Assembly: GCF_008065115.1 (NCBI RefSeq)
Contig: NZ_CP042913.1
Coordinates: 1,276,338-1,340,337, forward strand
DNA length: 64,000 nucleotides
Reading direction: 5' to 3'
Source of the DNA: Bythopirellula goksoeyrii
GTDB lineage: Bacteria; Planctomycetota; Planctomycetia; Pirellulales; Lacipirellulaceae
Part shown: positions 1 through 64,000 of the stretch, one piece after another
Numbering within the stretch: the first letter of the stretch is position 1
Layout: each line of letters starts with the position of its first letter
Notes under the pieces: generated by a model
The model's input: the letters and a program-made list of their open reading frames with translations, nothing else
The model's database searches: none
What the model was told of the DNA's origin: nothing
Program-made: the position numbers and the translations under genes

Positions 1-1276
1 GCCAGGCGAACACAATATCTGCACGCAGATCTCGACTACACATCGCCAGGTAGGATCCCCCATAGGCCTTGCGGACAATGACTGTGATCTTAGGGACGGT
101 TGCCGAGGCATAGGCGAAGAGCATCTTTGCTCCATGGCGGATAATGCCCCCACGTTCTTGACCCACGCCGGGCAAGAAACCTGGAATATCTACCAAGGTG
201 AGCAGTGGAACATTGAATGCATTGCAGAACCTAATGAAGCGAGCTCCCTTATCCGAGGCGTCGATGTCGAGGGATCCCGCTTTGACGTTTGGCTGATTGG
301 CAATGATGCCGACTACCATGCCATCGATCCGACCGAATCCAACGATCAGGTTGGTGGCAAAATCCCGATGGACTTCGAGAAACTGACTGCCATCTACCAG
401 TCGATCAATAATCGCCTGCATATCGAGTGGTGCTTTGGCATCCTCGGGAACTAATTCGTTCAAAACTTCATCCGGGTCGAGGGATATATCTGTTGTCGGA
501 CGATGAGGAGGGTCCTGCATATTGTTGGGAGGTAAGTAGGATAGCAAATCCTTAGCAAGCTGGATCGCGTGCTCATCGTTGTCGGCAATAAAATGCACAT
601 TCCCGCTGATACTCGCGTTTGCTACCGCACCACCGATCTCTTCCATCGTGGCATCGACCCCCGTGACCGCTTTGATCACTTGGGGACCGCAAATGAACAT
701 GTTTGCATTCTCGCGCGTCATGATCAGGAAGTCCATGAGAGCGGGAGAGTAGGCTGCCCCACCTGCGCAATTGCCCGCAATGATTGCAATCTGGGGAATG
801 GAACCCGAGAGCATCACATTGCGATAAAAAACTTGCCCGTAACCGGAAAGCGATTCCACGGCCTCTTGGATTCGAGCTCCACCCGAATCATTGATCGCGA
901 CGAATGGCATGCCACATTCCAGGGCATAATCCATGACGTCACAAATCTTCTTGGCATGCCGTTGCCCCAGAGCACCGCCACCAACAGTGAAGTCTTGGCT
1001 AAACGAAGCAACTGGCAGACCGTCGACATGTCCAACGCCAGTGATTACCCCATCACAGGGGAGCTTCGTCTTCTCCATGCCAAAATCATGACAAGCATGT
1101 TCGACGTGCATTCCCCATTCCTGAAATGTTTCAGCATCAAAGAGACATTCGAGTCGCTCGCGAGCTGAAAGTTGGCCTCGGGCATGCTGTTTATCGCGTC
1201 TGCCCTGTCCCCCACCAAGCAGGGCAGTCTGTCGGTGCTCAGAAAGAGAGTCCAATAATTCCTTGCGGATACTCAT
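1..1276 (-). CDS. Acyl-CoA carboxylase carboxyltransferase subunit (propionyl/methylmalonyl-CoA type), 3' end off the window
   Basis: Read on the minus strand from the ATG at 1276, the frame stays open to base 2, giving 425 residues; the C-terminus lies beyond the left edge. It transfers carboxyl from carboxybiotin to an acyl-CoA in the cytosol. Visible signatures are the ARGQLSARERLE entry motif, [12 protein letters not shown], the oxyanion-hole segment GNCAGGAAYSPA, the second-half glycines around FLPGVGQERGGI, and VRKAYGGSYLAM. Its closest relative in the window is the complete copy at 3846-5378, with the same block order. No biotin carboxylase lies beside this copy, so it probably shares the alpha subunit at 5399 or uses one further left. 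No strong Shine-Dalgarno is visible. Substrate specificity is inferred from family resemblance only. Confidence 0.93.
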   Translation of the reverse strand, partial: MSIRKELLDSLSEHRQTALLGGGQGRRDKQHARGQLSARERLECLFDAETFQEWGMHVEHACHDFGMEKTKLPCDGVITGVGHVDGLPVASFSQDFTVGGGALGQRHAKKICDVMDYALECGMPFVAINDSGGARIQEAVESLSGYGQVFYRNVMLSGSIPQIAIIAGNCAGGAAYSPALMDFLIMTRENANMFICGPQVIKAVTGVDATMEEIGGAVANASISGNVHFIADNDEHAIQLAKDLLSYLPPNNMQDPPHRPTTDISLDPDEVLNELVPEDAKAPLDMQAIIDRLVDGSQFLEVHRDFATNLIVGFGRIDGMVVGIIANQPNVKAGSLDIDASDKGARFIRFCNAFNVPLLTLVDIPGFLPGVGQERGGIIRHGAKMLFAYASATVPKITVIVRKAYGGSYLAMCSRDLRADIVFAW

Positions 1277-1313
1277 AGGGTATTTTCACACTTGATGCGG
1301 CCGGCAAGGCACA

Positions 1314-1520
1314 TCATCCTTCATCAATGTACTTGAAAGACAAACTGAGCCTCGTGCGGTACAGGATTTTCCCATCTTCGAGCTTGAGATCCATTTTGGT
1401 CACCTCAGCGATGCGCAAATCCCGCAGCGTTCGGCGTGCGATCTCTATTCCATTCTTGGCGGCATCGTCCCAGGAGACCTCACTGGTTCCGACAATCTCG
1501 ATTACCTTGTAAAGACTCAT
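1314..1520 (-). CDS. Dodecin family protein
   Basis: A 68-residue protein that fits dodecin, a small dodecameric flavin-binding storage or buffering protein. It has the opening YKVIEIVGTS, one helix (VSWDDAAKNGIEIARRT) and two strands ending in LSFKYID. I start at the third codon of the open frame (MSLYKV) because the family begins there. The aromatic Trp that stacks on flavin in characterised dodecins (in the segment LRWFEV) is replaced here by Ile (LRIAEV), so flavin binding may be weak or different. It lies between the carboxyltransferase and the PhaR-type gene, 37 bases from the former. Confidence 0.88.
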   Translation of the reverse strand: MSLYKVIEIVGTSEVSWDDAAKNGIEIARRTLRDLRIAEVTKMDLKLEDGKILYRTRLSLSFKYIDEG

Positions 1521-1618
1521 AAACATAGTACTCCATAGCTGAATGAGAGTTCATGAAAGCGACTGAGTACGGATACTCTAGCACCTCACCGGAACCTCAT
1601 TCAAGGGACGCATAGCGA

Positions 1619-2122
1619 TCAGATATCCAAATTCTCTCTGGATTCCAATTGCTTGATACGATCTTCAAGTTCTTCAATCCTTTGAGCCAGTTGTGCTTTC
1701 TCATCAAGAGATTTCTTGGGGGACCCGTTGGCAGGCTTAAACCCATCCATCCAGGCCTTAGCCCAATGCATTGGATTCACCAAGTCTTTCGCACTTGCAG
1801 TATGCCGCTGGAGATAGTCGAGGTAAGTCAAGGAATGCTGGAAATAATCTCTTAGGAAGTCGGTTACCATTTCGTTCGAGCGGACGATGCTGTGCAACAT
1901 ATCCACTGGAAACAATGAGATATTTTCAGGTTGGCGGTCGAGAATTATCTGCGCGAGCACACTCCGTGTAAGAGATTCTCCTGATTGACTATCGCTTATT
2001 TCAATGGTCCTTCCCTCCCGAATGAGCTTTTCGATGTCTTGCAAAGAGACATACTTGCTGTCATTGCGAGAATAGAAGCGTCTGTTCGGATAGCGCTTTA
2101 TTTGAACGACTTCCTCGGACAT
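1619..2122 (-). CDS. phaR: PhaR-type polyhydroxyalkanoate synthesis regulator
   Basis: This 167-residue protein carries the PHA accumulation regulator DNA-binding domain in residues about 5-65, seen as IKRYPNRRFYS, then SKYVSLQDIEKLIREG and SLTRSVLAQII. PhaR proteins bind both DNA upstream of phasin genes and the polymer, releasing phasin expression when PHA accumulates. The C-terminus is a predicted coiled coil (QLAQRIEELEDRIKQLE), probably for oligomerisation. A longer open frame starts at 2188, but I choose the ATG at 2122, which has a GAAGAG-like ribosome site and begins just before the conserved domain. The SDR gene lies immediately upstream and the phasin beyond it, so regulator and target appear to sit together. 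Confidence 0.85.
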   Translation of the reverse strand: MSEEVVQIKRYPNRRFYSRNDSKYVSLQDIEKLIREGRTIEISDSQSGESLTRSVLAQIILDRQPENISLFPVDMLHSIVRSNEMVTDFLRDYFQHSLTYLDYLQRHTASAKDLVNPMHWAKAWMDGFKPANGSPKKSLDEKAQLAQRIEELEDRIKQLESRENLDI

Positions 2123-2169
2123 TTCGCACTCTTCTGGCTTCTGATGAAAACACGAATGGCAGTACTTTA

Positions 2170-2985
2170 TTAAGCCTGGGGATGCCAACCGGCATCTGCC
2201 CAGAGTTGCCCACTGACTGCCGAATTAGAAATCATGAAGCAAATCGCATCGGCGATTTCATCGGGACGTATCAGTCGACGCAATTGGGTATACGGTAACA
2301 CATATTTCGCGATGTAGTCTTCGCCCAGACTGCGTAGCATGGGGGTATCGGTAAAGCCAGGATGGATTATCCCACATCGGACGCCGTAGTACATGGCCTC
2401 CTTCGTTAACGTGGCTGCTGCACCTTCCAGGCCTGCCTTTGTCGCAGCATACGAGATCTGACCCTTGTTTCCCTGGGAGGAGACCGAGCCGATGAACATA
2501 ATGGTCCCTTGGACTTCTTCTTCAGGTTGCCACTGTTTGAGCCCTTGTCGCCAGCGGTTCTCTGCGAGTTTCGCTACCATTTCGATGGCCCAATAAATTG
2601 GTGCAATCAAATTGACTTCAGTGACTTCGCGGAAGGACTTGACGGAATAGGGTTCAGCCCGGCCTGTCTGCTTATCTAGCTTCACCGCCAAAGCGTCGCG
2701 GGTGATGCCCGCCGCCGGGACGCAGATCGAAACGACTCCATGACGCTCCATCACGTCCTCGTAAACTTGCGTTCGGAAGGTGTCGTTGGTGGTATCGCCT
2801 ACTTTGACCTCAGCGACTTGTCTTCCCACTTCCGAGTTGATGGAATCAGCTAACTCATAGACTTGATCTCTTCTATCGACCAACACCACTGTGCGCGCTC
2901 CGCGTTTAGCCAATTCCAGTGAGACTGCTGCTCCAATTCCACTACCGGCTCCCGTTACTAACGCCACTCGATCGTTAATTTTCAT
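2170..2985 (-). CDS. Short-chain dehydrogenase/reductase, PHA-locus associated
   Basis: A 271-residue classical SDR with the Rossmann nucleotide motif TGAGSGIG near residue 12, a catalytic Ser in FIGSVSSQ and the YxxxK pair in SYAATKAG. The substrate cannot be read. By family and position, between a PhaR-type regulator and a phasin, it is likely a 3-hydroxyacyl-CoA or acetoacetyl-CoA reductase. It is longer than PhaB at 23685, with an insertion around residues 120-155. I start at MKINDR (ATG 2985) rather than 2949-3021 alternatives because the fold begins there. The 3' end lies 47 bases before the phaR ATG, suggesting one transcript. Confidence 0.82.
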   Translation of the reverse strand: MKINDRVALVTGAGSGIGAAVSLELAKRGARTVVLVDRRDQVYELADSINSEVGRQVAEVKVGDTTNDTFRTQVYEDVMERHGVVSICVPAAGITRDALAVKLDKQTGRAEPYSVKSFREVTEVNLIAPIYWAIEMVAKLAENRWRQGLKQWQPEEEVQGTIMFIGSVSSQGNKGQISYAATKAGLEGAAATLTKEAMYYGVRCGIIHPGFTDTPMLRSLGEDYIAKYVLPYTQLRRLIRPDEIADAICFMISNSAVSGQLWADAGWHPQA

Positions 2986-3022
2986 GATAGCACCTACCTG
3001 GAATGTTAATCGACTAAACACG

Positions 3023-3054
3023 ACTCATGGGGTCCTAACTGGAACCCCATGAGT
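3023..3054 (-). terminator. Stem-loop after the phasin gene
   Basis: ACTCATGGGGT (3023-3033) pairs perfectly with ACCCCATGAGT (3044-3054); the inner CC and GG can extend the stem past one bulged base. It sits 38 bases past the phasin stop and 38 bases before the SDR start codon. The minus-strand 3' flank (CGTGTTTAG) is only mildly T-rich, so it may be a partial terminator or a processing hairpin that sets phasin above SDR expression. Confidence 0.55.
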
Positions 3055-3091
3055 TACATTGGCCATAGCACTCGAGTTGATCGACCGCCTC

Positions 3092-3526
3092 TCAAGGACC
3101 GGCTTTTGCGAACAAATCTGTCCATTTGGTGATTGCTTCTTGAAATTCGCGAATTTGCGATTCCGTCATTTCTTTCATGCAATCAAGAGACTTGCGGCAG
3201 AGTTGCTCAGACCGCCGCCGGAACTCCTCGGGCGTACTTGCATCCGTGATGCTCAGCGCTGCATCCAGGGATTCAATCGCCGCCTGGTATTGTCGCTCGA
3301 CCACATCACGATGCTTGCGCGCCAGAGTCGAAATCGTATCAACCCATTGCTTTCGAAATCCTTGCATTTGATTCAGCACCGCAGTTTGGGGCGTCGGAAT
3401 GCCAGGCCACATGCTAGCCCATTGGCTATAGACTTCCTGCTGCATCTTTAGATTGGCCTCGGCTGCCTTGCGGATGTTCTGAAAAACCTCCTCAAACACG
3501 GGGCTTCCTGTCATGGTTTCTGTCAT
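3092..3526 (-). CDS. Phasin-family PHA granule-associated protein
   Basis: A 144-residue, largely helical amphipathic protein without signal peptide or Cys-based motifs beyond two Cys. The segment from FEEVFQNIRKAAEANLKMQQE through the long helix resembles phasins, which coat PHA granules and set granule size. A Gln/Trp/Met-rich stretch (SQWASMWPGIPTPQTAVLNQM) is typical of the family. The start is the ATG at 3526 because a strong AAGGAG lies nine bases upstream; an in-frame start at 3586 lacks support. It diverges from pccB across 319 bases that hold a perfect TTGCAGCAA-centred dyad. The phasin assignment rests on composition and context. Confidence 0.78.
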   Translation of the reverse strand: MTETMTGSPVFEEVFQNIRKAAEANLKMQQEVYSQWASMWPGIPTPQTAVLNQMQGFRKQWVDTISTLARKHRDVVERQYQAAIESLDAALSITDASTPEEFRRRSEQLCRKSLDCMKEMTESQIREFQEAITKWTDLFAKAGP

Positions 3527-3653
3527 GATTTGGGTCTCCTTATGTTCAGGTGCTTTTGCTGGAAGGTTTACGCCCTTCCTGGACACCTAGTTAATGTGCG
3601 TCTCTATCGCTATTGTTCGTCAAAACAAAGAGGAAGTCAATAGGAAATCACGC

Positions 3654-3666
3654 AATTGCAGCAATT
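3654..3666. promoter_or_regulatory. Perfect dyad AATTGC-A-GCAATT, candidate PhaR operator
   Basis: The 13-base sequence AATTGCAGCAATT is its own reverse complement apart from the central base. It lies in the intergenic stretch between the divergent phasin and pccB genes. Characterised PhaR proteins recognise TGC/GCA half-sites upstream of phasin genes, and this dyad has that form. No clear -35/-10 pair could be placed with confidence. Operator function is inferred. Confidence 0.4.
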
Positions 3667-3845
3667 AATATAAGTACTTACAGGGCAATGAGTTAAATTA
3701 ATTGTGATGCGACATTATTAGAAAAATTATTGCTTATGCATTAATCTGTCTCGCATCTGCAGTAGTATTTGAATAGAATGCAAGGGTGGCAGATTTGAAT
3801 TCAGTCGGTAGAAGTCTGGATCGGATAGATAAAGGAAAAGGAGCC

Positions 3846-5378
3846 ATGCAAGAAATTGTCCGCAAATTAGCTGAAAAACGAGCGGCTGCCGAAATGGGAG
3901 GGGGGCTAGAACGCATCGAAGCCCAGCATGCCAAAGGAAAGCTGACTGCCCGGGAACGAATAGAGCTGCTGATGGACCCCTGGTCCTTTGAAGAGTGGGA
4001 CATGTTTGTCGAACACCGCTGCTCCGATTTCGGTATGAAAGACCAAAGCATTCCGGGCGATGGAGTGGTGACTGGTTACGGCACAATCAACGGCCGGATG
4101 GTGTTCGTCTTTAGCCAAGACTTCACAGTGTTTGGTGGTTCTCTTTCCGAGGCACATGCCGAGAAGATCTGTAAGGTGATGGATCATGCCATGAAGGTGG
4201 GTGCCCCGGTTATCGGTCTCAATGATTCCGGTGGAGCCCGAATTCAGGAAGGTGTTGCCTCGCTAGGCGGCTATGCGGATGTCTTCCAACGCAACGTGTT
4301 GGCATCGGGAGTCATCCCTCAGATTTCTCTGATCATGGGTCCATGTGCAGGTGGTGCTGTATATTCACCGGCCATGACCGATTTTATCTTCATGGTCAAA
4401 GATAGTTCCTACATGTTTGTCACGGGGCCGGAGGTCGTGAAAACAGTCACCCACGAAACGGTGACCCATGAGGAACTAGGAGGAGCCATAACACACTCGA
4501 CTAAATCGGGCGTCGCGGATCGGGCGTTTGAAAATGACATAGAGGCTTTGTTGATGATCCGACGACTCATCAATTACCTACCGGCGAATAATAAAGACGC
4601 TCCACCATATCGTCCTACACCAGATAGTGCAGATCGATCTGAGCCATCGCTTGATACCCTGGTTCCTGACAGTCCTACTAAGCCTTATGACATGAAAGAA
4701 TTGATCTTGAAAATTGTCGATGACACAGATTTCTTCGAGATTCAACCAGAGTATGCCAAGAACATGGTTATCGGTTTTGCGAGAATGGAAGGCCATCCTG
4801 TGGGAATCGTTGCTAATCAACCGATGGTGCTGGCAGGGTGCTTGGACATTAAGTCGGCGATCAAGGCCGCCCGATTCGTTCGATTTTGCGATTGTTTTAG
4901 TATCCCCATTCTTACGTTGGTTGATGTCCCCGGCTTTATGCCTGGGACTTCTCAGGAATTCGGTGGGATCATCAAGCATGGAGCGAAACTACTATATGCC
5001 TTTGCCGAGGCGACTGTCCCCAAGATTACTCTGATAACACGAAAGGCTTATGGTGGTGCCTATGATGTGATGGCATCGAAACACTTGCGAGGTGATGTGA
5101 ATCTGGCGTGGCCCAGCGCGGAAATAGCGGTGATGGGGCCGAAAGGCGCTGTGGAAATAATTTTTCGTAAAGAACGAGGAGATGAAGCGCGTATAGAAGA
5201 ATTGACCGACGAATATCGCGAACGCTTTGCCAACCCATTCGTTGCCGGACGACGCGGGTTTATCGACGATGTGATCATGCCGAGCCAGACACGAAAGCGA
5301 ATCTGCCGGTCGCTCGCTCTACTGCGCAACAAGAAGCTGGAAAACCCGTGGCGGAAGCATGGAAATATCCCGCTGTAA
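3846..5378 (+). CDS. pccB: Propionyl-CoA carboxylase beta (carboxyltransferase) subunit
   Basis: A 510-residue carboxyltransferase of the usual PccB length. Motifs include [62 protein letters not shown] and [16 protein letters not shown], covering both crotonase-like halves. It carboxylates propionyl-CoA (possibly acetyl-CoA too) to methylmalonyl-CoA with the biotin subunit encoded 20 bases downstream. The open frame reaches back to a GTG at 3786, but I choose the ATG at 3846 after the purine-rich AAAGGAAAAGGAG. It is the first gene of a two-gene operon transcribed away from the phasin gene. A second, incomplete copy lies at 1-1276. Confidence 0.92.
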
Positions 5379-5398
5379 ATAGGTTGAAGGAAACTCTC

Positions 5399-7384
5399 AT
5401 GTTCAAGAAGATACTCATTGCCAACCGAGGTGAGATCGCCTGCCGGGTCATCAAATCGGCGAAAAGAATGGGCATTCTCACCGTTGCCGTCTATTCAGAA
5501 GCAGACAAGGATGCCCTTCATGTTTCTCTGGCCGACGAAGCGGTCTGCATTGGACCATCCACATCCTCGCAGAGTTATCTGGTCGCTGATCGCATTCTGG
5601 AGGCTTGTCGATCTACGCAAGCCGACGCCGTTCATCCGGGTTATGGATTTCTTTCAGAGAACGCTGAGTTTGCCAAACAGCTAGATCAGGCCGGCATCGT
5701 TTTTATTGGTCCAGGGGTGCATGCTATTACTTCGATGGGTGACAAGATCACTTCGAAACAACTTGCTCAGGAGGCGGGGGTCAACACGGTTCCAGGTTCC
5801 ACGGAGGTCATTTGCGACCCCGTCATGGCGGTTAGAATAGCACAAAGCATCGGCTATCCTGTCATGCTCAAGGCGAGCGCCGGTGGTGGTGGAAAGGGCA
5901 TGCGAGTCGCCTTTAATGATGAAGATTGTCAGGAAGGCTTTGAGCGCGCCAGTAATGAAGCCCGCTCTAGCTTTGGTGATGATCGCATCTTCATCGAGAA
6001 ATTCATCGAACAACCCCGCCACATTGAGATCCAAGTCTTGGGTGACACCCACGGTAACATCGTTCACCTGGGTGAACGTGAGTGCTCATTGCAACGGCGT
6101 CACCAAAAGATAATCGAAGAAGCCCCCTCGCCGTTTATTGATGAGGAAACCCGAGCTCGCATGGGAGAGCAGGCAGTTGCTTTGGCTCGGGCAGTGCAAT
6201 ACCATTCGGCTGGGACAGTAGAATTCATTGTCGATGCGGAGCGCAATTTCTACTTCCTCGAGATGAACACGCGACTTCAGGTCGAGCACCCAGTGACAGA
6301 GTTTGTGACTGGACTGGACTTGGTCGAACTGATGATCCGTATCGCAGCAGGGGAACCTTTGCCACTCTCACAAGCCGACATAAGGCTTAAGGGATGGGCC
6401 ATCGAGGCTCGTATCTACGCCGAAGATCCGTTCCGTAACTTCCTCCCCTCGGTGGGACGTCTGGTGCGTTATGCACCACCTAGTGGAACGGAACATGTGC
6501 GGGTGGACACGGGGGTATACGAAGGTGGAGAGGTCTCGATTCATTACGACCCCATGATCGCCAAGCTGATTACCTATGGCGCGGATCGTGAGGAAAGTAT
6601 CCAGCGGATGCGCAGGGCACTCAATGAGTTCACGATTCGGGGGGTCGCGCATAATATCAGTTTCCTGGGAGCCCTGGTCAATCATCCGAGATTTGCCAAG
6701 GGGCAGTTGAGTACCAACCTGATTGCAGAGGAATACCCCGACGGATTCGACGCCACGAATGTAGTGCACGATGATCCCGCGCTGCTGATCATCGTTTGTG
6801 CAGTGATCCATCGTCGCTATCGCGAGCGGGCGGCTCAGATTAGTGGCCAACTGCCTGGCTATGAACCCCAGGTGGGTCAGCAATGGGTGATCGTTACAGG
6901 TAACGAGCATCATCCTGTTGAGATTTGCCCGGCCGAACAAGGATACGATGTGACCTACGCCGACCTGACCTACCATGTTGAAAGCAATTGGGAGTTCGGA
7001 CAACCCTTGTTCCGTGGCCGCATCGATGGAGTAGATGTCTGTGTTCAAGTGGAACGTCGACATCTCATCTATCGACTGTTCCATTGGGGTACGCAAGTAG
7101 ACATGCTGGCCCTTTCTGCTCGGGCTGCCGGTCTGCTCTCACTAATGCCTGTCAAAGAGCCCCCCGACCTGAGCAAGTTTCTGTTGTCGCCCATGCCGGG
7201 CATGCTCGCGAGCTTGAGAGTGGAAGTCGGTGAAGAGGTGAAGGCAGGCCAAGACTTGGCTGTGGTCGAGGCAATGAAAATGGAAAATGTCCTCCGGGCA
7301 GAACGCGATGGAAAAGTAGCCCATATCGTGGCAACAGTCGGTGAAACACTTGCCGTGGATCAGGTAATCTTGGAATTCGAGTAG
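5399..7384 (+). CDS. pccA: Acetyl/propionyl-CoA carboxylase alpha subunit (biotin carboxylase plus biotin carrier)
   Basis: A 661-residue biotin-dependent carboxylase. Residues 1-450 form the biotin carboxylase: KILIANRGEIACRVI, HPGYGFLSENAEFA, the glycine-rich ATP-grasp loop KASAGGGGKGMR, and EMNTRLQVEHPVTE. The C-terminal 75 residues are a lipoyl-like biotin carrier with EAMKMEN, in which Lys627 is biotinylated. The middle 450-590 is a poorly conserved linker typical of PCC alpha. The start MFKKIL is preceded by GAAGGAA at good spacing. It follows pccB by 20 bases. Together they feed methylmalonyl-CoA to the epimerase and mutase at 13-21 kb. Confidence 0.94.
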   Translation: MFKKILIANRGEIACRVIKSAKRMGILTVAVYSEADKDALHVSLADEAVCIGPSTSSQSYLVADRILEACRSTQADAVHPGYGFLSENAEFAKQLDQAGIVFIGPGVHAITSMGDKITSKQLAQEAGVNTVPGSTEVICDPVMAVRIAQSIGYPVMLKASAGGGGKGMRVAFNDEDCQEGFERASNEARSSFGDDRIFIEKFIEQPRHIEIQVLGDTHGNIVHLGERECSLQRRHQKIIEEAPSPFIDEETRARMGEQAVALARAVQYHSAGTVEFIVDAERNFYFLEMNTRLQVEHPVTEFVTGLDLVELMIRIAAGEPLPLSQADIRLKGWAIEARIYAEDPFRNFLPSVGRLVRYAPPSGTEHVRVDTGVYEGGEVSIHYDPMIAKLITYGADREESIQRMRRALNEFTIRGVAHNISFLGALVNHPRFAKGQLSTNLIAEEYPDGFDATNVVHDDPALLIIVCAVIHRRYRERAAQISGQLPGYEPQVGQQWVIVTGNEHHPVEICPAEQGYDVTYADLTYHVESNWEFGQPLFRGRIDGVDVCVQVERRHLIYRLFHWGTQVDMLALSARAAGLLSLMPVKEPPDLSKFLLSPMPGMLASLRVEVGEEVKAGQDLAVVEAMKMENVLRAERDGKVAHIVATVGETLAVDQVILEFE

Positions 7385-7553
7385 CAAAGAATAGATTGTG
7401 ATTGAAAATCGAGGGGTAATCTGTTTCCAACCTCATCACATGGCACGATACAATCCGACGTAAGGAGCCAAAACGCGCTCCGTTTCGTCAAGGCGAATCC
7501 AACAGTCGCGCCGCGGTGCTCGAAATCGTGCTCCGCGACGCGTTGCAGGCAAT

Positions 7554-9410
<1,857 letters not shown>

Positions 9411-9457
9411 TTCTTTTGCTCCTCAATAGATAAATAACAGATTTCATCAACCGGTAG

Positions 9458-9473
9458 TGCAACTAACAGGCCA
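9458..9473 (-). promoter_or_regulatory. Sigma-54-like -24/-12 element upstream of pckG
   Basis: On the minus strand the bases read TGGCCT-GTTAG-TTGCA. The GG and GC doublets have the exact sigma-54 spacing, and 9 of the 11 consensus positions of TGGCAC-N5-TTGCW match. The start codon of pckG is 48 bases downstream. Activity is inferred from sequence only. Confidence 0.4.
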
Positions 9474-10161
9474 AACATGACCGTTCTCATCCGGCAAATT
9501 TTCGACTGAGAATATTGTTATGGGTGCATAATCGCCCGATTCCAGCAATACAGTGTGCGGATTTGGCGCAGTGTGCAGTTTCTGAATTTGAGTTGCTCAA
9601 CCTTAAAATCACGGTGAAGTTTGAGGCAACCGTACCTTAAGTCAATGGGAAAAGAAGACGGACTACTATTAAGCTGCTTACCGTCATCGGGCATTTCGAA
9701 AAGGGGTATTTAGCTGGCCGTCGCACGTCGCAAGTTGGGTAAATTAAGAAGTTTTGCTCTAGACTCCAACCATTGCGCCAGACGACGCTCTGGCCGGCCT
9801 CAAGAGTCGAAATTCAGTAATGAGACTCGGTAAAGTGAAAAAAGGTATTTTGAGCAGTAGGTCTCTTCTACCTTTCAGGCATTTTGCCGCTCAGATTGTC
9901 TGATAACCTTTGACGATGAGTTTCGAAAAAACAGTGGGCTTTCGCTAGGAAACTCCAAATTGAACTCATTATCCTATATTCTCCTGTCCTATCTCGGTTG
10001 TCGGCTTTGAATCCGGTCAACGTGATCTTCCATACCCAAAAAAGGCCGAGCGACTCCGCGCGCCCAGCTTCAACAGATGGATTAAGGCGTAACACATAGG
10101 TTAGGGGGAATTTCACGCCAATACTATGTAGATAGCTTGATTCAACTCTCCGATTCAAAAC
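9474..10161. other. Long intergenic region between pckG and the Cys-rich gene
   Basis: No convincing gene lies here. A 111-codon minus-strand frame at 9868-10203 shows no recognisable motif, has unlikely composition and overlaps the sigma-54 promoter of the next gene. A short perfect stem GCCAGA/TCTGGC occurs near 9777-9794 without a T-tract. The region may hold activator sites for the divergent sigma-54-type promoters, but I could not identify repeats. Confidence 0.5.
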
Positions 10162-10162
10162 T

Positions 10163-10178
10163 TGGCATGCGCCTTGCA
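10163..10178 (+). promoter_or_regulatory. Sigma-54 promoter (-24/-12)
   Basis: TGGCAT-GCGCC-TTGCA matches the sigma-54 consensus TGGCAC-N5-TTGCW at 10 of 11 positions with exact GG/GC spacing. It lies 48 bases before the ATG of the small Cys-rich gene, a normal leader length. This is the strongest promoter match in the window. Confidence 0.7.
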
Positions 10179-10225
10179 GACTACTTACTGGTACGGCTAA
10201 CAATCACGAGAAAGTGAGGTGCATT

Positions 10226-10573
10226 ATGTACGAAGGAACCGACCTGGAAGACTACATGGCCGAAATTCGCGAACGAGTTTGCTCGCGATGCATCGAGAGG
10301 CCGCCTGGCGGGCCGCCTTGCGAACCACTGGGGAAGCGATGCGGGGTTGAGGTAAACCTTCGCGAGCTAGTCGAAGCCGTGCACCTGGAGCATTCAAACT
10401 GGATGGGACCCTATATCGAACGCTTTCATGAGGGGGTTTGTGCTCACTGTGTGAATCGTCCGACTTCGCAGTGCCCTTGTGCCCTTGACTATTTGCTTCT
10501 ACTTGCTGTTGAAGCGATCGAGGCCGTCGACGAAAGAGGAGGCAAGACAGCGATGCAAAGAGCAGAAACGTAA
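10226..10573 (+). CDS. Small cysteine-rich protein, function unknown
   Basis: A 115-residue protein (MYEGTDLEDYMAEIRERV...) with two cysteine clusters: CSRCIERPPGGPPC plus a further Cys near residues 20-38, and CAHCVNRPTSQCPC near residues 75-88. The two halves look like an internal duplication of a CxxC...C module, suggesting binding of zinc or an iron-sulfur cluster. No signal peptide or membrane segment is seen. I choose ATG 10226, preceded by GAGGTG, over the GTG at 10214. A near-consensus sigma-54 promoter lies 48 bases upstream, so expression probably needs an enhancer-binding activator. The gene stands alone; I do not recognise a named family. Confidence 0.75.
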   Translation: MYEGTDLEDYMAEIRERVCSRCIERPPGGPPCEPLGKRCGVEVNLRELVEAVHLEHSNWMGPYIERFHEGVCAHCVNRPTSQCPCALDYLLLLAVEAIEAVDERGGKTAMQRAET

Positions 10574-10828
10574 CAACAAATCGGAAACCCCGCTATTGGA
10601 GGATGTGCTGTGTGTGCCCACAGCCTGGATTGGAGCGGGAGAATTAGGATTGATCAGTGAAGAATAGAGACGAGGAGATGCTCGGAAGTCCTACCGAGCG
10701 TCGCCAGAAGGCCGAAAAGGCTGTTCGAGACTTTTGGTATTTGTTAGTTGGTTTGTAATCAACGGAGCGCTAAGCAAGGTTCATAGAATCTTAGACGGCA
10801 AATTTGTTCTGTTGAGCTGGGTAAGCGA

Positions 10829-12202
10829 TCAACTGACATTGATCCATGAATCGATGTTCTCGATCCTCCAGGGTTCACGCTGTTCACGGCTGAGCATTTG
10901 GTTGGCTTGTTCGTCGCCGTCACATCGCTCAGTTTTGGGATCCCAGTTAAGCTTCCGTCCGACTTGCATGGCAATGTTGCCAAGATGGGAGATCGTTGCA
11001 GTGCGATGGCCAATTTCAGCCGGCGCGTAGGTTGGAGTTCCGAGCCGAATCGCATCAGTAAAGTTGAGATGCTCGCCGCCGTAAAGTTCGTCGGGACGCT
11101 CGATGATGACCCGAGGGTGATAGAGTTGCTTCTCAGGCGGTATCTTAACAGATAGGATACTCGGGTTGCTCGCCCGCAAGGGCGCTCGCCAACCACGAAA
11201 CATGACCCAGCCCTCACTCCCCTCGAATTTGAGTGCCGGCACATCGCTCCAGACATGCATAGTCACTCCGTTGGCGTAACGATAGTGCAGATCGAACTCC
11301 TCGGCGGTGTTCCAGACAGCCTCGCGTGACGGAAACTTGCCGGTGCCAGCGACTTCGACTGGACCGGTTTCCTGATTCCCCGATGCCCACTGCGCCAGGT
11401 CGATCAGATGAGCACCCCAATCAGTAATGCGACCTCCCGAGTACGCCAAATTCCAGCGATAAGTGTTATGCACCCTGGCGGGACAATAGGGTGCAAGTGG
11501 CGCCTGGCCTTGCCACATTTCGTAGTCGAGATGAATTGGTGGATCTTGAATGCGAAAGTCTTTGTTCCCGCGACCAGCATTTCCTTTTTCGAGAAGCACC
11601 TTAATATTGCGGAGCTCACCGATGTACCCGCCGCGAACTAATTCGCAAATGCGGATGTGCGAATCGATCGAACGGTTTTCCGAAGCAGTCTGAAACACGA
11701 GCCCCGAATTCATCGCTTCATCGGCGAGCAACCGTCCTTCCGTGACCGTGAGAGAGAGAGGTTTTTCGCAGATGACATGCTTGCCGGTTCGCAGGGCCAT
11801 CAGCGCAGGAATCACATGCCAGTGGTCTGGCGTCGCTATACATACGGCATCGACTTGCGCCTGGTTGAGTAACTCGCGAAAATCGTAATACACTTCACAG
11901 CGGTAATCGCATCCAAGCTTGTTGGAGTAATGTGTATTGACCCGGCTTTCCGCCTCGGCGGCATGATGCTTGTCAACATCGCAAACAGCAATGACCTGCT
12001 GGTGCGGATTGGCAAACATCTGATCGAGATTCCATCCTGCCCCATGGATACCACACCCGATGAGCCCCATACGAATTCGTTCACTCGATGCGATCGTGCC
12101 AGCGAACCCCAGGGCCGAAGAACGCACAAAAGCCGGTGCAGCCGAAGCAGTGAGCCAAGTGAAGAAGTTTCGCCGAGAGATGTTTTTAAGAGTTGCAGCC
12201 AC
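10829..12202 (-). CDS. Tat-exported Gfo/Idh/MocA family oxidoreductase
   Basis: A 457-residue NAD(P)-dependent sugar or cyclitol oxidoreductase homologue. The N-terminus carries a twin-arginine signal (SRRNFFTWLTASAAPAFV), so the enzyme is exported. The Rossmann motif is MGLIGCGIHGAGW at about residue 45, and the catalytic EKP signature is VICEKPLSLT near residue 145. The C-terminal alpha/beta domain includes the WGAHLIDLAQWA helix typical of the planctomycete subfamily. The frame opens with GTG at 12202. It diverges from a DUF1080 gene; such pairs are common in planctomycetes and are associated with glycan or keto-sugar breakdown. The substrate is not evident. Confidence 0.88.
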   Translation of the reverse strand: MAATLKNISRRNFFTWLTASAAPAFVRSSALGFAGTIASSERIRMGLIGCGIHGAGWNLDQMFANPHQQVIAVCDVDKHHAAEAESRVNTHYSNKLGCDYRCEVYYDFRELLNQAQVDAVCIATPDHWHVIPALMALRTGKHVICEKPLSLTVTEGRLLADEAMNSGLVFQTASENRSIDSHIRICELVRGGYIGELRNIKVLLEKGNAGRGNKDFRIQDPPIHLDYEMWQGQAPLAPYCPARVHNTYRWNLAYSGGRITDWGAHLIDLAQWASGNQETGPVEVAGTGKFPSREAVWNTAEEFDLHYRYANGVTMHVWSDVPALKFEGSEGWVMFRGWRAPLRASNPSILSVKIPPEKQLYHPRVIIERPDELYGGEHLNFTDAIRLGTPTYAPAEIGHRTATISHLGNIAMQVGRKLNWDPKTERCDGDEQANQMLSREQREPWRIENIDSWINVS

Positions 12203-12335
12203 CAGTGTATACTCACAGATAGAAACTCAAGTTAGAAACTGCATTTAGTTTATCACAATAAGGTCGGTCTGCGAGGAACTATTTATGTTCTTCCAAGGTT
12301 GTAGACCGCCCTCCATTTTCTTGCGAGAGAAAGCT

Positions 12336-13103
12336 ATGCGATCGCTTACCGTGCGATTTCTGAAATTCTTATGTCTTTGCGTGATCGGCGGCATCCAAAC
12401 CAATGCCGCTCCTACGGAGAAGACTGTGGTGCTATTTGATGGCAGTGGCACAAATCTGTTTGTCAGCTCGACGGGTTCTGAGAGTGATTGGCGAATGGAA
12501 GATGGGGCTTTGGTTTCGACTCCAAATACGCGGAGGTCGAACAACCTGGTATCCAGACTTCATTTCCGCGATGCGGAAATTGAACTTCAGTTTCTCCAGC
12601 CGAGCGATACCGACGGCAATAGTGGTGTCTTTTTGCACGGACTGTATGAGATTCAGATCCTCACCACCAAGGGGAAACAGAAACTTACGAATCATGATAT
12701 GGGTGCTATCTACGGCTTGTATGCTCCTTTGGTAAATGCCGATCAAGGCTCTGGGAAATGGCAGACGCTCAAGATTCTCTTTCATGCGCCTAGACGTGAT
12801 GAATCCGGCCAGCTGACTGCCGAAGGCTCTATCACGGCATGGCTCAATGGAGAAAAAATTCACGACGACGCGAAGGTTGGTAATCAAGGCTCGGAGTACA
12901 ATCCTTATGCCTACGATACGACGCCCTATTTGGCCGAAATACAAAGAATCGAGAACTTCAAAGGAACCGGTCCACTCCTTCTGCAGGACCACGATTGCCC
13001 GGTAAGATTTCGTCAGATCCTCGTAAAGCCGCTGGATGATGCTGCGTATCTCTATTCGCCAGCGATGAAAAACTCTCATGGACTTCCCCAGCAGAACGAT
13101 TAA
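12336..13103 (+). CDS. DUF1080 (3-keto-disaccharide hydrolase-like) secreted protein
   Basis: A 255-residue protein with an N-terminal signal peptide (MRSLTVRFLKFLCLCVIGGIQTNA, cleaved before APTEK). The body is one DUF1080 jelly-roll: VVLFDGSG, a short WRMEDGALVSTP segment, DAEIELQFLQP, NSGVFLHGLYEIQIL and GPLLLQDHDCPVRFR are standard blocks. Family members include 3-keto-glycoside hydrolases, so activity on oxidised sugars in the periplasm is likely. I start at the ATG at 12336, which fits the signal peptide, rather than at 12285. It is divergent from the Gfo/Idh/MocA gene across 133 bases and convergent with meaB. Confidence 0.87.
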   Translation: MRSLTVRFLKFLCLCVIGGIQTNAAPTEKTVVLFDGSGTNLFVSSTGSESDWRMEDGALVSTPNTRRSNNLVSRLHFRDAEIELQFLQPSDTDGNSGVFLHGLYEIQILTTKGKQKLTNHDMGAIYGLYAPLVNADQGSGKWQTLKILFHAPRRDESGQLTAEGSITAWLNGEKIHDDAKVGNQGSEYNPYAYDTTPYLAEIQRIENFKGTGPLLLQDHDCPVRFRQILVKPLDDAAYLYSPAMKNSHGLPQQND

Positions 13104-13171
13104 ATCAGGATCCGCTTCGACTTACCGATATACAAGAAGAACCAGCACTCAAGTGGGTGCGGGCTGTCATG

Positions 13172-14170
13172 TTAATTTCGCAGTCCATAGGCATCGAGAA
13201 TCTTCCGCGCGGCGGCTTCAACGGAAATGGTTCCGGCTAGGACTTCTTGTTCTAGTTGCGGGCGGATCTTGGCGACGTCGGCGTGAGTGTAGATGGACTG
13301 TCGTAGCCGCTCTTCTACGATTGCCCAAAGCCAGTGACGGTTTTGGCTTTGTCTATGAGCGGCAAGTGTGCCGTTGGCTTTCAAGCGTGCGACCCTCTGC
13401 TCGACGGCGGTCCAAATTTTATCGATCCCTTCATTTTGCAGGGCGCTGGCCGTAAAGACCTTTGAGTTTTGGGTCGTATGGCCACCTGAGATGGTCTCAA
13501 GGGCGTTGCGATATTGGCGGGCGGCGACTTCGCAGGCAGTGCGCAATTCGCCGTCGGCTTTGTTGACCACGAGGAAATCTACGACCTCTAAGAGGCCTCG
13601 CTTGATGCCTTGCAGTTCATCCCCACCAGCGGGGGAGACGAGTGCCACCAAGCAGTCGGTCATGTGGGAGACATAGGACTCGGACTGGCCCACCCCCACG
13701 GTTTCGATCAGGATGACGTCGTAATCGGCCGCTTCACAGACGAGCATGCTTTCGCGTGTGCGACGAGCAGCGCCTCCCAAGGTGCCAGCGGATGCAGTGG
13801 GACGGATATAGGCGTGTGGCTCGGCCGCCAGATTGGGCATGCGTGTTTTATCGCCGAGTATGCTGCCGCCGGTGATGTCACTAGAGGGGTCAATAGCGAG
13901 TACCGCCACCTGATGCCCTGTACGGACTAGCTGCAGCCCTAGCGCTTCAATGAAGGTGCTCTTGCCAGCTCCAGGAGTACCGGTGATGCCGACGCGAATA
14001 GCCTTACCGGTGAACGGCATCAAACGGGTAAGCAGTTCTTCGGCTTGCAGTTGATGTTGGAGATTACTCGACTCGACAAGCGTCAAAGCGCGAGCCAGTA
14101 CCGAGGTATCACCAGCGCGTACACCTTGAAAGTAATCTTCGGTCGTAAGTGTGCGACGGCGTGGTGGCAA
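13172..14170 (-). CDS. meaB: Methylmalonyl-CoA mutase-associated GTPase MeaB
   Basis: A 332-residue P-loop GTPase of the MeaB/ArgK family, which loads and protects adenosylcobalamin in methylmalonyl-CoA mutase. The Walker A motif GITGTPGAGKST is at residues 61-72. Further signatures are VLAIDPSSDITGGSILGDKTRM, the switch segment ILIETVGVGQSE and the base-recognition VVNKADGE. A C-terminal dimerisation helix follows. It is the last gene of the long minus-strand run, 13 bases after mutB, and this adjacency supports the assignment. Confidence 0.96.
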   Translation of the reverse strand: MPPRRRTLTTEDYFQGVRAGDTSVLARALTLVESSNLQHQLQAEELLTRLMPFTGKAIRVGITGTPGAGKSTFIEALGLQLVRTGHQVAVLAIDPSSDITGGSILGDKTRMPNLAAEPHAYIRPTASAGTLGGAARRTRESMLVCEAADYDVILIETVGVGQSESYVSHMTDCLVALVSPAGGDELQGIKRGLLEVVDFLVVNKADGELRTACEVAARQYRNALETISGGHTTQNSKVFTASALQNEGIDKIWTAVEQRVARLKANGTLAAHRQSQNRHWLWAIVEERLRQSIYTHADVAKIRPQLEQEVLAGTISVEAAARKILDAYGLRN

Positions 14171-14183
14171 GTTGGAGAATTCC

Positions 14184-16370
14184 TTACGAGGTTTTGCCTT
14201 CGAGGGATATCTCGAGTCGATCAGCGAGGACTTTCATAAGTTCGGCGGCTGCCTCACCGATGACAGTACCCGGGCCAAAGACTGCTGAAGCACCTGCCTC
14301 GTAGAGGGCTGGATAGTCTTCAGGAGGGATTACTCCACCGGCGACAATGAGGATATCGTCGCGACCGAGCTTTGCTAATTCATCACGAAGTTGAGGAACA
14401 AGTGTCAGATGCCCTGCTGCAAGAGAACTCACACCGACGATATGCACGTCGTTCTCCACCGCTTGGCGAGCCGTCTCGGCGGGGGTGCGAAATAGCGGGC
14501 CGATATCGACGTCAAAGCCCAGATCGGCGAAGGCCGAGGCGATCACTTTTTGCCCGCGGTCGTGCCCATCTTGGCCCATCTTGGCTACCAGGATACGTGG
14601 TCGGCGCCCCTCTTGCTTTTCAAAGCGTTCCAAAAGTTTTTGGATTTCTTGCACGTTTTCGTGGTCTCCGATTTCTGCGGCGTAGACTCCCCGGACGGCG
14701 CGGGTGGGGGCTTCGTAGCGACCATAGATTCTTTCCAATGCTTCGCTCATTTCGCCGACGGTCGCTTTGGCACGCGCCGCATTGATCGCCAATTCTAGCA
14801 AGTTGCCCGTTTTGTCGTGAGCGGCATTGGTGAGTGCTTCAAGAGCCTGATCGACTTCGGCTTGATCCCGTTCGTCGCGGAGCTTCTTGAGGTTAGCAAT
14901 CTGTGCCTGGCGTACGGTTGTATTGTCGACATGCAGGACTTTGATGTCTTCCGGTTCTGTCGGGCGATATTTGTTGACGCCGATGACCGTTTGTTGACCG
15001 GAATCGATATGGGCTTGGGTGCGTGCGGAAGCCTCCTCGATGCGCATCTTAGGGATACCAGCCTGGATGGCTTTGGTCATTCCTCCCAGTTCTTCGACCT
15101 CACGAATATGCTGCCAAGCACGAGCGGCCAGATCGTGGGTAAGTCGCTCGACATAGTAGCTCCCTCCCCAGGGATCGACAACATCGCAGGTGTCGGTCTC
15201 CTGCTGCAAGAACAACTGTGTGTTGCGGGCGATACGTGCCGAGAAATCCGAAGGCAAGGCGAGTGCTTCGTCGAGGGCATTAGTATGCAGCGACTGCGTA
15301 TGGCCATGGGCGGCCGCCATTGCTTCCAGGCAGGTCCGCACGACATTGCTATAGACATCTTGAGCGGTCAGACTCCATCCGCTCGTTTGACTGTGTGTTC
15401 TCAGCGACAAACTCTTGGGATTCTCTGGCTCAAATTGCTTGATGAGCTTGGCCCAGATCATGCGTGCTGCTCTGAGTTTGGCAACTTCCATGAAGTAGTT
15501 CATGCCAATTGCCCAGAAAAAGGAGAGCCGAGGACAGAAGGCATCGACTTTCAAGCTGGCCTGAATGCCGGTTCGAACGTATTCCAAGCCATCCGCCAAG
15601 GTATAGGCCAACTCCAGGTCGGCTGTGGCACCCGCTTCCTGCATGTGGTAACCACTGATGCTGATGCTATTATATTTGGGCATCCGTTGGCTGGTGAATT
15701 CAAAGATGTCGGCAATGATCCTCATGCTGGGTTCAGGAGGATAGATGTACGTATTGCGGACCATGAATTCCTTGAGAATGTCATTTTGAATGGTGCCCGC
15801 GAGTTGCTCGGGTGGTACACCTTGTTCTTCGGCGGCCACGATGTAGAGTGCCATGATTGGCAGCACGGCTCCGTTCATAGTCATCGACACGCTCATGCGG
15901 TCCAGTGGAATACCATCAAATAGCATGCGCATGTCGTAGATGCTATCGATTGCCACCCCTGCCATGCCGACGTCACCACTCACCCTAGGATGATCGGAAT
16001 CATAGCCTCGATGGGTAGCAAGATCGAAAGCGATGCTGAGCCCCATCTGCCCAGCGGTCAGATTGCGACGATAAAACGCGTTGGACTCCTTGGCGGTTGA
16101 AAAGCCGGCGTATTGCCGTACTGTCCATGGCCTGAGTACATACATCGTGGCATAGGGACCACGCACATACGGCGGAAATCCTGGCATGGTTTGCAGGTGG
16201 TCCACTCCTTCCAAATCAGAAGTGGTATAGACTGGCGAAACATTTATCTGCTCAGGGGTCATCCACACGGGGAGGTCGTCCGCGCTGCCATTGGTTGTCG
16301 CCTGCGATGCGAGAGTATCTCTCCCTTTAGCGGACACTAACGGAATCTCGGCAAAGTTGGGGATTGTCAT
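14184..16370 (-). CDS. mutB: Methylmalonyl-CoA mutase large (catalytic) subunit
   Basis: A 728-residue adenosylcobalamin-dependent mutase interconverting (R)-methylmalonyl-CoA and succinyl-CoA. The N-terminal TIM barrel binds the CoA ester, with [35 protein letters not shown] and [15 protein letters not shown]. The C-terminal domain binds B12 by the base-off/His-on motif GQDGHDRG, with His603 as the cobalt ligand. The start overlaps the end of mutA by four bases (ATGA), indicating translational coupling. meaB follows immediately. All key residues look intact. Confidence 0.97.
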
Positions 16371-18472
16371 GATTCTATCACACCTTCCTCACGCAGCACG
16401 TCGCGCAAGGTTTCCAGGACGTTGCATTTGATGAAAATAAAACGGTCGACCCCTGCATTGCGCCACTCTGTTTCATTGGCTCCCGGATTTCCCGCAAGTA
16501 CTACTGTCTTGGCTCCGGAACGCTTGAGGCTTGCGGCGACATCAGGAACGAAATCCTGGTACAGCTTGTCGGAAGAGCAGATAACGGCAGTTAGCGCTCC
16601 TGAATCGCAAAACGCCTTTGCAACTGCGTCGGCGTCTTTGAATCCATCGTTGGAGACAATTCGGAAGCCGCCGGCTTCGAAAAAGTTTTTAGCGTAGCTG
16701 GCGCGCGCGGTGTGGTGGGCCACTGGTCCCATATTGGCCAGGAAGACGATGGGGCGTCGACCGTGGAGCTTTTCCCAGGCGTCTACTGCATCGCGTAATT
16801 CTTCAAAGGGTTGAGCAAAGCTGCGAGATTTGATGGCTTTCGTGGTAGTGATGGAATCATGAAAACCTGCCATGCGAGCCAGTTGACCTATCGTGGCTCC
16901 CTCCGCTGCTGCTTTTACAGCGGCAGCTGTCTTGGATCTCTCAGACGATGCCTCAGCTGGATCGAAATCTCCTCGAGTGGTCATGCGTTCGCATGCTGCC
17001 CGGCGAAGTGCCGAGACATCGGGTGCCACGGTCTCCAGGGGAGCTTCGGCAATGTCGGGGAATTCGCTCACTCCGGTGATCCCCTCTTTTCGGCGGGCAA
17101 TGTCCGTTGCGCGGGGTGCATGGGCGGCGGCGATCTGGTCGGCGACCCACCCAGAATGCAATACAGCCACCATTCCCTCCAGTCGCTCGATCTCTTGAAA
17201 CGTATCCCACGCCTCCTTGGCAAGTTGATCGGTGATCGAATCCAAGAACCAGCTACCGCCACCTGGGTCGATCACACGTTGTAAATGCGCTTCTTCTTGA
17301 ATTACGAGCAGTGTGTTGCGTGCCACGCGGCGGCTGAACTCATCTGGCAGGCGAAGAAGGCTGTCGAAAGGGACGGAGGTCACAATGTTTGCTCCGCCGA
17401 TGCTGCCGGCGAACATGGCGACCGTATTGCGCAGAATATTGACATAGGGGTCTCGATGGGTCAGGACGCGGTCACTGGTGCGAGCATGTAGTTTCATAGC
17501 TCCAGCCCCCGGTGAGCCACCACTGGCTTCAACAACGCGCGACCACAGACGGCGGGCGGCACGTAGCTTAGCAATCGCGAGAAAATGATGTGTACCTAAT
17601 TCCACTCGGAATAGTATCTGCTTTGCCGCCTCATCGATGTTCATTCCAGCAGCGATCATCGCACGCAAGTACGTTACCGCAGTAGCCATTTGAAAGGCGA
17701 GATCCTGCGCCGCTGTTGCTCCGGCACAATGGTATGGTGCCGTGTTGACTCCAACAGCGGTTAGCTGCGGGCAATTGTGAGCTGTCCACTGGGCCAGGTC
17801 GGCCAGCAAGGCGAGCGAAGAATTCAGCGACAGCGGCAGATAGCCATTGCGGGCCAGGGTAGCTAGTGGATCGCTATTGAAGGCACCTTGGACTTGAGCT
17901 AAATCGAGTCCCTGCTTCTGCCAGAGTGAAACCAGGAGGGCTGCTGCAGGCAAGAATGCCGCTCCGGCATCCAAGGCTATGCCGACACTTTCGAGTTGTA
18001 CCTTTTCTAATGTGGTGTTCAGATCTTGCTGGGAGTAGGCCATCAGGCCTTCATCCCCAAGTGTATCGCTTAACGTCACTTCATCGGGGTCGAAACCATT
18101 GCTGGCAGCTTGATCGAACTGGAGTTGGACCGAGGTCACTCCACCGGCAAGATCGGCGAGTATCTGTTTGTTCGTTACATTCACATCGGGATGGTAGTAT
18201 TCCTGACGGAGATCGGCTCCCTGGAGGGCAAGCCGGGGCGGCAGGGACCCACGAATAAAGGGTGGTGACCCTGGAAAGCCAATCGCTTCGGGGTGGTTGA
18301 GGGCATCTTCTTGTGTGTAGACGGGCTGGATATCGATACCTTCGTAGGTGTGTGTCACCAGCTTCTTCTCGAAGGGAGCGCCTTTGAGATCATCTTCCAC
18401 AACAGAACGCCACTGCTGGTAGGTGACGGAGGGGAAGTCCTCCGCGACCGTAAACTCTAATGGCAATGTCAT
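16367..18472 (-). CDS. mutA: Methylmalonyl-CoA mutase small subunit
   Basis: A 701-residue homologue of MutB that forms the non-catalytic subunit of the heterodimer. The barrel region shows [12 protein letters not shown] and [18 protein letters not shown]. In the C-terminal domain the B12-binding DxHxxG is absent; the matching stretch reads [15 protein letters not shown]. That degeneration is the normal mark of the small subunit. Translation is coupled to mutB through a four-base overlap. The upstream CoA-transferase ends 39 bases before this start, so one transcript is likely. Confidence 0.95.
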
Positions 18473-18511
18473 ATTTAACCTCTGTCTCAGGCGAGACTTC
18501 TAAATGGGTAC

Positions 18512-20032
18512 CTATGCACGAACCTTGATCTCGTGAGAAGTTGGGAACTCAGGTAACATCGCGCCATCGCGCAATAAATTCTGGTGAAGCTCAAAAACTT
18601 TCTTTAAATCGTGTCGGATGTGTCCTGGACCGGCCTTATTGATGTACTGGTGTAGATAGTCGCGAAAGTGTGGGTGGGCACATTTTTCAATAATCAACCG
18701 CGCGCGCTTTTCTGGAGATAATCCGCGTAAATCGGCAATGCCTTGCTCCGTGACAACTACATTCACAGAATGCTCGGTGTGGTCGATGTGGGTACACATC
18801 GGAACGATCGTGCTAATCGTGCCATCTTTTGCTATCGAGGGACACATGAAGATGGAAAGATATGCGTTGCGGGCGAAATCGCCGCTGCCGCCAATTCCGT
18901 TCAATACCTTTTGGCCCAACACATGGGAGGAATTGACATCGCCCTCCAAATCGATTTCCAGAGCTGTGTTCAAGGCAATGACACCCATCTGTCTAACTAA
19001 AGCAGGATTGTTGGATATTTCTTGGGGGCGTAATACGAGTCGGGGAGCATAAAAATCGACTTCGCCGACTAGATCGAGCATCTGAATCGGGGTCAGAGTC
19101 AGGGCACAAGTGCTTGCCCCCCTAATTAATTCGCGCTTCATTAACTCGAAAGCCGACGACTGAAAGACCTCCGTGTACATCATGTACTTGGGAATATCGG
19201 GATGCTCCCCCAAACCAGCGAGTACCGCATTGGCCACGTTTCCCACCCCGACCTGCAAGGGGAGCATTTCCTTCGGAAGTCGTTTGCCTGCCACCTCTTC
19301 CAAGAGAAAGTTAACAACATGGCGGGCAATGGCACCGCTGTAATAGTTTGGCGAAGTAAATCGAATTGGTTCGTCAGGCTTGTTCGTTTCCACGACTCCC
19401 ACAATCTTCTCGGGATCCACACGAGCAAAGGTCTTGCCAATTCGCTGTAAGGGAAAGTCAAGATCCAACGCCGGACGATGAGGAGGCGCCTTGGGAATAA
19501 CTATGTCCGCCATGTCGCTAATTTCGTAGGGGACATAGTGATTCAGTTCGATGATGACCTTCTCGGCGGCGTGTAGAAAAGAAGGGGAAGCTCCAATTGA
19601 CGTCGTTAGGTACACACGACCATCAGCGGTAATGCGATTCGCTTCGATGACGGCAACATCGATCTTTCCGAAAAAACCAAATAACACAGATTGCGGAACG
19701 TGCGAAAGATGCATGTCGACGAATGCCACCCGACCATCATTGATCCGTTCTCTCAGAGGACGAGAAGATTGATAAGGGGCGCGCCAACTAATCGCGTCAG
19801 CTTCGGCGAGGGCATCATCTATGCTAGGTCCCGTCGATGCCCCGGTAAGTACACGTATCTGAAAGGGTTGGCCTGCAGCGTGGAGTTCCTTGGCTCTCTT
19901 CGCCAGCGCAAGCGGAACGACTTTGGCTGCGCCAGCAGGGGTAAAACCGCTGAATGCTACTAGCGTGCCATCCTCGATAAGTTCTGCGGCCTCTTCTGCC
20001 GTCATTCGGGGGAAGGATTCTACTTCTGCCAT
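18512..20032 (-). CDS. Acetyl-CoA hydrolase/transferase family; likely succinyl-CoA:acetate or propionate CoA-transferase
   Basis: A 506-residue class I CoA-transferase. The catalytic Glu is probably Glu288 in MMYTEVFQSS; the glycine loop GIGGSGDFARNAYLS and the segment VVVTEQGIADLRGLSP are diagnostic. It moves CoA between succinyl-CoA and acetate or propionate, without ATP use. Located between epimerase and mutase genes, it resembles the propionyl-CoA:succinate transferase of methylmalonyl pathways, which would allow succinate to be turned into propionyl-CoA or the reverse. Acetate as the acceptor cannot be excluded. The 5' leader has only a weak Shine-Dalgarno. Confidence 0.88.
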   Translation of the reverse strand: MAEVESFPRMTAEEAAELIEDGTLVAFSGFTPAGAAKVVPLALAKRAKELHAAGQPFQIRVLTGASTGPSIDDALAEADAISWRAPYQSSRPLRERINDGRVAFVDMHLSHVPQSVLFGFFGKIDVAVIEANRITADGRVYLTTSIGASPSFLHAAEKVIIELNHYVPYEISDMADIVIPKAPPHRPALDLDFPLQRIGKTFARVDPEKIVGVVETNKPDEPIRFTSPNYYSGAIARHVVNFLLEEVAGKRLPKEMLPLQVGVGNVANAVLAGLGEHPDIPKYMMYTEVFQSSAFELMKRELIRGASTCALTLTPIQMLDLVGEVDFYAPRLVLRPQEISNNPALVRQMGVIALNTALEIDLEGDVNSSHVLGQKVLNGIGGSGDFARNAYLSIFMCPSIAKDGTISTIVPMCTHIDHTEHSVNVVVTEQGIADLRGLSPEKRARLIIEKCAHPHFRDYLHQYINKAGPGHIRHDLKKVFELHQNLLRDGAMLPEFPTSHEIKVRA

Positions 20033-20107
20033 GAATTACAATTCTTTCTGACAACTCGGCGATCAAGCCCTAAATCTCTCCATCTCGTTCGTAAGTCACC
20101 TCAGTAG

Positions 20108-20518
20108 TTAGTGCGGTGGTTGACACAACTCGGTTAACACACCGTGGGTACTCTTCGGATGGATAAAGGCAATCTGCATCTTGTGAGCACCCTGTCGCGG
20201 TGTCTCGTCGATCATCCTCAGACCTTCTTGTTGTAATTCTGCAATGCGGTCCTGAATATTCTCCACAGTAAACGCAACATGATGCAAGCCTTCGCCACGG
20301 GATTCCAGGAACTTCGCAACAGCGCTGCCTGGGTCAGTAGGTTCCAATAATTCCAGCCGAATGTCATCGATTCTGAAGAACGCTACCCGAACTTTCTGGC
20401 TAGCCACCTCCTCATAGCCCTCAAACTTCGCGCCAAGAGTTTGTTCGTAGAAGGGGCGTTGCTCCTCAATGCTTTTAACCGCGATACCAATATGATTGAG
20501 TGCTTTTACAGGAGTCAT
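20108..20518 (-). CDS. mce: Methylmalonyl-CoA epimerase
   Basis: A 136-residue vicinal-oxygen-chelate protein that interconverts (R)- and (S)-methylmalonyl-CoA. The expected metal ligands are visible: His9 in LNHIGIAV, Glu56 in RLELLEP, the His79-His80 pair in GLHHVAFTV and Glu130 in VLTELCQP. The open frame extends to 20800 but only the part from ATG 20518 is conserved; the longer version would overlap the upstream gene. It connects the carboxylase product (S isomer) to MutAB (R isomer), so this window encodes every step from propionyl-CoA to succinyl-CoA. Confidence 0.95.
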   Translation of the reverse strand: MTPVKALNHIGIAVKSIEEQRPFYEQTLGAKFEGYEEVASQKVRVAFFRIDDIRLELLEPTDPGSAVAKFLESRGEGLHHVAFTVENIQDRIAELQQEGLRMIDETPRQGAHKMQIAFIHPKSTHGVLTELCQPPH

Positions 20519-20564
20519 CTTCTTAATCCTGAGTTTAGAATGGAAATCGTTTGCCAGTGTTTTG

Positions 20565-22064
20565 TTAAGAAAGCGTGCAAGCTTCCCGTGAATCCCATAC
20601 ATCTTGCCACATAGCTCGCCAGTGGCGACTGATGGCCAGCGGAGAGTCCAACAGTGCTTCCGTGAGATCCAGGTTGGATAGCCTTGTTGGAAACGCACGA
20701 GAACTAAAGGACGACAGCCAGCGACTGGGCCATTCCCGTATGTAGTTATGTAGAAATTCGCAAAATAGAACTTGATCGAGATTGAAGCTGTCGGCACCAA
20801 TCTCGCTGATTACTCCGGACAACGTCAATAGGGACTTGCGAAACATCAGCATATCAGATGACATACTCAAGCGAGCTGACTGGGCAGCCTCGTCCAACAT
20901 TCCTACTAGCCACGTCAGTCCCGGCAATTGTCCTCGTCGCATCTTTCGTAGCCATTCAGCCACACACGCTTCCAAGGCTGTTCGGTCGCACTGCCGACGA
21001 ACATCGAGTTCCAGAATCGTCGCTACCATTCTCGTAGGTCTCATGCTAATTGCAGCAAGCATGACCTGCACTATAGCAGCCCGTTCTACTTCTCCTAGAA
21101 AGCCCACTAGACTCCAATCCAGAATCGCCAACTTTGCATCGGAAGTAATAAACAAGTTTCCCGCATGAGGATCACAATGAAACAAAGCTTGCTTGTTGGG
21201 AGAAAGTATCGGTCGGGCAATCATGGCCCTGGCCACCAGCTCCGACAGGTTGCGTATCTCGGTTGAACGCTTAAATTGGTGGTCGGTTACTTTCTCGCCG
21301 TAAATTCGCTCCATCGCTGTGACTCGTGGAGTGCAGTGTTCGAACACTGTTGGAATTCGTATATCAAGTTGATCAGCATAGAAGCTGGCAGCACTTGCTA
21401 GATGCTGTTGTTCTTTGTCGAGTTGTAGTTCGCCTAGCAACTTCTCGCGAACTTGGTCGAACGTGTCGTAGAAATCAAGTTGCGGAATTTGCAATTCGTT
21501 GAGGCGATGATCAAGATGCGTGCCGACTTGGGCTAGCATATCTAATTCCACATGAAGTCGTTCCACAATGCCCGGTTTCAGAACCTTGAACACTCCTTCC
21601 GGTTGTGTTGACTTGCTCTTGTCCCTGAATGGAATCACGACTGCGACACTTGCCTCGGCAATTGCAGGAGGAAGTAACTCGATGGTTCTTGTTTCGAGCG
21701 GACCTAGCTCCTCGACCAAGATGGATTCAATTGCTTCCAGAGAGACTGTCGGAGGCATAGATTCCAGTTTACGAAGTTCAAATCGAAGCTCGGGTGCCAG
21801 CCGTTGGTCACGCGCCAGGATTTGCCCCAGCTTTTGCAACACGGGGCAGCTATGGGCCAACAGTCCCAAGCGTTGAGAGAGCGATGACGTGGGGGGGAGG
21901 GCAAACTGAGCGGAGAGAATCGTTTCTTGCAATCTCTGCGGCAATCCATTCAGAAATACGACCAGACTTTCTTTGACTGGTAGCGCAAAGTGAGAATATT
22001 CTGCCGGCAGCAGTTTGGCTAGTGCTTGCTCGTCGATAATTGTTTCCCAGTTCACGTCTCGCAT
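20565..22064 (-). CDS. AarF/UbiB (ABC1)-family kinase-like protein in the PHA operon
   Basis: About 499 residues with the ABC1/UbiB kinase-like fold. Visible motifs are KLGQILARD (the family KxGQ segment, about residue 82), the A-rich loop as AEASVAVV, the ATP lysine region FKVLKPG, the catalytic loop LFHCDPHAGNLF (usually HADPHPGN) and metal-binding LDWSLVGFL (usually LDFG). Catalytic Asp and Asn are kept, so the pocket may be active, but Pro and Gly in these motifs are changed. UbiB-type proteins act on isoprenoid lipid quinone pathways. A role between phaC and the epimerase is not established. ATG 22064 is chosen; the frame also has a TTG at 22076, and the stop of phaC is only 18 bases upstream. 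Confidence 0.8.
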   Translation of the reverse strand: MRDVNWETIIDEQALAKLLPAEYSHFALPVKESLVVFLNGLPQRLQETILSAQFALPPTSSLSQRLGLLAHSCPVLQKLGQILARDQRLAPELRFELRKLESMPPTVSLEAIESILVEELGPLETRTIELLPPAIAEASVAVVIPFRDKSKSTQPEGVFKVLKPGIVERLHVELDMLAQVGTHLDHRLNELQIPQLDFYDTFDQVREKLLGELQLDKEQQHLASAASFYADQLDIRIPTVFEHCTPRVTAMERIYGEKVTDHQFKRSTEIRNLSELVARAMIARPILSPNKQALFHCDPHAGNLFITSDAKLAILDWSLVGFLGEVERAAIVQVMLAAISMRPTRMVATILELDVRRQCDRTALEACVAEWLRKMRRGQLPGLTWLVGMLDEAAQSARLSMSSDMLMFRKSLLTLSGVISEIGADSFNLDQVLFCEFLHNYIREWPSRWLSSFSSRAFPTRLSNLDLTEALLDSPLAISRHWRAMWQDVWDSREACTLS

Positions 22065-22081
22065 CCACCATGACAAATTAT

Positions 22082-23185
22082 CTATTCAGAACGTGCCCCC
22101 AACCAAGCATCGATATGCGGCCAAGTAGACTTCTCCGCGCCACGTCCAGCCATGATTCCAATATGCCCTCCCCTGACGCGAAATACTTCCTTGTCTTGAC
22201 TTCCAACCAGATCCATGATCCTTTCCGACTGACAGGGAGGGGTGATGTGATCCCCCTCAGCAATCACGTTAAAGAGGCTTGCCTGGAGCCTGCTGAGATC
22301 AACACGTTCACCACGCAATTCAAGCGTCCCTTCCATCAGACGGTTTTCTTTATAGAATTCTGTGATTAATTGTCGATAACCGGCACCTGCCATGGGGATG
22401 ATGTCGCGCACCCAAGTGTTCATGGCGTGCCATGCTTCGACACGGCTCGTGTCTTCGATGTTCTCCCACAAGTTGATGTAGTTGCTCACGTAGTTTTCGA
22501 CCGGCTTAAGCATCTTAGCACCCGTGTCAATCACTTCACCGGGCACGTTGCCAAAAGCCTCCACAATTCGGTCGGGATCAAACGCGGGATGATTCACCCA
22601 CTTCGTAAAGCCCCCTGCTTCTTTATCAGCGAAATCAAGCGGAGCGGTTAGCAAGATTAGATTCTTGAGGCCGTCCTCAGGCCTTAAGCTTGCGTACATG
22701 GTGCTGATCAATGCCCCCAAGCACCACCCCAGCATGCTGAATTCCTGGCAGTTTGTGATGGCTTTGAGCTTGCGGATCACGCGTGGCAGGTATTCGAGCG
22801 TATAATCGTCGTACTTTAGATCGCGATCTTCGAGACCCGGAATTCCCCAGTCGAGCAGGAAAACATCGTACCCATGGTTGACCATGTATTCGACAAAGCT
22901 GTGCCCCGGACGGAGGTCTAGCACATGAGGCCGATTCATGATGGCGAACACCAACAGCAGTGGTACCCGATGTTGCTTGTCCTTAGCAACTCGAGGAACA
23001 TAGCGATAGAGCTTGGCTTTGTTGAGCGCCCAGACAAGTTGCTTGGGAGTCTGGGCGATTTTGGCATCTCGCGTCAGTAATTGATTGAACTGATCCAGGT
23101 TCTTCGTCGCCTGGTGCCACTGGTGGCACACATCCTCAAACGGAGAAGTTGACGTCTCGGAATTTGAATTTATGGTTTCGGTCAT
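22082..23185 (-). CDS. phaC: Class III poly(3-hydroxyalkanoate) synthase subunit PhaC
   Basis: A 367-residue alpha/beta-hydrolase polymerase, the length of class III PhaC, which joins 3-hydroxyacyl-CoA units and needs a PhaE partner. The lipase-like box is GWCLGA with nucleophile Cys155; the triad is completed by Asp312 (EGDHITPP) and His341 (GGHIGIMAG). LLVFAIMNRPHVLDL and YDVFLLDWGIPG are class-typical. The PhaE-like subunit is 16 bases upstream. The nearby propionyl/methylmalonyl-CoA genes suggest the product may include 3-hydroxyvalerate units. Confidence 0.95.
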   Translation of the reverse strand: MTETINSNSETSTSPFEDVCHQWHQATKNLDQFNQLLTRDAKIAQTPKQLVWALNKAKLYRYVPRVAKDKQHRVPLLLVFAIMNRPHVLDLRPGHSFVEYMVNHGYDVFLLDWGIPGLEDRDLKYDDYTLEYLPRVIRKLKAITNCQEFSMLGWCLGALISTMYASLRPEDGLKNLILLTAPLDFADKEAGGFTKWVNHPAFDPDRIVEAFGNVPGEVIDTGAKMLKPVENYVSNYINLWENIEDTSRVEAWHAMNTWVRDIIPMAGAGYRQLITEFYKENRLMEGTLELRGERVDLSRLQASLFNVIAEGDHITPPCQSERIMDLVGSQDKEVFRVRGGHIGIMAGRGAEKSTWPHIDAWLGARSE

Positions 23186-23200
23186 GGTAATCCATTCGCC

Positions 23201-23551
23201 TCATTCGCTATGTTCTTGGTGTTGCGGTTTCAAACACTGATCCAGTTTGGCATCCATATCATCTAGCCGCATTTCAATGTTGGTCAGCCGGTCTGCCAGC
23301 CGAGCCAAGTCATCTGTAGAAGGAAGATGCAACGCCTGCATCGACTTACTCAGAGTATCTTCGAGTAACTTACGGAACGGCGTCGAGGTTGCCAGCCACG
23401 CGTTGAGCGTCTCCGCTTGAGCGGCTGTGAACGTGTCGCTATTGACAAAGTCTGTCATCGACTTGGCCCAGTTTTCCATGCCCGTGTCACGCATTTGTTT
23501 CATCATCCCGAAAGGATCGAAAATATTGGGTATTTCTGGTTTCTCGCTCAT
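23201..23551 (-). CDS. phaE: PhaE-like small subunit of class III PHA synthase
   Basis: A 116-residue acidic helical protein. Its C-terminal third (LHLPSTDDLARLADRLTNIEMRLDDMDAKL) matches the conserved end of PhaE/PHA synthase subunits, where a short P-containing turn leads into a coiled coil. The N-terminal FDPFGMMKQMRDTGMENWAKSM segment is also common there. It is shorter than the typical 300+ residue PhaE, so only the core interaction region is present. It sits directly before phaC, which needs such a partner. Assignment is from C-terminal pattern and context. Confidence 0.75.
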   Translation of the reverse strand: MSEKPEIPNIFDPFGMMKQMRDTGMENWAKSMTDFVNSDTFTAAQAETLNAWLATSTPFRKLLEDTLSKSMQALHLPSTDDLARLADRLTNIEMRLDDMDAKLDQCLKPQHQEHSE

Positions 23552-23580
23552 CGAAGTTCCTCACTCCTGGGTTGGTGGGC

Positions 23581-23672
23581 AGGTGAGTAGTTGAGTAAGT
23601 AAATAAGCAGTATTGGCCCTAGGGTAGTATGCCTATGTGTTACTGCCTACTCATCTCTACACCTACTCACCT
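23581..23672. repeat. Long imperfect inverted repeat between phaB and phaE
   Basis: The 32-base left arm (23581-23612) begins AGGTGAGTAG and ends GCAGTA; the right arm (23641-23672) ends CTACTCACCT and begins TACTGC. Both arm ends pair perfectly over 10 and 6 bases; the middle is mismatched. The 28-base loop contains the palindrome CCCTAGGG. It fills the whole gap between two genes of one operon, so it could be a stability or attenuation hairpin, or a small mobile repeat. Confidence 0.7.
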
Positions 23673-23684
23673 TTCTCTATCGTA

Positions 23685-24428
23685 CTACATGAATGCACCA
23701 CCATTGACATTTATTTGTTGGCCGGTGATATAGTCTGCATCAGCAGCCAGGAACACAACCGCTTTGGCAATTTCTTCAGGCTTTCCGAAACGGCCGAGTG
23801 GAATTCTTCCCTTTATTTGTTCCTGTATTTTTTCCGGTACCTCAGAAAACATGTCGGTGTCCGTAAATCCAGGAGAAACCGTGTTGACGGTGATCCCACT
23901 TCGAGCAAGTTCCAAGGCAGCCGTCTTTGTGAGGGCAATTATGCCCCCTTTGCTTGCGCTGTAATTCGCCTGGCCGAAGGCAGCGACCTGGCCGTTCATC
24001 GAACTGATGTTGATGATGCGACCCGACTTCTGTTCGGTCATGAAAGGAATTGCCGCGGACATGCAATAGAAATAGCCATTGAGATTGGTCTGAATGACTT
24101 CTTCCCACTGCTCGTCGGTCATCTTTTTGATTGAAGTATCTCTGGTGATACCCGCATTGTTCACCAGGATATCGAGGCGACCGAATTCGTCTGCGACACG
24201 TTTGACCATCGCGCGGGCTTCGGCGGAGACGCCGACATTGGCTTTCACAATGATTGCCGTTCCGGGTAGAGCCGCAATCTCTTCCGCCACCGCCTGGGCC
24301 TTGGCTTCATTATTTTGATAGACCAAAGCCACTTTTGCCCCGGCACGGGCTAATTCGATTGCGATAGCACGGCCAATCCCGCGTGAGGCACCAGTAACAA
24401 TTGCCGTCTTTCCTTCCAACTGAGACAT
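23685..24428 (-). CDS. phaB: Acetoacetyl-CoA / 3-oxoacyl reductase (PhaB/FabG)
   Basis: A 247-residue NAD(P)H-dependent SDR of standard FabG/PhaB size. Motifs: TGASRGIGRA, the NNAG strand motif in ILVNNAGITRD, Ser in IINISSMNGQ, YxxxK in ANYSASKGG, and the terminal INVNGGAFM typical of PhaB/FabG. It reduces acetoacetyl-CoA to (R)-3-hydroxybutyryl-CoA, the monomer for PhaC. It lies between phaA and phaE-phaC, which favours PhaB over a fatty-acid FabG. The start ATG is immediately before SQLEGKTAIVTG. Confidence 0.92.
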   Translation of the reverse strand: MSQLEGKTAIVTGASRGIGRAIAIELARAGAKVALVYQNNEAKAQAVAEEIAALPGTAIIVKANVGVSAEARAMVKRVADEFGRLDILVNNAGITRDTSIKKMTDEQWEEVIQTNLNGYFYCMSAAIPFMTEQKSGRIINISSMNGQVAAFGQANYSASKGGIIALTKTAALELARSGITVNTVSPGFTDTDMFSEVPEKIQEQIKGRIPLGRFGKPEEIAKAVVFLAADADYITGQQINVNGGAFM

Positions 24429-24472
24429 GAGTTATTCCTTTGTTTGTTATGTGTGTTTTCAGAGAAATGTTC

Positions 24473-25654
24473 TTAATCACGTGCGAACAACGCGGCGATC
24501 CCTTGACCTCCGCCGATGCACATCGTCACCAGCGCCTTGTGGCCACCGGTCCGTTTTAATTCGTAAAGGGCCTTGATCGTGAGAATGCAACCCGTAGCAC
24601 CAATAGGATGCCCCAGACTGATACCACTTCCATTGGGATTCGTCCGGTCCTCTGGAAGTTCCAGCTCTCGTGTAACGGCTATTGCCTGAGCGGCAAACGC
24701 TTCGTTCACTTCAAACACGTCGATCTCATCGAGCGAGACCCCCGTTTTTTCGAGTAGCGCGCGGACGGCAGGTACAGGACCGATACCCATGTACTTAGGG
24801 TCAACTCCGGCATAGCTATAGGCCACAAGTTGACCGAGTGGCTTTAATCCACGCTTCTGCGCCATGTCTCGTTCCATCAAAACTACCGCTGCCGCAGCAT
24901 CATTGATGCTTGAAGCGTTTCCAGCGGTGACGGATCCTTCCCTGTCGAAAATTGGCTTCAGTCCAGAGAGTTTCTCGGCTGTTGTTTCAGGCCGCACAGT
25001 TTCATCTTTGTCGAAGAGCACCGTGTCGCGCTTCACGCGAATTTCTACGGGGAGAATTTGCTCTTTGAAGTATCCTTTCTCAATTGCGTGTGCAGCTCGC
25101 CGATGACTCTCTGCTGCTAGTTTGTCCTGGTCTTCACGTGAGACGTTCCATTTCTTGGCAACATTCTCTGCCGTGACTCCCATGTGGCAATCATCAAACG
25201 GATCGGAGAGTGCCCCCACCATCACATCCATCATTGATGTGTCGTTCATACGAGCACCCCAGCGCATCGTCTGTGAAAGATAGGGGCTACGACTCATGCT
25301 CTCAGCACCACCAGCCACTGCCACGTCGGCATCTCCGAGCATGATCGATTGAGCTGCCGTGATGATTGCTTGCAACCCACTGCCGCAGAGACGATTTAGA
25401 GTCAGGGCAGGTGTCTCAACGGGAAGTCCTCCGTTGATTCCTGCCACGCGTGCCAGATAGTGATCATGGGCATCCGTGTGGATTATGTTGCCAAAAACAA
25501 CGTGACCCACTGATTTCGGCTCGACGGCGGCGCGCGACACGGCTTCCCGCACACACTTGGCCGCCAACTCACTTGGAGGGATATCTTTCAGACTGCCGCC
25601 ATATCCGCCGATTGGCGTTCTCGCACCACTCACTACGACTACTTCCCTTGTCAT
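24473..25654 (-). CDS. phaA: Acetyl-CoA acetyltransferase (beta-ketothiolase)
   Basis: A 393-residue thiolase that condenses two acetyl-CoA to acetoacetyl-CoA, and with propionyl-CoA can give 3-ketovaleryl-CoA. The acylated Cys is Cys90 in LNRLCGSGLQ. The second half shows NEAFAAQAIAV, GHPIGATGC and the C-terminal catalytic Cys in CIGGGQG. ATG 25654 has a consensus GGAGGT four bases upstream; the longer frame to 25675 is unlikely. It is the first gene of the run that ends at meaB, and a sigma-54-like element lies 55 bases upstream. Confidence 0.96.
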   Translation of the reverse strand: MTREVVVVSGARTPIGGYGGSLKDIPPSELAAKCVREAVSRAAVEPKSVGHVVFGNIIHTDAHDHYLARVAGINGGLPVETPALTLNRLCGSGLQAIITAAQSIMLGDADVAVAGGAESMSRSPYLSQTMRWGARMNDTSMMDVMVGALSDPFDDCHMGVTAENVAKKWNVSREDQDKLAAESHRRAAHAIEKGYFKEQILPVEIRVKRDTVLFDKDETVRPETTAEKLSGLKPIFDREGSVTAGNASSINDAAAAVVLMERDMAQKRGLKPLGQLVAYSYAGVDPKYMGIGPVPAVRALLEKTGVSLDEIDVFEVNEAFAAQAIAVTRELELPEDRTNPNGSGISLGHPIGATGCILTIKALYELKRTGGHKALVTMCIGGGQGIAALFARD

Positions 25655-25708
25655 CTTTACCTCCCGTTCATACATGAATTAGGTGATTTGCTTGGTGGTA
25701 CCTCCTGT

Positions 25709-25724
25709 TGCATTGTTTGTGCCG
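25709..25724 (-). promoter_or_regulatory. Sigma-54-like -24/-12 element upstream of the pha/methylmalonyl operon
   Basis: The minus strand reads CGGCAC-AAACA-ATGCA, matching 9 of 11 sigma-54 consensus positions, including both GG and GC doublets at correct spacing. The phaA start is 55 bases downstream. If real, it would make the whole storage operon dependent on RpoN and an activator. Confidence 0.4.
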
Positions 25725-25992
25725 GAAAACCAGTCTGAGGAAATGATGTGTATATAAGGCCGCTGGTTAGGAGGCTCAGAACACTAGATCGTGAATCAGC
25801 GGTTGGGGAAGACAGAGATTATTCAGGCATCCTTCCCATTGCCTAAGAACACCATCATCAATCGAAGTAAAAAATTCTTCGCAGACGCAGCATGGAGGCG
25901 GAAAAGTCGGAGTAGAAAAGTGTATCCAAATGCCGTAAGAGTGAGCGAATCCGCACACCTGCTCTATCCAATTGCTTTCCGAGAACTTTTTT
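25725..25992. other. Intergenic tail between glpX and the pha promoter
   Basis: No gene is supported. A 104-codon minus frame at 25776-26090 overlaps the end of glpX and looks like read-through of the same strand without motifs. CGAAG/CTTCG arms flank an A-rich stretch near 25863-25881 but do not form a standard terminator. Confidence 0.4.
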
Positions 25993-27048
25993 CTAGAGAG
26001 AGATTTCCTCGCCTGTCGAGTGCAGTCGAACGGTTTTGAGCTTGAGGTCGTGGTACGCCTCGATATGGCGAACGGTTCTGTTGCGGGCACGCATCAAGAT
26101 TGAATGGGTGACACAATGGCTGTCTCGATAGTTGATTCCCCTCAACATGGGGGAATCGCTGATACCTGTGGCGGCAAAGATCAAGTTATCCCCAGGAGCC
26201 ATATCGTTGACATTCCATACTTTGTTTAGGTCGGCCTCTGAGCAGTTCTCCTCAGTTAAAAGTCGATTACGCTCTTGCTCATCCTTGGGCCAAATGCGGC
26301 AGAATTGCTGTCCCCCAAGGCATTTAATCGCCGCCGCTGCGATAACTGCCTCGGGACTTCCGCCGATGCCGACATAGGCGTCGACTCCCGAATCGGGAAG
26401 ACTTGGAGCAATGGCGGCAGCGACATCTCCATCAGAGATAAGCCTTACCCGGCAACCAATTTCTCGCAGGTTTTTTATAATTTCGTCGTGCCGCGGTCGA
26501 TCAAGAACCACGACGACCAAGTCTCGGACTCGCTTGTGAAGCTGGCCTGCGACGATGCTTAAATTGGTTTCCAGTGGGGCATCCAATTGGACACGAACGT
26601 CACTTTCAGTGACAGCCTGCCCTACAGCGAATTTCTCCATATAGTGCGAAGGTATAGAGGGAAATAGTTTACGAGGATCGTCATCCGGTGATTTGCAGGT
26701 GGCGACAGCCAGCACCGATATCGCACCAGGCAATCCCTTGGCGGTGAGTGTCGTGCCATCGATGGGATCCAAGGCAATGGCCGCAGGAATCGCACCTTCC
26801 TGCCATGCTCCTAGTTTTTCATCGGTGAAAATACCTGGTGCATCGTCCTTTCTTCCTTCTCCGATTCGGACCAGGCCCTGGCAATCAATCAAGGAGAACA
26901 TCCCCCGGATCGCATCAGAGGCAGCATAGTCGGCTTGGTTTTTATCACCCTTTCCGAAATACTTCCATGCTGCCAGTGCGGCATTTTCGGTACAACGTAC
27001 TAAATCCAAGTCAAATATTCGCTCTGGGTCATGGCGTCGTTGATTCAT
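25993..27048 (-). CDS. glpX: Class II fructose-1,6-bisphosphatase
   Basis: A 351-residue GlpX-type phosphatase that hydrolyses fructose 1,6-bisphosphate, the second irreversible step of gluconeogenesis. Key features are the early helix CTENAALAAWKYFGKGDKNQAD, the acidic metal site in RIGEGRKDDAPG, the ALDPIDGTTLTAKGLPGAISVLA block and VGIGGSPEAVIAAAA. Length and order are normal for GlpX. It is transcribed towards the pha operon and carries its own sigma-54-like element 85 bases upstream. Confidence 0.94.
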   Translation of the reverse strand: MNQRRHDPERIFDLDLVRCTENAALAAWKYFGKGDKNQADYAASDAIRGMFSLIDCQGLVRIGEGRKDDAPGIFTDEKLGAWQEGAIPAAIALDPIDGTTLTAKGLPGAISVLAVATCKSPDDDPRKLFPSIPSHYMEKFAVGQAVTESDVRVQLDAPLETNLSIVAGQLHKRVRDLVVVVLDRPRHDEIIKNLREIGCRVRLISDGDVAAAIAPSLPDSGVDAYVGIGGSPEAVIAAAAIKCLGGQQFCRIWPKDEQERNRLLTEENCSEADLNKVWNVNDMAPGDNLIFAATGISDSPMLRGINYRDSHCVTHSILMRARNRTVRHIEAYHDLKLKTVRLHSTGEEISL

Positions 27049-27132
27049 GATCTCTTGCTCGCTAAATGTGACGTTGAGTGTTCAATCGTGAAATCATTTT
27101 CGAGACACTGCAAGAATGGAGAAAAGATATAA

Positions 27133-27148
27133 AGCATTTTGCGTGCCT
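27133..27148 (-). promoter_or_regulatory. Sigma-54-like -24/-12 element upstream of glpX
   Basis: The minus strand reads AGGCAC-GCAAA-ATGCT. GGCACG and TGC match the sigma-54 consensus with exact spacing, 9 of 11 positions. The ATG of glpX is 85 bases downstream. Inference from pattern only. Confidence 0.42.
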
Positions 27149-27280
27149 TTATCTTCAGGATAGATTGTGTAGAAACCTTGACAAGCAGTGAGACAATATT
27201 AAAGTGGCAATCACTAGTCTAATAGACTGGTTCGTCAAAGTGTTTTTCGGTTTACCAGAGTTGGAGTCAATTCACATCTC

Positions 27281-28459
27281 ATGTCCTCTACTCTAGTTTT
27301 GACTTCGTTGAACTATCTGGTCCAAAAGAGGCACTTATTCTCTTATCGAAAATCCCTTCGACTGATTTTTTTGTTTCTGCTCGTAAGTTGCACCGGCTGC
27401 CGCCGCGAGGCTCCCCCTAGTTTTTCTCCGGGTGCTGAGGTGCGGGAATTGACTGCAGGCTTAGAAGACGCTGAAGAAATTGAAGTCTACGAGGATTTGC
27501 AGTCTCAGATTGCTGAGGTCCTTCGCAAAACCAGTGGTACGCCGGACAAACCAATTGCGCTTAGTGACGAGGAAACTAGCGACCATCTGAAGCTAGGTTA
27601 CGCTGTGTACGCGAAATACTGTACCCAGTGCCATGGCGTCGATGGCGACGGTAATGGCCCAGCAGCACCTTATCTGAATCCCAAGCCACGTAATTACACG
27701 CATGGGGTATTCAAATTCACCTCGACGCCCTATGGGAAGAAGCCTCGTCGTGCGGATCTCATTCGCACGGTACGCCAGGGAGTGACCGGCACATCGATGC
27801 CGTCGTTTGATCGTCTTAGCGATCAAGAAGTGGAGGCGGTCGTGGATTATGTCATCGCACTTTCCCAACGCGGTGAACTCGAACGGGAACTGGCGATGAT
27901 CGCCTACGAGGACGAAGAACTCCCTGATGAAGAGGGAATTGAGGAAGTCATCTCGGAAATACTCGTCCCCTGGCAGGATTCTTCGGATCAGATCGTTATG
28001 CCGATTACGCCAATGCCTCCTATGACCGACGAATCGGTCTTGGCTGGTCACCAACTGTTTCTGGAGCACGCCTGCAACAAGTGCCACGGTAGGTTTGGGC
28101 GTGGTGGTTCGATGGAAAACGTCGAGGTCGGCATGGACACCTGGGGCAACAAAGCCGCAGCAGCGGATCTGTCCTCGGGCATGTTTCGCGGTGGAGAAAG
28201 GCCTATTGATATTTATCGACGGATTTATTCAGGCATCAACGGTACACCGATGCCTGCCTTCGAGAAGTTGTTCGTGGAGAATCCCGATGCGATTTGGCAA
28301 CTTGTCCACTTTATCAAGTCAACCGGCGATCGGCGTCGACAAGGGAAGCCCCCTCTTAGCGATGCGGATTTACCACCCGAATCGCAGTCGATAGAAGAAC
28401 CTACGGAGACTTCTCCTGAGGCAGAACCTGAGATAGAAGTTCCCGCTAAGGCGGCCTAA
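27281..28459 (+). CDS. Diheme c-type cytochrome lipoprotein of the cbb3 locus
   Basis: A 392-residue secreted protein. A lipobox LVSC places Cys37 as the probable acylated residue after a hydrophobic signal. Two heme c sites are visible: CTQCH at 114-118 with candidate axial Met in GTSMPSF, and CNKCH at 266-270 with GTPMPAF. An acidic linker (about residues 200-240) separates the domains; the tail is Pro/Glu-rich. It likely passes electrons to the oxidase encoded next, taking the role of the diheme CcoP domain that is missing from the small CcoP-like protein at 31599. The ATG at 27281 has only a distant GGAG. Confidence 0.88.
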   Translation: MSSTLVLTSLNYLVQKRHLFSYRKSLRLIFLFLLVSCTGCRREAPPSFSPGAEVRELTAGLEDAEEIEVYEDLQSQIAEVLRKTSGTPDKPIALSDEETSDHLKLGYAVYAKYCTQCHGVDGDGNGPAAPYLNPKPRNYTHGVFKFTSTPYGKKPRRADLIRTVRQGVTGTSMPSFDRLSDQEVEAVVDYVIALSQRGELERELAMIAYEDEELPDEEGIEEVISEILVPWQDSSDQIVMPITPMPPMTDESVLAGHQLFLEHACNKCHGRFGRGGSMENVEVGMDTWGNKAAAADLSSGMFRGGERPIDIYRRIYSGINGTPMPAFEKLFVENPDAIWQLVHFIKSTGDRRRQGKPPLSDADLPPESQSIEEPTETSPEAEPEIEVPAKAA

Positions 28460-28495
28460 GCACCCCGGCAACAACTTTACTGTGGTTTGACACAA

Positions 28496-29125
28496 ATGGA
28501 TACAACGAAGAAAGAATCTGAGCTGCTCGAACTCAAGCAAAGAGTGACTGAGTTGGAATCACAGATCGCTTCCGAGAAGAGCTACGCTCCGTTTCGTCCC
28601 ACCAGCTATTACACAGCATACTACGCCACCACTGGTTTCATGTTAGGTATCTTCGGTGCGATGGCTAGCTTGCTGTTTAATGTGATTGGTTCTGTGCTAA
28701 CAGGCAAACACCCATTGGAGATTATTCGCAGCTATCTCACATTTCCCTTGGGGGATCAGGTTTTTGATTTTCCGCCTGACCAGAACGGTTTGATGCTGGC
28801 CATCGGTTGCTGTTTGTACTTGGCTACAGGTATGGTGTTGGGCATTCCTGTTTATTTGGCACTTACTTGGTGGGGCGCCAACAAATCGCTGGCGATGAAG
28901 TTTTTGATCGCTAGTGTTGTTTCGCTAGCTATTTGGGTCATAAATTTTTACGGAATTCTTTCCTGGCTTCAGCCAGAAGTAGTCGACATGTCGTCAGAGA
29001 ACTTGATTGTTAATCGTGTCCCTTGGTGGGTAGCTGCAGCGACGCATCTTGTGTTTGGCTGGACGATGGTGCTGGTCTATCCGCTCGGCGACTACGTTCC
29101 CTATCAAAAAGCGACGGATATCTAA
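28496..29125 (+). CDS. Conserved membrane protein of the cbb3 locus, function unknown
   Basis: About 209 residues: an N-terminal coiled-coil helix (ELLELKQRVTELESQIASEK) followed by about four membrane segments (TTGFMLGIFGAMASLLF, MLAIGCCLYLATGMVLGIPVYLAL, FLIASVVSLAIWVINFYGIL, WWVAAATHLVFGWTMVLVYPL). No known catalytic motif. The frame can start at TTG 28487; I prefer the ATG at 28496. Its stop overlaps the ATG of ccoN (TAATG), so it is translated with the oxidase, perhaps as a structural or assembly subunit. Confidence 0.75.
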   Translation: MDTTKKESELLELKQRVTELESQIASEKSYAPFRPTSYYTAYYATTGFMLGIFGAMASLLFNVIGSVLTGKHPLEIIRSYLTFPLGDQVFDFPPDQNGLMLAIGCCLYLATGMVLGIPVYLALTWWGANKSLAMKFLIASVVSLAIWVINFYGILSWLQPEVVDMSSENLIVNRVPWWVAAATHLVFGWTMVLVYPLGDYVPYQKATDI

Positions 29126-30540
29126 TGCCCCATATGACAACCACCCTTGACGAGTCCTCTGCGAATACGGCCGGTCCTGGACTGGTGGAAGAACGGCTGG
29201 TTCTGTGGTATTTCCTGGCAGCGCTAACGTATCTGTTCATCTCGTTCAGCGGCGGCTTGATGATGGCACTGCAGCTGTTGCAGTGGAATCCGATCACAGG
29301 GAGCGAATACTTTTCACCCGGTCGCTGGCGAATGGTCCATACCAATGCGATTGCCTACGGATTTCTCGCGAACAGTTTTTTAGGTGCGCTTCACTGGTCG
29401 ATACCCCGATTGACCCTCAAGCCGGTTCTAAGCAGGCCCCTTTCATACTTCATCTTTATCGCCTGGCAAGTTGTGGTAGTCTCCACCGCCGTGGGAATCT
29501 TAATGGGCCAGGCTCAAGGCGTTGAATGGGGAGAGACCCCAGTCTGGATCGATCCCTTGGCATTGGTGGGGCTGGCCTTGGTGTCTATTAACTTCATGGC
29601 GCCTATCGTGAAAACAAGAGGTCCTCTCTATGTGTCGCTCTGGTATTTCATGGCTGCGTTTGTGTGGACGTTCCTCACCTATGCCATGGGCAATTTCATG
29701 CCGCAGTATTATGTCTCAGGTACGAGTGCGGGTGCCGTTGCCGGACTATTCATTCACGATCTGGTGGGACTGTTTGTGACTCCCTTAGGCTGGGGGCTGA
29801 TGTACTATTTTGTGCCCATCCTGCTGAAGAAACCGATTTGGAGTCATGGTTTGTCGCTGGTTGGTTTTTGGGGACTCGCATTTTTCTATCCCCTCAATGG
29901 AATTCACCATTTTCTCTACACCCCCATTCCCGACTTTCTGGAATACGGAGCAATCGTCTCTACGATTGCTGTAGAGTTTGTCGTAACAACGGTGATTATC
30001 AATTTCATTGGTACGATCTGGGGAGATAGCCGAGCTATTATAACCAATCTCCCGATTCGCTGGTTTTTCACCGGTATGACTCTCTATTTCATCACCTGCG
30101 CCCAGTGTGCAATGCAAGTTACACATACTTTTCAAAAGTTGATCCATTTCACGGATTGGGTCGTAGGCCACGCCCATTTAGTGATGTTCGGCGTTTTCAG
30201 TATGTGGTTATTGGGGATAATGACGTACTTGTTTCCCCGGCTGCTGAAGCAAGCTTGGTACAGCCGCAGCTTGTGCGAGTGGCACTACTGGCTCTCAACC
30301 GCTGGAATCCTGATCATGTTTCTCGACCTCACACTGGCGGGAATCTTTCAGGGATTTTTTTGGGCCTCGCTGCAGCCCTGGGAAGTCTCAATTGAAGGTT
30401 CGTATCCCTTCTGGGTAGTACGGCTCTTTGCTGGGTTGTCCATGATCGCAGGACAAATAGTTTTTGTGTACAACCTCTGGAAGACTTGGCGACTTTCTCG
30501 ACAACCGCGCTCCAGCTACTCGGATGCAGCTCTAGCATAA
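29125..30540 (+). CDS. ccoN: cbb3-type cytochrome c oxidase subunit I
   Basis: A 471-residue polytopic oxidase subunit with about 12 membrane helices. The low-spin heme ligand is His in RMVHTNAIAYGF; copper-B ligands are His in LFIHDLVGLF and the HH pair in GIHHFLYT. A Tyr six residues before that pair matches the position of the cross-linked Tyr in characterised CcoN. The high-spin and low-spin heme His are in DWVVGHAHLVMFG. It reduces O2 to water at the membrane. The frame extends back to 29023, but ATG 29125 is right after the upstream gene's stop. ccoO follows by 18 bases. Confidence 0.93.
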   Translation: MPHMTTTLDESSANTAGPGLVEERLVLWYFLAALTYLFISFSGGLMMALQLLQWNPITGSEYFSPGRWRMVHTNAIAYGFLANSFLGALHWSIPRLTLKPVLSRPLSYFIFIAWQVVVVSTAVGILMGQAQGVEWGETPVWIDPLALVGLALVSINFMAPIVKTRGPLYVSLWYFMAAFVWTFLTYAMGNFMPQYYVSGTSAGAVAGLFIHDLVGLFVTPLGWGLMYYFVPILLKKPIWSHGLSLVGFWGLAFFYPLNGIHHFLYTPIPDFLEYGAIVSTIAVEFVVTTVIINFIGTIWGDSRAIITNLPIRWFFTGMTLYFITCAQCAMQVTHTFQKLIHFTDWVVGHAHLVMFGVFSMWLLGIMTYLFPRLLKQAWYSRSLCEWHYWLSTAGILIMFLDLTLAGIFQGFFWASLQPWEVSIEGSYPFWVVRLFAGLSMIAGQIVFVYNLWKTWRLSRQPRSSYSDAALA

Positions 30541-30558
30541 TCCCAAGGTAAATCCAAC

Positions 30559-31221
30559 ATGTTTGAAAGTAAATCTGGCATTCTGCTGATTGGCGGCTTG
30601 GGGTTCTTCCTGTTTGCATTCTTGTCCAACGCACTGGTACCGGTCTTGCTTTATCGACACCTGCCTGAGCAGTCTGTCGCAGAACTCGCGGAAAATCAGA
30701 ATTTGATCTACCAGTTTGAAGATTTGAGCGTTCGCTACCCGGAGCAGTTTCAAAAGTACTATGGCGAGCCCAATCAAGAAAACCTCACTGTGGCATTGGA
30801 GCTAGGTCGCGAGATATACACTGCCGAAGGGTGTTGGCACTGCCACAGTCAATTTGTGCGACCAGTATCCAACGAAAGCGTCCGCTGGGGAAAAGTATCA
30901 ACTTCCGACGAATATCAAAATGTTCTGCAGCGACCCGTAATGTGGGGCACACGGCGTGTGGGCCCCGATTTGAGTCGCGAAGGGGGGCGACGTGGCAACG
31001 ATTGGCAAGCGCTTCATTTCTTCGATCCTCCCCTATTATCTCCCAACTCTCCTATGCCACGATACACTTGGTTTTTCGATGAGAATGATCCAGCTCAACC
31101 AAATAAGCGGGGACTGGCTATCATTACTTATGTGCAATGGCTCGGTTCCTGGCTAGAGCAATACCCCTTGTATGAACGATTTGTGCCGCTCAAAGAGCAG
31201 ATGCAGAACCCACTGGAGTAA
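30559..31221 (+). CDS. ccoO: cbb3 oxidase monoheme cytochrome c subunit
   Basis: A 220-residue membrane-anchored cytochrome. One N-terminal helix (GILLIGGLGFFLFAFLSNALVPVL) is followed by the heme site GCWHCHSQFVRP (Cys92, Cys95, His96), the WGTRRVGPDLSREGG block and the axial Met in NSPMPRYTWF, all hallmarks of CcoO. It accepts electrons from the c-type donor and feeds CcoN. A moderate AAGG is 12 bases upstream. Confidence 0.93.
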   Translation: MFESKSGILLIGGLGFFLFAFLSNALVPVLLYRHLPEQSVAELAENQNLIYQFEDLSVRYPEQFQKYYGEPNQENLTVALELGREIYTAEGCWHCHSQFVRPVSNESVRWGKVSTSDEYQNVLQRPVMWGTRRVGPDLSREGGRRGNDWQALHFFDPPLLSPNSPMPRYTWFFDENDPAQPNKRGLAIITYVQWLGSWLEQYPLYERFVPLKEQMQNPLE

Positions 31222-31227
31222 GCGCTG

Positions 31228-31587
31228 ATGGACGAAGACCTGATGGATGAGACGGGCCCCTCGCGGTCGAAGAACTGGGTAGTCGGGATCATGGGCGTGG
31301 TAATCCTTGGCTTTTGTATGTTTGGTTTCGGGAGCAAGTTTATTGAACTAGTCGTCATGGTCCGAGATTATGATTCTGATGCAGCGGTCGAAGGCGTTTT
31401 TGCTGTGGCTCCATTGTCAAATTACTTGCTCGCCAGCGCTGGGTTTTTGTGCTTGCTGGGCTGGGCTGCGACCCAAGGGATGTTTCACGATATCGAACAC
31501 CCCAAACAGACCATGCTTGACCAAGAACAGAAATTGGATGCGATCTCAAACGACTCCCACTACAGCGATTCCATTCTCCAAAAATAA
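31228..31587 (+). CDS. Small membrane protein of the cbb3 locus
   Basis: A 119-residue protein with two hydrophobic segments (NWVVGIMGVVILGFCMFGFGSKFIELVVM and LLASAGFLCLLGWAATQGMF) and an acidic C-terminus. It lies between ccoO and a CcoP-like fragment, each gap under 12 bases, so it belongs to the oxidase operon. I do not recognise it as CcoQ or CcoS by motif; it could be a lineage-specific subunit. Confidence 0.68.
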   Translation: MDEDLMDETGPSRSKNWVVGIMGVVILGFCMFGFGSKFIELVVMVRDYDSDAAVEGVFAVAPLSNYLLASAGFLCLLGWAATQGMFHDIEHPKQTMLDQEQKLDAISNDSHYSDSILQK

Positions 31588-31598
31588 GGTACTCTCGC

Positions 31599-31805
31599 AT
31601 GAGCGACTATCTGGAAACCAGCGCAGAAAGTACTCCGGTCAAGGATACCAGTCCACAAGTTGAGAATCGCTGGCACGGCTACATGGGGAACCGGATCCCT
31701 TGGTACGTTCGTCTTATCTGGCTAGGATTTTGGGTCTTTGCCGTTTATTACACGATCACCTATCTGTTTCCTGCCTTGCAGGTTGAAATCGTTTCCCCGC
31801 CGTGA
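31599..31805 (+). CDS. Short CcoP-like membrane anchor without heme domains
   Basis: A 68-residue protein resembling only the N-terminal anchor of CcoP: RWHGYMGNRIPWYVRLIWLGFWVFAVYYTITYLFP has the order of a cytosolic H.YDGI-like stretch, a proline and one transmembrane helix. No CxxCH motif follows. Its TGA overlaps the GTG start of the copper ATPase by four bases. I infer that the diheme part of CcoP is supplied by the separate lipoprotein at 27281. Confidence 0.72.
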   Translation: MSDYLETSAESTPVKDTSPQVENRWHGYMGNRIPWYVRLIWLGFWVFAVYYTITYLFPALQVEIVSPP

Positions 31806-34006
31806 AGACCTCCGCTACGCCACGGTACTGTGCTTTCTGTGGCTTGCCTTTGTCCGCAAGTTTCGCAATCGGTCCGAATACGGGAATCACAGAAGCAAGC
31901 TACTGCTGCTCAGGCTGTCGGTCGGTAGCTGATGTTATGGAATCCGCTCAAGAAGAGGGAACAGCCGCAAAGGGACTGCTGCGATTGGGCCTGGCAATCT
32001 TCTTCACTATGAATGTTATGGTCTTTACCATGGCGTTGTGGAGCCAAGACATCTACCCCGCTGAGAACTTTGCCAACCCTTTGGCCGAGGCTCTACGGAG
32101 TCTTTTCCGCTGGGCCTCGCTGGTCTTCTCCATGCCGGTGCTGTATCTCTTGGGAGGGCCAATCGCCCGCGAGGTTTGGCAAGCTATCCTCAATCGCAGA
32201 CTCACGACCGACATCATGATACTTGCTGGCGTAATTGCCGCTTATAGCTATTCGCTGGTGTCGGTACTGCGCGACGAGGGACACATCTATTTTGAAGTAG
32301 GCGCGATGGTGATGGTGTTTGTCTCCATTGGTCGGTGGCTAGAGGCCAAGGGAAAACATCGCACGGGGGCTTCGCTGGATGCCTTAGTAAGTCTGCTGCC
32401 CGCTACGGTTCGTAGAATTGATGAGTACGGGCAGATCAGCGAAGTTCCCCGAGAAACAGTTCTTACCGGTGAGACTTTACGCGTGCTTCCTGGAGAGCGT
32501 TTTCCAGTCGACGGAATCATTACTCAGGGACGTGCAGCCGTCGACGAACAAATCGTGACCGGCGAGAGTGTGCAGGCAGAGAAATCGGTCGGAATGAGTG
32601 TCTACAGTGGAACGCTCAATCTTGATGGCGACCTGAGAATTGAAGTCACTGCTGCCGATGGGCAAGAGACCACCTCACGAATCGTCGACATGGTCCGCCG
32701 AGCACGCAGTGTGAAAGGGAGGCACGAAAAAATTGCCGATCGGATTGCGGCAATATTCATTCCGCTTGTTTGTGTGATCGCCATGGCTGCCGGTTGGCGA
32801 CAAGGACAGAATGCCGGGGTAGATCAAGGCATTCTGACCGCCTTGTCGGTGGTGCTGATCGCTTGCCCCTGTGCCTTAGGCATGGCCACTCCGATGGCAG
32901 TGTGGACGGCACTGGGTCGGGCTGCTCAAGGGGGGCTGTTTTTTCGTAGCGGAGTGGTTTTAGAGCGACTGGCCGGAGTGAGTATTGCCTGCTTTGACAA
33001 GACGGGTACCCTCACAACCGGCAAGCCGATGGCCAGTGAATTGTATGTTTTCGAGTCAGCAAACCGAGAGCTCTTGATGGACGTGGCTACTGCACTAGCA
33101 AGTGGATCGATTCATTCACTATCTCAAGCAATTATTGAATTCTCTCAAACCCAATCGATCGATAAGTCAGCGTTTCGTAGCGAGGAAATCACAACCTGGC
33201 CAGGACAAGGTTTGTCGTGTGAATACCCAGATCTTGGCCACGTATATTTAGGTAGCCAACAGTTTCTCGAAGAGCAAGGATTGAAGATGCCATGCGAACT
33301 GGATCGAGGCTGTGAGGACCAGCAAGTGTTTGTTGGTTGGAAAGATAGGGTACAGGGTGCATTTTGTTTCCACGAACAACTCCGTCCCGAGACTCCCCTT
33401 GCCATCCAAGAGTGTCAGGCTCTTGGACTGGAATTATACATGCTCTCAGGAGATGTCGGAAAGCGAGTAACTCCTCTTGGGGAGCAGGTCGGGCTTGCCG
33501 CAGAAGGCGATCTGTTACCTGCTGATAAGGCAACTTCACTCGAAGCCTTGAAGAAGCGGGGACTGGTGGCCATGGTGGGAGACGGCTTAAACGATGCCCC
33601 TGCATTGGCCACTGCCGATGTCGGCGTTGCTCTGGGATGTGGGGCAGATGTTTCCCGCGATGCCGCCGGAGTCTGCCTGCTTACAAATGACTTAAGGCAA
33701 TTTCCATGGGCTGTAGGGCTGGCTAGGCAAACGCTGCGGATCGTAAAGCAAAATCTGTTTTGGGCATTTGCCTATAACACGATCGGCATCGGGCTGGCAG
33801 CTACGGGTCGCTTGAATCCGATCTGGGCCGCACTGGCTATGGCGGCGAGTAGTATTCTAGTCGTTTCTAATTCATTACGACTCGCTCAGTTTCCTGAACC
33901 CCAAGGGGCTGCTATGCCGATGGCTGACATCTCTCCCAAATTGCCTCTGCACCAGTCGAAGGAACATGTCGCTTCCCAGCCAGAACTCGTAGGGGCTCAA
34001 CCATGA
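31802..34006 (+). CDS. ccoI: Copper-transporting P1B-type ATPase (CcoI type)
   Basis: A 734-residue P-type ATPase that exports or supplies copper for cbb3 assembly. The N-terminus has a zinc-ribbon-like metal domain (CAFCGLPLS...YCCSGC). Then come the A-domain TGE (IVTGESVQ), the metal-channel CPCALGMATP, the phosphorylated Asp in DKTGTLTTGKP, and the hinge GDGLNDAPALATADVG. The usual HP motif of the nucleotide domain reads IHSLSQAI, with Ser for Pro. GTG start at 31802. It overlaps its neighbours on both sides by four bases, so translation is coupled. Confidence 0.93.
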   Translation: MKTSATPRYCAFCGLPLSASFAIGPNTGITEASYCCSGCRSVADVMESAQEEGTAAKGLLRLGLAIFFTMNVMVFTMALWSQDIYPAENFANPLAEALRSLFRWASLVFSMPVLYLLGGPIAREVWQAILNRRLTTDIMILAGVIAAYSYSLVSVLRDEGHIYFEVGAMVMVFVSIGRWLEAKGKHRTGASLDALVSLLPATVRRIDEYGQISEVPRETVLTGETLRVLPGERFPVDGIITQGRAAVDEQIVTGESVQAEKSVGMSVYSGTLNLDGDLRIEVTAADGQETTSRIVDMVRRARSVKGRHEKIADRIAAIFIPLVCVIAMAAGWRQGQNAGVDQGILTALSVVLIACPCALGMATPMAVWTALGRAAQGGLFFRSGVVLERLAGVSIACFDKTGTLTTGKPMASELYVFESANRELLMDVATALASGSIHSLSQAIIEFSQTQSIDKSAFRSEEITTWPGQGLSCEYPDLGHVYLGSQQFLEEQGLKMPCELDRGCEDQQVFVGWKDRVQGAFCFHEQLRPETPLAIQECQALGLELYMLSGDVGKRVTPLGEQVGLAAEGDLLPADKATSLEALKKRGLVAMVGDGLNDAPALATADVGVALGCGADVSRDAAGVCLLTNDLRQFPWAVGLARQTLRIVKQNLFWAFAYNTIGIGLAATGRLNPIWAALAMAASSILVVSNSLRLAQFPEPQGAAMPMADISPKLPLHQSKEHVASQPELVGAQP

Positions 34007-34728
34007 TCGAACTGCCTCTCATACTCTTAGGTGGTTTGTTAGGCTCGGCACATTGTCTAGGCATGTGTGGCCCTTTGGCCATCTCTCTGAGTGCGGGGGC
34101 GCCCCCTGGAACCAATCATTTGCATCGCCAATTAATCTTCAGCATGGGACGCATCTTTACCTATTCATTCTGCGGTGCAATTGCCGGGTTTAGCGGAGCA
34201 TGGCTCACCAAGCAGTCCGGCGGCTTCGTACAATCCCAAGCCACGCTTGCCATCTTCGCGGGAACATTGCTAGTCCTCATGGGGCTGGTAACGGCTGGCG
34301 TGCTTCCGCGCCCCTTTTACCGGTTATTGGGCGGACTACCCTGCGGCGCTTCCACCTGGCTCAAGACGTTTCTCTCAGCACCCGGTTGGACCGGTCCGCT
34401 GCTGGCCGGATTATTCACCGGATTTATTCCCTGCGGTCTCGTCTATGCCTTTCTGATCAAGGCTGGCAGCACCGCGCAATTGGGACAGGGGCTGCTCACG
34501 ATGCTGGCCTTTGGCATCGGGACAATACCGATGATGGTGATCGTCGGCTACGGCGCTCAGTTCTTGTCGCTGGTGAGTCGAGCACAAATCTTTCGGATTG
34601 CAGCCTGGTGTATTGTCGTGACGGGAGTGATCTCAATTACTCGCGGTGCTGCGCAATTCTATGCTCCCAGCCAGAACGGCACTGCTTCTTGCCCGCTGTG
34701 CGAACAGTCTACGGTAGAGGTCCCTTGA
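34003..34728 (+). CDS. SafE/UreH-like multi-pass membrane protein, putative copper handling
   Basis: A 241-residue protein with about six membrane helices of the sulfite exporter/urease-accessory (UreH-like) superfamily. It shows GGLLGSAHCLGMCGPL near the N-terminus and FTGFIPCGLVYAFL in the second half, with paired Cys that may bind metal. A CPLC motif ends the protein. Such genes follow ccoI in many oxidase loci and are thought to help copper delivery. Start overlaps ccoI by four bases; its 3' end overlaps the convergent DUF4405 gene by 20 bases. Confidence 0.82.
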   Translation: MIELPLILLGGLLGSAHCLGMCGPLAISLSAGAPPGTNHLHRQLIFSMGRIFTYSFCGAIAGFSGAWLTKQSGGFVQSQATLAIFAGTLLVLMGLVTAGVLPRPFYRLLGGLPCGASTWLKTFLSAPGWTGPLLAGLFTGFIPCGLVYAFLIKAGSTAQLGQGLLTMLAFGIGTIPMMVIVGYGAQFLSLVSRAQIFRIAAWCIVVTGVISITRGAAQFYAPSQNGTASCPLCEQSTVEVP

Positions 34729-35122
34729 TTGTGAGCGATGCAGCCGCGATCACGAGTCCCAGAACATTGAGAAGCGCAATCAGTAGACCTACTCCCCAGA
34801 GAGTGCGACTGCCATTGTCCGCCTTAGAAGCTGTATTTCCAGATTGGCTTTTCCTTACCCAATTGCCAATCACACCGCATACCCAGGTCCAGTGGAGCAT
34901 CACATGCAGCAACACGCTTGCTGCGAGCAAGCAGAGCGTAAAAAACTGGACATCGTTCCAAGCAAGAAAATCGAGCCCCCACAGCGTCCAGCCTGCAGAA
35001 TCCGTGCCGGGCGGAAACACATAGCGTAAAATCACCGAGACACAACAGAGGGCAAGAAAAACGCAAAGCAGAAACGTGTCCAGCCAAAAATTGATAGTTG
35101 TTTTCGTCAGCTTCTTTGCCAT
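34709..35122 (-). CDS. DUF4405-type membrane protein
   Basis: A 137-residue protein with three hydrophobic helices. DTFLLCVFLALCCVSVIL, VQFFTLCLLAASVLLHVMLHWTWV and LLIALLNVLGLVIAAASL fit DUF4405. The His residues in HVMLHWTW could bind heme, as in related small cytochrome b-like proteins. I start at ATG 35122 (MAKKLTKTT); the frame also reaches a TTG at 35140. It is convergent with the oxidase operon. Confidence 0.72.
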   Translation of the reverse strand: MAKKLTKTTINFWLDTFLLCVFLALCCVSVILRYVFPPGTDSAGWTLWGLDFLAWNDVQFFTLCLLAASVLLHVMLHWTWVCGVIGNWVRKSQSGNTASKADNGSRTLWGVGLLIALLNVLGLVIAAASLTIKGPLP

Positions 35123-35211
35123 GAATGTACTTTGATCCAATTGTTCGCTATTTGCTTGAGATCAGCTATCACTCAAAGTGCAGAATTCTGAAAACAACTT
35201 TTGCCAATCTA

Positions 35212-35637
35212 CTATAGGGGCCAATCGCGAAGAATTCGCTCAGTTTCTTCCGCATGGCCGCTTTCGTCGCGGACCATGTCTTCGAGTTGCACCGCCAGCC
35301 CCTTGTCGCCAAATTCTTCAGCCTGCTTTGCTCTCTGAGTGTAGTTGGCGGTGGCATCCTTCTCTGCCCTGAGAATGGCTTCGAGCATCTCGCGGTTGCT
35401 CTGGGCGACCGCGACAGTACTTGGCACAGTCGTCGGCTCTCCACCCAGAGCGACAATCTTGTTAGCGAGGAATTGGGCATGCAGTTGCTCGTCGGCGACT
35501 TCAGCCAGAAAAAACTGGGAAAGTTGTGGTCGGTACGGTCCCGTGGCTTTCGCTGCGTAGGTGAGATACTGGATAATTGCCGATAGCTCGCTGGCGAGAT
35601 CCTGATTCAAATGATCGATCAAAGTTTGCTTTTCCAT
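35212..35637 (-). CDS. Ferritin-like (bacterioferritin/Dps-type) protein
   Basis: A 141-residue four-helix protein. Iron-site residues are Glu17 (ASELSAIIQY), Glu50 and His53 (ADEQLHAQF), a Glu in RAEKDATANY and Glu/His in RDESGHAEE, the pattern of a di-iron ferroxidase. It probably stores or detoxifies iron or peroxide in the cytosol. ATG 35637 has GGAGA six bases upstream; the longer frame to 35823 would overlap the next gene. It heads a redox/sulfur island. Confidence 0.87.
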   Translation of the reverse strand: MEKQTLIDHLNQDLASELSAIIQYLTYAAKATGPYRPQLSQFFLAEVADEQLHAQFLANKIVALGGEPTTVPSTVAVAQSNREMLEAILRAEKDATANYTQRAKQAEEFGDKGLAVQLEDMVRDESGHAEETERILRDWPL

Positions 35638-35696
35638 GATATTCTCCAATTGGGCGTATGAGATCTCTTTCGATTGTTTGTAACTACTATTATGTG

Positions 35697-37343
35697 TCAA
35701 GGCGTTGTCGCAATTGCCCTGTACTGTTGATACGAAGTATATCCACCGCTCAGGTTGGCGACCTGAAACCCTTTTTGCACTAGGACGCGGCACGCCAGAT
35801 ATCCGCGCTGTCCTACCTGGCAATAGGTTACCACGCGAGAATCATAGGGGATCTCGCTCAGGCGACCACGTAATTCTTCCATGGGTATATTGACGGCATT
35901 CGGGATATGGCCGTTGGCATATTCTTCCGGCGAGCGGACATCGACCAAAAAATGGTTGCTTGCTTCCATTAAATGTTCAGCATGGATAATCGGTTGGTCT
36001 CCTTTCAGCACTCCAACCGCAACGAACCCGGCCATGTTCACCGGATCCTTGGCTGAGCCGTATTGGGGAGCATAGGCCAGTTCCATTTCCTCAAGATCGT
36101 ATACGGTCATCCCGGCCTGAATCGCCACGGCTAATACATCGATTCGCTTGTCCACACCAGCGCGACCGACAGCCTGAGCCCCAAGAATCTTACCATCCTT
36201 GGGAACGAATAGCAGTTTTAGCGACATCTGCTCGGCTCCAGGAAAGTAACCAGCGTGATGACTAGGGTGAACATAAATCTTTTCGAACGCCATTCCTGCT
36301 GCTCGTAGCGACTTTTCGCTAAGTCCTGTCATGGATGCCGTCATGTCAAATACTCCGACGACTGCAGTCCCTTGGGTGCCTCGGTAGTGTGCACTGCGGC
36401 CAAAGATGCTATCAGCCGCGATACGGCCCTGGCGATTGGCTGGGCCACCCAAAGGGATTTGAACGGGCGTACCATCAACAAAGTGATGCACTTCTACTGC
36501 ATCTCCCACAGCATAAATATCGGGGTCGCTGGTTTGCATCTGTTCGTTCACTCTGATGCCTCCGCGCTGGCCGACTTCTAAACCAGCCTCAATGGCCAGC
36601 TTATTTTCCGGCCTCACCCCGACACTGAGTACCACAAGATCGGCGGGCAATTTCTTACCCGAGCGGAGTTGTATCAAAAGTCGATTTTCAACTGGTACAA
36701 TACTTTCGGCAGCATCGGCCAGTTCAAGCTTCACTCCTTTGCTACGCAAATGTTCGGTGACGGAAGTGACCATCTCGGCGTCCCAGGGAGGGAGTACCTG
36801 ATCGGCCAACTCGACCACCGTTGTCTCAATGCCCCTGCGGACCAGATTCTCGGTCATTTCCAGGCCGATAAACCCGGCCCCAATCACGACAGCTTGTTCT
36901 GCCTGGGACCCAGCTTGTGATAGGCGATCGGCATCCCCCAGATCACGAAGCGTGTAGACTTGCGGCAGATCAACACCGGAAATCGGTGGTCGCAAGGGAG
37001 ATGCACCAGGTGATAGAATCAGTTTGTCATACGATTCGCTGTATTCATTGTCTGACTTCAAATCTCGAATGAGAACGGTTTTAGCCTGCCGGTCGATCTG
37101 TATGGCCTCGGAGTAAGTTCGCACATCGAGTCGGTAACGGTCGATGAGTCGTTGTTTCGGCGTGACCAGGAGTTTGTCACGACTTTCAATGACGCCTCCT
37201 ACGTAGTAGGGAAGTCCACAATTGGCAAACGAAGGGGCTTCGCCTCGTTCCACCAAGATGATCTCTGCATCTTCATCCAGCCGCCGGGCACGAGCTGCGG
37301 CAGAGGCTCCCCCGGCGACAGCTCCGACTATCACAATCTTCAT
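35697..37343 (-). CDS. CoA-disulfide reductase-rhodanese fusion (persulfide reductase type)
   Basis: A 548-residue flavoprotein. The FAD motif VIVGAVAGGASAAARAR and the redox Cys42 in FANCGLPYY define the CoA-disulfide reductase part. NADH binding is at VIGAGFIGLEM. Residues about 455-548 are a rhodanese domain with active Cys508 in YCQVGQRGYLA. This fusion (CoADR-RHD type) reduces persulfides and polysulfides or CoA disulfides. It fits the neighbouring persulfide dioxygenase and rhodaneses, suggesting sulfide or reactive-sulfur handling. Confidence 0.92.
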   Translation of the reverse strand: MKIVIVGAVAGGASAAARARRLDEDAEIILVERGEAPSFANCGLPYYVGGVIESRDKLLVTPKQRLIDRYRLDVRTYSEAIQIDRQAKTVLIRDLKSDNEYSESYDKLILSPGASPLRPPISGVDLPQVYTLRDLGDADRLSQAGSQAEQAVVIGAGFIGLEMTENLVRRGIETTVVELADQVLPPWDAEMVTSVTEHLRSKGVKLELADAAESIVPVENRLLIQLRSGKKLPADLVVLSVGVRPENKLAIEAGLEVGQRGGIRVNEQMQTSDPDIYAVGDAVEVHHFVDGTPVQIPLGGPANRQGRIAADSIFGRSAHYRGTQGTAVVGVFDMTASMTGLSEKSLRAAGMAFEKIYVHPSHHAGYFPGAEQMSLKLLFVPKDGKILGAQAVGRAGVDKRIDVLAVAIQAGMTVYDLEEMELAYAPQYGSAKDPVNMAGFVAVGVLKGDQPIIHAEHLMEASNHFLVDVRSPEEYANGHIPNAVNIPMEELRGRLSEIPYDSRVVTYCQVGQRGYLACRVLVQKGFQVANLSGGYTSYQQYRAIATTP

Positions 37344-37403
37344 AGTATAATCTCCAGTGTAATCGATGAACTATCAATCGTATTCTTCATAGAAATGACA
37401 ATA

Positions 37404-38111
37404 CTAACTGGCCTCAACTCCGCTCTGCTTTCGAATTACGCCGTCTTCCATTTCATAGAGTGTGTCAAATACATCGAGTGCTCGATGGTCGTGTGTGACA
37501 ACTACGACCCCAGCACTCTGCTCATGGGCGACTTGGGCAAATAGCTCCATCACTTGTCTGCCTCGGTGACTATCTAGCGCCGCAGTCGGCTCGTCGGCCA
37601 GAATAACACTTGGATGGTTTGCCAGTGCTCGGGCAACTGCAACGCGTTGTTGCTGCCCACCCGACAGCATCGATGGCAGATTTTCTGCTCGGTCACCTAC
37701 ACCGAGATAGTCCAGAAGTTCCATCGCTCGACTACGGGCAGCGCGACGGCTGCTTCCGTTGATTTCCAGTGCAATTTCGACGTTTTCCAGCGCGGAGAGA
37801 AATGGGATCAAATTGGCTTTCTGAAATACGAATCCGAGATGCTTGCGGCGAAACGCTCGTAGATTGGTGTTTGCACGGGAACCCTCCAATACCAATTGCC
37901 CGCCGATGAAGACACGACCGGAAGTCGGCGGATTGATTAAGCCGATCGCCGTGAGAAAGGTAGACTTACCAGAACCACTTGGCCCGAGAAGTGCCACGAC
38001 TTCGCCACGCGATACGTTCATTGTCGCTTCCTGCATGGCAACGACTTCGGTGTTGCCGCTCCCATACACCTTGGTCAGCATGTCGGTTTGTATTGCAAAT
38101 CCGTTTTTCAT
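37404..38111 (-). CDS. ABC transporter ATP-binding protein (DevA/MacB-type)
   Basis: A 235-residue ATPase with Walker [12 protein letters not shown], signature [15 protein letters not shown] and Walker [13 protein letters not shown] followed by the H-loop [10 protein letters not shown]. It drives the permease and HlyD-type subunit encoded next. The three form a DevABC/MacB-like exporter. Substrate is unknown; the locus context suggests export tied to redox stress. It is the last gene of this trio, 11 bases after the permease. Confidence 0.93.
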
Positions 38112-38122
38112 TGATTCACCGT

Positions 38123-39334
38123 TTACGAGAGTGCCTCGTTAGGCGACACGTTCATGGCCTTCCAGATTCCCAAGAAACTCGAGGCCACAGAAATGACCAG
38201 GACTATCAGTCCCAGCTGGAACAGGTCTGTCTCAGCCAGTATCACTCGTCGCGGAAACATTGGAAACACCCGTTGGCCGACGGCAAAGGCAATCCCGAAT
38301 CCCAGCAGCCCAAGAAGGAGACCTTGTTGCATAATAAGGCCTAGGATGACTGTGTTCTGTGCACCTATGAGCTTCAATAGAGCTATGGAGTGGATCTTGT
38401 CGAGTGTCATTGTGTAGAGGATCAAGGCCATGATGATAGCCGCAATCAATGTCAGGAGAACACGAAAGAGGCCTATTTGGCGGCGGATTTTCTCGACCGA
38501 ACCTTTCAACAACAGTTCCCTCTGGCCTTCCTTGGTATAAACGGACACATCGCCCCAGCCAGCGATGATGTTTGCCACGGATTGACTTTCAACTCCAGGG
38601 ACGACGCTTACTAACACAGCACTGAGTTGGGGTCGGGCGATGGCCGGCAATTCCCTAGCTGGGCGAATCGCTTGCTCGAGCAGACTAGGTTGTATCGTTG
38701 CGAACTCACTGCGCTCTCCGCGAGCTTCGCGTGCCGCACGTTCCAACCTAATCGCTTCACCAGCCGTGTCGAATTGAATGGATTGAGCATCCGCCACAGT
38801 GAAGAATCCAATTCCGTCTCCTCCCGAGCTAATCATGCTCTTAGTGATTCCTACCACCGTATAGGCATCCTTACCGAGCCTTATCCGTTCACCGAGTTGA
38901 AAGCCAAGTGATTGGTCTGCAATCATTTCAAAATGGTTTTGACCAAGTGGTCGTCCGGCTGTCAAAGGAATCCATTCTCCTTTGTCGATAGGCCAACTAA
39001 GACCTAGAACGGCCACACGGAGTGGTTTGCCGCCGCGTTCGCGCTGAATCGTGTGATAGACAAACTCTCTAGTACGGCGAACACCAGGAACAGCCAACGC
39101 CCGATGCACCAAATTCGGCTGCACTCGAGAGAGTTCGGCGAAGGGCCCTCTGGTATCACGCTGAACTATCCAAAGATCAGCACCGATCCGGTCTGGAAGA
39201 AGGGTCGCGTCTTCTATGATTCCACGGTAGATTCCGCCCATGCCCATCACGATCATCAGCAAGAGGCCAATACCCAATGCCGTCAACGCAAATCGACCGA
39301 GGTTGTGTCGGATGTCTTTTACGGCAAGATTCAT
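38123..39334 (-). CDS. ABC transporter permease (DevC/FtsX-type)
   Basis: A 403-residue permease with one N-terminal membrane helix (FALTALGIGLLLMIVMGMGGIY), a large periplasmic domain and three C-terminal helices around ALILYTMTLDKIHSIALLKLIGA, as in DevC. It is encoded four bases overlapping the HlyD gene (both ends), so coupling is likely. It pairs with the ATPase downstream and adaptor upstream. Confidence 0.92.
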   Translation of the reverse strand: MNLAVKDIRHNLGRFALTALGIGLLLMIVMGMGGIYRGIIEDATLLPDRIGADLWIVQRDTRGPFAELSRVQPNLVHRALAVPGVRRTREFVYHTIQRERGGKPLRVAVLGLSWPIDKGEWIPLTAGRPLGQNHFEMIADQSLGFQLGERIRLGKDAYTVVGITKSMISSGGDGIGFFTVADAQSIQFDTAGEAIRLERAAREARGERSEFATIQPSLLEQAIRPARELPAIARPQLSAVLVSVVPGVESQSVANIIAGWGDVSVYTKEGQRELLLKGSVEKIRRQIGLFRVLLTLIAAIIMALILYTMTLDKIHSIALLKLIGAQNTVILGLIMQQGLLLGLLGFGIAFAVGQRVFPMFPRRVILAETDLFQLGLIVLVISVASSFLGIWKAMNVSPNEALS

Positions 39335-40503
39335 GGGAGGTTAATTCTCCGGCCGTCGCGCAAGCGGAAAGTTCCATCCTGGGGAATCACTATCGTTTGG
39401 TCAACGGCCAATCCTTTGGTAACCTCCACAAGTGCAGGGCTGCGGAGTCCAAGTTCAACAGGTTGCCACCGGGCATAGCCATTGTCATTCAAGAACACTC
39501 CTGGCTGCATGTCTCGTAGTTCGATGAACCTGGGGGGTAGAAGTATTGCAGATTCTTTACGGGCGGATTCGATGAACACTTCTGCCCGTTGTCCCACGGC
39601 CCAGTTGCTTGGCAACTCCAACACTCGCACGTCGACGATGAACTCACGCGTCTCGCGGTCTGCCTCTCGCCCCAAACGAGCCACGCTTCCCACATAGAAA
39701 CTATTCGGGGCAGAACGAAACACGACGCGAGCAGGCTGGTCGGGTTTGATTGATTCCATTTCCGTTTCGTCGACCCAGGCACTGATCCAGAGTTCGTTCT
39801 TTGAAATCAAGGAAAGAATCGCACTACCTGGCACGACAACGTCACCCGACTCGCGGTAACGCCGGACGATTAACCCGTCGAATGGAGCCGTGATTCGCGT
39901 ATCCGCCAGACGAGCTCGGTGATACTCCAGAGTTTTTTCGGCTGCGACCAACTCCTTTTGTCCCTCGGTGATGGCAGCCTCAGCACGAGATAATCCTGCT
40001 TCGGCAACACCCAAGGACTCCACCGCAGCGTCAACCTCTTCCTGGCTAACAGCTCGACTTGGCAAGAGTTCTTGCCGACGTTGATTCAGTTTTCTGGCTT
40101 GAATAACGACGGCATTGGCTCGGCTCTTGTCCGCTTCAAGCCGCGTTATCGCTGACTGGGAGGCGTCCAAGTTTGCCTTGGCAATCGCGACTTGCTGCAT
40201 TAGTTCGGCATCATCCAGGCGAACGAGCAAGTCTCCGGTCTGGACTTCATCTCCCTGGTCGAATAACACTTCTTCGATCCTTCCGGAAATCTTGGGGCTT
40301 ATCGTTGTCGATACTCGGGCCTCCAGAGTCCCGGTTCCCATCACCTCCGAAAGAATTGGTCCCGCAACGACTTTGTGTTCAATGACAGCAATTGGTGAGA
40401 ACCGAAACCAATAAAACAAGACAATTCCGAGACCTAGAAGCATGACAATTTTCAAGAGTCGCCATGTCCATCGCCTAAATGGTTCCCAGTGGCTAATCAT
40501 CAT
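39331..40503 (-). CDS. HlyD-family periplasmic adaptor of the ABC exporter
   Basis: A 390-residue membrane-fusion protein. One N-terminal membrane helix (LLKIVMLLGLGIVLFYWF) is followed by a lipoyl-like half, a long coiled-coil hairpin (about 110-210: QVAIAKANLDASQSAITRLE, QKELVAAEKTLEYHRARL) and beta-barrel domains. It links the permease to an outer-membrane channel that is not encoded here. Its stop overlaps the permease start by four bases. Confidence 0.92.
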   Translation of the reverse strand: MMISHWEPFRRWTWRLLKIVMLLGLGIVLFYWFRFSPIAVIEHKVVAGPILSEVMGTGTLEARVSTTISPKISGRIEEVLFDQGDEVQTGDLLVRLDDAELMQQVAIAKANLDASQSAITRLEADKSRANAVVIQARKLNQRRQELLPSRAVSQEEVDAAVESLGVAEAGLSRAEAAITEGQKELVAAEKTLEYHRARLADTRITAPFDGLIVRRYRESGDVVVPGSAILSLISKNELWISAWVDETEMESIKPDQPARVVFRSAPNSFYVGSVARLGREADRETREFIVDVRVLELPSNWAVGQRAEVFIESARKESAILLPPRFIELRDMQPGVFLNDNGYARWQPVELGLRSPALVEVTKGLAVDQTIVIPQDGTFRLRDGRRINLP

Positions 40504-40586
40504 CTCGCCTTTCCGCGAACAGCAAACTGGTATTCATGGCATTTGTTCTAAGGATGAGCCTTATACATGCAACATGCCGCTGATCA

Positions 40587-41276
40587 TTAGAATCCCCGAC
40601 GTCCTCGTCCAGGCCGCCCTCTTTCATGTGAACCGCGCACAATGTCATCAAACTCTTTCTGACTCAAGTGCTGAGGTACATACTCAACATTTCGAAATGC
40701 AGCTTGTCGAGAGAAAGCGCGCAAATGATTTCTGGACCCCATTTGCAGAAACTGATAGACCTGTTTGATATCCTTTTTATCCGTCCGTTTAATGCGTTTC
40801 GATAAATCAGCGATGTCCATCTCTTCAATTAGTAAGCCAACAGCTATTGCATCTTCCAGAGTCTTCTCACCACGCTCAACCAATTCGGAGTAAAGCCCTT
40901 GTATTTCCGAATGGGTGAACATGCCGCTCTGATTGCCTAGAGAACTTACATCAACGCCATAGTTCTTCAGCAAGTTGGACAAGGATGCGATGTGTACCTT
41001 CTCTGCACTTGAAATATTGTCATACATCCTCAAAGGCCATTTGCTGCCTAATTTCACATAGACGTCATGGGCTAGCCTCTCCTCTTCGACCATCCAAAGC
41101 AAGTCTTCCAGTTCTTGCTCGGAGAGTTGTCCTAGAGTCTTGGTTTGGACTGGCTCATTAGATTGTTCCGTTGTGACTGATACACCTTCTTTCCCCTCGT
41201 CGGGTTGTGCCCAGCACAGGCTTCCCCAGGACAGCATGAACAGAATAGCCAGCACGAAAAATTGCTTTGAAGTCAT
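40587..41276 (-). CDS. DUF2202 secreted ferritin-like protein
   Basis: A 229-residue protein with a signal peptide (FFVLAILFMLSWGSLCWA). The DUF2202 domain begins at ELEDLLWMVEEERLAHDVYV and continues with EKVHIASLSNLLKNYGV, VERGEKTLEDAIAVGLLIEE and FLQMGSRNHLRAF; acidic and His residues suggest a ferritin-like metal site. The C-terminus ends in an Arg/Gly-rich tail. It lies 110 bases from the peroxiredoxin and probably acts in envelope metal or redox stress; the function of DUF2202 is not established. Confidence 0.85.
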   Translation of the reverse strand: MTSKQFFVLAILFMLSWGSLCWAQPDEGKEGVSVTTEQSNEPVQTKTLGQLSEQELEDLLWMVEEERLAHDVYVKLGSKWPLRMYDNISSAEKVHIASLSNLLKNYGVDVSSLGNQSGMFTHSEIQGLYSELVERGEKTLEDAIAVGLLIEEMDIADLSKRIKRTDKKDIKQVYQFLQMGSRNHLRAFSRQAAFRNVEYVPQHLSQKEFDDIVRGSHERGRPGRGRRGF

Positions 41277-41365
41277 TTTTGTCGTGTCCCTATGTATAAG
41301 TGTAAGTGGTTAAACGTTATGTCTAGTTCGATCATGGGGACCGCACTCCCAGGAGTGGCGGATCT

Positions 41366-42067
41366 TCATTTGACGGTCTCCATACGGCGAGCTCCACCTG
41401 AGGAATTAGAGTTCCCATTCGGGAATGGCTTTGTGCAGAAATACCAATCGACGCAATCGTATTGTTGACTCTGCATACGCTCTGTTGCTGCTTCCGCTGT
41501 GGCAGGTGGAGGGACAATAACATCGTCGCCCGGTTTCCAACCTTCAGGAGTCGCGACTTTGTGTTCGTCACTGGTTTGCATGGCTTTAAGCAATCGCAAG
41601 AACTCATCGATGCTACGACCGTTGCTCATCGGGTAGTACACCATTGCCCTCAATACGCCCTCTGGGTCGATTAGAAACGTAGTTCGGACAGCGGACGTAT
41701 CGCTTGCCCCCGGTTGAATCATGCCGTAGGCATGGGCCACCTCCATCGAGAGGTCCTCGATGATCGGAAAGGGTATTTCAACACCAAACTTTTCTTTGAT
41801 GCTGTTGATCCAGGCGAGATGTGAGAACACGCTGTCTATCGAGAGTCCTAATAGCTCGCAGTTTAGAGCCCGGAACTCGTCGTGGGCCTTTGCGAAGGCC
41901 ATGAATTCCGTTGTACAGACAGGTGTAAAGTCGGACGGATGCGAAAACAACACAAGCCATCGTCCTTTGTAGTCCGAAAGCTTCTTGGGTCCGTGAGTCG
42001 TCTTCGCCTCGAACTCTGGTGCTGGCTCATTGAGACGTGGTATCGTTGTTTGAACTTGAATGGACAT
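41366..42067 (-). CDS. Peroxiredoxin (Prx6/AhpC family)
   Basis: A 233-residue thiol peroxidase that reduces H2O2 and organic peroxides. The peroxidatic Cys51 lies in SDFTPVCTTEF, and the family-typical C-terminal extension is present (EGWKPGDDVIVPP) ending with a second Cys-containing segment. I use ATG 42067 (MSIQVQ), preceded by GAGGAG. It lies 44 bases from the CstB-like gene, in the sulfur/redox island. Confidence 0.93.
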   Translation of the reverse strand: MSIQVQTTIPRLNEPAPEFEAKTTHGPKKLSDYKGRWLVLFSHPSDFTPVCTTEFMAFAKAHDEFRALNCELLGLSIDSVFSHLAWINSIKEKFGVEIPFPIIEDLSMEVAHAYGMIQPGASDTSAVRTTFLIDPEGVLRAMVYYPMSNGRSIDEFLRLLKAMQTSDEHKVATPEGWKPGDDVIVPPPATAEAATERMQSQQYDCVDWYFCTKPFPNGNSNSSGGARRMETVK

Positions 42068-42110
42068 TGTAATGCTCCTCTTTGTAAAAATTTGCGACAA
42101 CTATTTGAGT

Positions 42111-43565
42111 TCATGAACAAGTTGTAGCGGTTTCACTCGTTCGACATCCCGAATTGTCGCTACCGTCAGATTTTTCAACAGAGAAACCGGCTGCATTCCA
42201 TGCGGTCATGCCTCCAAGTACATTGGCGACATCTTTGTAGCCCTCTCGTTTTAAAAACGAAGCGGCAATGGATGCGCGATAGCCCGATCCACAGATGACG
42301 ACGACTGGCTTTTCGTGCGGCACCAGCGAAAAGTTTTCCTGCAGTTTGCCGCCGTGGATGTGAATGGCTCCTTCAATGTGGCCCCCATTCCATTCCTTCT
42401 CTGTTCTGACATCGAGTACGGTCACTTCACCTAACTGCTTGTTGAGGCTATGGACCGAAAGCGTAGACGACTTTTCCAGCGGATACCCACTGACTTCCCA
42501 GGCATCCATGCCGCCCTCCAAGTAACCCTGGATGTCATCAAAGCCAACCCGCAACAGGTGAGTGGTGACTTCGTGCATTTGTTCGGGGCGATCGAGCACA
42601 ATCAATGTTGGACGGTCATAGGGAAGGACCCAACCCGCCCAAGTAGGCAGCGTCGGACCAAAAGGAATATTGATGGCGTCTGGTATATGTGCTGCAGCAA
42701 ACGATTCTTTAGAACGAACATCGACAATCAAGCAGTTTTCACACATTCGCTCGTGAACTTCCTTGGCGCTCCAGCGACGTTGTCCTGGAAGTTCTGGGCC
42801 AATCACTGGAGGACCTTCCTTGTTCACGCGTTTCATCCGCGCGAAGTACGGTGGCGAAAGCGGCATCTGGTCCATCAAATCGGCGATCCATTCTTTTTCT
42901 GGCTTTTCGACCAGAGCTGCATTGAAGCGCCGTTCGTACCCGAGCGTCGATGAACTACGCGAACCAATTGCCTTACCACAAAGTGATCCGGCACCATGGC
43001 CAGGAAAGATTTCAGTGAAACCTGGTAGAATCGGCAGTGTCTCAAAGACACTCCGATAAAGTTGGTGAGCGAGTTCTTTGCGAGCTTCTTCGCCTAGCAA
43101 GTCTGGGCGACCGACATCTCCAACAAATACAAAATCACCTGTAAAGATCAGCCAGGGGGTATCTGAGCTTCGCGATTCGTCAAAGAGTGCCCACGAGAGA
43201 TGCTCCAAAGTGTGGCCAGGTGTGTGGATAGCTTTGAGTCGAATACTGCCCAGGGAGATCTCCTCGCTGTTTTTGACAACGTGGTCTGCATAGGGAGGAG
43301 TCCACTCTTTGCCACCCAATCCGGATGCGTGAATTGTGACCCCATCTCCTAAGCGTGCTTTCAATTCACGCGATCCACTGACGAAGTCTGCATGCACGTG
43401 GGTTTCCAGCACATGGCGGATATGCAGTCCTTCACGACTGGCGATCTCAAGAAAGTCGTTGACATCACGAGTTGGGTCGATGACGGCAGCTTCCTTGGTT
43501 TTTTCATCCCCGACAATGTAAGAGTAAATGGCTAGTCCAGGCACGAATCGTTGATGGAAAAACAT
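42111..43565 (-). CDS. Metallo-beta-lactamase plus two rhodanese domains, CstB-like persulfide dioxygenase
   Basis: A 484-residue three-domain protein. Residues 1-230 are a persulfide-dioxygenase MBL fold: THVHADF (His56, His58, Asp60), HTPGHTLEH, TGDFVFVGDVGRPD and PGHGAGSLCG. A first rhodanese (about 265-365) has no active Cys, and the second has Cys425 in ICGSGYRA, as in S. aureus CstB. It oxidises persulfide sulfur to sulfite or thiosulfate, consistent with the TauE/SafE exporter next to it. The tail has extra Cys of unknown role. Confidence 0.9.
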   Translation of the reverse strand: MFFHQRFVPGLAIYSYIVGDEKTKEAAVIDPTRDVNDFLEIASREGLHIRHVLETHVHADFVSGSRELKARLGDGVTIHASGLGGKEWTPPYADHVVKNSEEISLGSIRLKAIHTPGHTLEHLSWALFDESRSSDTPWLIFTGDFVFVGDVGRPDLLGEEARKELAHQLYRSVFETLPILPGFTEIFPGHGAGSLCGKAIGSRSSSTLGYERRFNAALVEKPEKEWIADLMDQMPLSPPYFARMKRVNKEGPPVIGPELPGQRRWSAKEVHERMCENCLIVDVRSKESFAAAHIPDAINIPFGPTLPTWAGWVLPYDRPTLIVLDRPEQMHEVTTHLLRVGFDDIQGYLEGGMDAWEVSGYPLEKSSTLSVHSLNKQLGEVTVLDVRTEKEWNGGHIEGAIHIHGGKLQENFSLVPHEKPVVVICGSGYRASIAASFLKREGYKDVANVLGGMTAWNAAGFSVEKSDGSDNSGCRTSETATTCS

Positions 43566-43578
43566 AGCGTTCTCCTCG

Positions 43579-44391
43579 TTAAATAAAAGTCTTGCTGACG
43601 ATGAATACGGCGACTACCACGATGGCCGTCGCAAATACTTTTTGTAATATAGTGGCAGGAAGCCGTTTAGCGACTTCTCCGCCGAGAGTCATTCCAAGAA
43701 CACCTCCTAATGCGAACAATCCCGTGATTTCTAATGAAATGCCACGTCCCGCTGCAAAGTGGGAAGCGACACCCGAAATACTCACCATCACAATCACAAG
43801 AAGTGACGTGGCCACGGCTTTATGAATTGGCATGCCGCTAAAGAGAACCAGTGCAGGCACAATCACAAATCCTCCCCCCACGCCAAACATGCCGGACAAG
43901 ACTCCTGTTGACATGCCTACTAATAGCAGCACGAATGCGCACCGAGAAGTGAGCTTGAGGTTTCCATCGACGGTCCGTTCGCAGGCTGGACGGCGCCCTT
44001 GACTGTCGCAAACCGGTCCCAGCATTTCCGGCTGTGCCGACTTGCTCCACATTCTGGCAGCTACGATCAGCATGAGCAGAGAGAACATTGCAAGCAGAAT
44101 CGCTTCAGGAATTCTGCCAGCTATCCAGGTCCCAACGGGAGCACCTACCATACCTGCAATCGCAAACAGAAATCCTGTCCCTATTTCAACTTGTCCTGCC
44201 CGAATCCGAGGGATGACTCCTACGAGTGCGGTCGCCCCCACTGCTGCCAGCGAAACCCCAAAGGCTTCCCTGGGAGCCATTGACAGCCCGTAGACCAGGA
44301 GCGGCACAGCCAACAGGGAGCCACCGCCACCGGTCAGACCTAGGGCAAATCCGATACAAACTCCAAAAAGTATGCTCAAGGGGTACAACAT
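43579..44391 (-). CDS. TauE/SafE family permease (sulfite/sulfur exporter)
   Basis: A 270-residue, about eight-helix membrane protein of the sulfite exporter family, with GFALGLTGGGGSLLAVPLLVYG at the start and MFGVGGGFVIVPALVLFSG in the second repeat. Between an MBL persulfide dioxygenase and a rhodanese it most likely exports sulfite or related anions. The 3' end is 13 bases from the dioxygenase; its start overlaps the upstream gene by 16 bases. Confidence 0.92.
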   Translation of the reverse strand: MLYPLSILFGVCIGFALGLTGGGGSLLAVPLLVYGLSMAPREAFGVSLAAVGATALVGVIPRIRAGQVEIGTGFLFAIAGMVGAPVGTWIAGRIPEAILLAMFSLLMLIVAARMWSKSAQPEMLGPVCDSQGRRPACERTVDGNLKLTSRCAFVLLLVGMSTGVLSGMFGVGGGFVIVPALVLFSGMPIHKAVATSLLVIVMVSISGVASHFAAGRGISLEITGLFALGGVLGMTLGGEVAKRLPATILQKVFATAIVVVAVFIVSKTFI

Positions 44392-44936
44392 GATGGACCA
44401 TCACTCTTTAATTGATTCCAAGGCATTTTCGCTAGAATCATACCCATACCGCAGGTGTCGGTTAATCCAGCAAAAGTGAGTCCCGCACCTACAAATAGGG
44501 TGATGCCAATAAAGTACGGGTTTACGAAGTAACCGAGGATTGAACCTACGAGGATCAATAATCCTGCAGCGATTCGTACCTGTCGTTCGAGTGAAATGGA
44601 TTTCTTGCCACGAACGACCGGTAGCCCTAATTGATCCCAGGCAGCCGTACCCCCTTCCACATTGACGACATTGGTGTAGCCAGCCGCGACAAGCTGATCG
44701 CAGGCATTTGCCGCACGACTTCCACTGCGGCAGATCACATAGAGTGGTTTTTCCGCATTGCCGTTTCTGCCATTCACGACCATGTGTGGGTCGAGGGAAT
44801 CCAGAGGTACATTACGAGCCGGGGTAGCATGGATCTCACGAAACTCGACCGGCGTACGCACATCGATCAGATCGATAGGTGCTCCCTGTTGATATAAATC
44901 ATGAAGTTCTTCAGGTGATATGGTCTTGTAACTCAT
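44376..44936 (-). CDS. YgaP-like rhodanese with C-terminal membrane hairpin
   Basis: A 186-residue protein: an N-terminal rhodanese with active Cys69 in VICRSGSRA, then a DUF2892-type hairpin of two membrane helices (IAAGLLILVGSILGYF, IGITLFVGAGLTFAGL) and the TDTCGMGMILAKMPWN end. E. coli YgaP has the same build and moves sulfur at the membrane. It opens the persulfide operon and is preceded by an ArsR-type operator. Confidence 0.92.
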   Translation of the reverse strand: MSYKTISPEELHDLYQQGAPIDLIDVRTPVEFREIHATPARNVPLDSLDPHMVVNGRNGNAEKPLYVICRSGSRAANACDQLVAAGYTNVVNVEGGTAAWDQLGLPVVRGKKSISLERQVRIAAGLLILVGSILGYFVNPYFIGITLFVGAGLTFAGLTDTCGMGMILAKMPWNQLKSDGPSCCTP

Positions 44937-44962
44937 TCTTGGTAGCCTCCTTAATTAATCGT

Positions 44963-44986
44963 AATATCGTGAAGTAACGAGATATT
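44963..44986. promoter_or_regulatory. ArsR-type inverted repeat before the persulfide operon
   Basis: AATATCGTGAAGTAACGAGATATT has perfect 6-base arms AATATC/GATATT around 12 bases. It lies 27 bases upstream of the YgaP-like gene and shares ATATCG with the palindrome in front of arsR, so it is probably bound by the neighbouring repressor. Confidence 0.6.
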
Positions 44987-44990
44987 GAAT

Positions 44991-45025
44991 AAAAAAACTT
45001 CCTGCTATTTCTTGCCTTTCAGGAA
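44991..45025 (-). terminator. Intrinsic terminator overlapping the arsR stop codon
   Basis: On the minus strand, TTCCTG pairs with CAGGAA across a 15-base loop and is followed by GTTTTTTT. The stem includes the last codons and stop of arsR. It would separate arsR from the persulfide operon, which then needs its own promoter and operator. Confidence 0.6.
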
Positions 45026-45334
45026 TCTGCCTTCGATGCAGGCCATTAAGCTCTCCAGATGAGGCTCGGCGACCTGATAATAAACTCGTCGCCCCTCGCG
45101 TTCGCTGTGGAAGAAGCCACAGCGCTGCATGAGTCTCAGGTGCTCGGATGCAACATTGTCCGGCACCCCGCAGTCCTCGGCGAGTTCACCCACCGTATAG
45201 CGACCATGCAGTAGGAGTTGCACCATCCGAATCCTTACAGGATGAGCGAGGGTCTTAAGACATTCTGCTGCCCGGCCCAGCGCCTCCATGTTGGCAGGTT
45301 TGATTGTTTTCGGTTTTTTCAAGCTTGTTGCCAT
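45005..45334 (-). CDS. ArsR-family winged-helix repressor, likely thiol or metal sensor
   Basis: A 109-residue ArsR-type regulator; the recognition helix is in ELAEDCGVPDNVASEHLRLM, followed by the wing HSEREGRRVYYQV. Cysteines occur at 25, 55, 72 and 99. Cys55 and Cys99 are placed where some ArsR proteins (SqrR/BigR type) sense persulfides, but the exact pair differs, so the ligand is open. It has AGGAG upstream of ATG 45334. Flanked by two similar palindromes, it is likely autoregulated and controls the persulfide operon. Confidence 0.88.
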   Translation of the reverse strand: MATSLKKPKTIKPANMEALGRAAECLKTLAHPVRIRMVQLLLHGRYTVGELAEDCGVPDNVASEHLRLMQRCGFFHSEREGRRVYYQVAEPHLESLMACIEGRFLKGKK

Positions 45335-45357
45335 CTCGGAACTCCTCTTATGTTAAT

Positions 45358-45377
45358 ATATCGTAACATCTCGATAT
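45358..45377. promoter_or_regulatory. Palindrome ATATCG-N8-CGATAT upstream of arsR
   Basis: A perfect 6-base inverted repeat with an 8-base spacer lies 24 bases upstream of the arsR start. It resembles the site at 44963, so it is the probable autoregulatory operator. Confidence 0.65.
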
Positions 45378-45412
45378 GTCAATACACTGTTTCCCGTTAT
45401 ATTATGGCTTTT

Positions 45413-45780
45413 TCACCAGAATCTGTGGGTTAACACTGGCTCGGGCAGGCCTCCCAGGTAGTGGTGGAGGCTGATTTCAATGGCTTCGTAGGTTCGAAAG
45501 CCATAAGCTTTACTGGTAGTCAGTTTTCCTTTGTTGTTTAAACCCTCGACAATGCCCGCAGAAATCCTGCCTTTCGCGGCGAACCAGTTGAGGATCAGTT
45601 CCCGATGATTGCGTAAGGTTCGAGCGACTTTCTTCATTGGTTCCAGCTGGGAACGCAGCGTGCGCCGACCCGCCTGTGGCGTGTGCCCGCCTCTGGTCGA
45701 GGAACTTCCCTGCCCAGTTCGGACTCACGTACTCTCAAAAACGCTGAAAGTCTCCGAACGAAATTCCGCGTAAACTGTAT
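45413..45780 (-). pseudogene. Decayed ISL3-family transposase (C-terminal fragment)
   Basis: Read on the minus strand, pieces of an ISL3-type DDE transposase appear in two frames. The first (about 45690-45780) gives RGISFGDFQRF, then an in-frame TGA where Trp is expected, then EYVSPNWAGKFLDQ. The second (45413 to about 45700) gives RRTLRSQLEPMKKVARTLR..., KGRISAGIVEGLNNKGKL and KAYGFRTYE. A frameshift joins them. The N-terminal half is absent. This is an inactive remnant at the junction of two functional islands. Confidence 0.82.
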
Positions 45781-46185
45781 ACGAACTACTAGGAGCACAG
45801 GGTTTAGACTTCAGTGGTGGTGACCTGACTTATCCAATGCCACCTGTGGGGAAACTCGACTGTGGTGCACTCACGAGGCGACAGCATTAAGGGGGGACAC
45901 GGTCTTGCCTAATTGGCCAATTTTTCTTGAGCGGGTAAGCCGCTATGTTCCGTCGACCACCACTGTTTCAGCGGCCAAAGAAAGTGATTCTTCGACAAGT
46001 GCTTCACCTATGGCTGACGAGCCGACACCTCGCACGGATGAAAACTCAAAGCGGGCGCACCAAGACCTGCTCAAGAAAGCATGCCTCGGCGCCACCACAG
46101 CAGCAGCCGATGTCTAATTCGTGGGAGATTCCTTTATGCGGCCATGGCAAGTATTCGAAATTGATTGACCCCAGAAATTCCTCCT
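45781..46185. other. Intergenic region without a supported gene
   Basis: Two overlapping plus-strand frames exist at 45905-46117 and 45945-46190 but have low-complexity, Ser/Thr/Arg-rich translations, weak starts and no motif. The interval may be remaining flank of the decayed insertion element. No tRNA or structured element was seen. Confidence 0.45.
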
Positions 46186-46206
46186 ATTAGAATGGCCGGT
46201 TCTCAT
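46186..46206. promoter_or_regulatory. Near-palindrome ATTAGAA-N7-TTCTCAT, candidate operator
   Basis: The arms ATTAGAA and TTCTCAT pair in 6 of 7 positions. The site is 28 bases before the GTG start of the first gene of the metal-related cluster, a good operator position. A Fur-family (Zur) repressor is a reasonable candidate, but the planctomycete site sequence is not known to me. Confidence 0.35.
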
Positions 46207-46233
46207 TGAGTAGTCAGCCCAACAGAATCCATC

Positions 46234-46860
46234 GTGAAACATCCCCGCCTACATTTGTGCTGCGAGTTCCTGCTTAAATCTGCGGGGATAGTGACTGCTA
46301 TCGCTGTGGCTGTGGCGACGCTGGGGATTCCACTTCCGATGCCCGTCGCGAAACAAGTCAGTGAGTGGTTTCCTTGCGTGAATTGCAGTTGCGGCTGTGC
46401 CAATGCGGAAGTGTGTTGGCGTCAGTGTTGCTGTTTCTCAGATGCCGAAAAAATCGCGATGGCAACCGAGAATGGAGCGACCGTTCCGGAAGATGTTTTG
46501 GCACGAGCTGCTGAAGGATTAGAGCCTACTGAACGCAAGGATTTGGCCGAATTAAAGCCATGCTGTCGACAGCGTGTTCTCACGGCGCAGCTGGCGACGA
46601 CGTGCAATCGCAAATCGAGCTGCGCTGCAAAACCCGCAGCCGACGTGCCGCTGCTGCCCGGTGTGATTGCGATGCATGCCCAGAGATGCCAGGGAAATTC
46701 GTTGTCGCTTTCTCTAATTCCGCCCTCTATACCCACGGATGAAATTGGCACTAAGCTTCCGCTGTTGCCGCTGGAATCAGTCTTTCTCTCTGTATCCCTT
46801 CTCTATCAGCCGCCATCATTCGACGCGGTCCTTCCCCCACCAGAATTCGCGGTTCTCTAA
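46234..46860 (+). CDS. Cysteine-rich exported or membrane-anchored protein, planctomycete type
   Basis: A 208-residue protein from GTG 46234. It has one N-terminal hydrophobic segment (SAGIVTAIAVAVATLGIPL), a dense Cys cluster about residues 48-69 (CVNC, CGC, CWRQCCC), and further Cys at about 109-129 (CC, CNRKSSC). The rest is Leu/Pro-rich. The Cys spacing suggests zinc or another thiophilic metal. No named family is recognised. It precedes three secreted proteins by 117 bases and opens the cluster. Confidence 0.72.
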   Translation: MKHPRLHLCCEFLLKSAGIVTAIAVAVATLGIPLPMPVAKQVSEWFPCVNCSCGCANAEVCWRQCCCFSDAEKIAMATENGATVPEDVLARAAEGLEPTERKDLAELKPCCRQRVLTAQLATTCNRKSSCAAKPAADVPLLPGVIAMHAQRCQGNSLSLSLIPPSIPTDEIGTKLPLLPLESVFLSVSLLYQPPSFDAVLPPPEFAVL

Positions 46861-46977
46861 CTCCGCAAGGCTATTTTCTGGTTTTTGTTTTTTGTCTACG
46901 CAGCGATGCGCACATGGTGGTTTCCATCATGGCATGCATGGCTTTGGTACGACCTCATAGAGAAGGAATTGACTAAT

Positions 46978-47844
46978 ATGTTTTCTAAACAAATAGGCTG
47001 CGCGCTGAGCGCATTTGTGATTGCGATGAGCTCTGTCTCTGCGCACGGTCCCCAGCTACAAATAACCGCCGACGGTGGCAAAATTGTTCCCCGCAGCATT
47101 CTTAATGACCACTATGAACCACTCACGACGCCGAAATCGGTGTATGTGATGGAAGTGTTGGACTATCGTGGGGTTTGGTACACACGCCCCGAGACGGTAC
47201 TCAATCCACCGGAACATCCCACAGCACCGGGGCAGCCAAAGTATTACTCGGGTCCTGGCATTGCTTACGGCATTGATCAGACATTCGCCGTGGGCAGCAC
47301 GTTGGCAGTTAACTTTGTCACGGGTCTGCAATCATGGAATGGCGCTGACTTCGTGGATGCTGGTTCGACTGAGTTGCAATATTACCGAGGAGGATCGATT
47401 GGTGCCGCGGGCCAGCTGATCAGTCCGTCGGCGTCGATCCAGACCAGCGATGGCAGCCCTTCCCCGCTGTTGAGTTTTACTCCCATAGCCGATGGTTACA
47501 CGAGCGAGGCCCATGCGACGGCTCGCCTGCGTCTTCTGGGCGATGGCACGACCACCCCTGAGGGTGTCGGTCCGCAAGCCGGCACACTTGCTAGTGAACC
47601 CGCAGACGGTGTGTACTTGGCTAGTCTCGTACTCTCGAGCGATGAATCGGGTTTGGCCGATTCTGATCCGTTCACTTTTGTGATGCACAAAGGTGTGCCT
47701 TGGTCGGAGGTTTCTGCGGCCGTGAGTTCGCTGGGCGTTCCCAACTCGGCGGTCCAAGTGCTGGGGGTTCCCGAACCATCCTCGCTATTGATGGCTTCGC
47801 TTGGTTTGCTGAGCTTCGTCGTTCGGCGGAGAAGCTTAGCATGA
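46978..47844 (+). CDS. Secreted PEP-CTERM protein with N-terminal His after cleavage
   Basis: A 288-residue protein. A signal peptide ([17 protein letters not shown]) should be cut before [15 protein letters not shown], leaving His as first residue. The C-terminus is a PEP-CTERM sorting signal: VPEPSSLL, a hydrophobic helix and RRRS. The mature domain has no known catalytic motif; it resembles, from memory, PEP-CTERM proteins linked to Zur regulation (all3515-like), which needs a search. ATG 46978 has AAGGA upstream. Its stop overlaps the next start by four bases (ATGA). Confidence 0.83.
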
Positions 47845-48524
47845 AACGCCAACGAGCTTTTACCCTTGTAGAGCTGTTGGTCGTGATCGCGATCATCGGC
47901 GCTTTGGTGGCATTGCTCTTGCCGGCTGTGCAGAGTGCGCGGGCTTCCGCGCGCTCTGCAAGCTGCAAGAACAACATGCGGCAACTTGGCCTGGCCCTGC
48001 ACCAGTATTGCAATTCGCATCGGGGAGATTTCCCCGATTGGTGGCATACCGCCGGGGCGAACAAATCGTGGATTTATACCCTCGCGGATTATTTCGAAAA
48101 TGTCGACGAGTTGCGTATTTGTCCTGAGGACCCACTGTGGAAAGAGCGGCTTGATGCGCGGGCCAGTAGCTACATTATCAACGATTACTTGGCGGCTCCG
48201 ACAATTCCCGACGCGGTACGGAACCTGAACAAGATCGCGGCCACCAGCCGCACGATGTTCGCGTTTGAAATCTCCGACAAAGTAGCCGCGATTCCAGATG
48301 TAGACCACGCCCACGCTTCGCAGTGGTTTGCGCAGATCAATATTGATTGGGGTCGCGTCGAATCGAAGGTTCGAGGGGATATCCAATTGAATCGGCACTC
48401 CAACGCCTCTAATTATCTCTTCCTGGACGGACATGTGGAGACGATCAGCGAAGATCAAATTCTTAGGTGGATTGATGGAAACTTCAAATTCGCCAAACCT
48501 GATGAACAATGGATCAACCAATGA
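47841..48524 (+). CDS. DUF1559 prepilin-like protein
   Basis: A 227-residue protein with a type IV prepilin-like start ([25 protein letters not shown]) and the DUF1559 pattern: [15 protein letters not shown], a middle domain, and the closing H-X9-DG motif [18 protein letters not shown]. Planctomycetes carry many DUF1559 copies of unknown role in the envelope. Start and stop both overlap neighbours by four bases, tying it to the two secreted proteins. Confidence 0.93.
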
Positions 48525-49471
48525 CAAACTTCCGACTTTTGATTTCCGTGCTGGCAACACTGCTCATTGCAAGCCATCTGTGGGGGCATGGCAGTCCAAT
48601 CAATATCTCCGTGGAGGCGGGCCGTCTCGTCGCGAGCCATCCGTCCGATCAAATATTTGCCCCGCCGATCTTTGGACAGACGGACGATTTCGACGACTTT
48701 GCGGACGCCGATTTCTTCCCCACCCTCGGGAATGTTTTGCTATGGGAAGTTCCGGGGCTGGAAATTCATGACATGGGCGACAGTGCTAGTTTGGCACTTG
48801 AAGTTTTGGCTCGACCTGTGATTGGCTCAAGTCCTGCTGAACATCGAGTACTCTGGTACTGGAATCCTGACACGGAGGCGGTCGAAGAGTCGCCAGTCGA
48901 ATTTCACCTGCTTGCCACGGGGCCAAGCTCACTCTCGATAAACCCCGAAGACCAGCTCTCCCCTGCCCCATTCATGCTCGCCGATCCTGTTGCCGACCAA
49001 ACGGGGTTCCACAACCATACGTTGTTGCTTTATGCGTTGGATGATGACAACACCGCACCAGCTGGAGTCTATGGAGTCTTTGCCCGCTTTACGTCGAATA
49101 GCTATGCGCCGAGTGACCCACTGCTGATCTTGTTTAACTATTTCACGGAGAATGAACTCCTGCCAGAAAATAGTCTCGCGATCTATGAAGCTGCCACACT
49201 GCCGGGCGATTTCGATTTAGACGACGACGTCGATGGCCGAGATTTTCTCGAGTGGCAACGGCTGATTGGTTCAACCACCCGCAGCGTGGCGGATGCTTCG
49301 CTTAACGGGGTTGTTGATGCGGCCGATCTGCAGATCTGGCAGCAGAACTACGGTAACACCTTCGAAGAAAGTTTTTTCTTGCCGGTAACTTATGTGCCTG
49401 AACCGGAGTGTCTAATGACTCTGATTCAAGCCTTGGCAATTTGTGGAAGTCTGTTTAGGCAATCGAAATGA
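48521..49471 (+). CDS. Secreted protein with dockerin-like repeats and degenerate PEP-CTERM
   Basis: A 316-residue protein from ATG 48521 (overlapping the previous stop). Signal peptide [17 protein letters not shown]; the mature start [15 protein letters not shown] resembles that of the protein at 46978. A type I dockerin-like calcium pair follows at about 225-275 ([17 protein letters not shown] and [12 protein letters not shown]). The end reads [21 protein letters not shown], a PEP-CTERM-like anchor. The paired secreted proteins with shared N-terminus suggest a common role, perhaps metal binding at the surface. Confidence 0.85.
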
Positions 49472-50123
49472 GTGGAGCAGGTTCCTAGTGAACAACTGAG
49501 GAACGTGTTCGAGTCAGGATATTGGTAGAGACAAACAAAAAAAGGGCCGACGAAGTGCGGGAGACTTCGTCGGCCCTCGGAGGGGGGAGACTTTTAGGTG
49601 GGACTTTTCACATGGTGCTCGGCGGACCGTCTGGCTCTATCACCCGCGGGTCTGAGCCGCCTGCCGACCACATTCTCTTCTACCGTCGGATTGTTAGTGC
49701 AAAGGGGATGCCAAAAGTCGGTCACGCTCCAAACACGAAGTGGCTTCCACGCGATACTCCCTGAAACCGCCGTAATAATGCCGATCTGTGGCATGCGATA
49801 GCATGGGCTCCGATGTCTTGTAAAATTGTAAAAACTGCAAGACCCCATTGTAGGACTTGCTAATAGCGGTGAACTCTCGCCCCTCGGGTTTCGTACTAGC
49901 ACTGCGTTGGGCTGCCATTTCAGGCCAATGGCGTTATCTGCCGGGAATTTTGGCCTGCCTGTGGCAAGCGCCGTGCCGCTCTATCCCGCTGCAACGAGTT
50001 GGAAAACAGGCTGTACGCCTGCACCACGGAACCCGCCTGTCGGCTATTGAATCCAGCCGTTACGATAGTTTGCTTGCAACCTCGCTCGGATACCATCATT
50101 TTTAAAATCCTCGCTCTCCCGCC
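49472..50123. other. Intergenic region with minus-strand terminator and possible small RNA
   Basis: No coding gene is supported in these 652 bases; overlapping frames on both strands lack motifs. The left part contains a strong terminator for leftward transcription (49537-49576). A second hairpin, GTCTTG (49815-49820) with CAAGAC (49838-49843), is present. A TACAAT -10-like box lies at 49847-49852 on the minus strand. Together they suggest an RNA of about 300 bases transcribed leftward. Confidence 0.4.
49537..49576 (-). terminator. Strong intrinsic terminator for leftward transcription
   Basis: A perfect 13-base stem GGGCCGACGAAGT/ACTTCGTCGGCCC (49544-49556 and 49564-49576) with a 7-base loop. 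On the minus strand it is followed by TTTTTTTGTTTGT. On the plus strand the 3' flank is TCGGAGGGG, without T-run. No minus-strand gene is upstream of it. Confidence 0.75.
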
Positions 50124-50795
50124 ATGCTTTCACTTGAACTCGTTCGTAAGTCCTATCGTGAACCCGATGGGGAAGAGCTATCGATCTTGGATATTCCCAC
50201 GTTCTCAGTGGCCAAGGGAGAGCAAGTCGTACTCCGCGGCCGCAGTGGCTGTGGTAAGACGACGCTCTTGAACTGCATTGCCGGGCTGACGACGGTCGAT
50301 TCGGGGCGAATCAGTATCAATGGCACAGACATCGTCCGCCTTCAAGAAGTGGGCCGCGACCGGTTTCGTGCGAAGTACATTGGCTTCGTATTTCAGACAT
50401 TTAATCTGTTGCCTGCCTTCACAGCACTCGAAAACGTGCAATTAGGAATGTCGTTCACCGGTCAAAGATCAGATGCTGCCCGAGCCGAGAAACTATTGCA
50501 AGATGTGGGGCTGGGACACCGATTAACCCACAAACCGGCGGCATTATCGGTGGGCGAGCAGCAACGGGTCGCCGTAGCCAGGGCACTTGCGAATCAACCG
50601 GCTCTGTTGCTTGCCGACGAACCGACGGCCAACGTCGACCCCGGGCACCAGCAGCAGATCATCGACCTTTTGCGAGAGGCATGCAACCGAGAGCAGGTGG
50701 CAATGCTCCTAGTGACTCATAGTCCCGAAGTGGCCGATCAGTTCGAGCGGGTCGAGGTCTTGGAAGAAATCAATCGAGCGGTGAGTGCAGCATGA
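50124..50795 (+). CDS. ABC transporter ATP-binding protein, putative metal (zinc) system
   Basis: A 223-residue ATPase of the LolD/MacB class: Walker A GRSGCGKTT (39-47), Q-loop FVFQTFNLLP, signature [15 protein letters not shown] and Walker B LLLADEPTANVD. It powers the permease encoded next, with which it overlaps by four bases. A chromosome neighbour set of ATPase, FtsX-type permease and DUF3299 proteins resembles the zinc-regulated (Zrg) systems described in Vibrio; substrate here is inferred. Confidence 0.9.
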   Translation: MLSLELVRKSYREPDGEELSILDIPTFSVAKGEQVVLRGRSGCGKTTLLNCIAGLTTVDSGRISINGTDIVRLQEVGRDRFRAKYIGFVFQTFNLLPAFTALENVQLGMSFTGQRSDAARAEKLLQDVGLGHRLTHKPAALSVGEQQRVAVARALANQPALLLADEPTANVDPGHQQQIIDLLREACNREQVAMLLVTHSPEVADQFERVEVLEEINRAVSAA

Positions 50796-52135
50796 GTTTC
50801 TGGAAAATTGCCTGGCGAAATATGTGTCAACGAGCGCTCGCTTCCTCGCTGACGGGGTTATCGATGGCGTTGGGCGTGGCGCTGATGATTCTGGTGATCG
50901 TGATTCATGATGTCACCATCGAGCAGTTCGAGAACGATGCCCAAGGGTACCATCTGATCGTCGGTGGCAGTAAAGGTGGTGACCTGCAACTGGTGATGAC
51001 CACCGTATTTCATCTTGGCAGGCCGCTTTATCCAATACCCTACAGCTACTACAAGAAATTTACTGAGGGAGAATTTGCCCAGTACACCAACGTTGCCGTG
51101 CCCTATTGTCTGGGAGACAGTTACCAGGGAGGTGACCAACAATTCCGAGTCGTTGCTACGACGCCTGATCTGTTCGACAGACTTCCCTACGGAGCCAACC
51201 CCGACGGTAGCGACAAGCTATACGAATTTCGAGAGGGGCGCAATTTCCAAACCGACCATTTTTTCGAGGCAGTTATCGGGTCAACCGTCGCCCGAAAGAC
51301 GGGACTCAAAGTCGGCGACAAATTCCAGCCGACTCATGGCATGAGCGCGGCGGGGGACAAGCATACGGAGTTCACAGTCGTGGGTATCCTGGCCCATACG
51401 GGAACCGCCAACGATCGGGCCATATTTGCCAATATCGAAGGATTTTATCTGCTCGAAGGACACGCCTTCACACCCGAGGAAGGTGAGCAGGCACATGTCT
51501 CGGTAGACAAGTTGGACAAAGAACATATCGACCCCGACGATCCCAACTATGGAATGAAACCGCTACCCGAGTCACAGCGCGAAGTGACTTCCATTCTGGT
51601 CAACTGCAAAGATGAATTGGCCCCGATGTCTCTAGATTATGAAATCAACAAAAAAGATAAAGGGCGTGTTGCCCAGGCTGTTGCCCCGGGTGGAGTTGTT
51701 ACACGATTGTTGGAAGGAATCGTCGGTCCGGTGCGAATTATTTTGATGGTGCTCACCGTGTTAATCATCGTGGTAGCCGGTATCAGCATCCTGGTAAGCA
51801 TTTACAACTCAATGAGCGAGCGGAGTCACGACATAGCTGTCATGCGTGCCCTGGGGGCCAGCCGCACCGCCGTGATGGGGATCATCCTTGCTGAGTCGAT
51901 TCTGCTGTCATTGCTCGGAGGACTCGCGGGTGTACTCTTGGGGCATGCCGTGCTGGGAATTATTGGCCCCTACGTCGAAGAACACACGGGTGTCGCGTTG
52001 CGATTTTGGGATTTCAACTGGAAAGAGAGTCTGTTGATTCCTGGATTGGTGATCTTCGCCTCGCTGGTAGGCTTCCTGCCCGCGTTGACAGCCTATCGCA
52101 CGGACGTTGGCCGGACTCTAGGCGGGGCACGTTAG
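50792..52135 (+). CDS. FtsX-type ABC permease, putative metal (zinc) system
   Basis: A 447-residue permease with one N-terminal helix (SMALGVALMILVIVIHDV), a large periplasmic domain and three C-terminal helices around IILMVLTVLIIVVAGISILVS and IILAESILLSLLGGLAGVLL. The periplasmic part has the blocks GGSKGGDLQLVMTTVFHLG, CLGDSYQGG, THGMSAAGDKHTEF and VGILAHTGTANDRAI, which I associate with permeases near DUF3299 genes. It is coupled to the ATPase by a four-base overlap. Confidence 0.9.
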   Translation: MSFWKIAWRNMCQRALASSLTGLSMALGVALMILVIVIHDVTIEQFENDAQGYHLIVGGSKGGDLQLVMTTVFHLGRPLYPIPYSYYKKFTEGEFAQYTNVAVPYCLGDSYQGGDQQFRVVATTPDLFDRLPYGANPDGSDKLYEFREGRNFQTDHFFEAVIGSTVARKTGLKVGDKFQPTHGMSAAGDKHTEFTVVGILAHTGTANDRAIFANIEGFYLLEGHAFTPEEGEQAHVSVDKLDKEHIDPDDPNYGMKPLPESQREVTSILVNCKDELAPMSLDYEINKKDKGRVAQAVAPGGVVTRLLEGIVGPVRIILMVLTVLIIVVAGISILVSIYNSMSERSHDIAVMRALGASRTAVMGIILAESILLSLLGGLAGVLLGHAVLGIIGPYVEEHTGVALRFWDFNWKESLLIPGLVIFASLVGFLPALTAYRTDVGRTLGGAR

Positions 52136-52192
52136 GGGAAACCTATGTGTGTTCTCCGGGCCTTCGATTCGATAGAATAGGGAATTATGTAG

Positions 52193-52256
52193 GGTGGGCA
52201 CCGCCCACCAAATCGAAAGCGTTGCCGAGATATTATTCTGGTGAGCGGTGCCCACC
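52193..52256. repeat. REP-like inverted repeat element
   Basis: GGTGGGCACCGCCCACC contains a 7-base hairpin, and GGTGGGCACCG at 52193-52203 is the exact reverse complement of CGGTGCCCACC at 52246-52256. This forms a small repeat between the permease and the next gene; such GGTGGGCACCGCCC elements are often dispersed in genomes. Confidence 0.6.
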
Positions 52257-52270
52257 AAACTTGGATCATC

Positions 52271-53875
52271 ATGAAACAATACCACGCCATAAACTTCTTG
52301 TTCGCTGTTGCCGCTCTCTGTTGGATAACGGGAACCGCAAACGCCTGTCCCTTTTGCGATGTTGTATCGCAAACGCTCAGCGAAGAACTCGCTGCGGCCG
52401 ATGCCACTATCATCGCCAGTTTGGTGAAAGCAGCACCAACGACCGACTTGGACGATCCCAGCGCAGAGAGTGCTGGTGATCCCTACACGGGTGCCATTTT
52501 TCGAGTCGAAAAAGTTCTCAAAGGGGAAAACCGTGTCAAGGTGGGGGATGAGATCGAGGTGGTCTACTTCGGTGGCGATCCGGCGGATAAGCAATTTCTC
52601 ATTAATTCGCTCGGTGGTGACAAACTTGATTGGACAACTCCGCTCCCCTTGTCGCCGCGAGCAGTGGAATATGTGCAGAAGCTTTCCTCTCTGCCGAAGA
52701 GTGGCAAAGATCGTCTGAAGTTTTTTATGGGTCACCTGGAAGACCCCGACCCACTGCTGGCCCAGGATGGCTACGACGAATTCGCGAGAGCTCCTTATCA
52801 AGATCTGATTGATTTGAAGGACGATTTGGATCGTGAGCAATTGGCCATTTGGATTAAGGACCCGCAAGTTGGTCCCACACATCGCCGGTTGTATCTGACG
52901 ATGCTGGGCGTCTGTGGCACCGAGGAAGATGTCGCGATGCTTGAATCGCTCTTGAAATACAACTACGAATCCATGCGACCTGGAATTGCGGCGTTGATCG
53001 CCACGATGGGAATAAGCGGTTCCTCGCTGGGCGTGCCGCTAGTCAATGAATTGGCACATGCCGACGTGCGAGCCAAGCAGCAGTGTCTCGATGCCTTAAT
53101 TGCCGCCTATCTAAAACTGAAAGGGCCCGATGGGTTGGAATTAGTCGAAGAACGCTTTCTAGACAATCCCCAAGCCGAATACACGCAGCTCTACTCAGCG
53201 ATCATGGCGCTCAGATTCCACGGCGAAGAATCGAACGAAATACCCCGCGAGCGGCTTGTGCAATCGTTGCGGCTCCTGCTAGATAATTCCGAGATAGCCG
53301 ATCAAGTGATTCCGGACCTCACCCGCTGGGAAGATTGGGAAATCATGGACCGGTTGGTGGATATGTTCAAGCAGTCAGACGAGGATGGCTGGATTCGGCA
53401 ACCCGTCCTGGCCTATCTCCTTACGGCTGCCGAGCAATCGGGCGACGTAGGCTCAAAGGCCACCAAGGCAGTCGAAGAATTAGAATCTCTCGATCCCACC
53501 GGTGTAAAGCGGGCCCGTAGTTACATTTCTTTCGGTCTGATGGCACGCGGAGGTTCTAGTACGACCGAATCTGAGCAAGGTAGCGAAGACAACGACGAGC
53601 AAGATGGAGATGAAGTAGCTGAGGCTGAACAAGCTGAATCTGTTGAACTTGAGAAGAAGGAAATGGAACTTGATCAGTCGCTGGACCCGCAGACGGGCAT
53701 GCCAATAGATGAATTAGCTGAAACGGGAGACGACATGGCCAAGGGCCCCCTCTCAGCCGATGCAGAACCTTCTGCACCTAGTCGCACTATGATTATCGCC
53801 GTGCCGTTGGCTATCGGGGCCTTGCTCATCGGCCTGTTTGCAATCATGCTGCGCGGCGGCCACTCCACTAGTTGA
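52271..53875 (+). CDS. Exported HEAT-like repeat protein with C-terminal membrane anchor
   Basis: A 534-residue protein from ATG 52271. A signal peptide (INFLFAVAALCWITGTANA) precedes CPFCDVVSQTLSEEL. A beta-rich module (about 30-120) is followed by helical repeats with features of HEAT-type solenoids (about 150-430), an acidic Glu/Gln-rich linker and one C-terminal helix (MIIAVPLAIGALLIGLFAIML). The CPFC motif lacks the His of a heme site and could be redox-active or metal-binding. It lies between the ABC permease and two DUF3299 genes. Function unknown. Confidence 0.75.
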   Translation: MKQYHAINFLFAVAALCWITGTANACPFCDVVSQTLSEELAAADATIIASLVKAAPTTDLDDPSAESAGDPYTGAIFRVEKVLKGENRVKVGDEIEVVYFGGDPADKQFLINSLGGDKLDWTTPLPLSPRAVEYVQKLSSLPKSGKDRLKFFMGHLEDPDPLLAQDGYDEFARAPYQDLIDLKDDLDREQLAIWIKDPQVGPTHRRLYLTMLGVCGTEEDVAMLESLLKYNYESMRPGIAALIATMGISGSSLGVPLVNELAHADVRAKQQCLDALIAAYLKLKGPDGLELVEERFLDNPQAEYTQLYSAIMALRFHGEESNEIPRERLVQSLRLLLDNSEIADQVIPDLTRWEDWEIMDRLVDMFKQSDEDGWIRQPVLAYLLTAAEQSGDVGSKATKAVEELESLDPTGVKRARSYISFGLMARGGSSTTESEQGSEDNDEQDGDEVAEAEQAESVELEKKEMELDQSLDPQTGMPIDELAETGDDMAKGPLSADAEPSAPSRTMIIAVPLAIGALLIGLFAIMLRGGHSTS

Positions 53876-53928
53876 GATAATTCTCACTCCACCAATCAGC
53901 CAATCCGTTGGCGAGACAAAGTTAGAAC

Positions 53929-54651
53929 ATGTCAACTTCCGAATCAATGACAGATTTCTCTGCCGCGGACAGCGAGAGTGGCGAGTTCGAATATCGTGCC
54001 TTGAGTACTAGCGCGATTGCTGCCGCCATTTTTGGTGTCTTGTCACCTTTGACTATCTTTGCGGGCCGTGATAGTTTGGAATCCGCCTTGATGCTATCCC
54101 CGATTCCTCTGGTGGGTCTCGTGGTGGGCCTTCGTGCTCTTGCCTCCATTCGTGAGATGCCAGACCAACTGAGTGGGCGGAATTTGGCATGGGTCGGCGT
54201 GGTACTTTCCGCACTCGGACTGGTCGGTGGCCTCAGCTATGCCGGTTTTGTCCACGCGACGGAAGTTCCACCAGACGCAACGCGTTCTTCCTTTCAAGAG
54301 TTTCGTCCCGACGACCAGCAGATTGCGGCCGGGAATTTTATCCCCAAGGAGGTACAAGCCTTAGATGGTAAGCGAGTGTTTATCAAGGGTTTCATGCGTG
54401 CCGATTCTACTCCGGTCCGTCACAATGTCCGCCGCTTTCTCTTGGTTCGCGACAACAATCAGTGCTGCTTCGGTGACATGTCGAACCTCAAGTACTATGA
54501 CCAGGTGCTGGTCAAATTTGCGGATAATGTGACGGCCGACTATTCGACAGGACTATTTCGCATTGCCGGCACTCTGCATATTAACCCGGAGAATGCAGTG
54601 CGCGGTGCTAATTACCCAGTCTACACCTTGGAGGCTGACTACGTGCGATGA
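53929..54651 (+). CDS. DUF4190-like membrane segment fused to DUF3299
   Basis: A 240-residue protein. The N-terminal half has about three hydrophobic helices of the DUF4190 kind (STSAIAAAIFGVLSPLTIFAG, MLSPIPLVGLVVGLRALASI, LAWVGVVLSALGLVGGL). The C-terminal half is DUF3299: GKRVFIKGFMRADS, RRFLLVRDNNQCCFGDM and IAGTLHINPEN. DUF3299 occurs beside zinc-type ABC transporters. Its stop overlaps the next start by four bases. Confidence 0.85.
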   Translation: MSTSESMTDFSAADSESGEFEYRALSTSAIAAAIFGVLSPLTIFAGRDSLESALMLSPIPLVGLVVGLRALASIREMPDQLSGRNLAWVGVVLSALGLVGGLSYAGFVHATEVPPDATRSSFQEFRPDDQQIAAGNFIPKEVQALDGKRVFIKGFMRADSTPVRHNVRRFLLVRDNNQCCFGDMSNLKYYDQVLVKFADNVTADYSTGLFRIAGTLHINPENAVRGANYPVYTLEADYVR

Positions 54652-55139
54652 ATGGAATTCAGCACTTAATTGGGACTCTAATACTCTCGATGTTATGCGC
54701 CAGTATGGGCTGTGAGCGATCGAGCGTCGTGGCAAGTACCTCGGAGAAGGCGTCAAACGCATCGGGCGAACCTCGCGAGACCTCCTTCGATGATTTGAAG
54801 TTCGAGATGGAGAAAACCGACGCGTTCAAGCGGTCGATGCTCACTCCCAAGATCGAAGACCTTTTCGGCAGCAAAATCCATATTCGCGGCTACATGTTTC
54901 CAACGCTCAAACGCCAGGGTCTCACGGGGTTTGTGCTCGTGCGCGATAATCTTGAGTGCTGTTTTGGCCCGGGGGCCGCGCTGTACGACTGTGTGTGGGT
55001 CAAGATGCGCAAAGGCGAGACTGCCGAGTTTTCGATCCGTCCAATTGCCGTCGAAGGCGTGCTGCGGTTCGAAGAGTTTGCCGATATGGATGGTACCACC
55101 CGGGCTATCTATCTGTTGGAACAAGGGTCCGTTGATTGA
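54648..55139 (+). CDS. DUF3299 lipoprotein
   Basis: A 163-residue lipoprotein; signal ILSMLCASMGC with a lipobox-like Cys. The DUF3299 core is SKIHIRGYMFPT, GFVLVRDNLECCFGPG and PIAVEGVLRFEEF. It shares the Cys-Cys-Phe-Gly pattern with the preceding protein and is coupled to it by an ATGA overlap. It is the last gene of the plus-strand cluster and ends 3 bases before the convergent coiled-coil gene. Confidence 0.84.
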   Translation: MNGIQHLIGTLILSMLCASMGCERSSVVASTSEKASNASGEPRETSFDDLKFEMEKTDAFKRSMLTPKIEDLFGSKIHIRGYMFPTLKRQGLTGFVLVRDNLECCFGPGAALYDCVWVKMRKGETAEFSIRPIAVEGVLRFEEFADMDGTTRAIYLLEQGSVD

Positions 55140-55142
55140 CCC

Positions 55143-57284
55143 CTATTGCTCCTTCGACTCCTCGTCTCCCAAGCCCAACGCTGAGAGCCAGCGGCGACGC
55201 GGTTTGCCATCGTTCCCAAGGGTGACGTCAGCAGCAGCCTCTTGAGCCGCTGCAAGGAGTTCCTTCAACTCTGCTTCCTTGCGGGCCAATGTGGCACGTT
55301 GGGTCGACATCTCCAGTTCGGCCCCCCGAACTTTGTCTCGCCATTCGGCTTGTAATTCTTCCAGGCGAGCCCGTTCGGCTTGGATCACTTCGTCTTGATC
55401 GCAGATTTCTGCGCTTATGTCTTTTGGTTCCGCATCAACCTGATTGTCAAGTTGCTGCTGCAATTCGGCAATCTCCTGGTCTTTCTTGGCCACAATTTGG
55501 TCAGTAATCTCGATCGTGCCTTGGATGCTCAACTTCTCTTCGACACGCTCAGGCGTTGTATCCTCGTCGTCTCCATCGGACTCCAAGGCAGCCAACATCC
55601 GTGCTTTCTGTGACTGCCAGTCCATGGCACCACTGTCGACAGCTGGGGCATTGCCATGAGAAGCGTTTGCCAGCTTCTCTTCGAGTTTGGCCTTTTCTTG
55701 CTTCACTTCGCGCAGATCGTCCACAGCCATCTCGAACCGCCGCTGCAAGTCAGCCAACTGTTGCAGGGAATCTTCGTCACCTACCTGTGCAGGCAACTGT
55801 TCCAATTCCGCTACTCTAGTGGCCAATGCATCGCGTTCCACTCTCAGACTAACCAACTCGGGAGATTCTTGATCGCTGGCCTCGGGACGACGCGCTAATT
55901 CCTCTTGGAGCGTGGCTATCTCACGCTTGAGCTTCTGCGTATCTGCTTGTGCAAGTTCGAACTTGCGTTGTGCTTGCTCTAACTCTTCTGCCAATTCGTG
56001 CTGATCTGGCAAGGTGCTGAGCTGTTCCTGAGCTTCCTGCAATTGACCCGCCGATTGTTCGCTCTTAGCGACAGCTTCTTCTAGCTGGCGACTTAGTTCC
56101 TCACGCGCGCATTCCAGCTCATACTTTTCATCGACAAGTTGCGAAAGTTGCTCCTTGACCGAGCGAAGCTCTTCCTCCCGCTCGGCAGCATCGCCAGTAG
56201 ATTCAGCGTGCTTTGCCGCCAGTTCTTCATTGACCGATGCGAGCTTTGTGGAAAGCTCTTCGTGTTCGGCGGAGAGTTTCTCAAGTTCCGCTTGCGATTG
56301 TTCGACCTGTTGTTTGATCTCCGCGAGCTCGGCGGCCTGACTTTCTCGTTCAGATTCCCTCTCGTCATTCAGTTGAGAAATGTTTGCCTGTACGTTCGAG
56401 TGTTCTTCTGCCAACGACTCATGTTCCTGCCTCAAGTTGGCCAATTCTTGTTGAGCTTCCAGCAATTGCTCGTGTTCCTCTGACGCGCCTTCTTGAAGCC
56501 TAGCTTCTAAACCCGAGAGGTCTTCTTGTAGGCGAGTAATCGTCGCATTGGCTTCGTCCAATTCTGCCTGCAATCCCGAATCAGACGCAACTGAGTCAAA
56601 TATCTGTTGTTCTAATTTGGAACGGACCGCAGCAAGTTCCTCACAACTAGCATCGCGTTCGGCAGTCAGGTTTGCTACCTCATTGCTGAGATCCTCACAA
56701 CGCTTTTCAGCATCTGACAATTCCTCACGAAGCCGGGTAGCCTGCTCATCTTGGCTCGCAGCGGATTCCTGCCAAGATTGCAGTTCGGCGATTTTCTTGG
56801 CAGCCTCCTCAGCTTCGGCTTTGAGTTGCTCCGTCGAAGCCTCCGCTTCGGCTGTTCGGCTTTCCGATTCGCGTAGCTTCTCTCGGAAGCTGGAACATTC
56901 GCCGCATTCTTCTGCTCGCAATTCTGAAAGCGAGGCCCGCTCCTCGCGGAGTTCGTCTTGCAGTCGGGAGCGATCATTCCTGAGTTCATCCACCTGAGTC
57001 TGCAATTGGGTAACGAGATCCTCCCTTTCGGCGAGGAGGTCTTGCAGTTGGGTGAGTTTCTCGCCCGTGTATTGGGCTGCCTTCTGGGCTTCGGTCGACT
57101 TTTCGTCCGCCATCTCCTCGGCGATCTGAAAGATTCGTCCGATGATGTCGGATTGAACATCCGTAGCAGTGCGGTGATCCGCTTCCAGTCTTGGACCAAT
57201 CTTCTCGCGCAGAGCACGCAACGCATCGGCAGTCTTCACTGACCGGTCTTCTGCAGAATTGGTGCCAAGTTGTGGTGAGTCCAT
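55143..57284 (-). CDS. Long coiled-coil protein, function unknown
   Basis: A 713-residue protein, almost all of it heptad-like Glu/Gln/Ser/Leu-rich coiled coil (about residues 60-600, e.g. ELRNDRSRLQDELREERASL), with a short N-terminal region and a basic end (KPRRRWLSALGLGDEE). No signal peptide, enzyme motif or membrane helix is seen. It could act in chromosome or cytoskeleton organisation; nothing more is supported. No terminator separates it from the convergent DUF3299 gene. Confidence 0.8.
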   Translation of the reverse strand: MDSPQLGTNSAEDRSVKTADALRALREKIGPRLEADHRTATDVQSDIIGRIFQIAEEMADEKSTEAQKAAQYTGEKLTQLQDLLAEREDLVTQLQTQVDELRNDRSRLQDELREERASLSELRAEECGECSSFREKLRESESRTAEAEASTEQLKAEAEEAAKKIAELQSWQESAASQDEQATRLREELSDAEKRCEDLSNEVANLTAERDASCEELAAVRSKLEQQIFDSVASDSGLQAELDEANATITRLQEDLSGLEARLQEGASEEHEQLLEAQQELANLRQEHESLAEEHSNVQANISQLNDERESERESQAAELAEIKQQVEQSQAELEKLSAEHEELSTKLASVNEELAAKHAESTGDAAEREEELRSVKEQLSQLVDEKYELECAREELSRQLEEAVAKSEQSAGQLQEAQEQLSTLPDQHELAEELEQAQRKFELAQADTQKLKREIATLQEELARRPEASDQESPELVSLRVERDALATRVAELEQLPAQVGDEDSLQQLADLQRRFEMAVDDLREVKQEKAKLEEKLANASHGNAPAVDSGAMDWQSQKARMLAALESDGDDEDTTPERVEEKLSIQGTIEITDQIVAKKDQEIAELQQQLDNQVDAEPKDISAEICDQDEVIQAERARLEELQAEWRDKVRGAELEMSTQRATLARKEAELKELLAAAQEAAADVTLGNDGKPRRRWLSALGLGDEESKEQ

Positions 57285-57502
57285 GATGCAATTCGCCGAT
57301 GCTGCGCAAAGTCAGAATGTGGGAAACCCAACTCAGCTCCCGTCGGAGAGAGTCGCGCTCTAGGAGCAAAGTCTTCCCATCGTTATATAGGTCACAGCAT
57401 CGACCGGGTCAAAGTACTAGCCTGGCAGTTTCCGCTCGTAGCGATTGTACGGCTGACCGGGCTGCTGAAACCCTTTGTAGGGCAGTGATCCAAGGCAAAG
57501 AC

Positions 57503-59104
57503 TCATTTTTCGTGTCGATACAACGATGCGATTTCACGAGAGAAATTTGTACCGATCGTCTTGCGACGTAGGGAGAACTTGGCCGTAATTTCACCGGATT
57601 CCTGTGAGAATGCGCGGTCGAGAATCATGAAGGGTCCAATCTGTTGCTCTCGACTCAGGCGAGCCAGTAATCGGTCAATCTCGGCTCGGTAGATCTTCAA
57701 GATTTGTGGATGAGTCACCGCTCGGCGCCGAGACCAGACCCACAAGCCTTGCCGACGAATCTCCTCACGAAGCGCCGTTGGGTTCGGAACAATGAGAGCC
57801 GCCAGGCATTTGCGTCCTTCTCCCACCACGCAAACGCTTTCCACCAGAGGCGAGCCAAGAATTCTCCGCTCCACTGCCGTCGGCGAAACATTCTTACCGG
57901 TCGAGAGGACGATAATTTCTTTGCGTCGGCCAATGATTCGCAGATTTCCCTCGGAGTCGAACTCCCCCAGGTCACCCGTGCGGAGCCAGCCATCGATGAT
58001 AGCAGCACGAGTCGCCTCTTCATCTCGCCAGTAGCCCAACATCACATTCGGACCGTGCACCAGGATTTCGCCGACTTCGTCGATGCGAACCTTAACCCCT
58101 GGCAACGGTCGCCCAACGCTACCGGCGCAATAGTTTTCCAAACTTGTTGCAGAGATCACAGGCGAGGTCTCCGTGAGACCATATCCCGAAAGCAGTGGCA
58201 AGCCTTGCTCAGCGAACAGGCTTTCCGTCTCCGGTGCAATGGCAGCCCCTCCGCAGAAGAGTCGTTTGATTTGTCCCCCCAAGGCGTCCTGCAAGACACC
58301 AGACTTCTTTGCGATACCGGCAGCATGAAGTTGCTGGGCAACTTTCTGATAGAAGTACGGCACACCATTGAGAACTGTCGGCTTCACGAGTTGGCAATCT
58401 CGGAGAATTGTCTCCCGACTCTCGGCAAGCACCAATCGTGTTCCGCGATATATCCAGGTATACAGATCACAAGTACGGGCATAGATATGGCTCAAGGGGA
58501 GGAAGCACAGCCGAGTTTCATCATTTGGAGATCCTACCGCCTCGGTGGTTGCGATGGCATTCGCAGCCAGATTGCCGTGGGACAACATCACTCCCCGTGG
58601 TTGGCCCGCCGTACCAGAGGTAAACAGAATCGTGGCAAGAGCAGAGGAAGGCGGAAGGGGGATGGGGGACTTTAGAATCTCATGAGCAGATTTTTCAACC
58701 AACTCCGAATGAGCGAGACACGTCAAACCCAACTCGTTCGACATGCCCTCTTCGCGACCCAGTATCAAAAGATTCGCACCACTCTGAACGACTTGCCCCG
58801 CTACTTGCTCGTCGGAAAGCGAAGCATGGATTGGAACATGCACTGCGCCCAGCGAGAGAATCGCCAGATCGGCGAGAATCCACTCAAAACTGTTGGGTGC
58901 AAACTGCGTGACCCGGTCGCCAGGTTTCACACCTGCAAGCCGCAGATTGTCAGCAACCCGTTGCACATCGGTCGCGATTTCCTGCCAGGTGCGCCAGGTG
59001 AGTTGGCCGTCGCGGATTATTCCCAGTGCGTGCTTGGAAGGGACTCTAACGACCGTGGCCAAGAGTAGGGCCGGAATCGTAAGTTCGCCGTCGGGTGTCG
59101 TCAC
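57503..59104 (-). CDS. AMP-forming acyl-CoA synthetase (long-chain type)
   Basis: About 533 residues of the ANL superfamily. Core motifs are FTSGTAGQPRGVMLSHGN (P-loop), LFCGGAAIAPE, GYGLTETSPV, GWLRTGDLGEF and the hinge IIGRRKEIIVLSTGKNVSP. It activates fatty acids with ATP and CoA. The frame opens with TTG at 59125; I prefer GTG 59104, which has AAGGG eight bases upstream. It lies beside pheT and is likely co-transcribed by chance of position; substrate is not readable. Confidence 0.85.
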   Translation of the reverse strand: MTTPDGELTIPALLLATVVRVPSKHALGIIRDGQLTWRTWQEIATDVQRVADNLRLAGVKPGDRVTQFAPNSFEWILADLAILSLGAVHVPIHASLSDEQVAGQVVQSGANLLILGREEGMSNELGLTCLAHSELVEKSAHEILKSPIPLPPSSALATILFTSGTAGQPRGVMLSHGNLAANAIATTEAVGSPNDETRLCFLPLSHIYARTCDLYTWIYRGTRLVLAESRETILRDCQLVKPTVLNGVPYFYQKVAQQLHAAGIAKKSGVLQDALGGQIKRLFCGGAAIAPETESLFAEQGLPLLSGYGLTETSPVISATSLENYCAGSVGRPLPGVKVRIDEVGEILVHGPNVMLGYWRDEEATRAAIIDGWLRTGDLGEFDSEGNLRIIGRRKEIIVLSTGKNVSPTAVERRILGSPLVESVCVVGEGRKCLAALIVPNPTALREEIRRQGLWVWSRRRAVTHPQILKIYRAEIDRLLARLSREQQIGPFMILDRAFSQESGEITAKFSLRRKTIGTNFSREIASLYRHEK

Positions 59105-59134
59105 TAGATTCACCCTTTCGTACAACTACTCAGC

Positions 59135-61150
59135 CTACGCCCGCAGTTGCCCACCGAGTTGCTTAGCCACTTCCGCCACAAGCTTTTCGCGTATCGCGTC
59201 GGCTTGCTCGTTGGTTAGCGTACCTTGAGCCGAGCGGAGTTGGATCGAAAAAAGCAGGCTCTTCTTGCCCGGCCCCAACTTCTCCTTGCTGCGGAATTCT
59301 TCTTGGAAAGCAAGCGATTCCAACAACTCACCGCACCCTGACAGGACGATTTTCTCAACGTCTGACCATGGAACCTGTTCGTCAACAACGATGTTCAAGT
59401 CGCGGCCAACTGGCGGAAACGGCGATAAATCTACTGCTCTTCGGACCTGCACAGCCGCGTCGATCAGCATGCTCAAGTCGATTTCGGCGGCGGTACTAGC
59501 GCTGCGGAGTTCAAACTGGTCGCAGGCCTGTTGGCTCACTTCGCCCAGATATCCGAGTTTCTTAACTCCCAGAATCAGCTCCGCACCACGCCCAGCTACA
59601 AACAGCGCCGATTCGTATGGCTTCGCTTCGAGTTGGCTGCCTGGTGCGATCGTGTCGAGCAGGGTTTCGATCACGCCCTTGAGTTCCAGAAAACTTCCGC
59701 CGCTCGACAGCCCCAGCATCCGACGTTGATCGGGTAATTCACTTGGCTGAGGCAGATACACTTCCGCGATTTCAAACAGTTCAATCACGCCATTAGAGAG
59801 CGTTTCATTCACTCTGCGTGCCGCTAGCAAGCTGGGAAGCAATGTCTGCCGCAGGCAATCGGCTCCGCGGAGGACGGGGGTGCTTGTGGCAAGTGGAGAG
59901 GCAGTCGTCCAGGGTTGGAAAACTTCGATCCAACCACTCTCGACGGCACTAATAGTCATTGCCTCGTCGAATCCGAGGGCCACCATCGCGTCACGAACCT
60001 GGTCGAGAACCACATCCTCGCGACTGCGGGTTGAGGCGACCATTTTCACCCCCGTGTCTTCGGGGATTTCCTCATAGCCATGAATCCGAGCGACTTCCTC
60101 GACCAGATCGATCTCGCGGGTGAGATCCGCCCGCCAGCTAGGGGGGACTACCTTCACACAATGGTCACAGACGTGGGTCTCCTCGTTGCCCAGTGCGGTG
60201 AGAATCTGCCGTACGCGTTCGTCGGGGATGCGGATTCCTAAAATTCGCTCAAGTTGATCGAAACGAAGCTTCACCTGCTCGCGCTGAGGAGCCTTCGCTC
60301 CGACGTCGATCACCCCCTCGGCCAGTTCGCCACCGGCAAGCTCCAGGATCAAATCGCAGCAGCGGCGACTGGCCCAGTCGATCCCCTCGGGATCCACCCC
60401 CCGCTCAAAGCGGTAAGAGGAGGGGCTATGCAGATTCAGCCGACGTGCCGTGTTGCGGACCGAAAGCTGCGAGAAATCGGCAGCTTCGATCAACAAATCA
60501 GTCGTCGAGTCGCTGACTTCGCTGGTCGCGCCTCCCATCACGCCACCCAGTGCGACGGCCTTTTCGGCGTCGGCAATCACGCAAGTGTCCGCGTTCAATT
60601 CGTACGTCTGATGATTGATGGCGACAAATTTCTCCCCGGCCTTTGCTTGGCGGACGAGGATCTTCTGCCCCGCAAGCTTCGCGAAATCAAACGCGTGCAG
60701 TGGCTGTCCACACTCCAGCATCACGTAATTAGAGATATCGACGACATTGTTGATGACGGCAATTCCCACCGTGCGTAGTCGGTCAGCCAGCCAGTCAGGG
60801 CTCGGCCCAATTTTTACCCCGCGGATTACTCTCGCTGTATACCGTGAGCACAGCTCGGGGCACTCCACCGTCACGCTGGTGAGGCTTTCAACTTTCGCCC
60901 CCTTCGCTTGCGATTTCGTGCCAGGAATCTTGAGCTCACCATCCCAGAGCACGGCCACCTCACGCGCGACCCCAATGTGCCCCAGGCAATCTGGCCGATT
61001 GCTCGTCACTTCCAAGTCGATGGCCGTATCACCGCCAACCTCTTCAACGCCTTCCAGATTGAGCCCCGTGAGCGTAAGGCGCTCAGTTAGCTCGTCGACG
61101 GACATCGAGAGATCGGCGTAATCTTTGAGCCAGTTCCAGGAAATGATCAT
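59135..61150 (-). CDS. pheT: Phenylalanyl-tRNA synthetase beta subunit, short form
   Basis: A 671-residue PheT. Conserved parts are VTSNRPDCLGHIGVAREVAVL, the B5 domain block VGAKAPQREQVKLRF, VVPPSWRADLTREIDLVEEVARIHGY and the C-terminal FDX-ACB anticodon domain (PPVGRDLNIVV). Compared with about 800 residues in E. coli, the N-terminal OB-fold/EMAPII tRNA-binding domain is missing: GLNLEGVEEVGG runs directly into DTAIDLEVTSNRPD. Start overlaps pheS by one base (TGATG). Confidence 0.95.
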   Translation of the reverse strand: MIISWNWLKDYADLSMSVDELTERLTLTGLNLEGVEEVGGDTAIDLEVTSNRPDCLGHIGVAREVAVLWDGELKIPGTKSQAKGAKVESLTSVTVECPELCSRYTARVIRGVKIGPSPDWLADRLRTVGIAVINNVVDISNYVMLECGQPLHAFDFAKLAGQKILVRQAKAGEKFVAINHQTYELNADTCVIADAEKAVALGGVMGGATSEVSDSTTDLLIEAADFSQLSVRNTARRLNLHSPSSYRFERGVDPEGIDWASRRCCDLILELAGGELAEGVIDVGAKAPQREQVKLRFDQLERILGIRIPDERVRQILTALGNEETHVCDHCVKVVPPSWRADLTREIDLVEEVARIHGYEEIPEDTGVKMVASTRSREDVVLDQVRDAMVALGFDEAMTISAVESGWIEVFQPWTTASPLATSTPVLRGADCLRQTLLPSLLAARRVNETLSNGVIELFEIAEVYLPQPSELPDQRRMLGLSSGGSFLELKGVIETLLDTIAPGSQLEAKPYESALFVAGRGAELILGVKKLGYLGEVSQQACDQFELRSASTAAEIDLSMLIDAAVQVRRAVDLSPFPPVGRDLNIVVDEQVPWSDVEKIVLSGCGELLESLAFQEEFRSKEKLGPGKKSLLFSIQLRSAQGTLTNEQADAIREKLVAEVAKQLGGQLRA

Positions 61151-62178
61151 CAGAATTGCTCCAGAAAACGCACGTCGTTCTGATACAGCGCCCGAATGTC
61201 AGTGATCCCATGCTGTCGCATGCAGACCCGCTCGACACCCAGGCCGAAAGCAAAACCTGTCACTTCCTCGGGATCGTAGCCGACAGCCCGCAGCACGTTG
61301 GGATCGACCATCCCGGCCCCTCCCATTTCCATCCAGCCTCCCTGCCAGTTCATGTCGACCTCGACACTCGGCTCGGTAAAAGGAAAAAACGATGGGCGGA
61401 AGCGGATGTGTACTTCGTCGTCCCCGCCGAAATAACTCTGACAAAACAGTCGCAATACGCTCTTGAGGTCGGCCATCGTCACGCCGCGATCCACGAGCAG
61501 ACCTTCGATCTGATGGAACATCGGATAGTGAGTCGCATCTGCCGTGTCGGGACGATAGACGCGTCCCAAAGAAATGATTCGCACCGGCGGCGGCGTTGCT
61601 TCCATCACCCGAATCTGCACCGTACTAGTCTGACTCCGCAGCAATAGCGGACTGGTCGCTTCAGCGACCAGTTTCTGAGCGGACTCCAGGTAAAAATTAT
61701 CCAACGGATCTCGTGCCGGATGCACCAGGGGAATATTGAGTGCCTCAAAATTGTGCCATTCGTCCTCGATCTCCGGCCCTTCGACCGCCGTGAACCCCAG
61801 CCGGCCCATGATCTCCTTCATCGAGCGGATGGTTTGGGTAATCGGGTGGAGATGCCCAATTCGGCGTCTTCGCCCGGGGAGTGTCACGTCAAACGCCTCG
61901 CCAACGGCAGATTTGCCAGAAGTGAGACGCTCCTGAGCACTTTCGAACTCAGCTTCCAAGAGGGTCTTCACCTCGTTGAATCGCTTGCCAGCGGCAGGCT
62001 TATCGCCGGAATCTACCTTGCCCAAGCCCTTTTGCGCTAAGCGAAGCTTGCCCGCCTTGGCCCCGAGGTAAGCAACCCGCGCTACTTCTAGCGCAGCAGA
62101 ATCGGTAGCCGCGGTGAACTGAGCCTGGGCCTCAGCAGCCAGGGCATCCAGATTGGCGAGGAAATCGGCGAGGGCCAC
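61150..62178 (-). CDS. pheS: Phenylalanyl-tRNA synthetase alpha subunit
   Basis: A 342-residue class II synthetase. Motif 2 and 3 regions are [37 protein letters not shown] and [13 protein letters not shown]. The N-terminal helical arm is typical. It lies 22 bases after rplT and feeds pheT, the classical order. All catalytic blocks look intact. Confidence 0.96.
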
Positions 62179-62199
62179 GTATCGTTGCCTCCGCTTACG

Positions 62200-62556
62200 T
62201 TAGCCAGCCAAGGCTTCACGAGCCTTTTCCACAACCGAGTCAAAGGCAGCTGCATCGTGAACTGCCATCTCGGCGAGTGTCTTGCGATCCAACTCGATCC
62301 CCGCCTTGTTCAAGCCGTTGATCAGCTCGCTATAGCGCAAACCTCGTTCACGGGCGGCGGCATTGATGCGGATGATCCACAGCTTGCGGAACTCGCGTTT
62401 GCGGACCCGACGATCGCGGAAGGCGTACGCCTCGGCGCGGATCAGAGTTTCCTTGGCCGTCCGCAGCAGATTGTTGCGTCCGCCGCGGTAACCCTTGGTC
62501 TTCTTGAAAAGTCGATTCTTGGCCCGATTGCGGGCACTTCCCTTGGTGGTTCTCAT
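62200..62556 (-). CDS. rplT: 50S ribosomal protein L20
   Basis: A 118-residue L20 of standard length, with the basic N-terminal [22 protein letters not shown] and [21 protein letters not shown]. It binds 23S rRNA early in assembly. Downstream of rpmI by 110 bases. Confidence 0.97.
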
Positions 62557-62666
62557 GTGAGAAACCCTTTGCAGTTCGATGTCGCGCCCAGGCCCCTCTC
62601 AACGGTGAAAGGCGTTCTAATGCCCGGCGTGCTTGTGTGCCGACAGAGTCGGACTACGAACGGTCC

Positions 62667-62870
62667 CTAGTAGCTGTTGCCAGCCAGGGCACGCTTGATT
62701 CCCTTTTCGTTAACGGTGGCCGTCGTGTCGGTTCCCCGCAGGTTGCGTTTGCGCTTCTGGCTCATTCGCGCAGCCAAATGGCTCGTGCCACTCTTGCGGT
62801 GCTTTACCTTGCCCGTGGCCGTCAAGCGAAATCGTTTCTTGGTGCCTTTGTGGGTCTTCTGCTTGGGCAT
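62667..62870 (-). CDS. rpmI: 50S ribosomal protein L35
   Basis: A 67-residue L35 from ATG 62870 (MPKQKTHKGTKKRFRLT), with GTSHLAARMSQKRKRNLRG. A GGAG lies six bases upstream. The open frame extends to 62912 but the family starts at MPKQKT. Confidence 0.96.
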   Translation of the reverse strand: MPKQKTHKGTKKRFRLTATGKVKHRKSGTSHLAARMSQKRKRNLRGTDTTATVNEKGIKRALAGNSY

Positions 62871-62959
62871 GGTAACTCCAAAATGATAACGTGAAAAATT
62901 CGGTAGCCCCACATTCTAGCAGAATGTGGCGGACTGAAAAGGTGGCTAACTGTGGAATA

Positions 62960-63049
62960 GTCGAGAGCAGAGGGCTGAGAGTCAAGAGCCAGACAAGCTC
63001 TGTTACAGCCGTACCTCTGGCTCTAGACCCTCGACTCTCATCTCTCGAC
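62960..63049. repeat. Long inverted repeat in the infC-rpmI spacer
   Basis: A 33-base left arm (62960-62992, GTCGAGAG...AGAGCCAG) pairs with 63017-63049 (CTGGCTCT...CTCTCGAC) at 26 of 33 positions, perfect at both ends for 8 bases. The loop is 24 bases. It lies 9 bases beyond the infC stop and is either a mobile repeat or a leader structure for L35/L20 translation. Confidence 0.7.
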
Positions 63050-63057
63050 CATTCCCG

Positions 63058-63561
63058 TTACTTCGGCGCCAAAATCAACACAATCCGCCGACCTTGCATC
63101 CCTGGGGCTTGTTCTACCTTGGACACGTCTTCGAGTTCCGTGATCAGTCGCTTGACCAGCTTGAAGCCCTCTTCGACGTGGGCATTTTCGCGGCCCCGGA
63201 AGATGACCGAGCAAATCACCTTATCGCGGGCCTTGAGGAACTGCCGCGCGTGGTTTGCCTTGGTCATGAAATCATGATCGCCGATCTTGGGACGCAGGCG
63301 GATTTCTTTGTTCTTGCCGTGGTGAACATGCCCTTTGCTCGTCCGCTTCTTCTGCTGGTACTTAAACTTCCCATAGTCCATGATTCGACAAACGGGGGGC
63401 TTATCCAGCGGGGCGACTTCGACCAGGTCAAACCCCAACTCTTGTGCCTGTTCTAAGGCTTCGTCTCGAGTGATGACTCCTAGCTGAGTTCCATCCGGGC
63501 CAATCACCCGCAATGGCGACGTGCGGATCTGTTCATTGATCCGTTGCTGTGTTTTTTCGAT
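63058..63561 (-). CDS. infC: Translation initiation factor IF-3, non-canonical ATC start
   Basis: A 167-residue IF-3. The N-terminal domain includes RVIGPDGTQLGVITRDEAL, and the C-terminal domain KNKEIRLRPKIGDHDF and RGRENAHVEEG. No ATG, GTG or TTG precedes RINEQIRTSPLRVIGPD in a good place: a TTG at 63513 would cut the conserved N-terminus. ATC at 63561 has AGGAG nine bases upstream, giving the normal length. AUU/AUC starts are known for infC and give feedback control by IF-3. Confidence 0.93.
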   Translation of the reverse strand: MEKTQQRINEQIRTSPLRVIGPDGTQLGVITRDEALEQAQELGFDLVEVAPLDKPPVCRIMDYGKFKYQQKKRTSKGHVHHGKNKEIRLRPKIGDHDFMTKANHARQFLKARDKVICSVIFRGRENAHVEEGFKLVKRLITELEDVSKVEQAPGMQGRRIVLILAPK

Positions 63562-63792
63562 TGTAATTGACTCCTATCAGGTTTAGAAAGCGAAAATACT
63601 GCGAGGTTTCTTGAAGAAATAGTACGCAGATCGTGCGGTTTTTCGCCGACAAGTTGCTCGCGTAATCTGCGATGATCAGACCAATCAGCGTTCTTCCGCG
63701 GCCTATTTCTTCTCACTACCGCTTACGAATAGCCACAGCGAAGTATCGGCTAAGCAGTGACGAGTCGTCAACACTTGCCCTACTAGATTATT

Positions 63793-64000
63793 CTAATACT
63801 CGTTCTTCTTCGACCGGTCTACCAAGGCGGCTCCGCTAGCTTTGGCTACCTGACGCACCGTTTTCTCGGCAACTTCCTTTCGTAGCTTGGACAAGGCCTC
63901 GCCGGTGGGCATGGCTCCCAGGTCCCCTTCGATCCGGTCGCGGAGCGTCACTGTGCCGTTTTCAGCGTCTTTTTCGCCTACCACGAGCATGTAGGGGATC
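63793..64000 (-). CDS. thrS: Threonyl-tRNA synthetase, C-terminal end, cut by the right edge
   Basis: The last 68 residues of ThrS are visible: IPYMLVVGEKDAENG, then VTLRDRIEGDLGAMPTGEALSKL, the anticodon-binding domain. The gene continues past 64000. The order thrS-infC-rpmI-rplT-pheS-pheT is conserved in bacteria and supports it. Confidence 0.9.
   Translation of the reverse strand, partial: IPYMLVVGEKDAENGTVTLRDRIEGDLGAMPTGEALSKLRKEVAEKTVRQVAKASGAALVDRSKKNEY

Follow-up and report, generated by a model that had tools for sequence, protein, structure and literature searches.

Nine genes on one strand of contig NZ_CP042913.1 of Bythopirellula goksoeyrii encode secreted surface proteins and, next to them, an ABC system. 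An earlier note on this DNA had proposed that the surface proteins capture metal, probably zinc, and pass it to the ABC system, and the question is whether the genes form such a locus. To our knowledge, the zinc physiology of planctomycetes has been little studied. In the open-access literature searched, no joint mention of DUF1559 with zinc or with PEP-CTERM was found, the ZepA paper (PMC10957091) was the only one found for planctomycetes with "Zur regulon," and DUF3299 is mentioned in four papers. The window is the whole stretch of 64,000 nucleotides that was analyzed, and all positions refer to it.

Organization of the nine genes

The gene content that had been described for 46186-55139 was confirmed: nine + strand genes, from 46234 to 55139, with Pfam matches to ABC_tran, FtsX, MacB_PCD, DUF1559, PEP-CTERM, and DUF3299 (Table 1). 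These genes fall into two units that are probably transcribed separately. Unit B (46234-49471) encodes a Cys-rich protein, a PEP-CTERM protein, a DUF1559 protein, and a dockerin/PEP-CTERM protein. Unit A (50124-55139) encodes an ATPase, a MacB-type permease, a TIMP-like/HEAT anchored protein, and two DUF3299 proteins. Four-nucleotide overlaps occur within the units (PEP/DUF1559, DUF1559/dockerin, ATPase/permease, and the two DUF3299 genes), and the gap between them (49471 to 50124) has 652 bases and contains a perfect 14-bp inverted repeat. Each block is found elsewhere with its gene order intact, so the arrangement is beyond chance.

Table 1. Features of units B and A and of the DNA around them
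Feature	Position	Strand	Evidence
Sigma-70-like promoter, TTGACC-17-TAGAAT, shortly 5' of the Cys-rich gene	46165..46193	+	consensus scan, 10/12 matches
Cys-rich membrane/exported protein (type I), CxxCxCGC...CWxxCCC, GTG start	46234..46860	+	18-row alignment
PEP-CTERM protein, mature N-terminus HGPQ (by eye)	46978..47844	+	PF07589 27.3 bits (cut-off 20.7)
Short DUF1559 protein, pseudopilin-like N-methylation signal	47841..48524	+	PF07596 54.1 bits; PF07963 (N_methyl) 28.7 bits
Exported protein with N-terminal His, HxH (H164, H166), dockerin-like stretch, PEP-CTERM tail	48521..49471	+	42-row family
Strong inter-unit hairpin, 14-bp arms, 7-nt loop	49543-49577		T-run on - strand side
ABC ATPase, LolD/MacB type	50124..50795	+	PF00005 121.7 bits; TIGR02211 LolD 193.8 bits, under its 307.75 cut-off
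MacB/FtsX-type permease, Zrg (ZrgB/PA4065) clade	50792..52135	+	PF02687 58.3 bits; PF12704 42.1 bits; tree 99/99
Anchored protein: CPxC at mature N-terminus, possible N-TIMP/agrin-NtA-like domain, HEAT-like solenoid, C-terminal TM	52271..53875	+	alignment, model, fold search
TM region (DUF4190-like, under cut-off) fused to divergent DUF3299 with CCFG	53929..54651	+	PF11736 only 12.7 bits (cut-off 22)
DUF3299 protein, probable lipoprotein, ECCFGPGA	54648..55139	+	PF11736 26.0 bits (cut-off 22); G21-C22 conserved in 29 rows

Sigma-70-like matches in the region are at chance level in the consensus scan (8 found vs 6.6 expected). No tandem repeats were found in 45000-55500, and the window had no Rfam match at the gathering threshold. 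There is no fur gene beside these genes, both FUR genes of the genome being located elsewhere; the neighboring regulator is of the ArsR type.

Conservation and phylogeny of unit A

A permease homolog was found in 114 of 117 genomes, including the window's own, and unit A neighborhoods were read in 60 of these 114; the sequence preceding the permease reached 5 kb in 52 of the 60 and was shorter in 8. All five unit A genes are present in 47 of these 60 other Pirellulales neighborhoods, with one or more missing from the remaining 13. The Cys-rich, PEP-CTERM, and full-length dockerin proteins of unit B are present in none of the 60. The nine-gene combination is therefore not conserved in these neighborhoods, a result that the earlier note had itself taken to argue against one locus.

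The unit A permease and the Zrg/PA4065 zinc-starvation permeases form one clade with 99/99 support in a tree of 15 rows (13 proteins), apart from E. coli MacB, LolC, and LolE and from the genome's other FtsX proteins. Members of this clade come from P. aeruginosa, Sulfitobacter, and Phaeobacter and include an unannotated Aeromonas permease; branches elsewhere in the tree are long. Three of five plasmid relatives opened (P. aeruginosa, Sulfitobacter, and Phaeobacter) have the order DUF2796-ATPase-permease-DUF3299, and a Fur gene precedes one of these three loci. This link to DUF3299 outside the phylum, together with the permease clade and the regulatory sites described below, supports the comparison with Zrg genes made in the earlier note. 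DUF2796 (ZrgA) had no match at E ≤ 1 among the nine window products.

Two DUF3299 proteins had been named. The assignment holds by Pfam for the second of them; the first scores well under the cut-off, but profile comparison indicates that the two families are homologous (99.8%, E 9e-30). In the anchored protein, C25, P26, and C28 are invariant (38-row alignment). Its AlphaFold model (pLDDT 84.2) has armadillo/HEAT solenoids as top fold matches, with a best E of 0.0056 and none reaching 0.001, and the model agrees with the label "HEAT-like."

Composition and recurrence of unit B

In the Cys-rich protein, C48, C53, C55, C61, C65-67, C110, and C152 are invariant in 18 rows, and Pfam gave no family except one at chance level. 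The PEP-CTERM protein has a signal peptide, read by eye, with A22, H23, G24, P25, and H179 invariant in six rows, and its family is homologous to that of the dockerin protein (hhalign, 99.7%, E 1.7e-25). The latter does have a dockerin-like stretch, as had been noted, but its Dockerin_1 score of 19.3 bits is below the cut-off of 22.9. It ends in VPEP and a hydrophobic stretch, and the PEP residues are invariant in the family, in which histidines are conserved at the columns of H23 (40/42 rows), H164 (36/42), and H166 (40/42). Its model is beta-rich (pLDDT 86.6) and had no fold match at E ≤ 0.001. Its weak fold matches included FimH adhesins, with a best E of 0.0052, and CopC further down the ranking (E 0.093).

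The first PEP-CTERM protein had also been likened to all3515. This was rejected: there was no NF040463 match at E ≤ 1 (criterion > 75 bits), and the ZepA motif H-x(2-9)-H-[FY]-H occurs in 0/6 family rows vs 10/11 ZepA rows. The genuine all3515 protein (locus L130; NF040463, 263.9 bits) is encoded 1.7 Mb away in the same genome. Homology between ZepA and the three-His PEP family was likewise rejected, the alignment being confined to the C-terminal end (33 columns round the PEP-CTERM tail against the dockerin family and 55 columns against the PEP-CTERM protein).

Relatives of the DUF1559 protein occur in 41 of 117 Pirellulales, including B. goksoeyrii (E ≤ 1e-35). We defined a cassette as a short DUF1559 gene with genes for exported N-terminal-His/HxH proteins and a small Cys-rich protein, as present in the window; the list was made from 57 of 65 DUF1559 hits, with type labels resting on tblastn hits. 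The unit B quartet is complete in four other genomes and cut by a contig end in one. None of the four complete quartets is beside unit A, so that the pairing of the two units is not co-conserved; for the fifth, the contig does not extend far enough for this comparison. Among 23 type I loci, none has zur/zepA nearby, there is no recurrent regulator or transporter neighbor, and no common motif was seen by eye in the upstreams. A Zur box occurs within 900 bp in 0/23 and within 1500 bp in 1/23. For the comparison with other types, 28 of 29 other loci were scored, and L130, L183, and L200 were excluded since they had contributed sites to the matrix.

Zur-type boxes and Zur/ZepA cassettes

A matrix learned from other loci identified a Zur-type palindrome, TGCAAWNNNWTTGCA, a predicted Zur-binding site, upstream of the unit A ATPase in 15 of 96 upstreams scored (unrounded scores), the other 81 being without it. 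Counted at a rounded score of at least 14, hits occur in 8 of a first set of 60 upstreams, which includes the window's own, boxless upstream. The matrix was then kept unchanged for 36 new upstreams, 8 of which gave a hit. Forty new upstreams had been fetched, and four were dropped for no ATPase hit (L268, L272, L283, and L284). By comparison, 100 column-permuted matrices gave a mean of 0.06 hits and a maximum of 1, and shuffled sequences gave 0 to 1 per set. In a control with 435 ORF upstreams, four hits of at least 14 occur and are, by sequence, the same sites viewed from the divergent gene.

The matrix consists of 10 sites hand-picked from examined promoters, where gene starts are approximate. 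Nine of the 16 promoters have TGCA-N7-TGCA, two (L130 zur and L210 zur) have only TTGCA-N-TGCAA, and five (L210 zepA, L212 zepA, L214 zepA, L216, and L171) have no site. An earlier palindrome scan before the ATPase, made with no learned matrix, showed nothing shared among the 11 upstreams printed.

Neither of the window's two promoters has a Zur-type box; the unit A upstream scores 6.5 (random-window P 0.055), and those of same-genus relatives score 5.5 (L074) and −0.2 (L075). In the window's family, one of 16 unit A upstreams has a box (L078).

The genome holds one Zur-ZepA cassette, in which fur-zepA is followed by a small Cys/His gene, a short DUF1559 gene, and two PEP-CTERM genes; the Fur-family protein is encoded at 7345-7803 (- strand) of locus L130. 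The name DUF2946 for the small Cys/His protein of such cassettes was rejected (no Pfam match at E ≤ 0.1 in five proteins). Genuine Zur-ZepA cassette proteins share conserved histidines with the exported proteins of unit B, whose DUF1559 subfamily is the same as in Zur/ZepA cassettes and whose three-His secreted family also occurs in zur/zepA/ZigA-like loci. In genome G018 (locus L190), from another family, an apparent operon directly behind a perfect Zur-type palindrome combines surface genes with a ZIP transporter and with the ATPase and permease of this ABC pair; a second, complete unit A lies beside it. The cassette in this operon is of the other type, with a small His/Cys protein and not the CWxxCCC protein.

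Interpretation of the locus

The explanation we consider rather probable is that the window holds two adjacent modules of the Pirellulales zinc/metal repertoire, a Zrg-like unit A and a "type I" surface cassette, unit B, whose adjacency is most likely incidental. Sequence comparison supports a link to zinc at the family level, both for unit A and for the surface proteins. The unit A ATPase would drive the MacB-type permease, whose large periplasmic part would work with membrane-tethered partners (the CPxC/TIMP-like-HEAT protein, the TM-DUF3299 protein, and the lipo-DUF3299 protein) in loading zinc, or a ligand of zinc, in the periplasm or in releasing it there. Inward ion transport would then fall to another importer, and two ABC-3 permease matches exist in the genome. 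The two PEP-CTERM-sorted proteins of unit B would be secreted with a putative metal site made of the N-terminal His and the HxH (or a single His), and would be made together with the dedicated DUF1559 pseudopilin and the Cys-rich membrane protein. Unit B would be a sister of the Zur/ZepA-type cassettes; as it has no Zur box, it may handle either zinc or some other metal.

A single integrated locus, in which zinc captured by unit B at the surface would be passed on to unit A, seems unlikely. The two units do share a strand, and the G018 operon links a related cassette with a ZIP transporter and with its own copy of the ABC pair. However, that cassette is of another type, unit B is missing from all 60 other unit A neighborhoods, complete quartets elsewhere stand apart from unit A, and in the window the units are separated by 652 bases and a hairpin, with no Zur-type box at either promoter. 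We have greater, though still limited, confidence that the metal of unit B is copper or iron instead of zinc, or that the unit chiefly encodes proteins for adhesion or biofilms. The CWxxCCC protein, the dockerin-like and PEP-CTERM parts, the weak FimH and CopC matches, and the type I loci without zur/zepA or a nearby box would fit this; the DUF1559 subfamily and three-His family, which are those of Zur/ZepA cassettes, argue against it.

The near-universality of unit A counts against a zinc reading and also suits a housekeeping role, in which unit A would be a LolCDE- or MacAB-like envelope machine for lipoprotein release or export with zinc as an occasional regulator only. The 81 upstreams without a box agree with such a role, and PMC11481552 argues that the homologous P. 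aeruginosa operon encodes a MacB-type exporter and assigns it to pyochelin-cobalt export, not zinc import. We nevertheless regard this as improbable, given the separation of the permease from MacB and LolC/E, its link to DUF3299 outside the phylum, and the enrichment of Zur-type boxes upstream of unit A.

Under the two-module reading, DUF1559, DUF3299, the unnamed three-His PEP-CTERM family, and the TIMP-like/HEAT protein are now putatively tied to zinc. The families of both gene groups are under a predicted zinc switch in some related bacteria, which assigns several uncharacterized proteins a role that can be tested, and the predicted Zur-type box is directly testable. A broader scheme, which we hold to be rather unlikely, is a surface-to-cytoplasm zinc route of new make under Zur in Pirellulales, with three-His PEP-CTERM proteins, a DUF1559 pseudopilin, and a Cys-rich relay feeding a mechanotransmission ABC machine of the Zrg type, whose partners would be the TIMP-like and DUF3299 proteins. 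The window would then contain a Zur-free paralogous surface cassette beside the machine. If true, such a route would provide a function for the greatly expanded planctomycete DUF1559 family.

Comparison with known systems

Like the ZepA/all3515 system (PMC10957091), unit B has secreted PEP-CTERM proteins, but these are not NF040463 members, do not have the ZepA histidine motif, and have no adjoining fur gene or box. Unit A shares the general ABC fold with LolCDE and MacAB, and its ATPase is LolD-like (under the cut-off), whereas its permease is outside both clades, its partners are DUF3299 proteins, and Pfam found no MacA among the nine genes. Unit A resembles Zrg (ZrgABCDE in Vibrio and PA4063-PA4066 in P. 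aeruginosa) in its ATPase, its MacB-type permease of the same clade, and its downstream DUF3299 (ZrgE), as well as in the Zur-type box of some relatives, although the window's own unit A has none. Because its operon has no DUF2796 ZrgA, unit A was classified as Zrg-like and not as a ZrgABCDE member. It also differs in having the extra CPxC/TIMP-like-HEAT protein and two DUF3299 genes (as in Sulfitobacter), one with a DUF4190-like TM part. The sole PDB match of both DUF3299 profiles was 4HSP_A (E 0.0033 for the 54648-55139 family and 0.00021 for the 53929-54651 family), which has CIHVP where the unit A DUF3299 proteins have CCFG.

Organization of the nine genes

Nine genes are present on the plus strand between 46234 and 55139, as the earlier note had observed, and they form two blocks, unit B and unit A. 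The last three genes of unit B are joined by 4-nt overlaps, and overlaps of the same length join ATPase to permease and the two DUF3299 genes (DUF3299a and DUF3299b) in unit A. The blocks are separated by 652 bases that contain a perfect 14-bp inverted repeat. The dockerin match of unit B and the first DUF3299 match of unit A fall below the Pfam cut-offs, and the second DUF3299 exceeds its cut-off; the two DUF3299 families are homologous to each other. Divergent from unit B, the minus strand (41366-45334) encodes a peroxiredoxin, an MBL-rhodanese (persulfide dioxygenase-like), a TauE-like protein and a rhodanese (names assigned by eye), together with an ArsR-family gene (NF033788). In another genome (L125), homologs of the ArsR and rhodanese genes (69% and 54% identity) are located at a distance of 2-3 kb from its quartet.

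Features of the window and of two related loci in the same genome (G000) and in a genome of another family (G018)
Feature	Location	Strand	Contents or remark
Unit B	window, 46234-49471	+	Cys-rich protein, PEP-CTERM protein, DUF1559, dockerin-like PEP-CTERM protein
Unit A	window, 50124-55139	+	ATPase, permease, HEAT protein, TM-DUF3299, lipo-DUF3299
Zur-ZepA cassette, own genome	L130 (G000:C1:3018000-3034000), 2674-7803		fur, zepA, Cys/His, DUF1559, two PEP-CTERM
Zur-boxed apparent operon, G018	L190 (G018:C10:2000-17751), 7151-13817		surface genes, ZIP, duplicate ABC pair
Perfect 9-3-9 palindrome TATTGCAATGCGATTGCAATA	L190, 7151-7171		just before first operon gene (possible starts 7176, 7227)

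Unit A is conserved and Zrg-like

A permease match (E ≤ 1e-20) was found in 114 of 117 Pirellulales genomes, including that of B. goksoeyrii. Sixty unit A neighborhoods other than that of the window were read. The ATPase is present in 59, and the genes for the CPxC/HEAT protein (50/60), DUF3299a (51/60) and DUF3299b (48/60) follow just downstream on the same strand. The full five-gene set occurs in 47, and all three accessory genes are missing in seven (L039, L040, L046, L070, L082, L092, and L093). Unit A is a conserved block. In several families it includes a second CPxC-type gene, which ends the unit in many neighborhoods (L036, L045, L047, L054, L059-L062, L064, L069, L072, L073, and others), and L066 has a further CPxC-family gene, starting with CSIC, between the permease and the HEAT protein. 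The CPxC/HEAT profile matches 18 of 246 genomes in a phylum-wide sample: three from this order, 12 from a single further family of the class, and three, weakly, from one family elsewhere.

With the permease as query, 117 of 72,556 plasmid-collection records gave matches, and five regions were opened (P. aeruginosa, Sulfitobacter, Phaeobacter, Deinococcus MP1, and Aeromonas). The order DUF2796-ATPase-permease-DUF3299 is found in the first three, with a Fur-family gene at the start of the Phaeobacter region. In the Deinococcus MP1 region no DUF3299 is annotated, and the Aeromonas stretch is entirely unannotated. In a 40-row permease tree, whose several long branches leave inner placements unsure, one group (support 99/99) contains the window permease, 16 other planctomycete permeases, that of Deinococcus, and the four proteobacterial ones (P. 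aeruginosa, Sulfitobacter, Phaeobacter, and Aeromonas). E. coli MacB, LolC and LolE and the genome's own other FtsX proteins (15 rows, 13 proteins) fall outside it. Unit A is Zrg-like. Profiles of both DUF3299 families match a single PDB chain, 4HSP_A, from an entry that we take to be the structure of PA4066. Published work describes the PA4066 structure as a product of structural genomics (PMC9820375), the zrg operon of Vibrio parahaemolyticus as Zur-repressed and as strongly induced when zinc is limiting (PMC9817125), and the P. aeruginosa operon as under Zur, yet argued to export pyochelin-cobalt (PMC11481552).

A Zur-type box precedes some copies of unit A

A genuine Zur-ZepA cassette lies on the minus strand elsewhere in the same genome, with its FUR gene at 3.025 Mb. 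Next come an all3515/ZepA gene (NF040463, 263.9 bits), a gene for a small Cys/His protein, a short DUF1559 gene, and a pair of PEP-CTERM genes. Inverted repeats of the form TGCAAWNNNWTTGCA occur in two copies upstream of zepA, and the cassette holds the only exact TGCAAATNATTTGCA site in the genome. Repeats of the TGCAAWNNNWTTGCA form also precede other zur, zepA, COG0523 or DUF1559 genes; of 16 promoters inspected, nine have this form, two a related form, and five neither.

Ten such sites, all from loci other than unit A, were used to build a matrix. Scores of at least 14 were obtained in eight of 60 unit A upstreams, the window's included (dinucleotide shuffles: mean 0.13, maximum 1), and in 4 of 435 upstreams of other ORFs, which by sequence are the same sites viewed from the divergent gene. 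With the matrix frozen, 36 further unit A upstreams yielded eight sites (shuffles: mean 0.08, maximum 1). Unrounded scores place Zur-type sites in 15 of all 96, compared with a mean of 0.06 and a maximum of 1 for 100 column-permuted palindromic matrices. The order sample comprises twenty families; the sites come from five of these (f1, f2, f12, f15, and f16), plus a borderline site in f6, and f15 contributes the most. The window has no Zur-type site, with scores of 6.5 before the ATPase and 0.2 before the Cys-rich gene, and a plain pattern search of it (up to three mismatches) gave six matches against 3.95 expected, no significant excess.

Unit B forms a cassette of its own

Strong homologs of the unit B PEP-CTERM protein occur in six of 117 genomes, the present one included (10 counting weak ones). 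Four of the five genomes besides the present one have the complete quartet, with its gene order unchanged; in the remaining genome, the contig stops after the DUF1559 gene. None of these four quartets adjoins unit A, and the 60 other unit A neighborhoods encode neither the Cys-rich nor the PEP-CTERM protein of the quartet and, of its fourth protein, at most the dockerin part. Unit B is a separate cassette.

The short DUF1559 is present in 41 of 117 genomes, and 55 neighborhoods were read, covering 57 of the 65 matches listed. A Cys-rich CWxxCCC protein marks 23 of these neighborhoods, including the one in the window, as type I; 32 are without it. No type I locus contains zur or zepA. A Zur-type box within 900 bp was found in 0 of 23 type I loci versus 8 of the 28 other loci that were scored (Fisher P = 0.006); within 1,500 bp, one type I locus has a box (P = 0.03). 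ZepA itself occurs in 12 of 117 genomes, and its 12 loci include the short DUF1559 in eight, a three-His PEP protein in 10, and zur in four. Among the ZepA loci with genes listed, a COG0523 GTPase is also found in L210 (596.5 bits to ZigA, cut-off 600) and L218 (assigned by eye). As a control, ZepA and Cys-rich genes were absent from the 60 unit A neighborhoods (1.05 Mb), which gave a single weak zur match (40 bits). Beyond the class, the Cys-rich family has short matches in f62, which is a distant family, with E values of about 1e-7 to 1e-11.

Surface genes and the ABC pair are combined in G018

In G018, one apparent operon encodes a small Cys/His protein, a short DUF1559, a PEP-CTERM protein, a dockerin PEP-CTERM protein, a ZIP transporter (PF02535, 78.6 bits), an ATPase, and a permease, with a 4-nt overlap between the dockerin and ZIP genes. 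The palindrome before it, which did not contribute to the matrix, has a score of 20.6. The genome also contains another unit A, with all five genes, which lacks a box (score 1.9). The combination proposed in the earlier note thus exists, in what is probably a Zur-controlled operon and a single case, though not in this window. The interpretation in that note is partly supported: the link to zinc is well supported both for the unit A family and for the family of surface proteins, but a single zinc locus in the window is not supported. Just downstream of the G018 operon, on the opposite strand, is a gene for a His-rich protein with HGPGCGH repeats; a protein 77% identical to it is encoded in L164 (3671-4156), close to a DUF1559 cassette that has a Zur-type site.

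Putative metal site and mechanism

In the secreted family to which the window's dockerin protein belongs, 40 of 42 rows have a histidine at the mature N-terminus, and the histidines of an HxH pair are kept in 36 and 40, at a mean column identity of 19%. This conservation is the best sign in the sequences of a metal site. The three-His pattern is common to both cassette kinds. The PEP-CTERM protein of unit B is another member of this superfamily (99.7%) and retains the first histidine and one more invariant histidine, H179.

The N-terminal domain of the CPxC protein, as modeled, resembles agrin-NtA/N-TIMP (1jc7 and 1pxu; probability 0.99, TM 0.48 by target, E 0.15), a likeness that serves as a lead only. 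TIMPs bind the zinc of metalloproteases through their N-terminal cysteine. MacB-type proteins are said to pass conformational change across the membrane (mechanotransmission; PMC11481552), and unit A may therefore be read as a machine that would shift zinc, or a zinc ligand, from one periplasmic partner to another. The uptake step could fall to the products of the genome's two ABC-3 permease matches.
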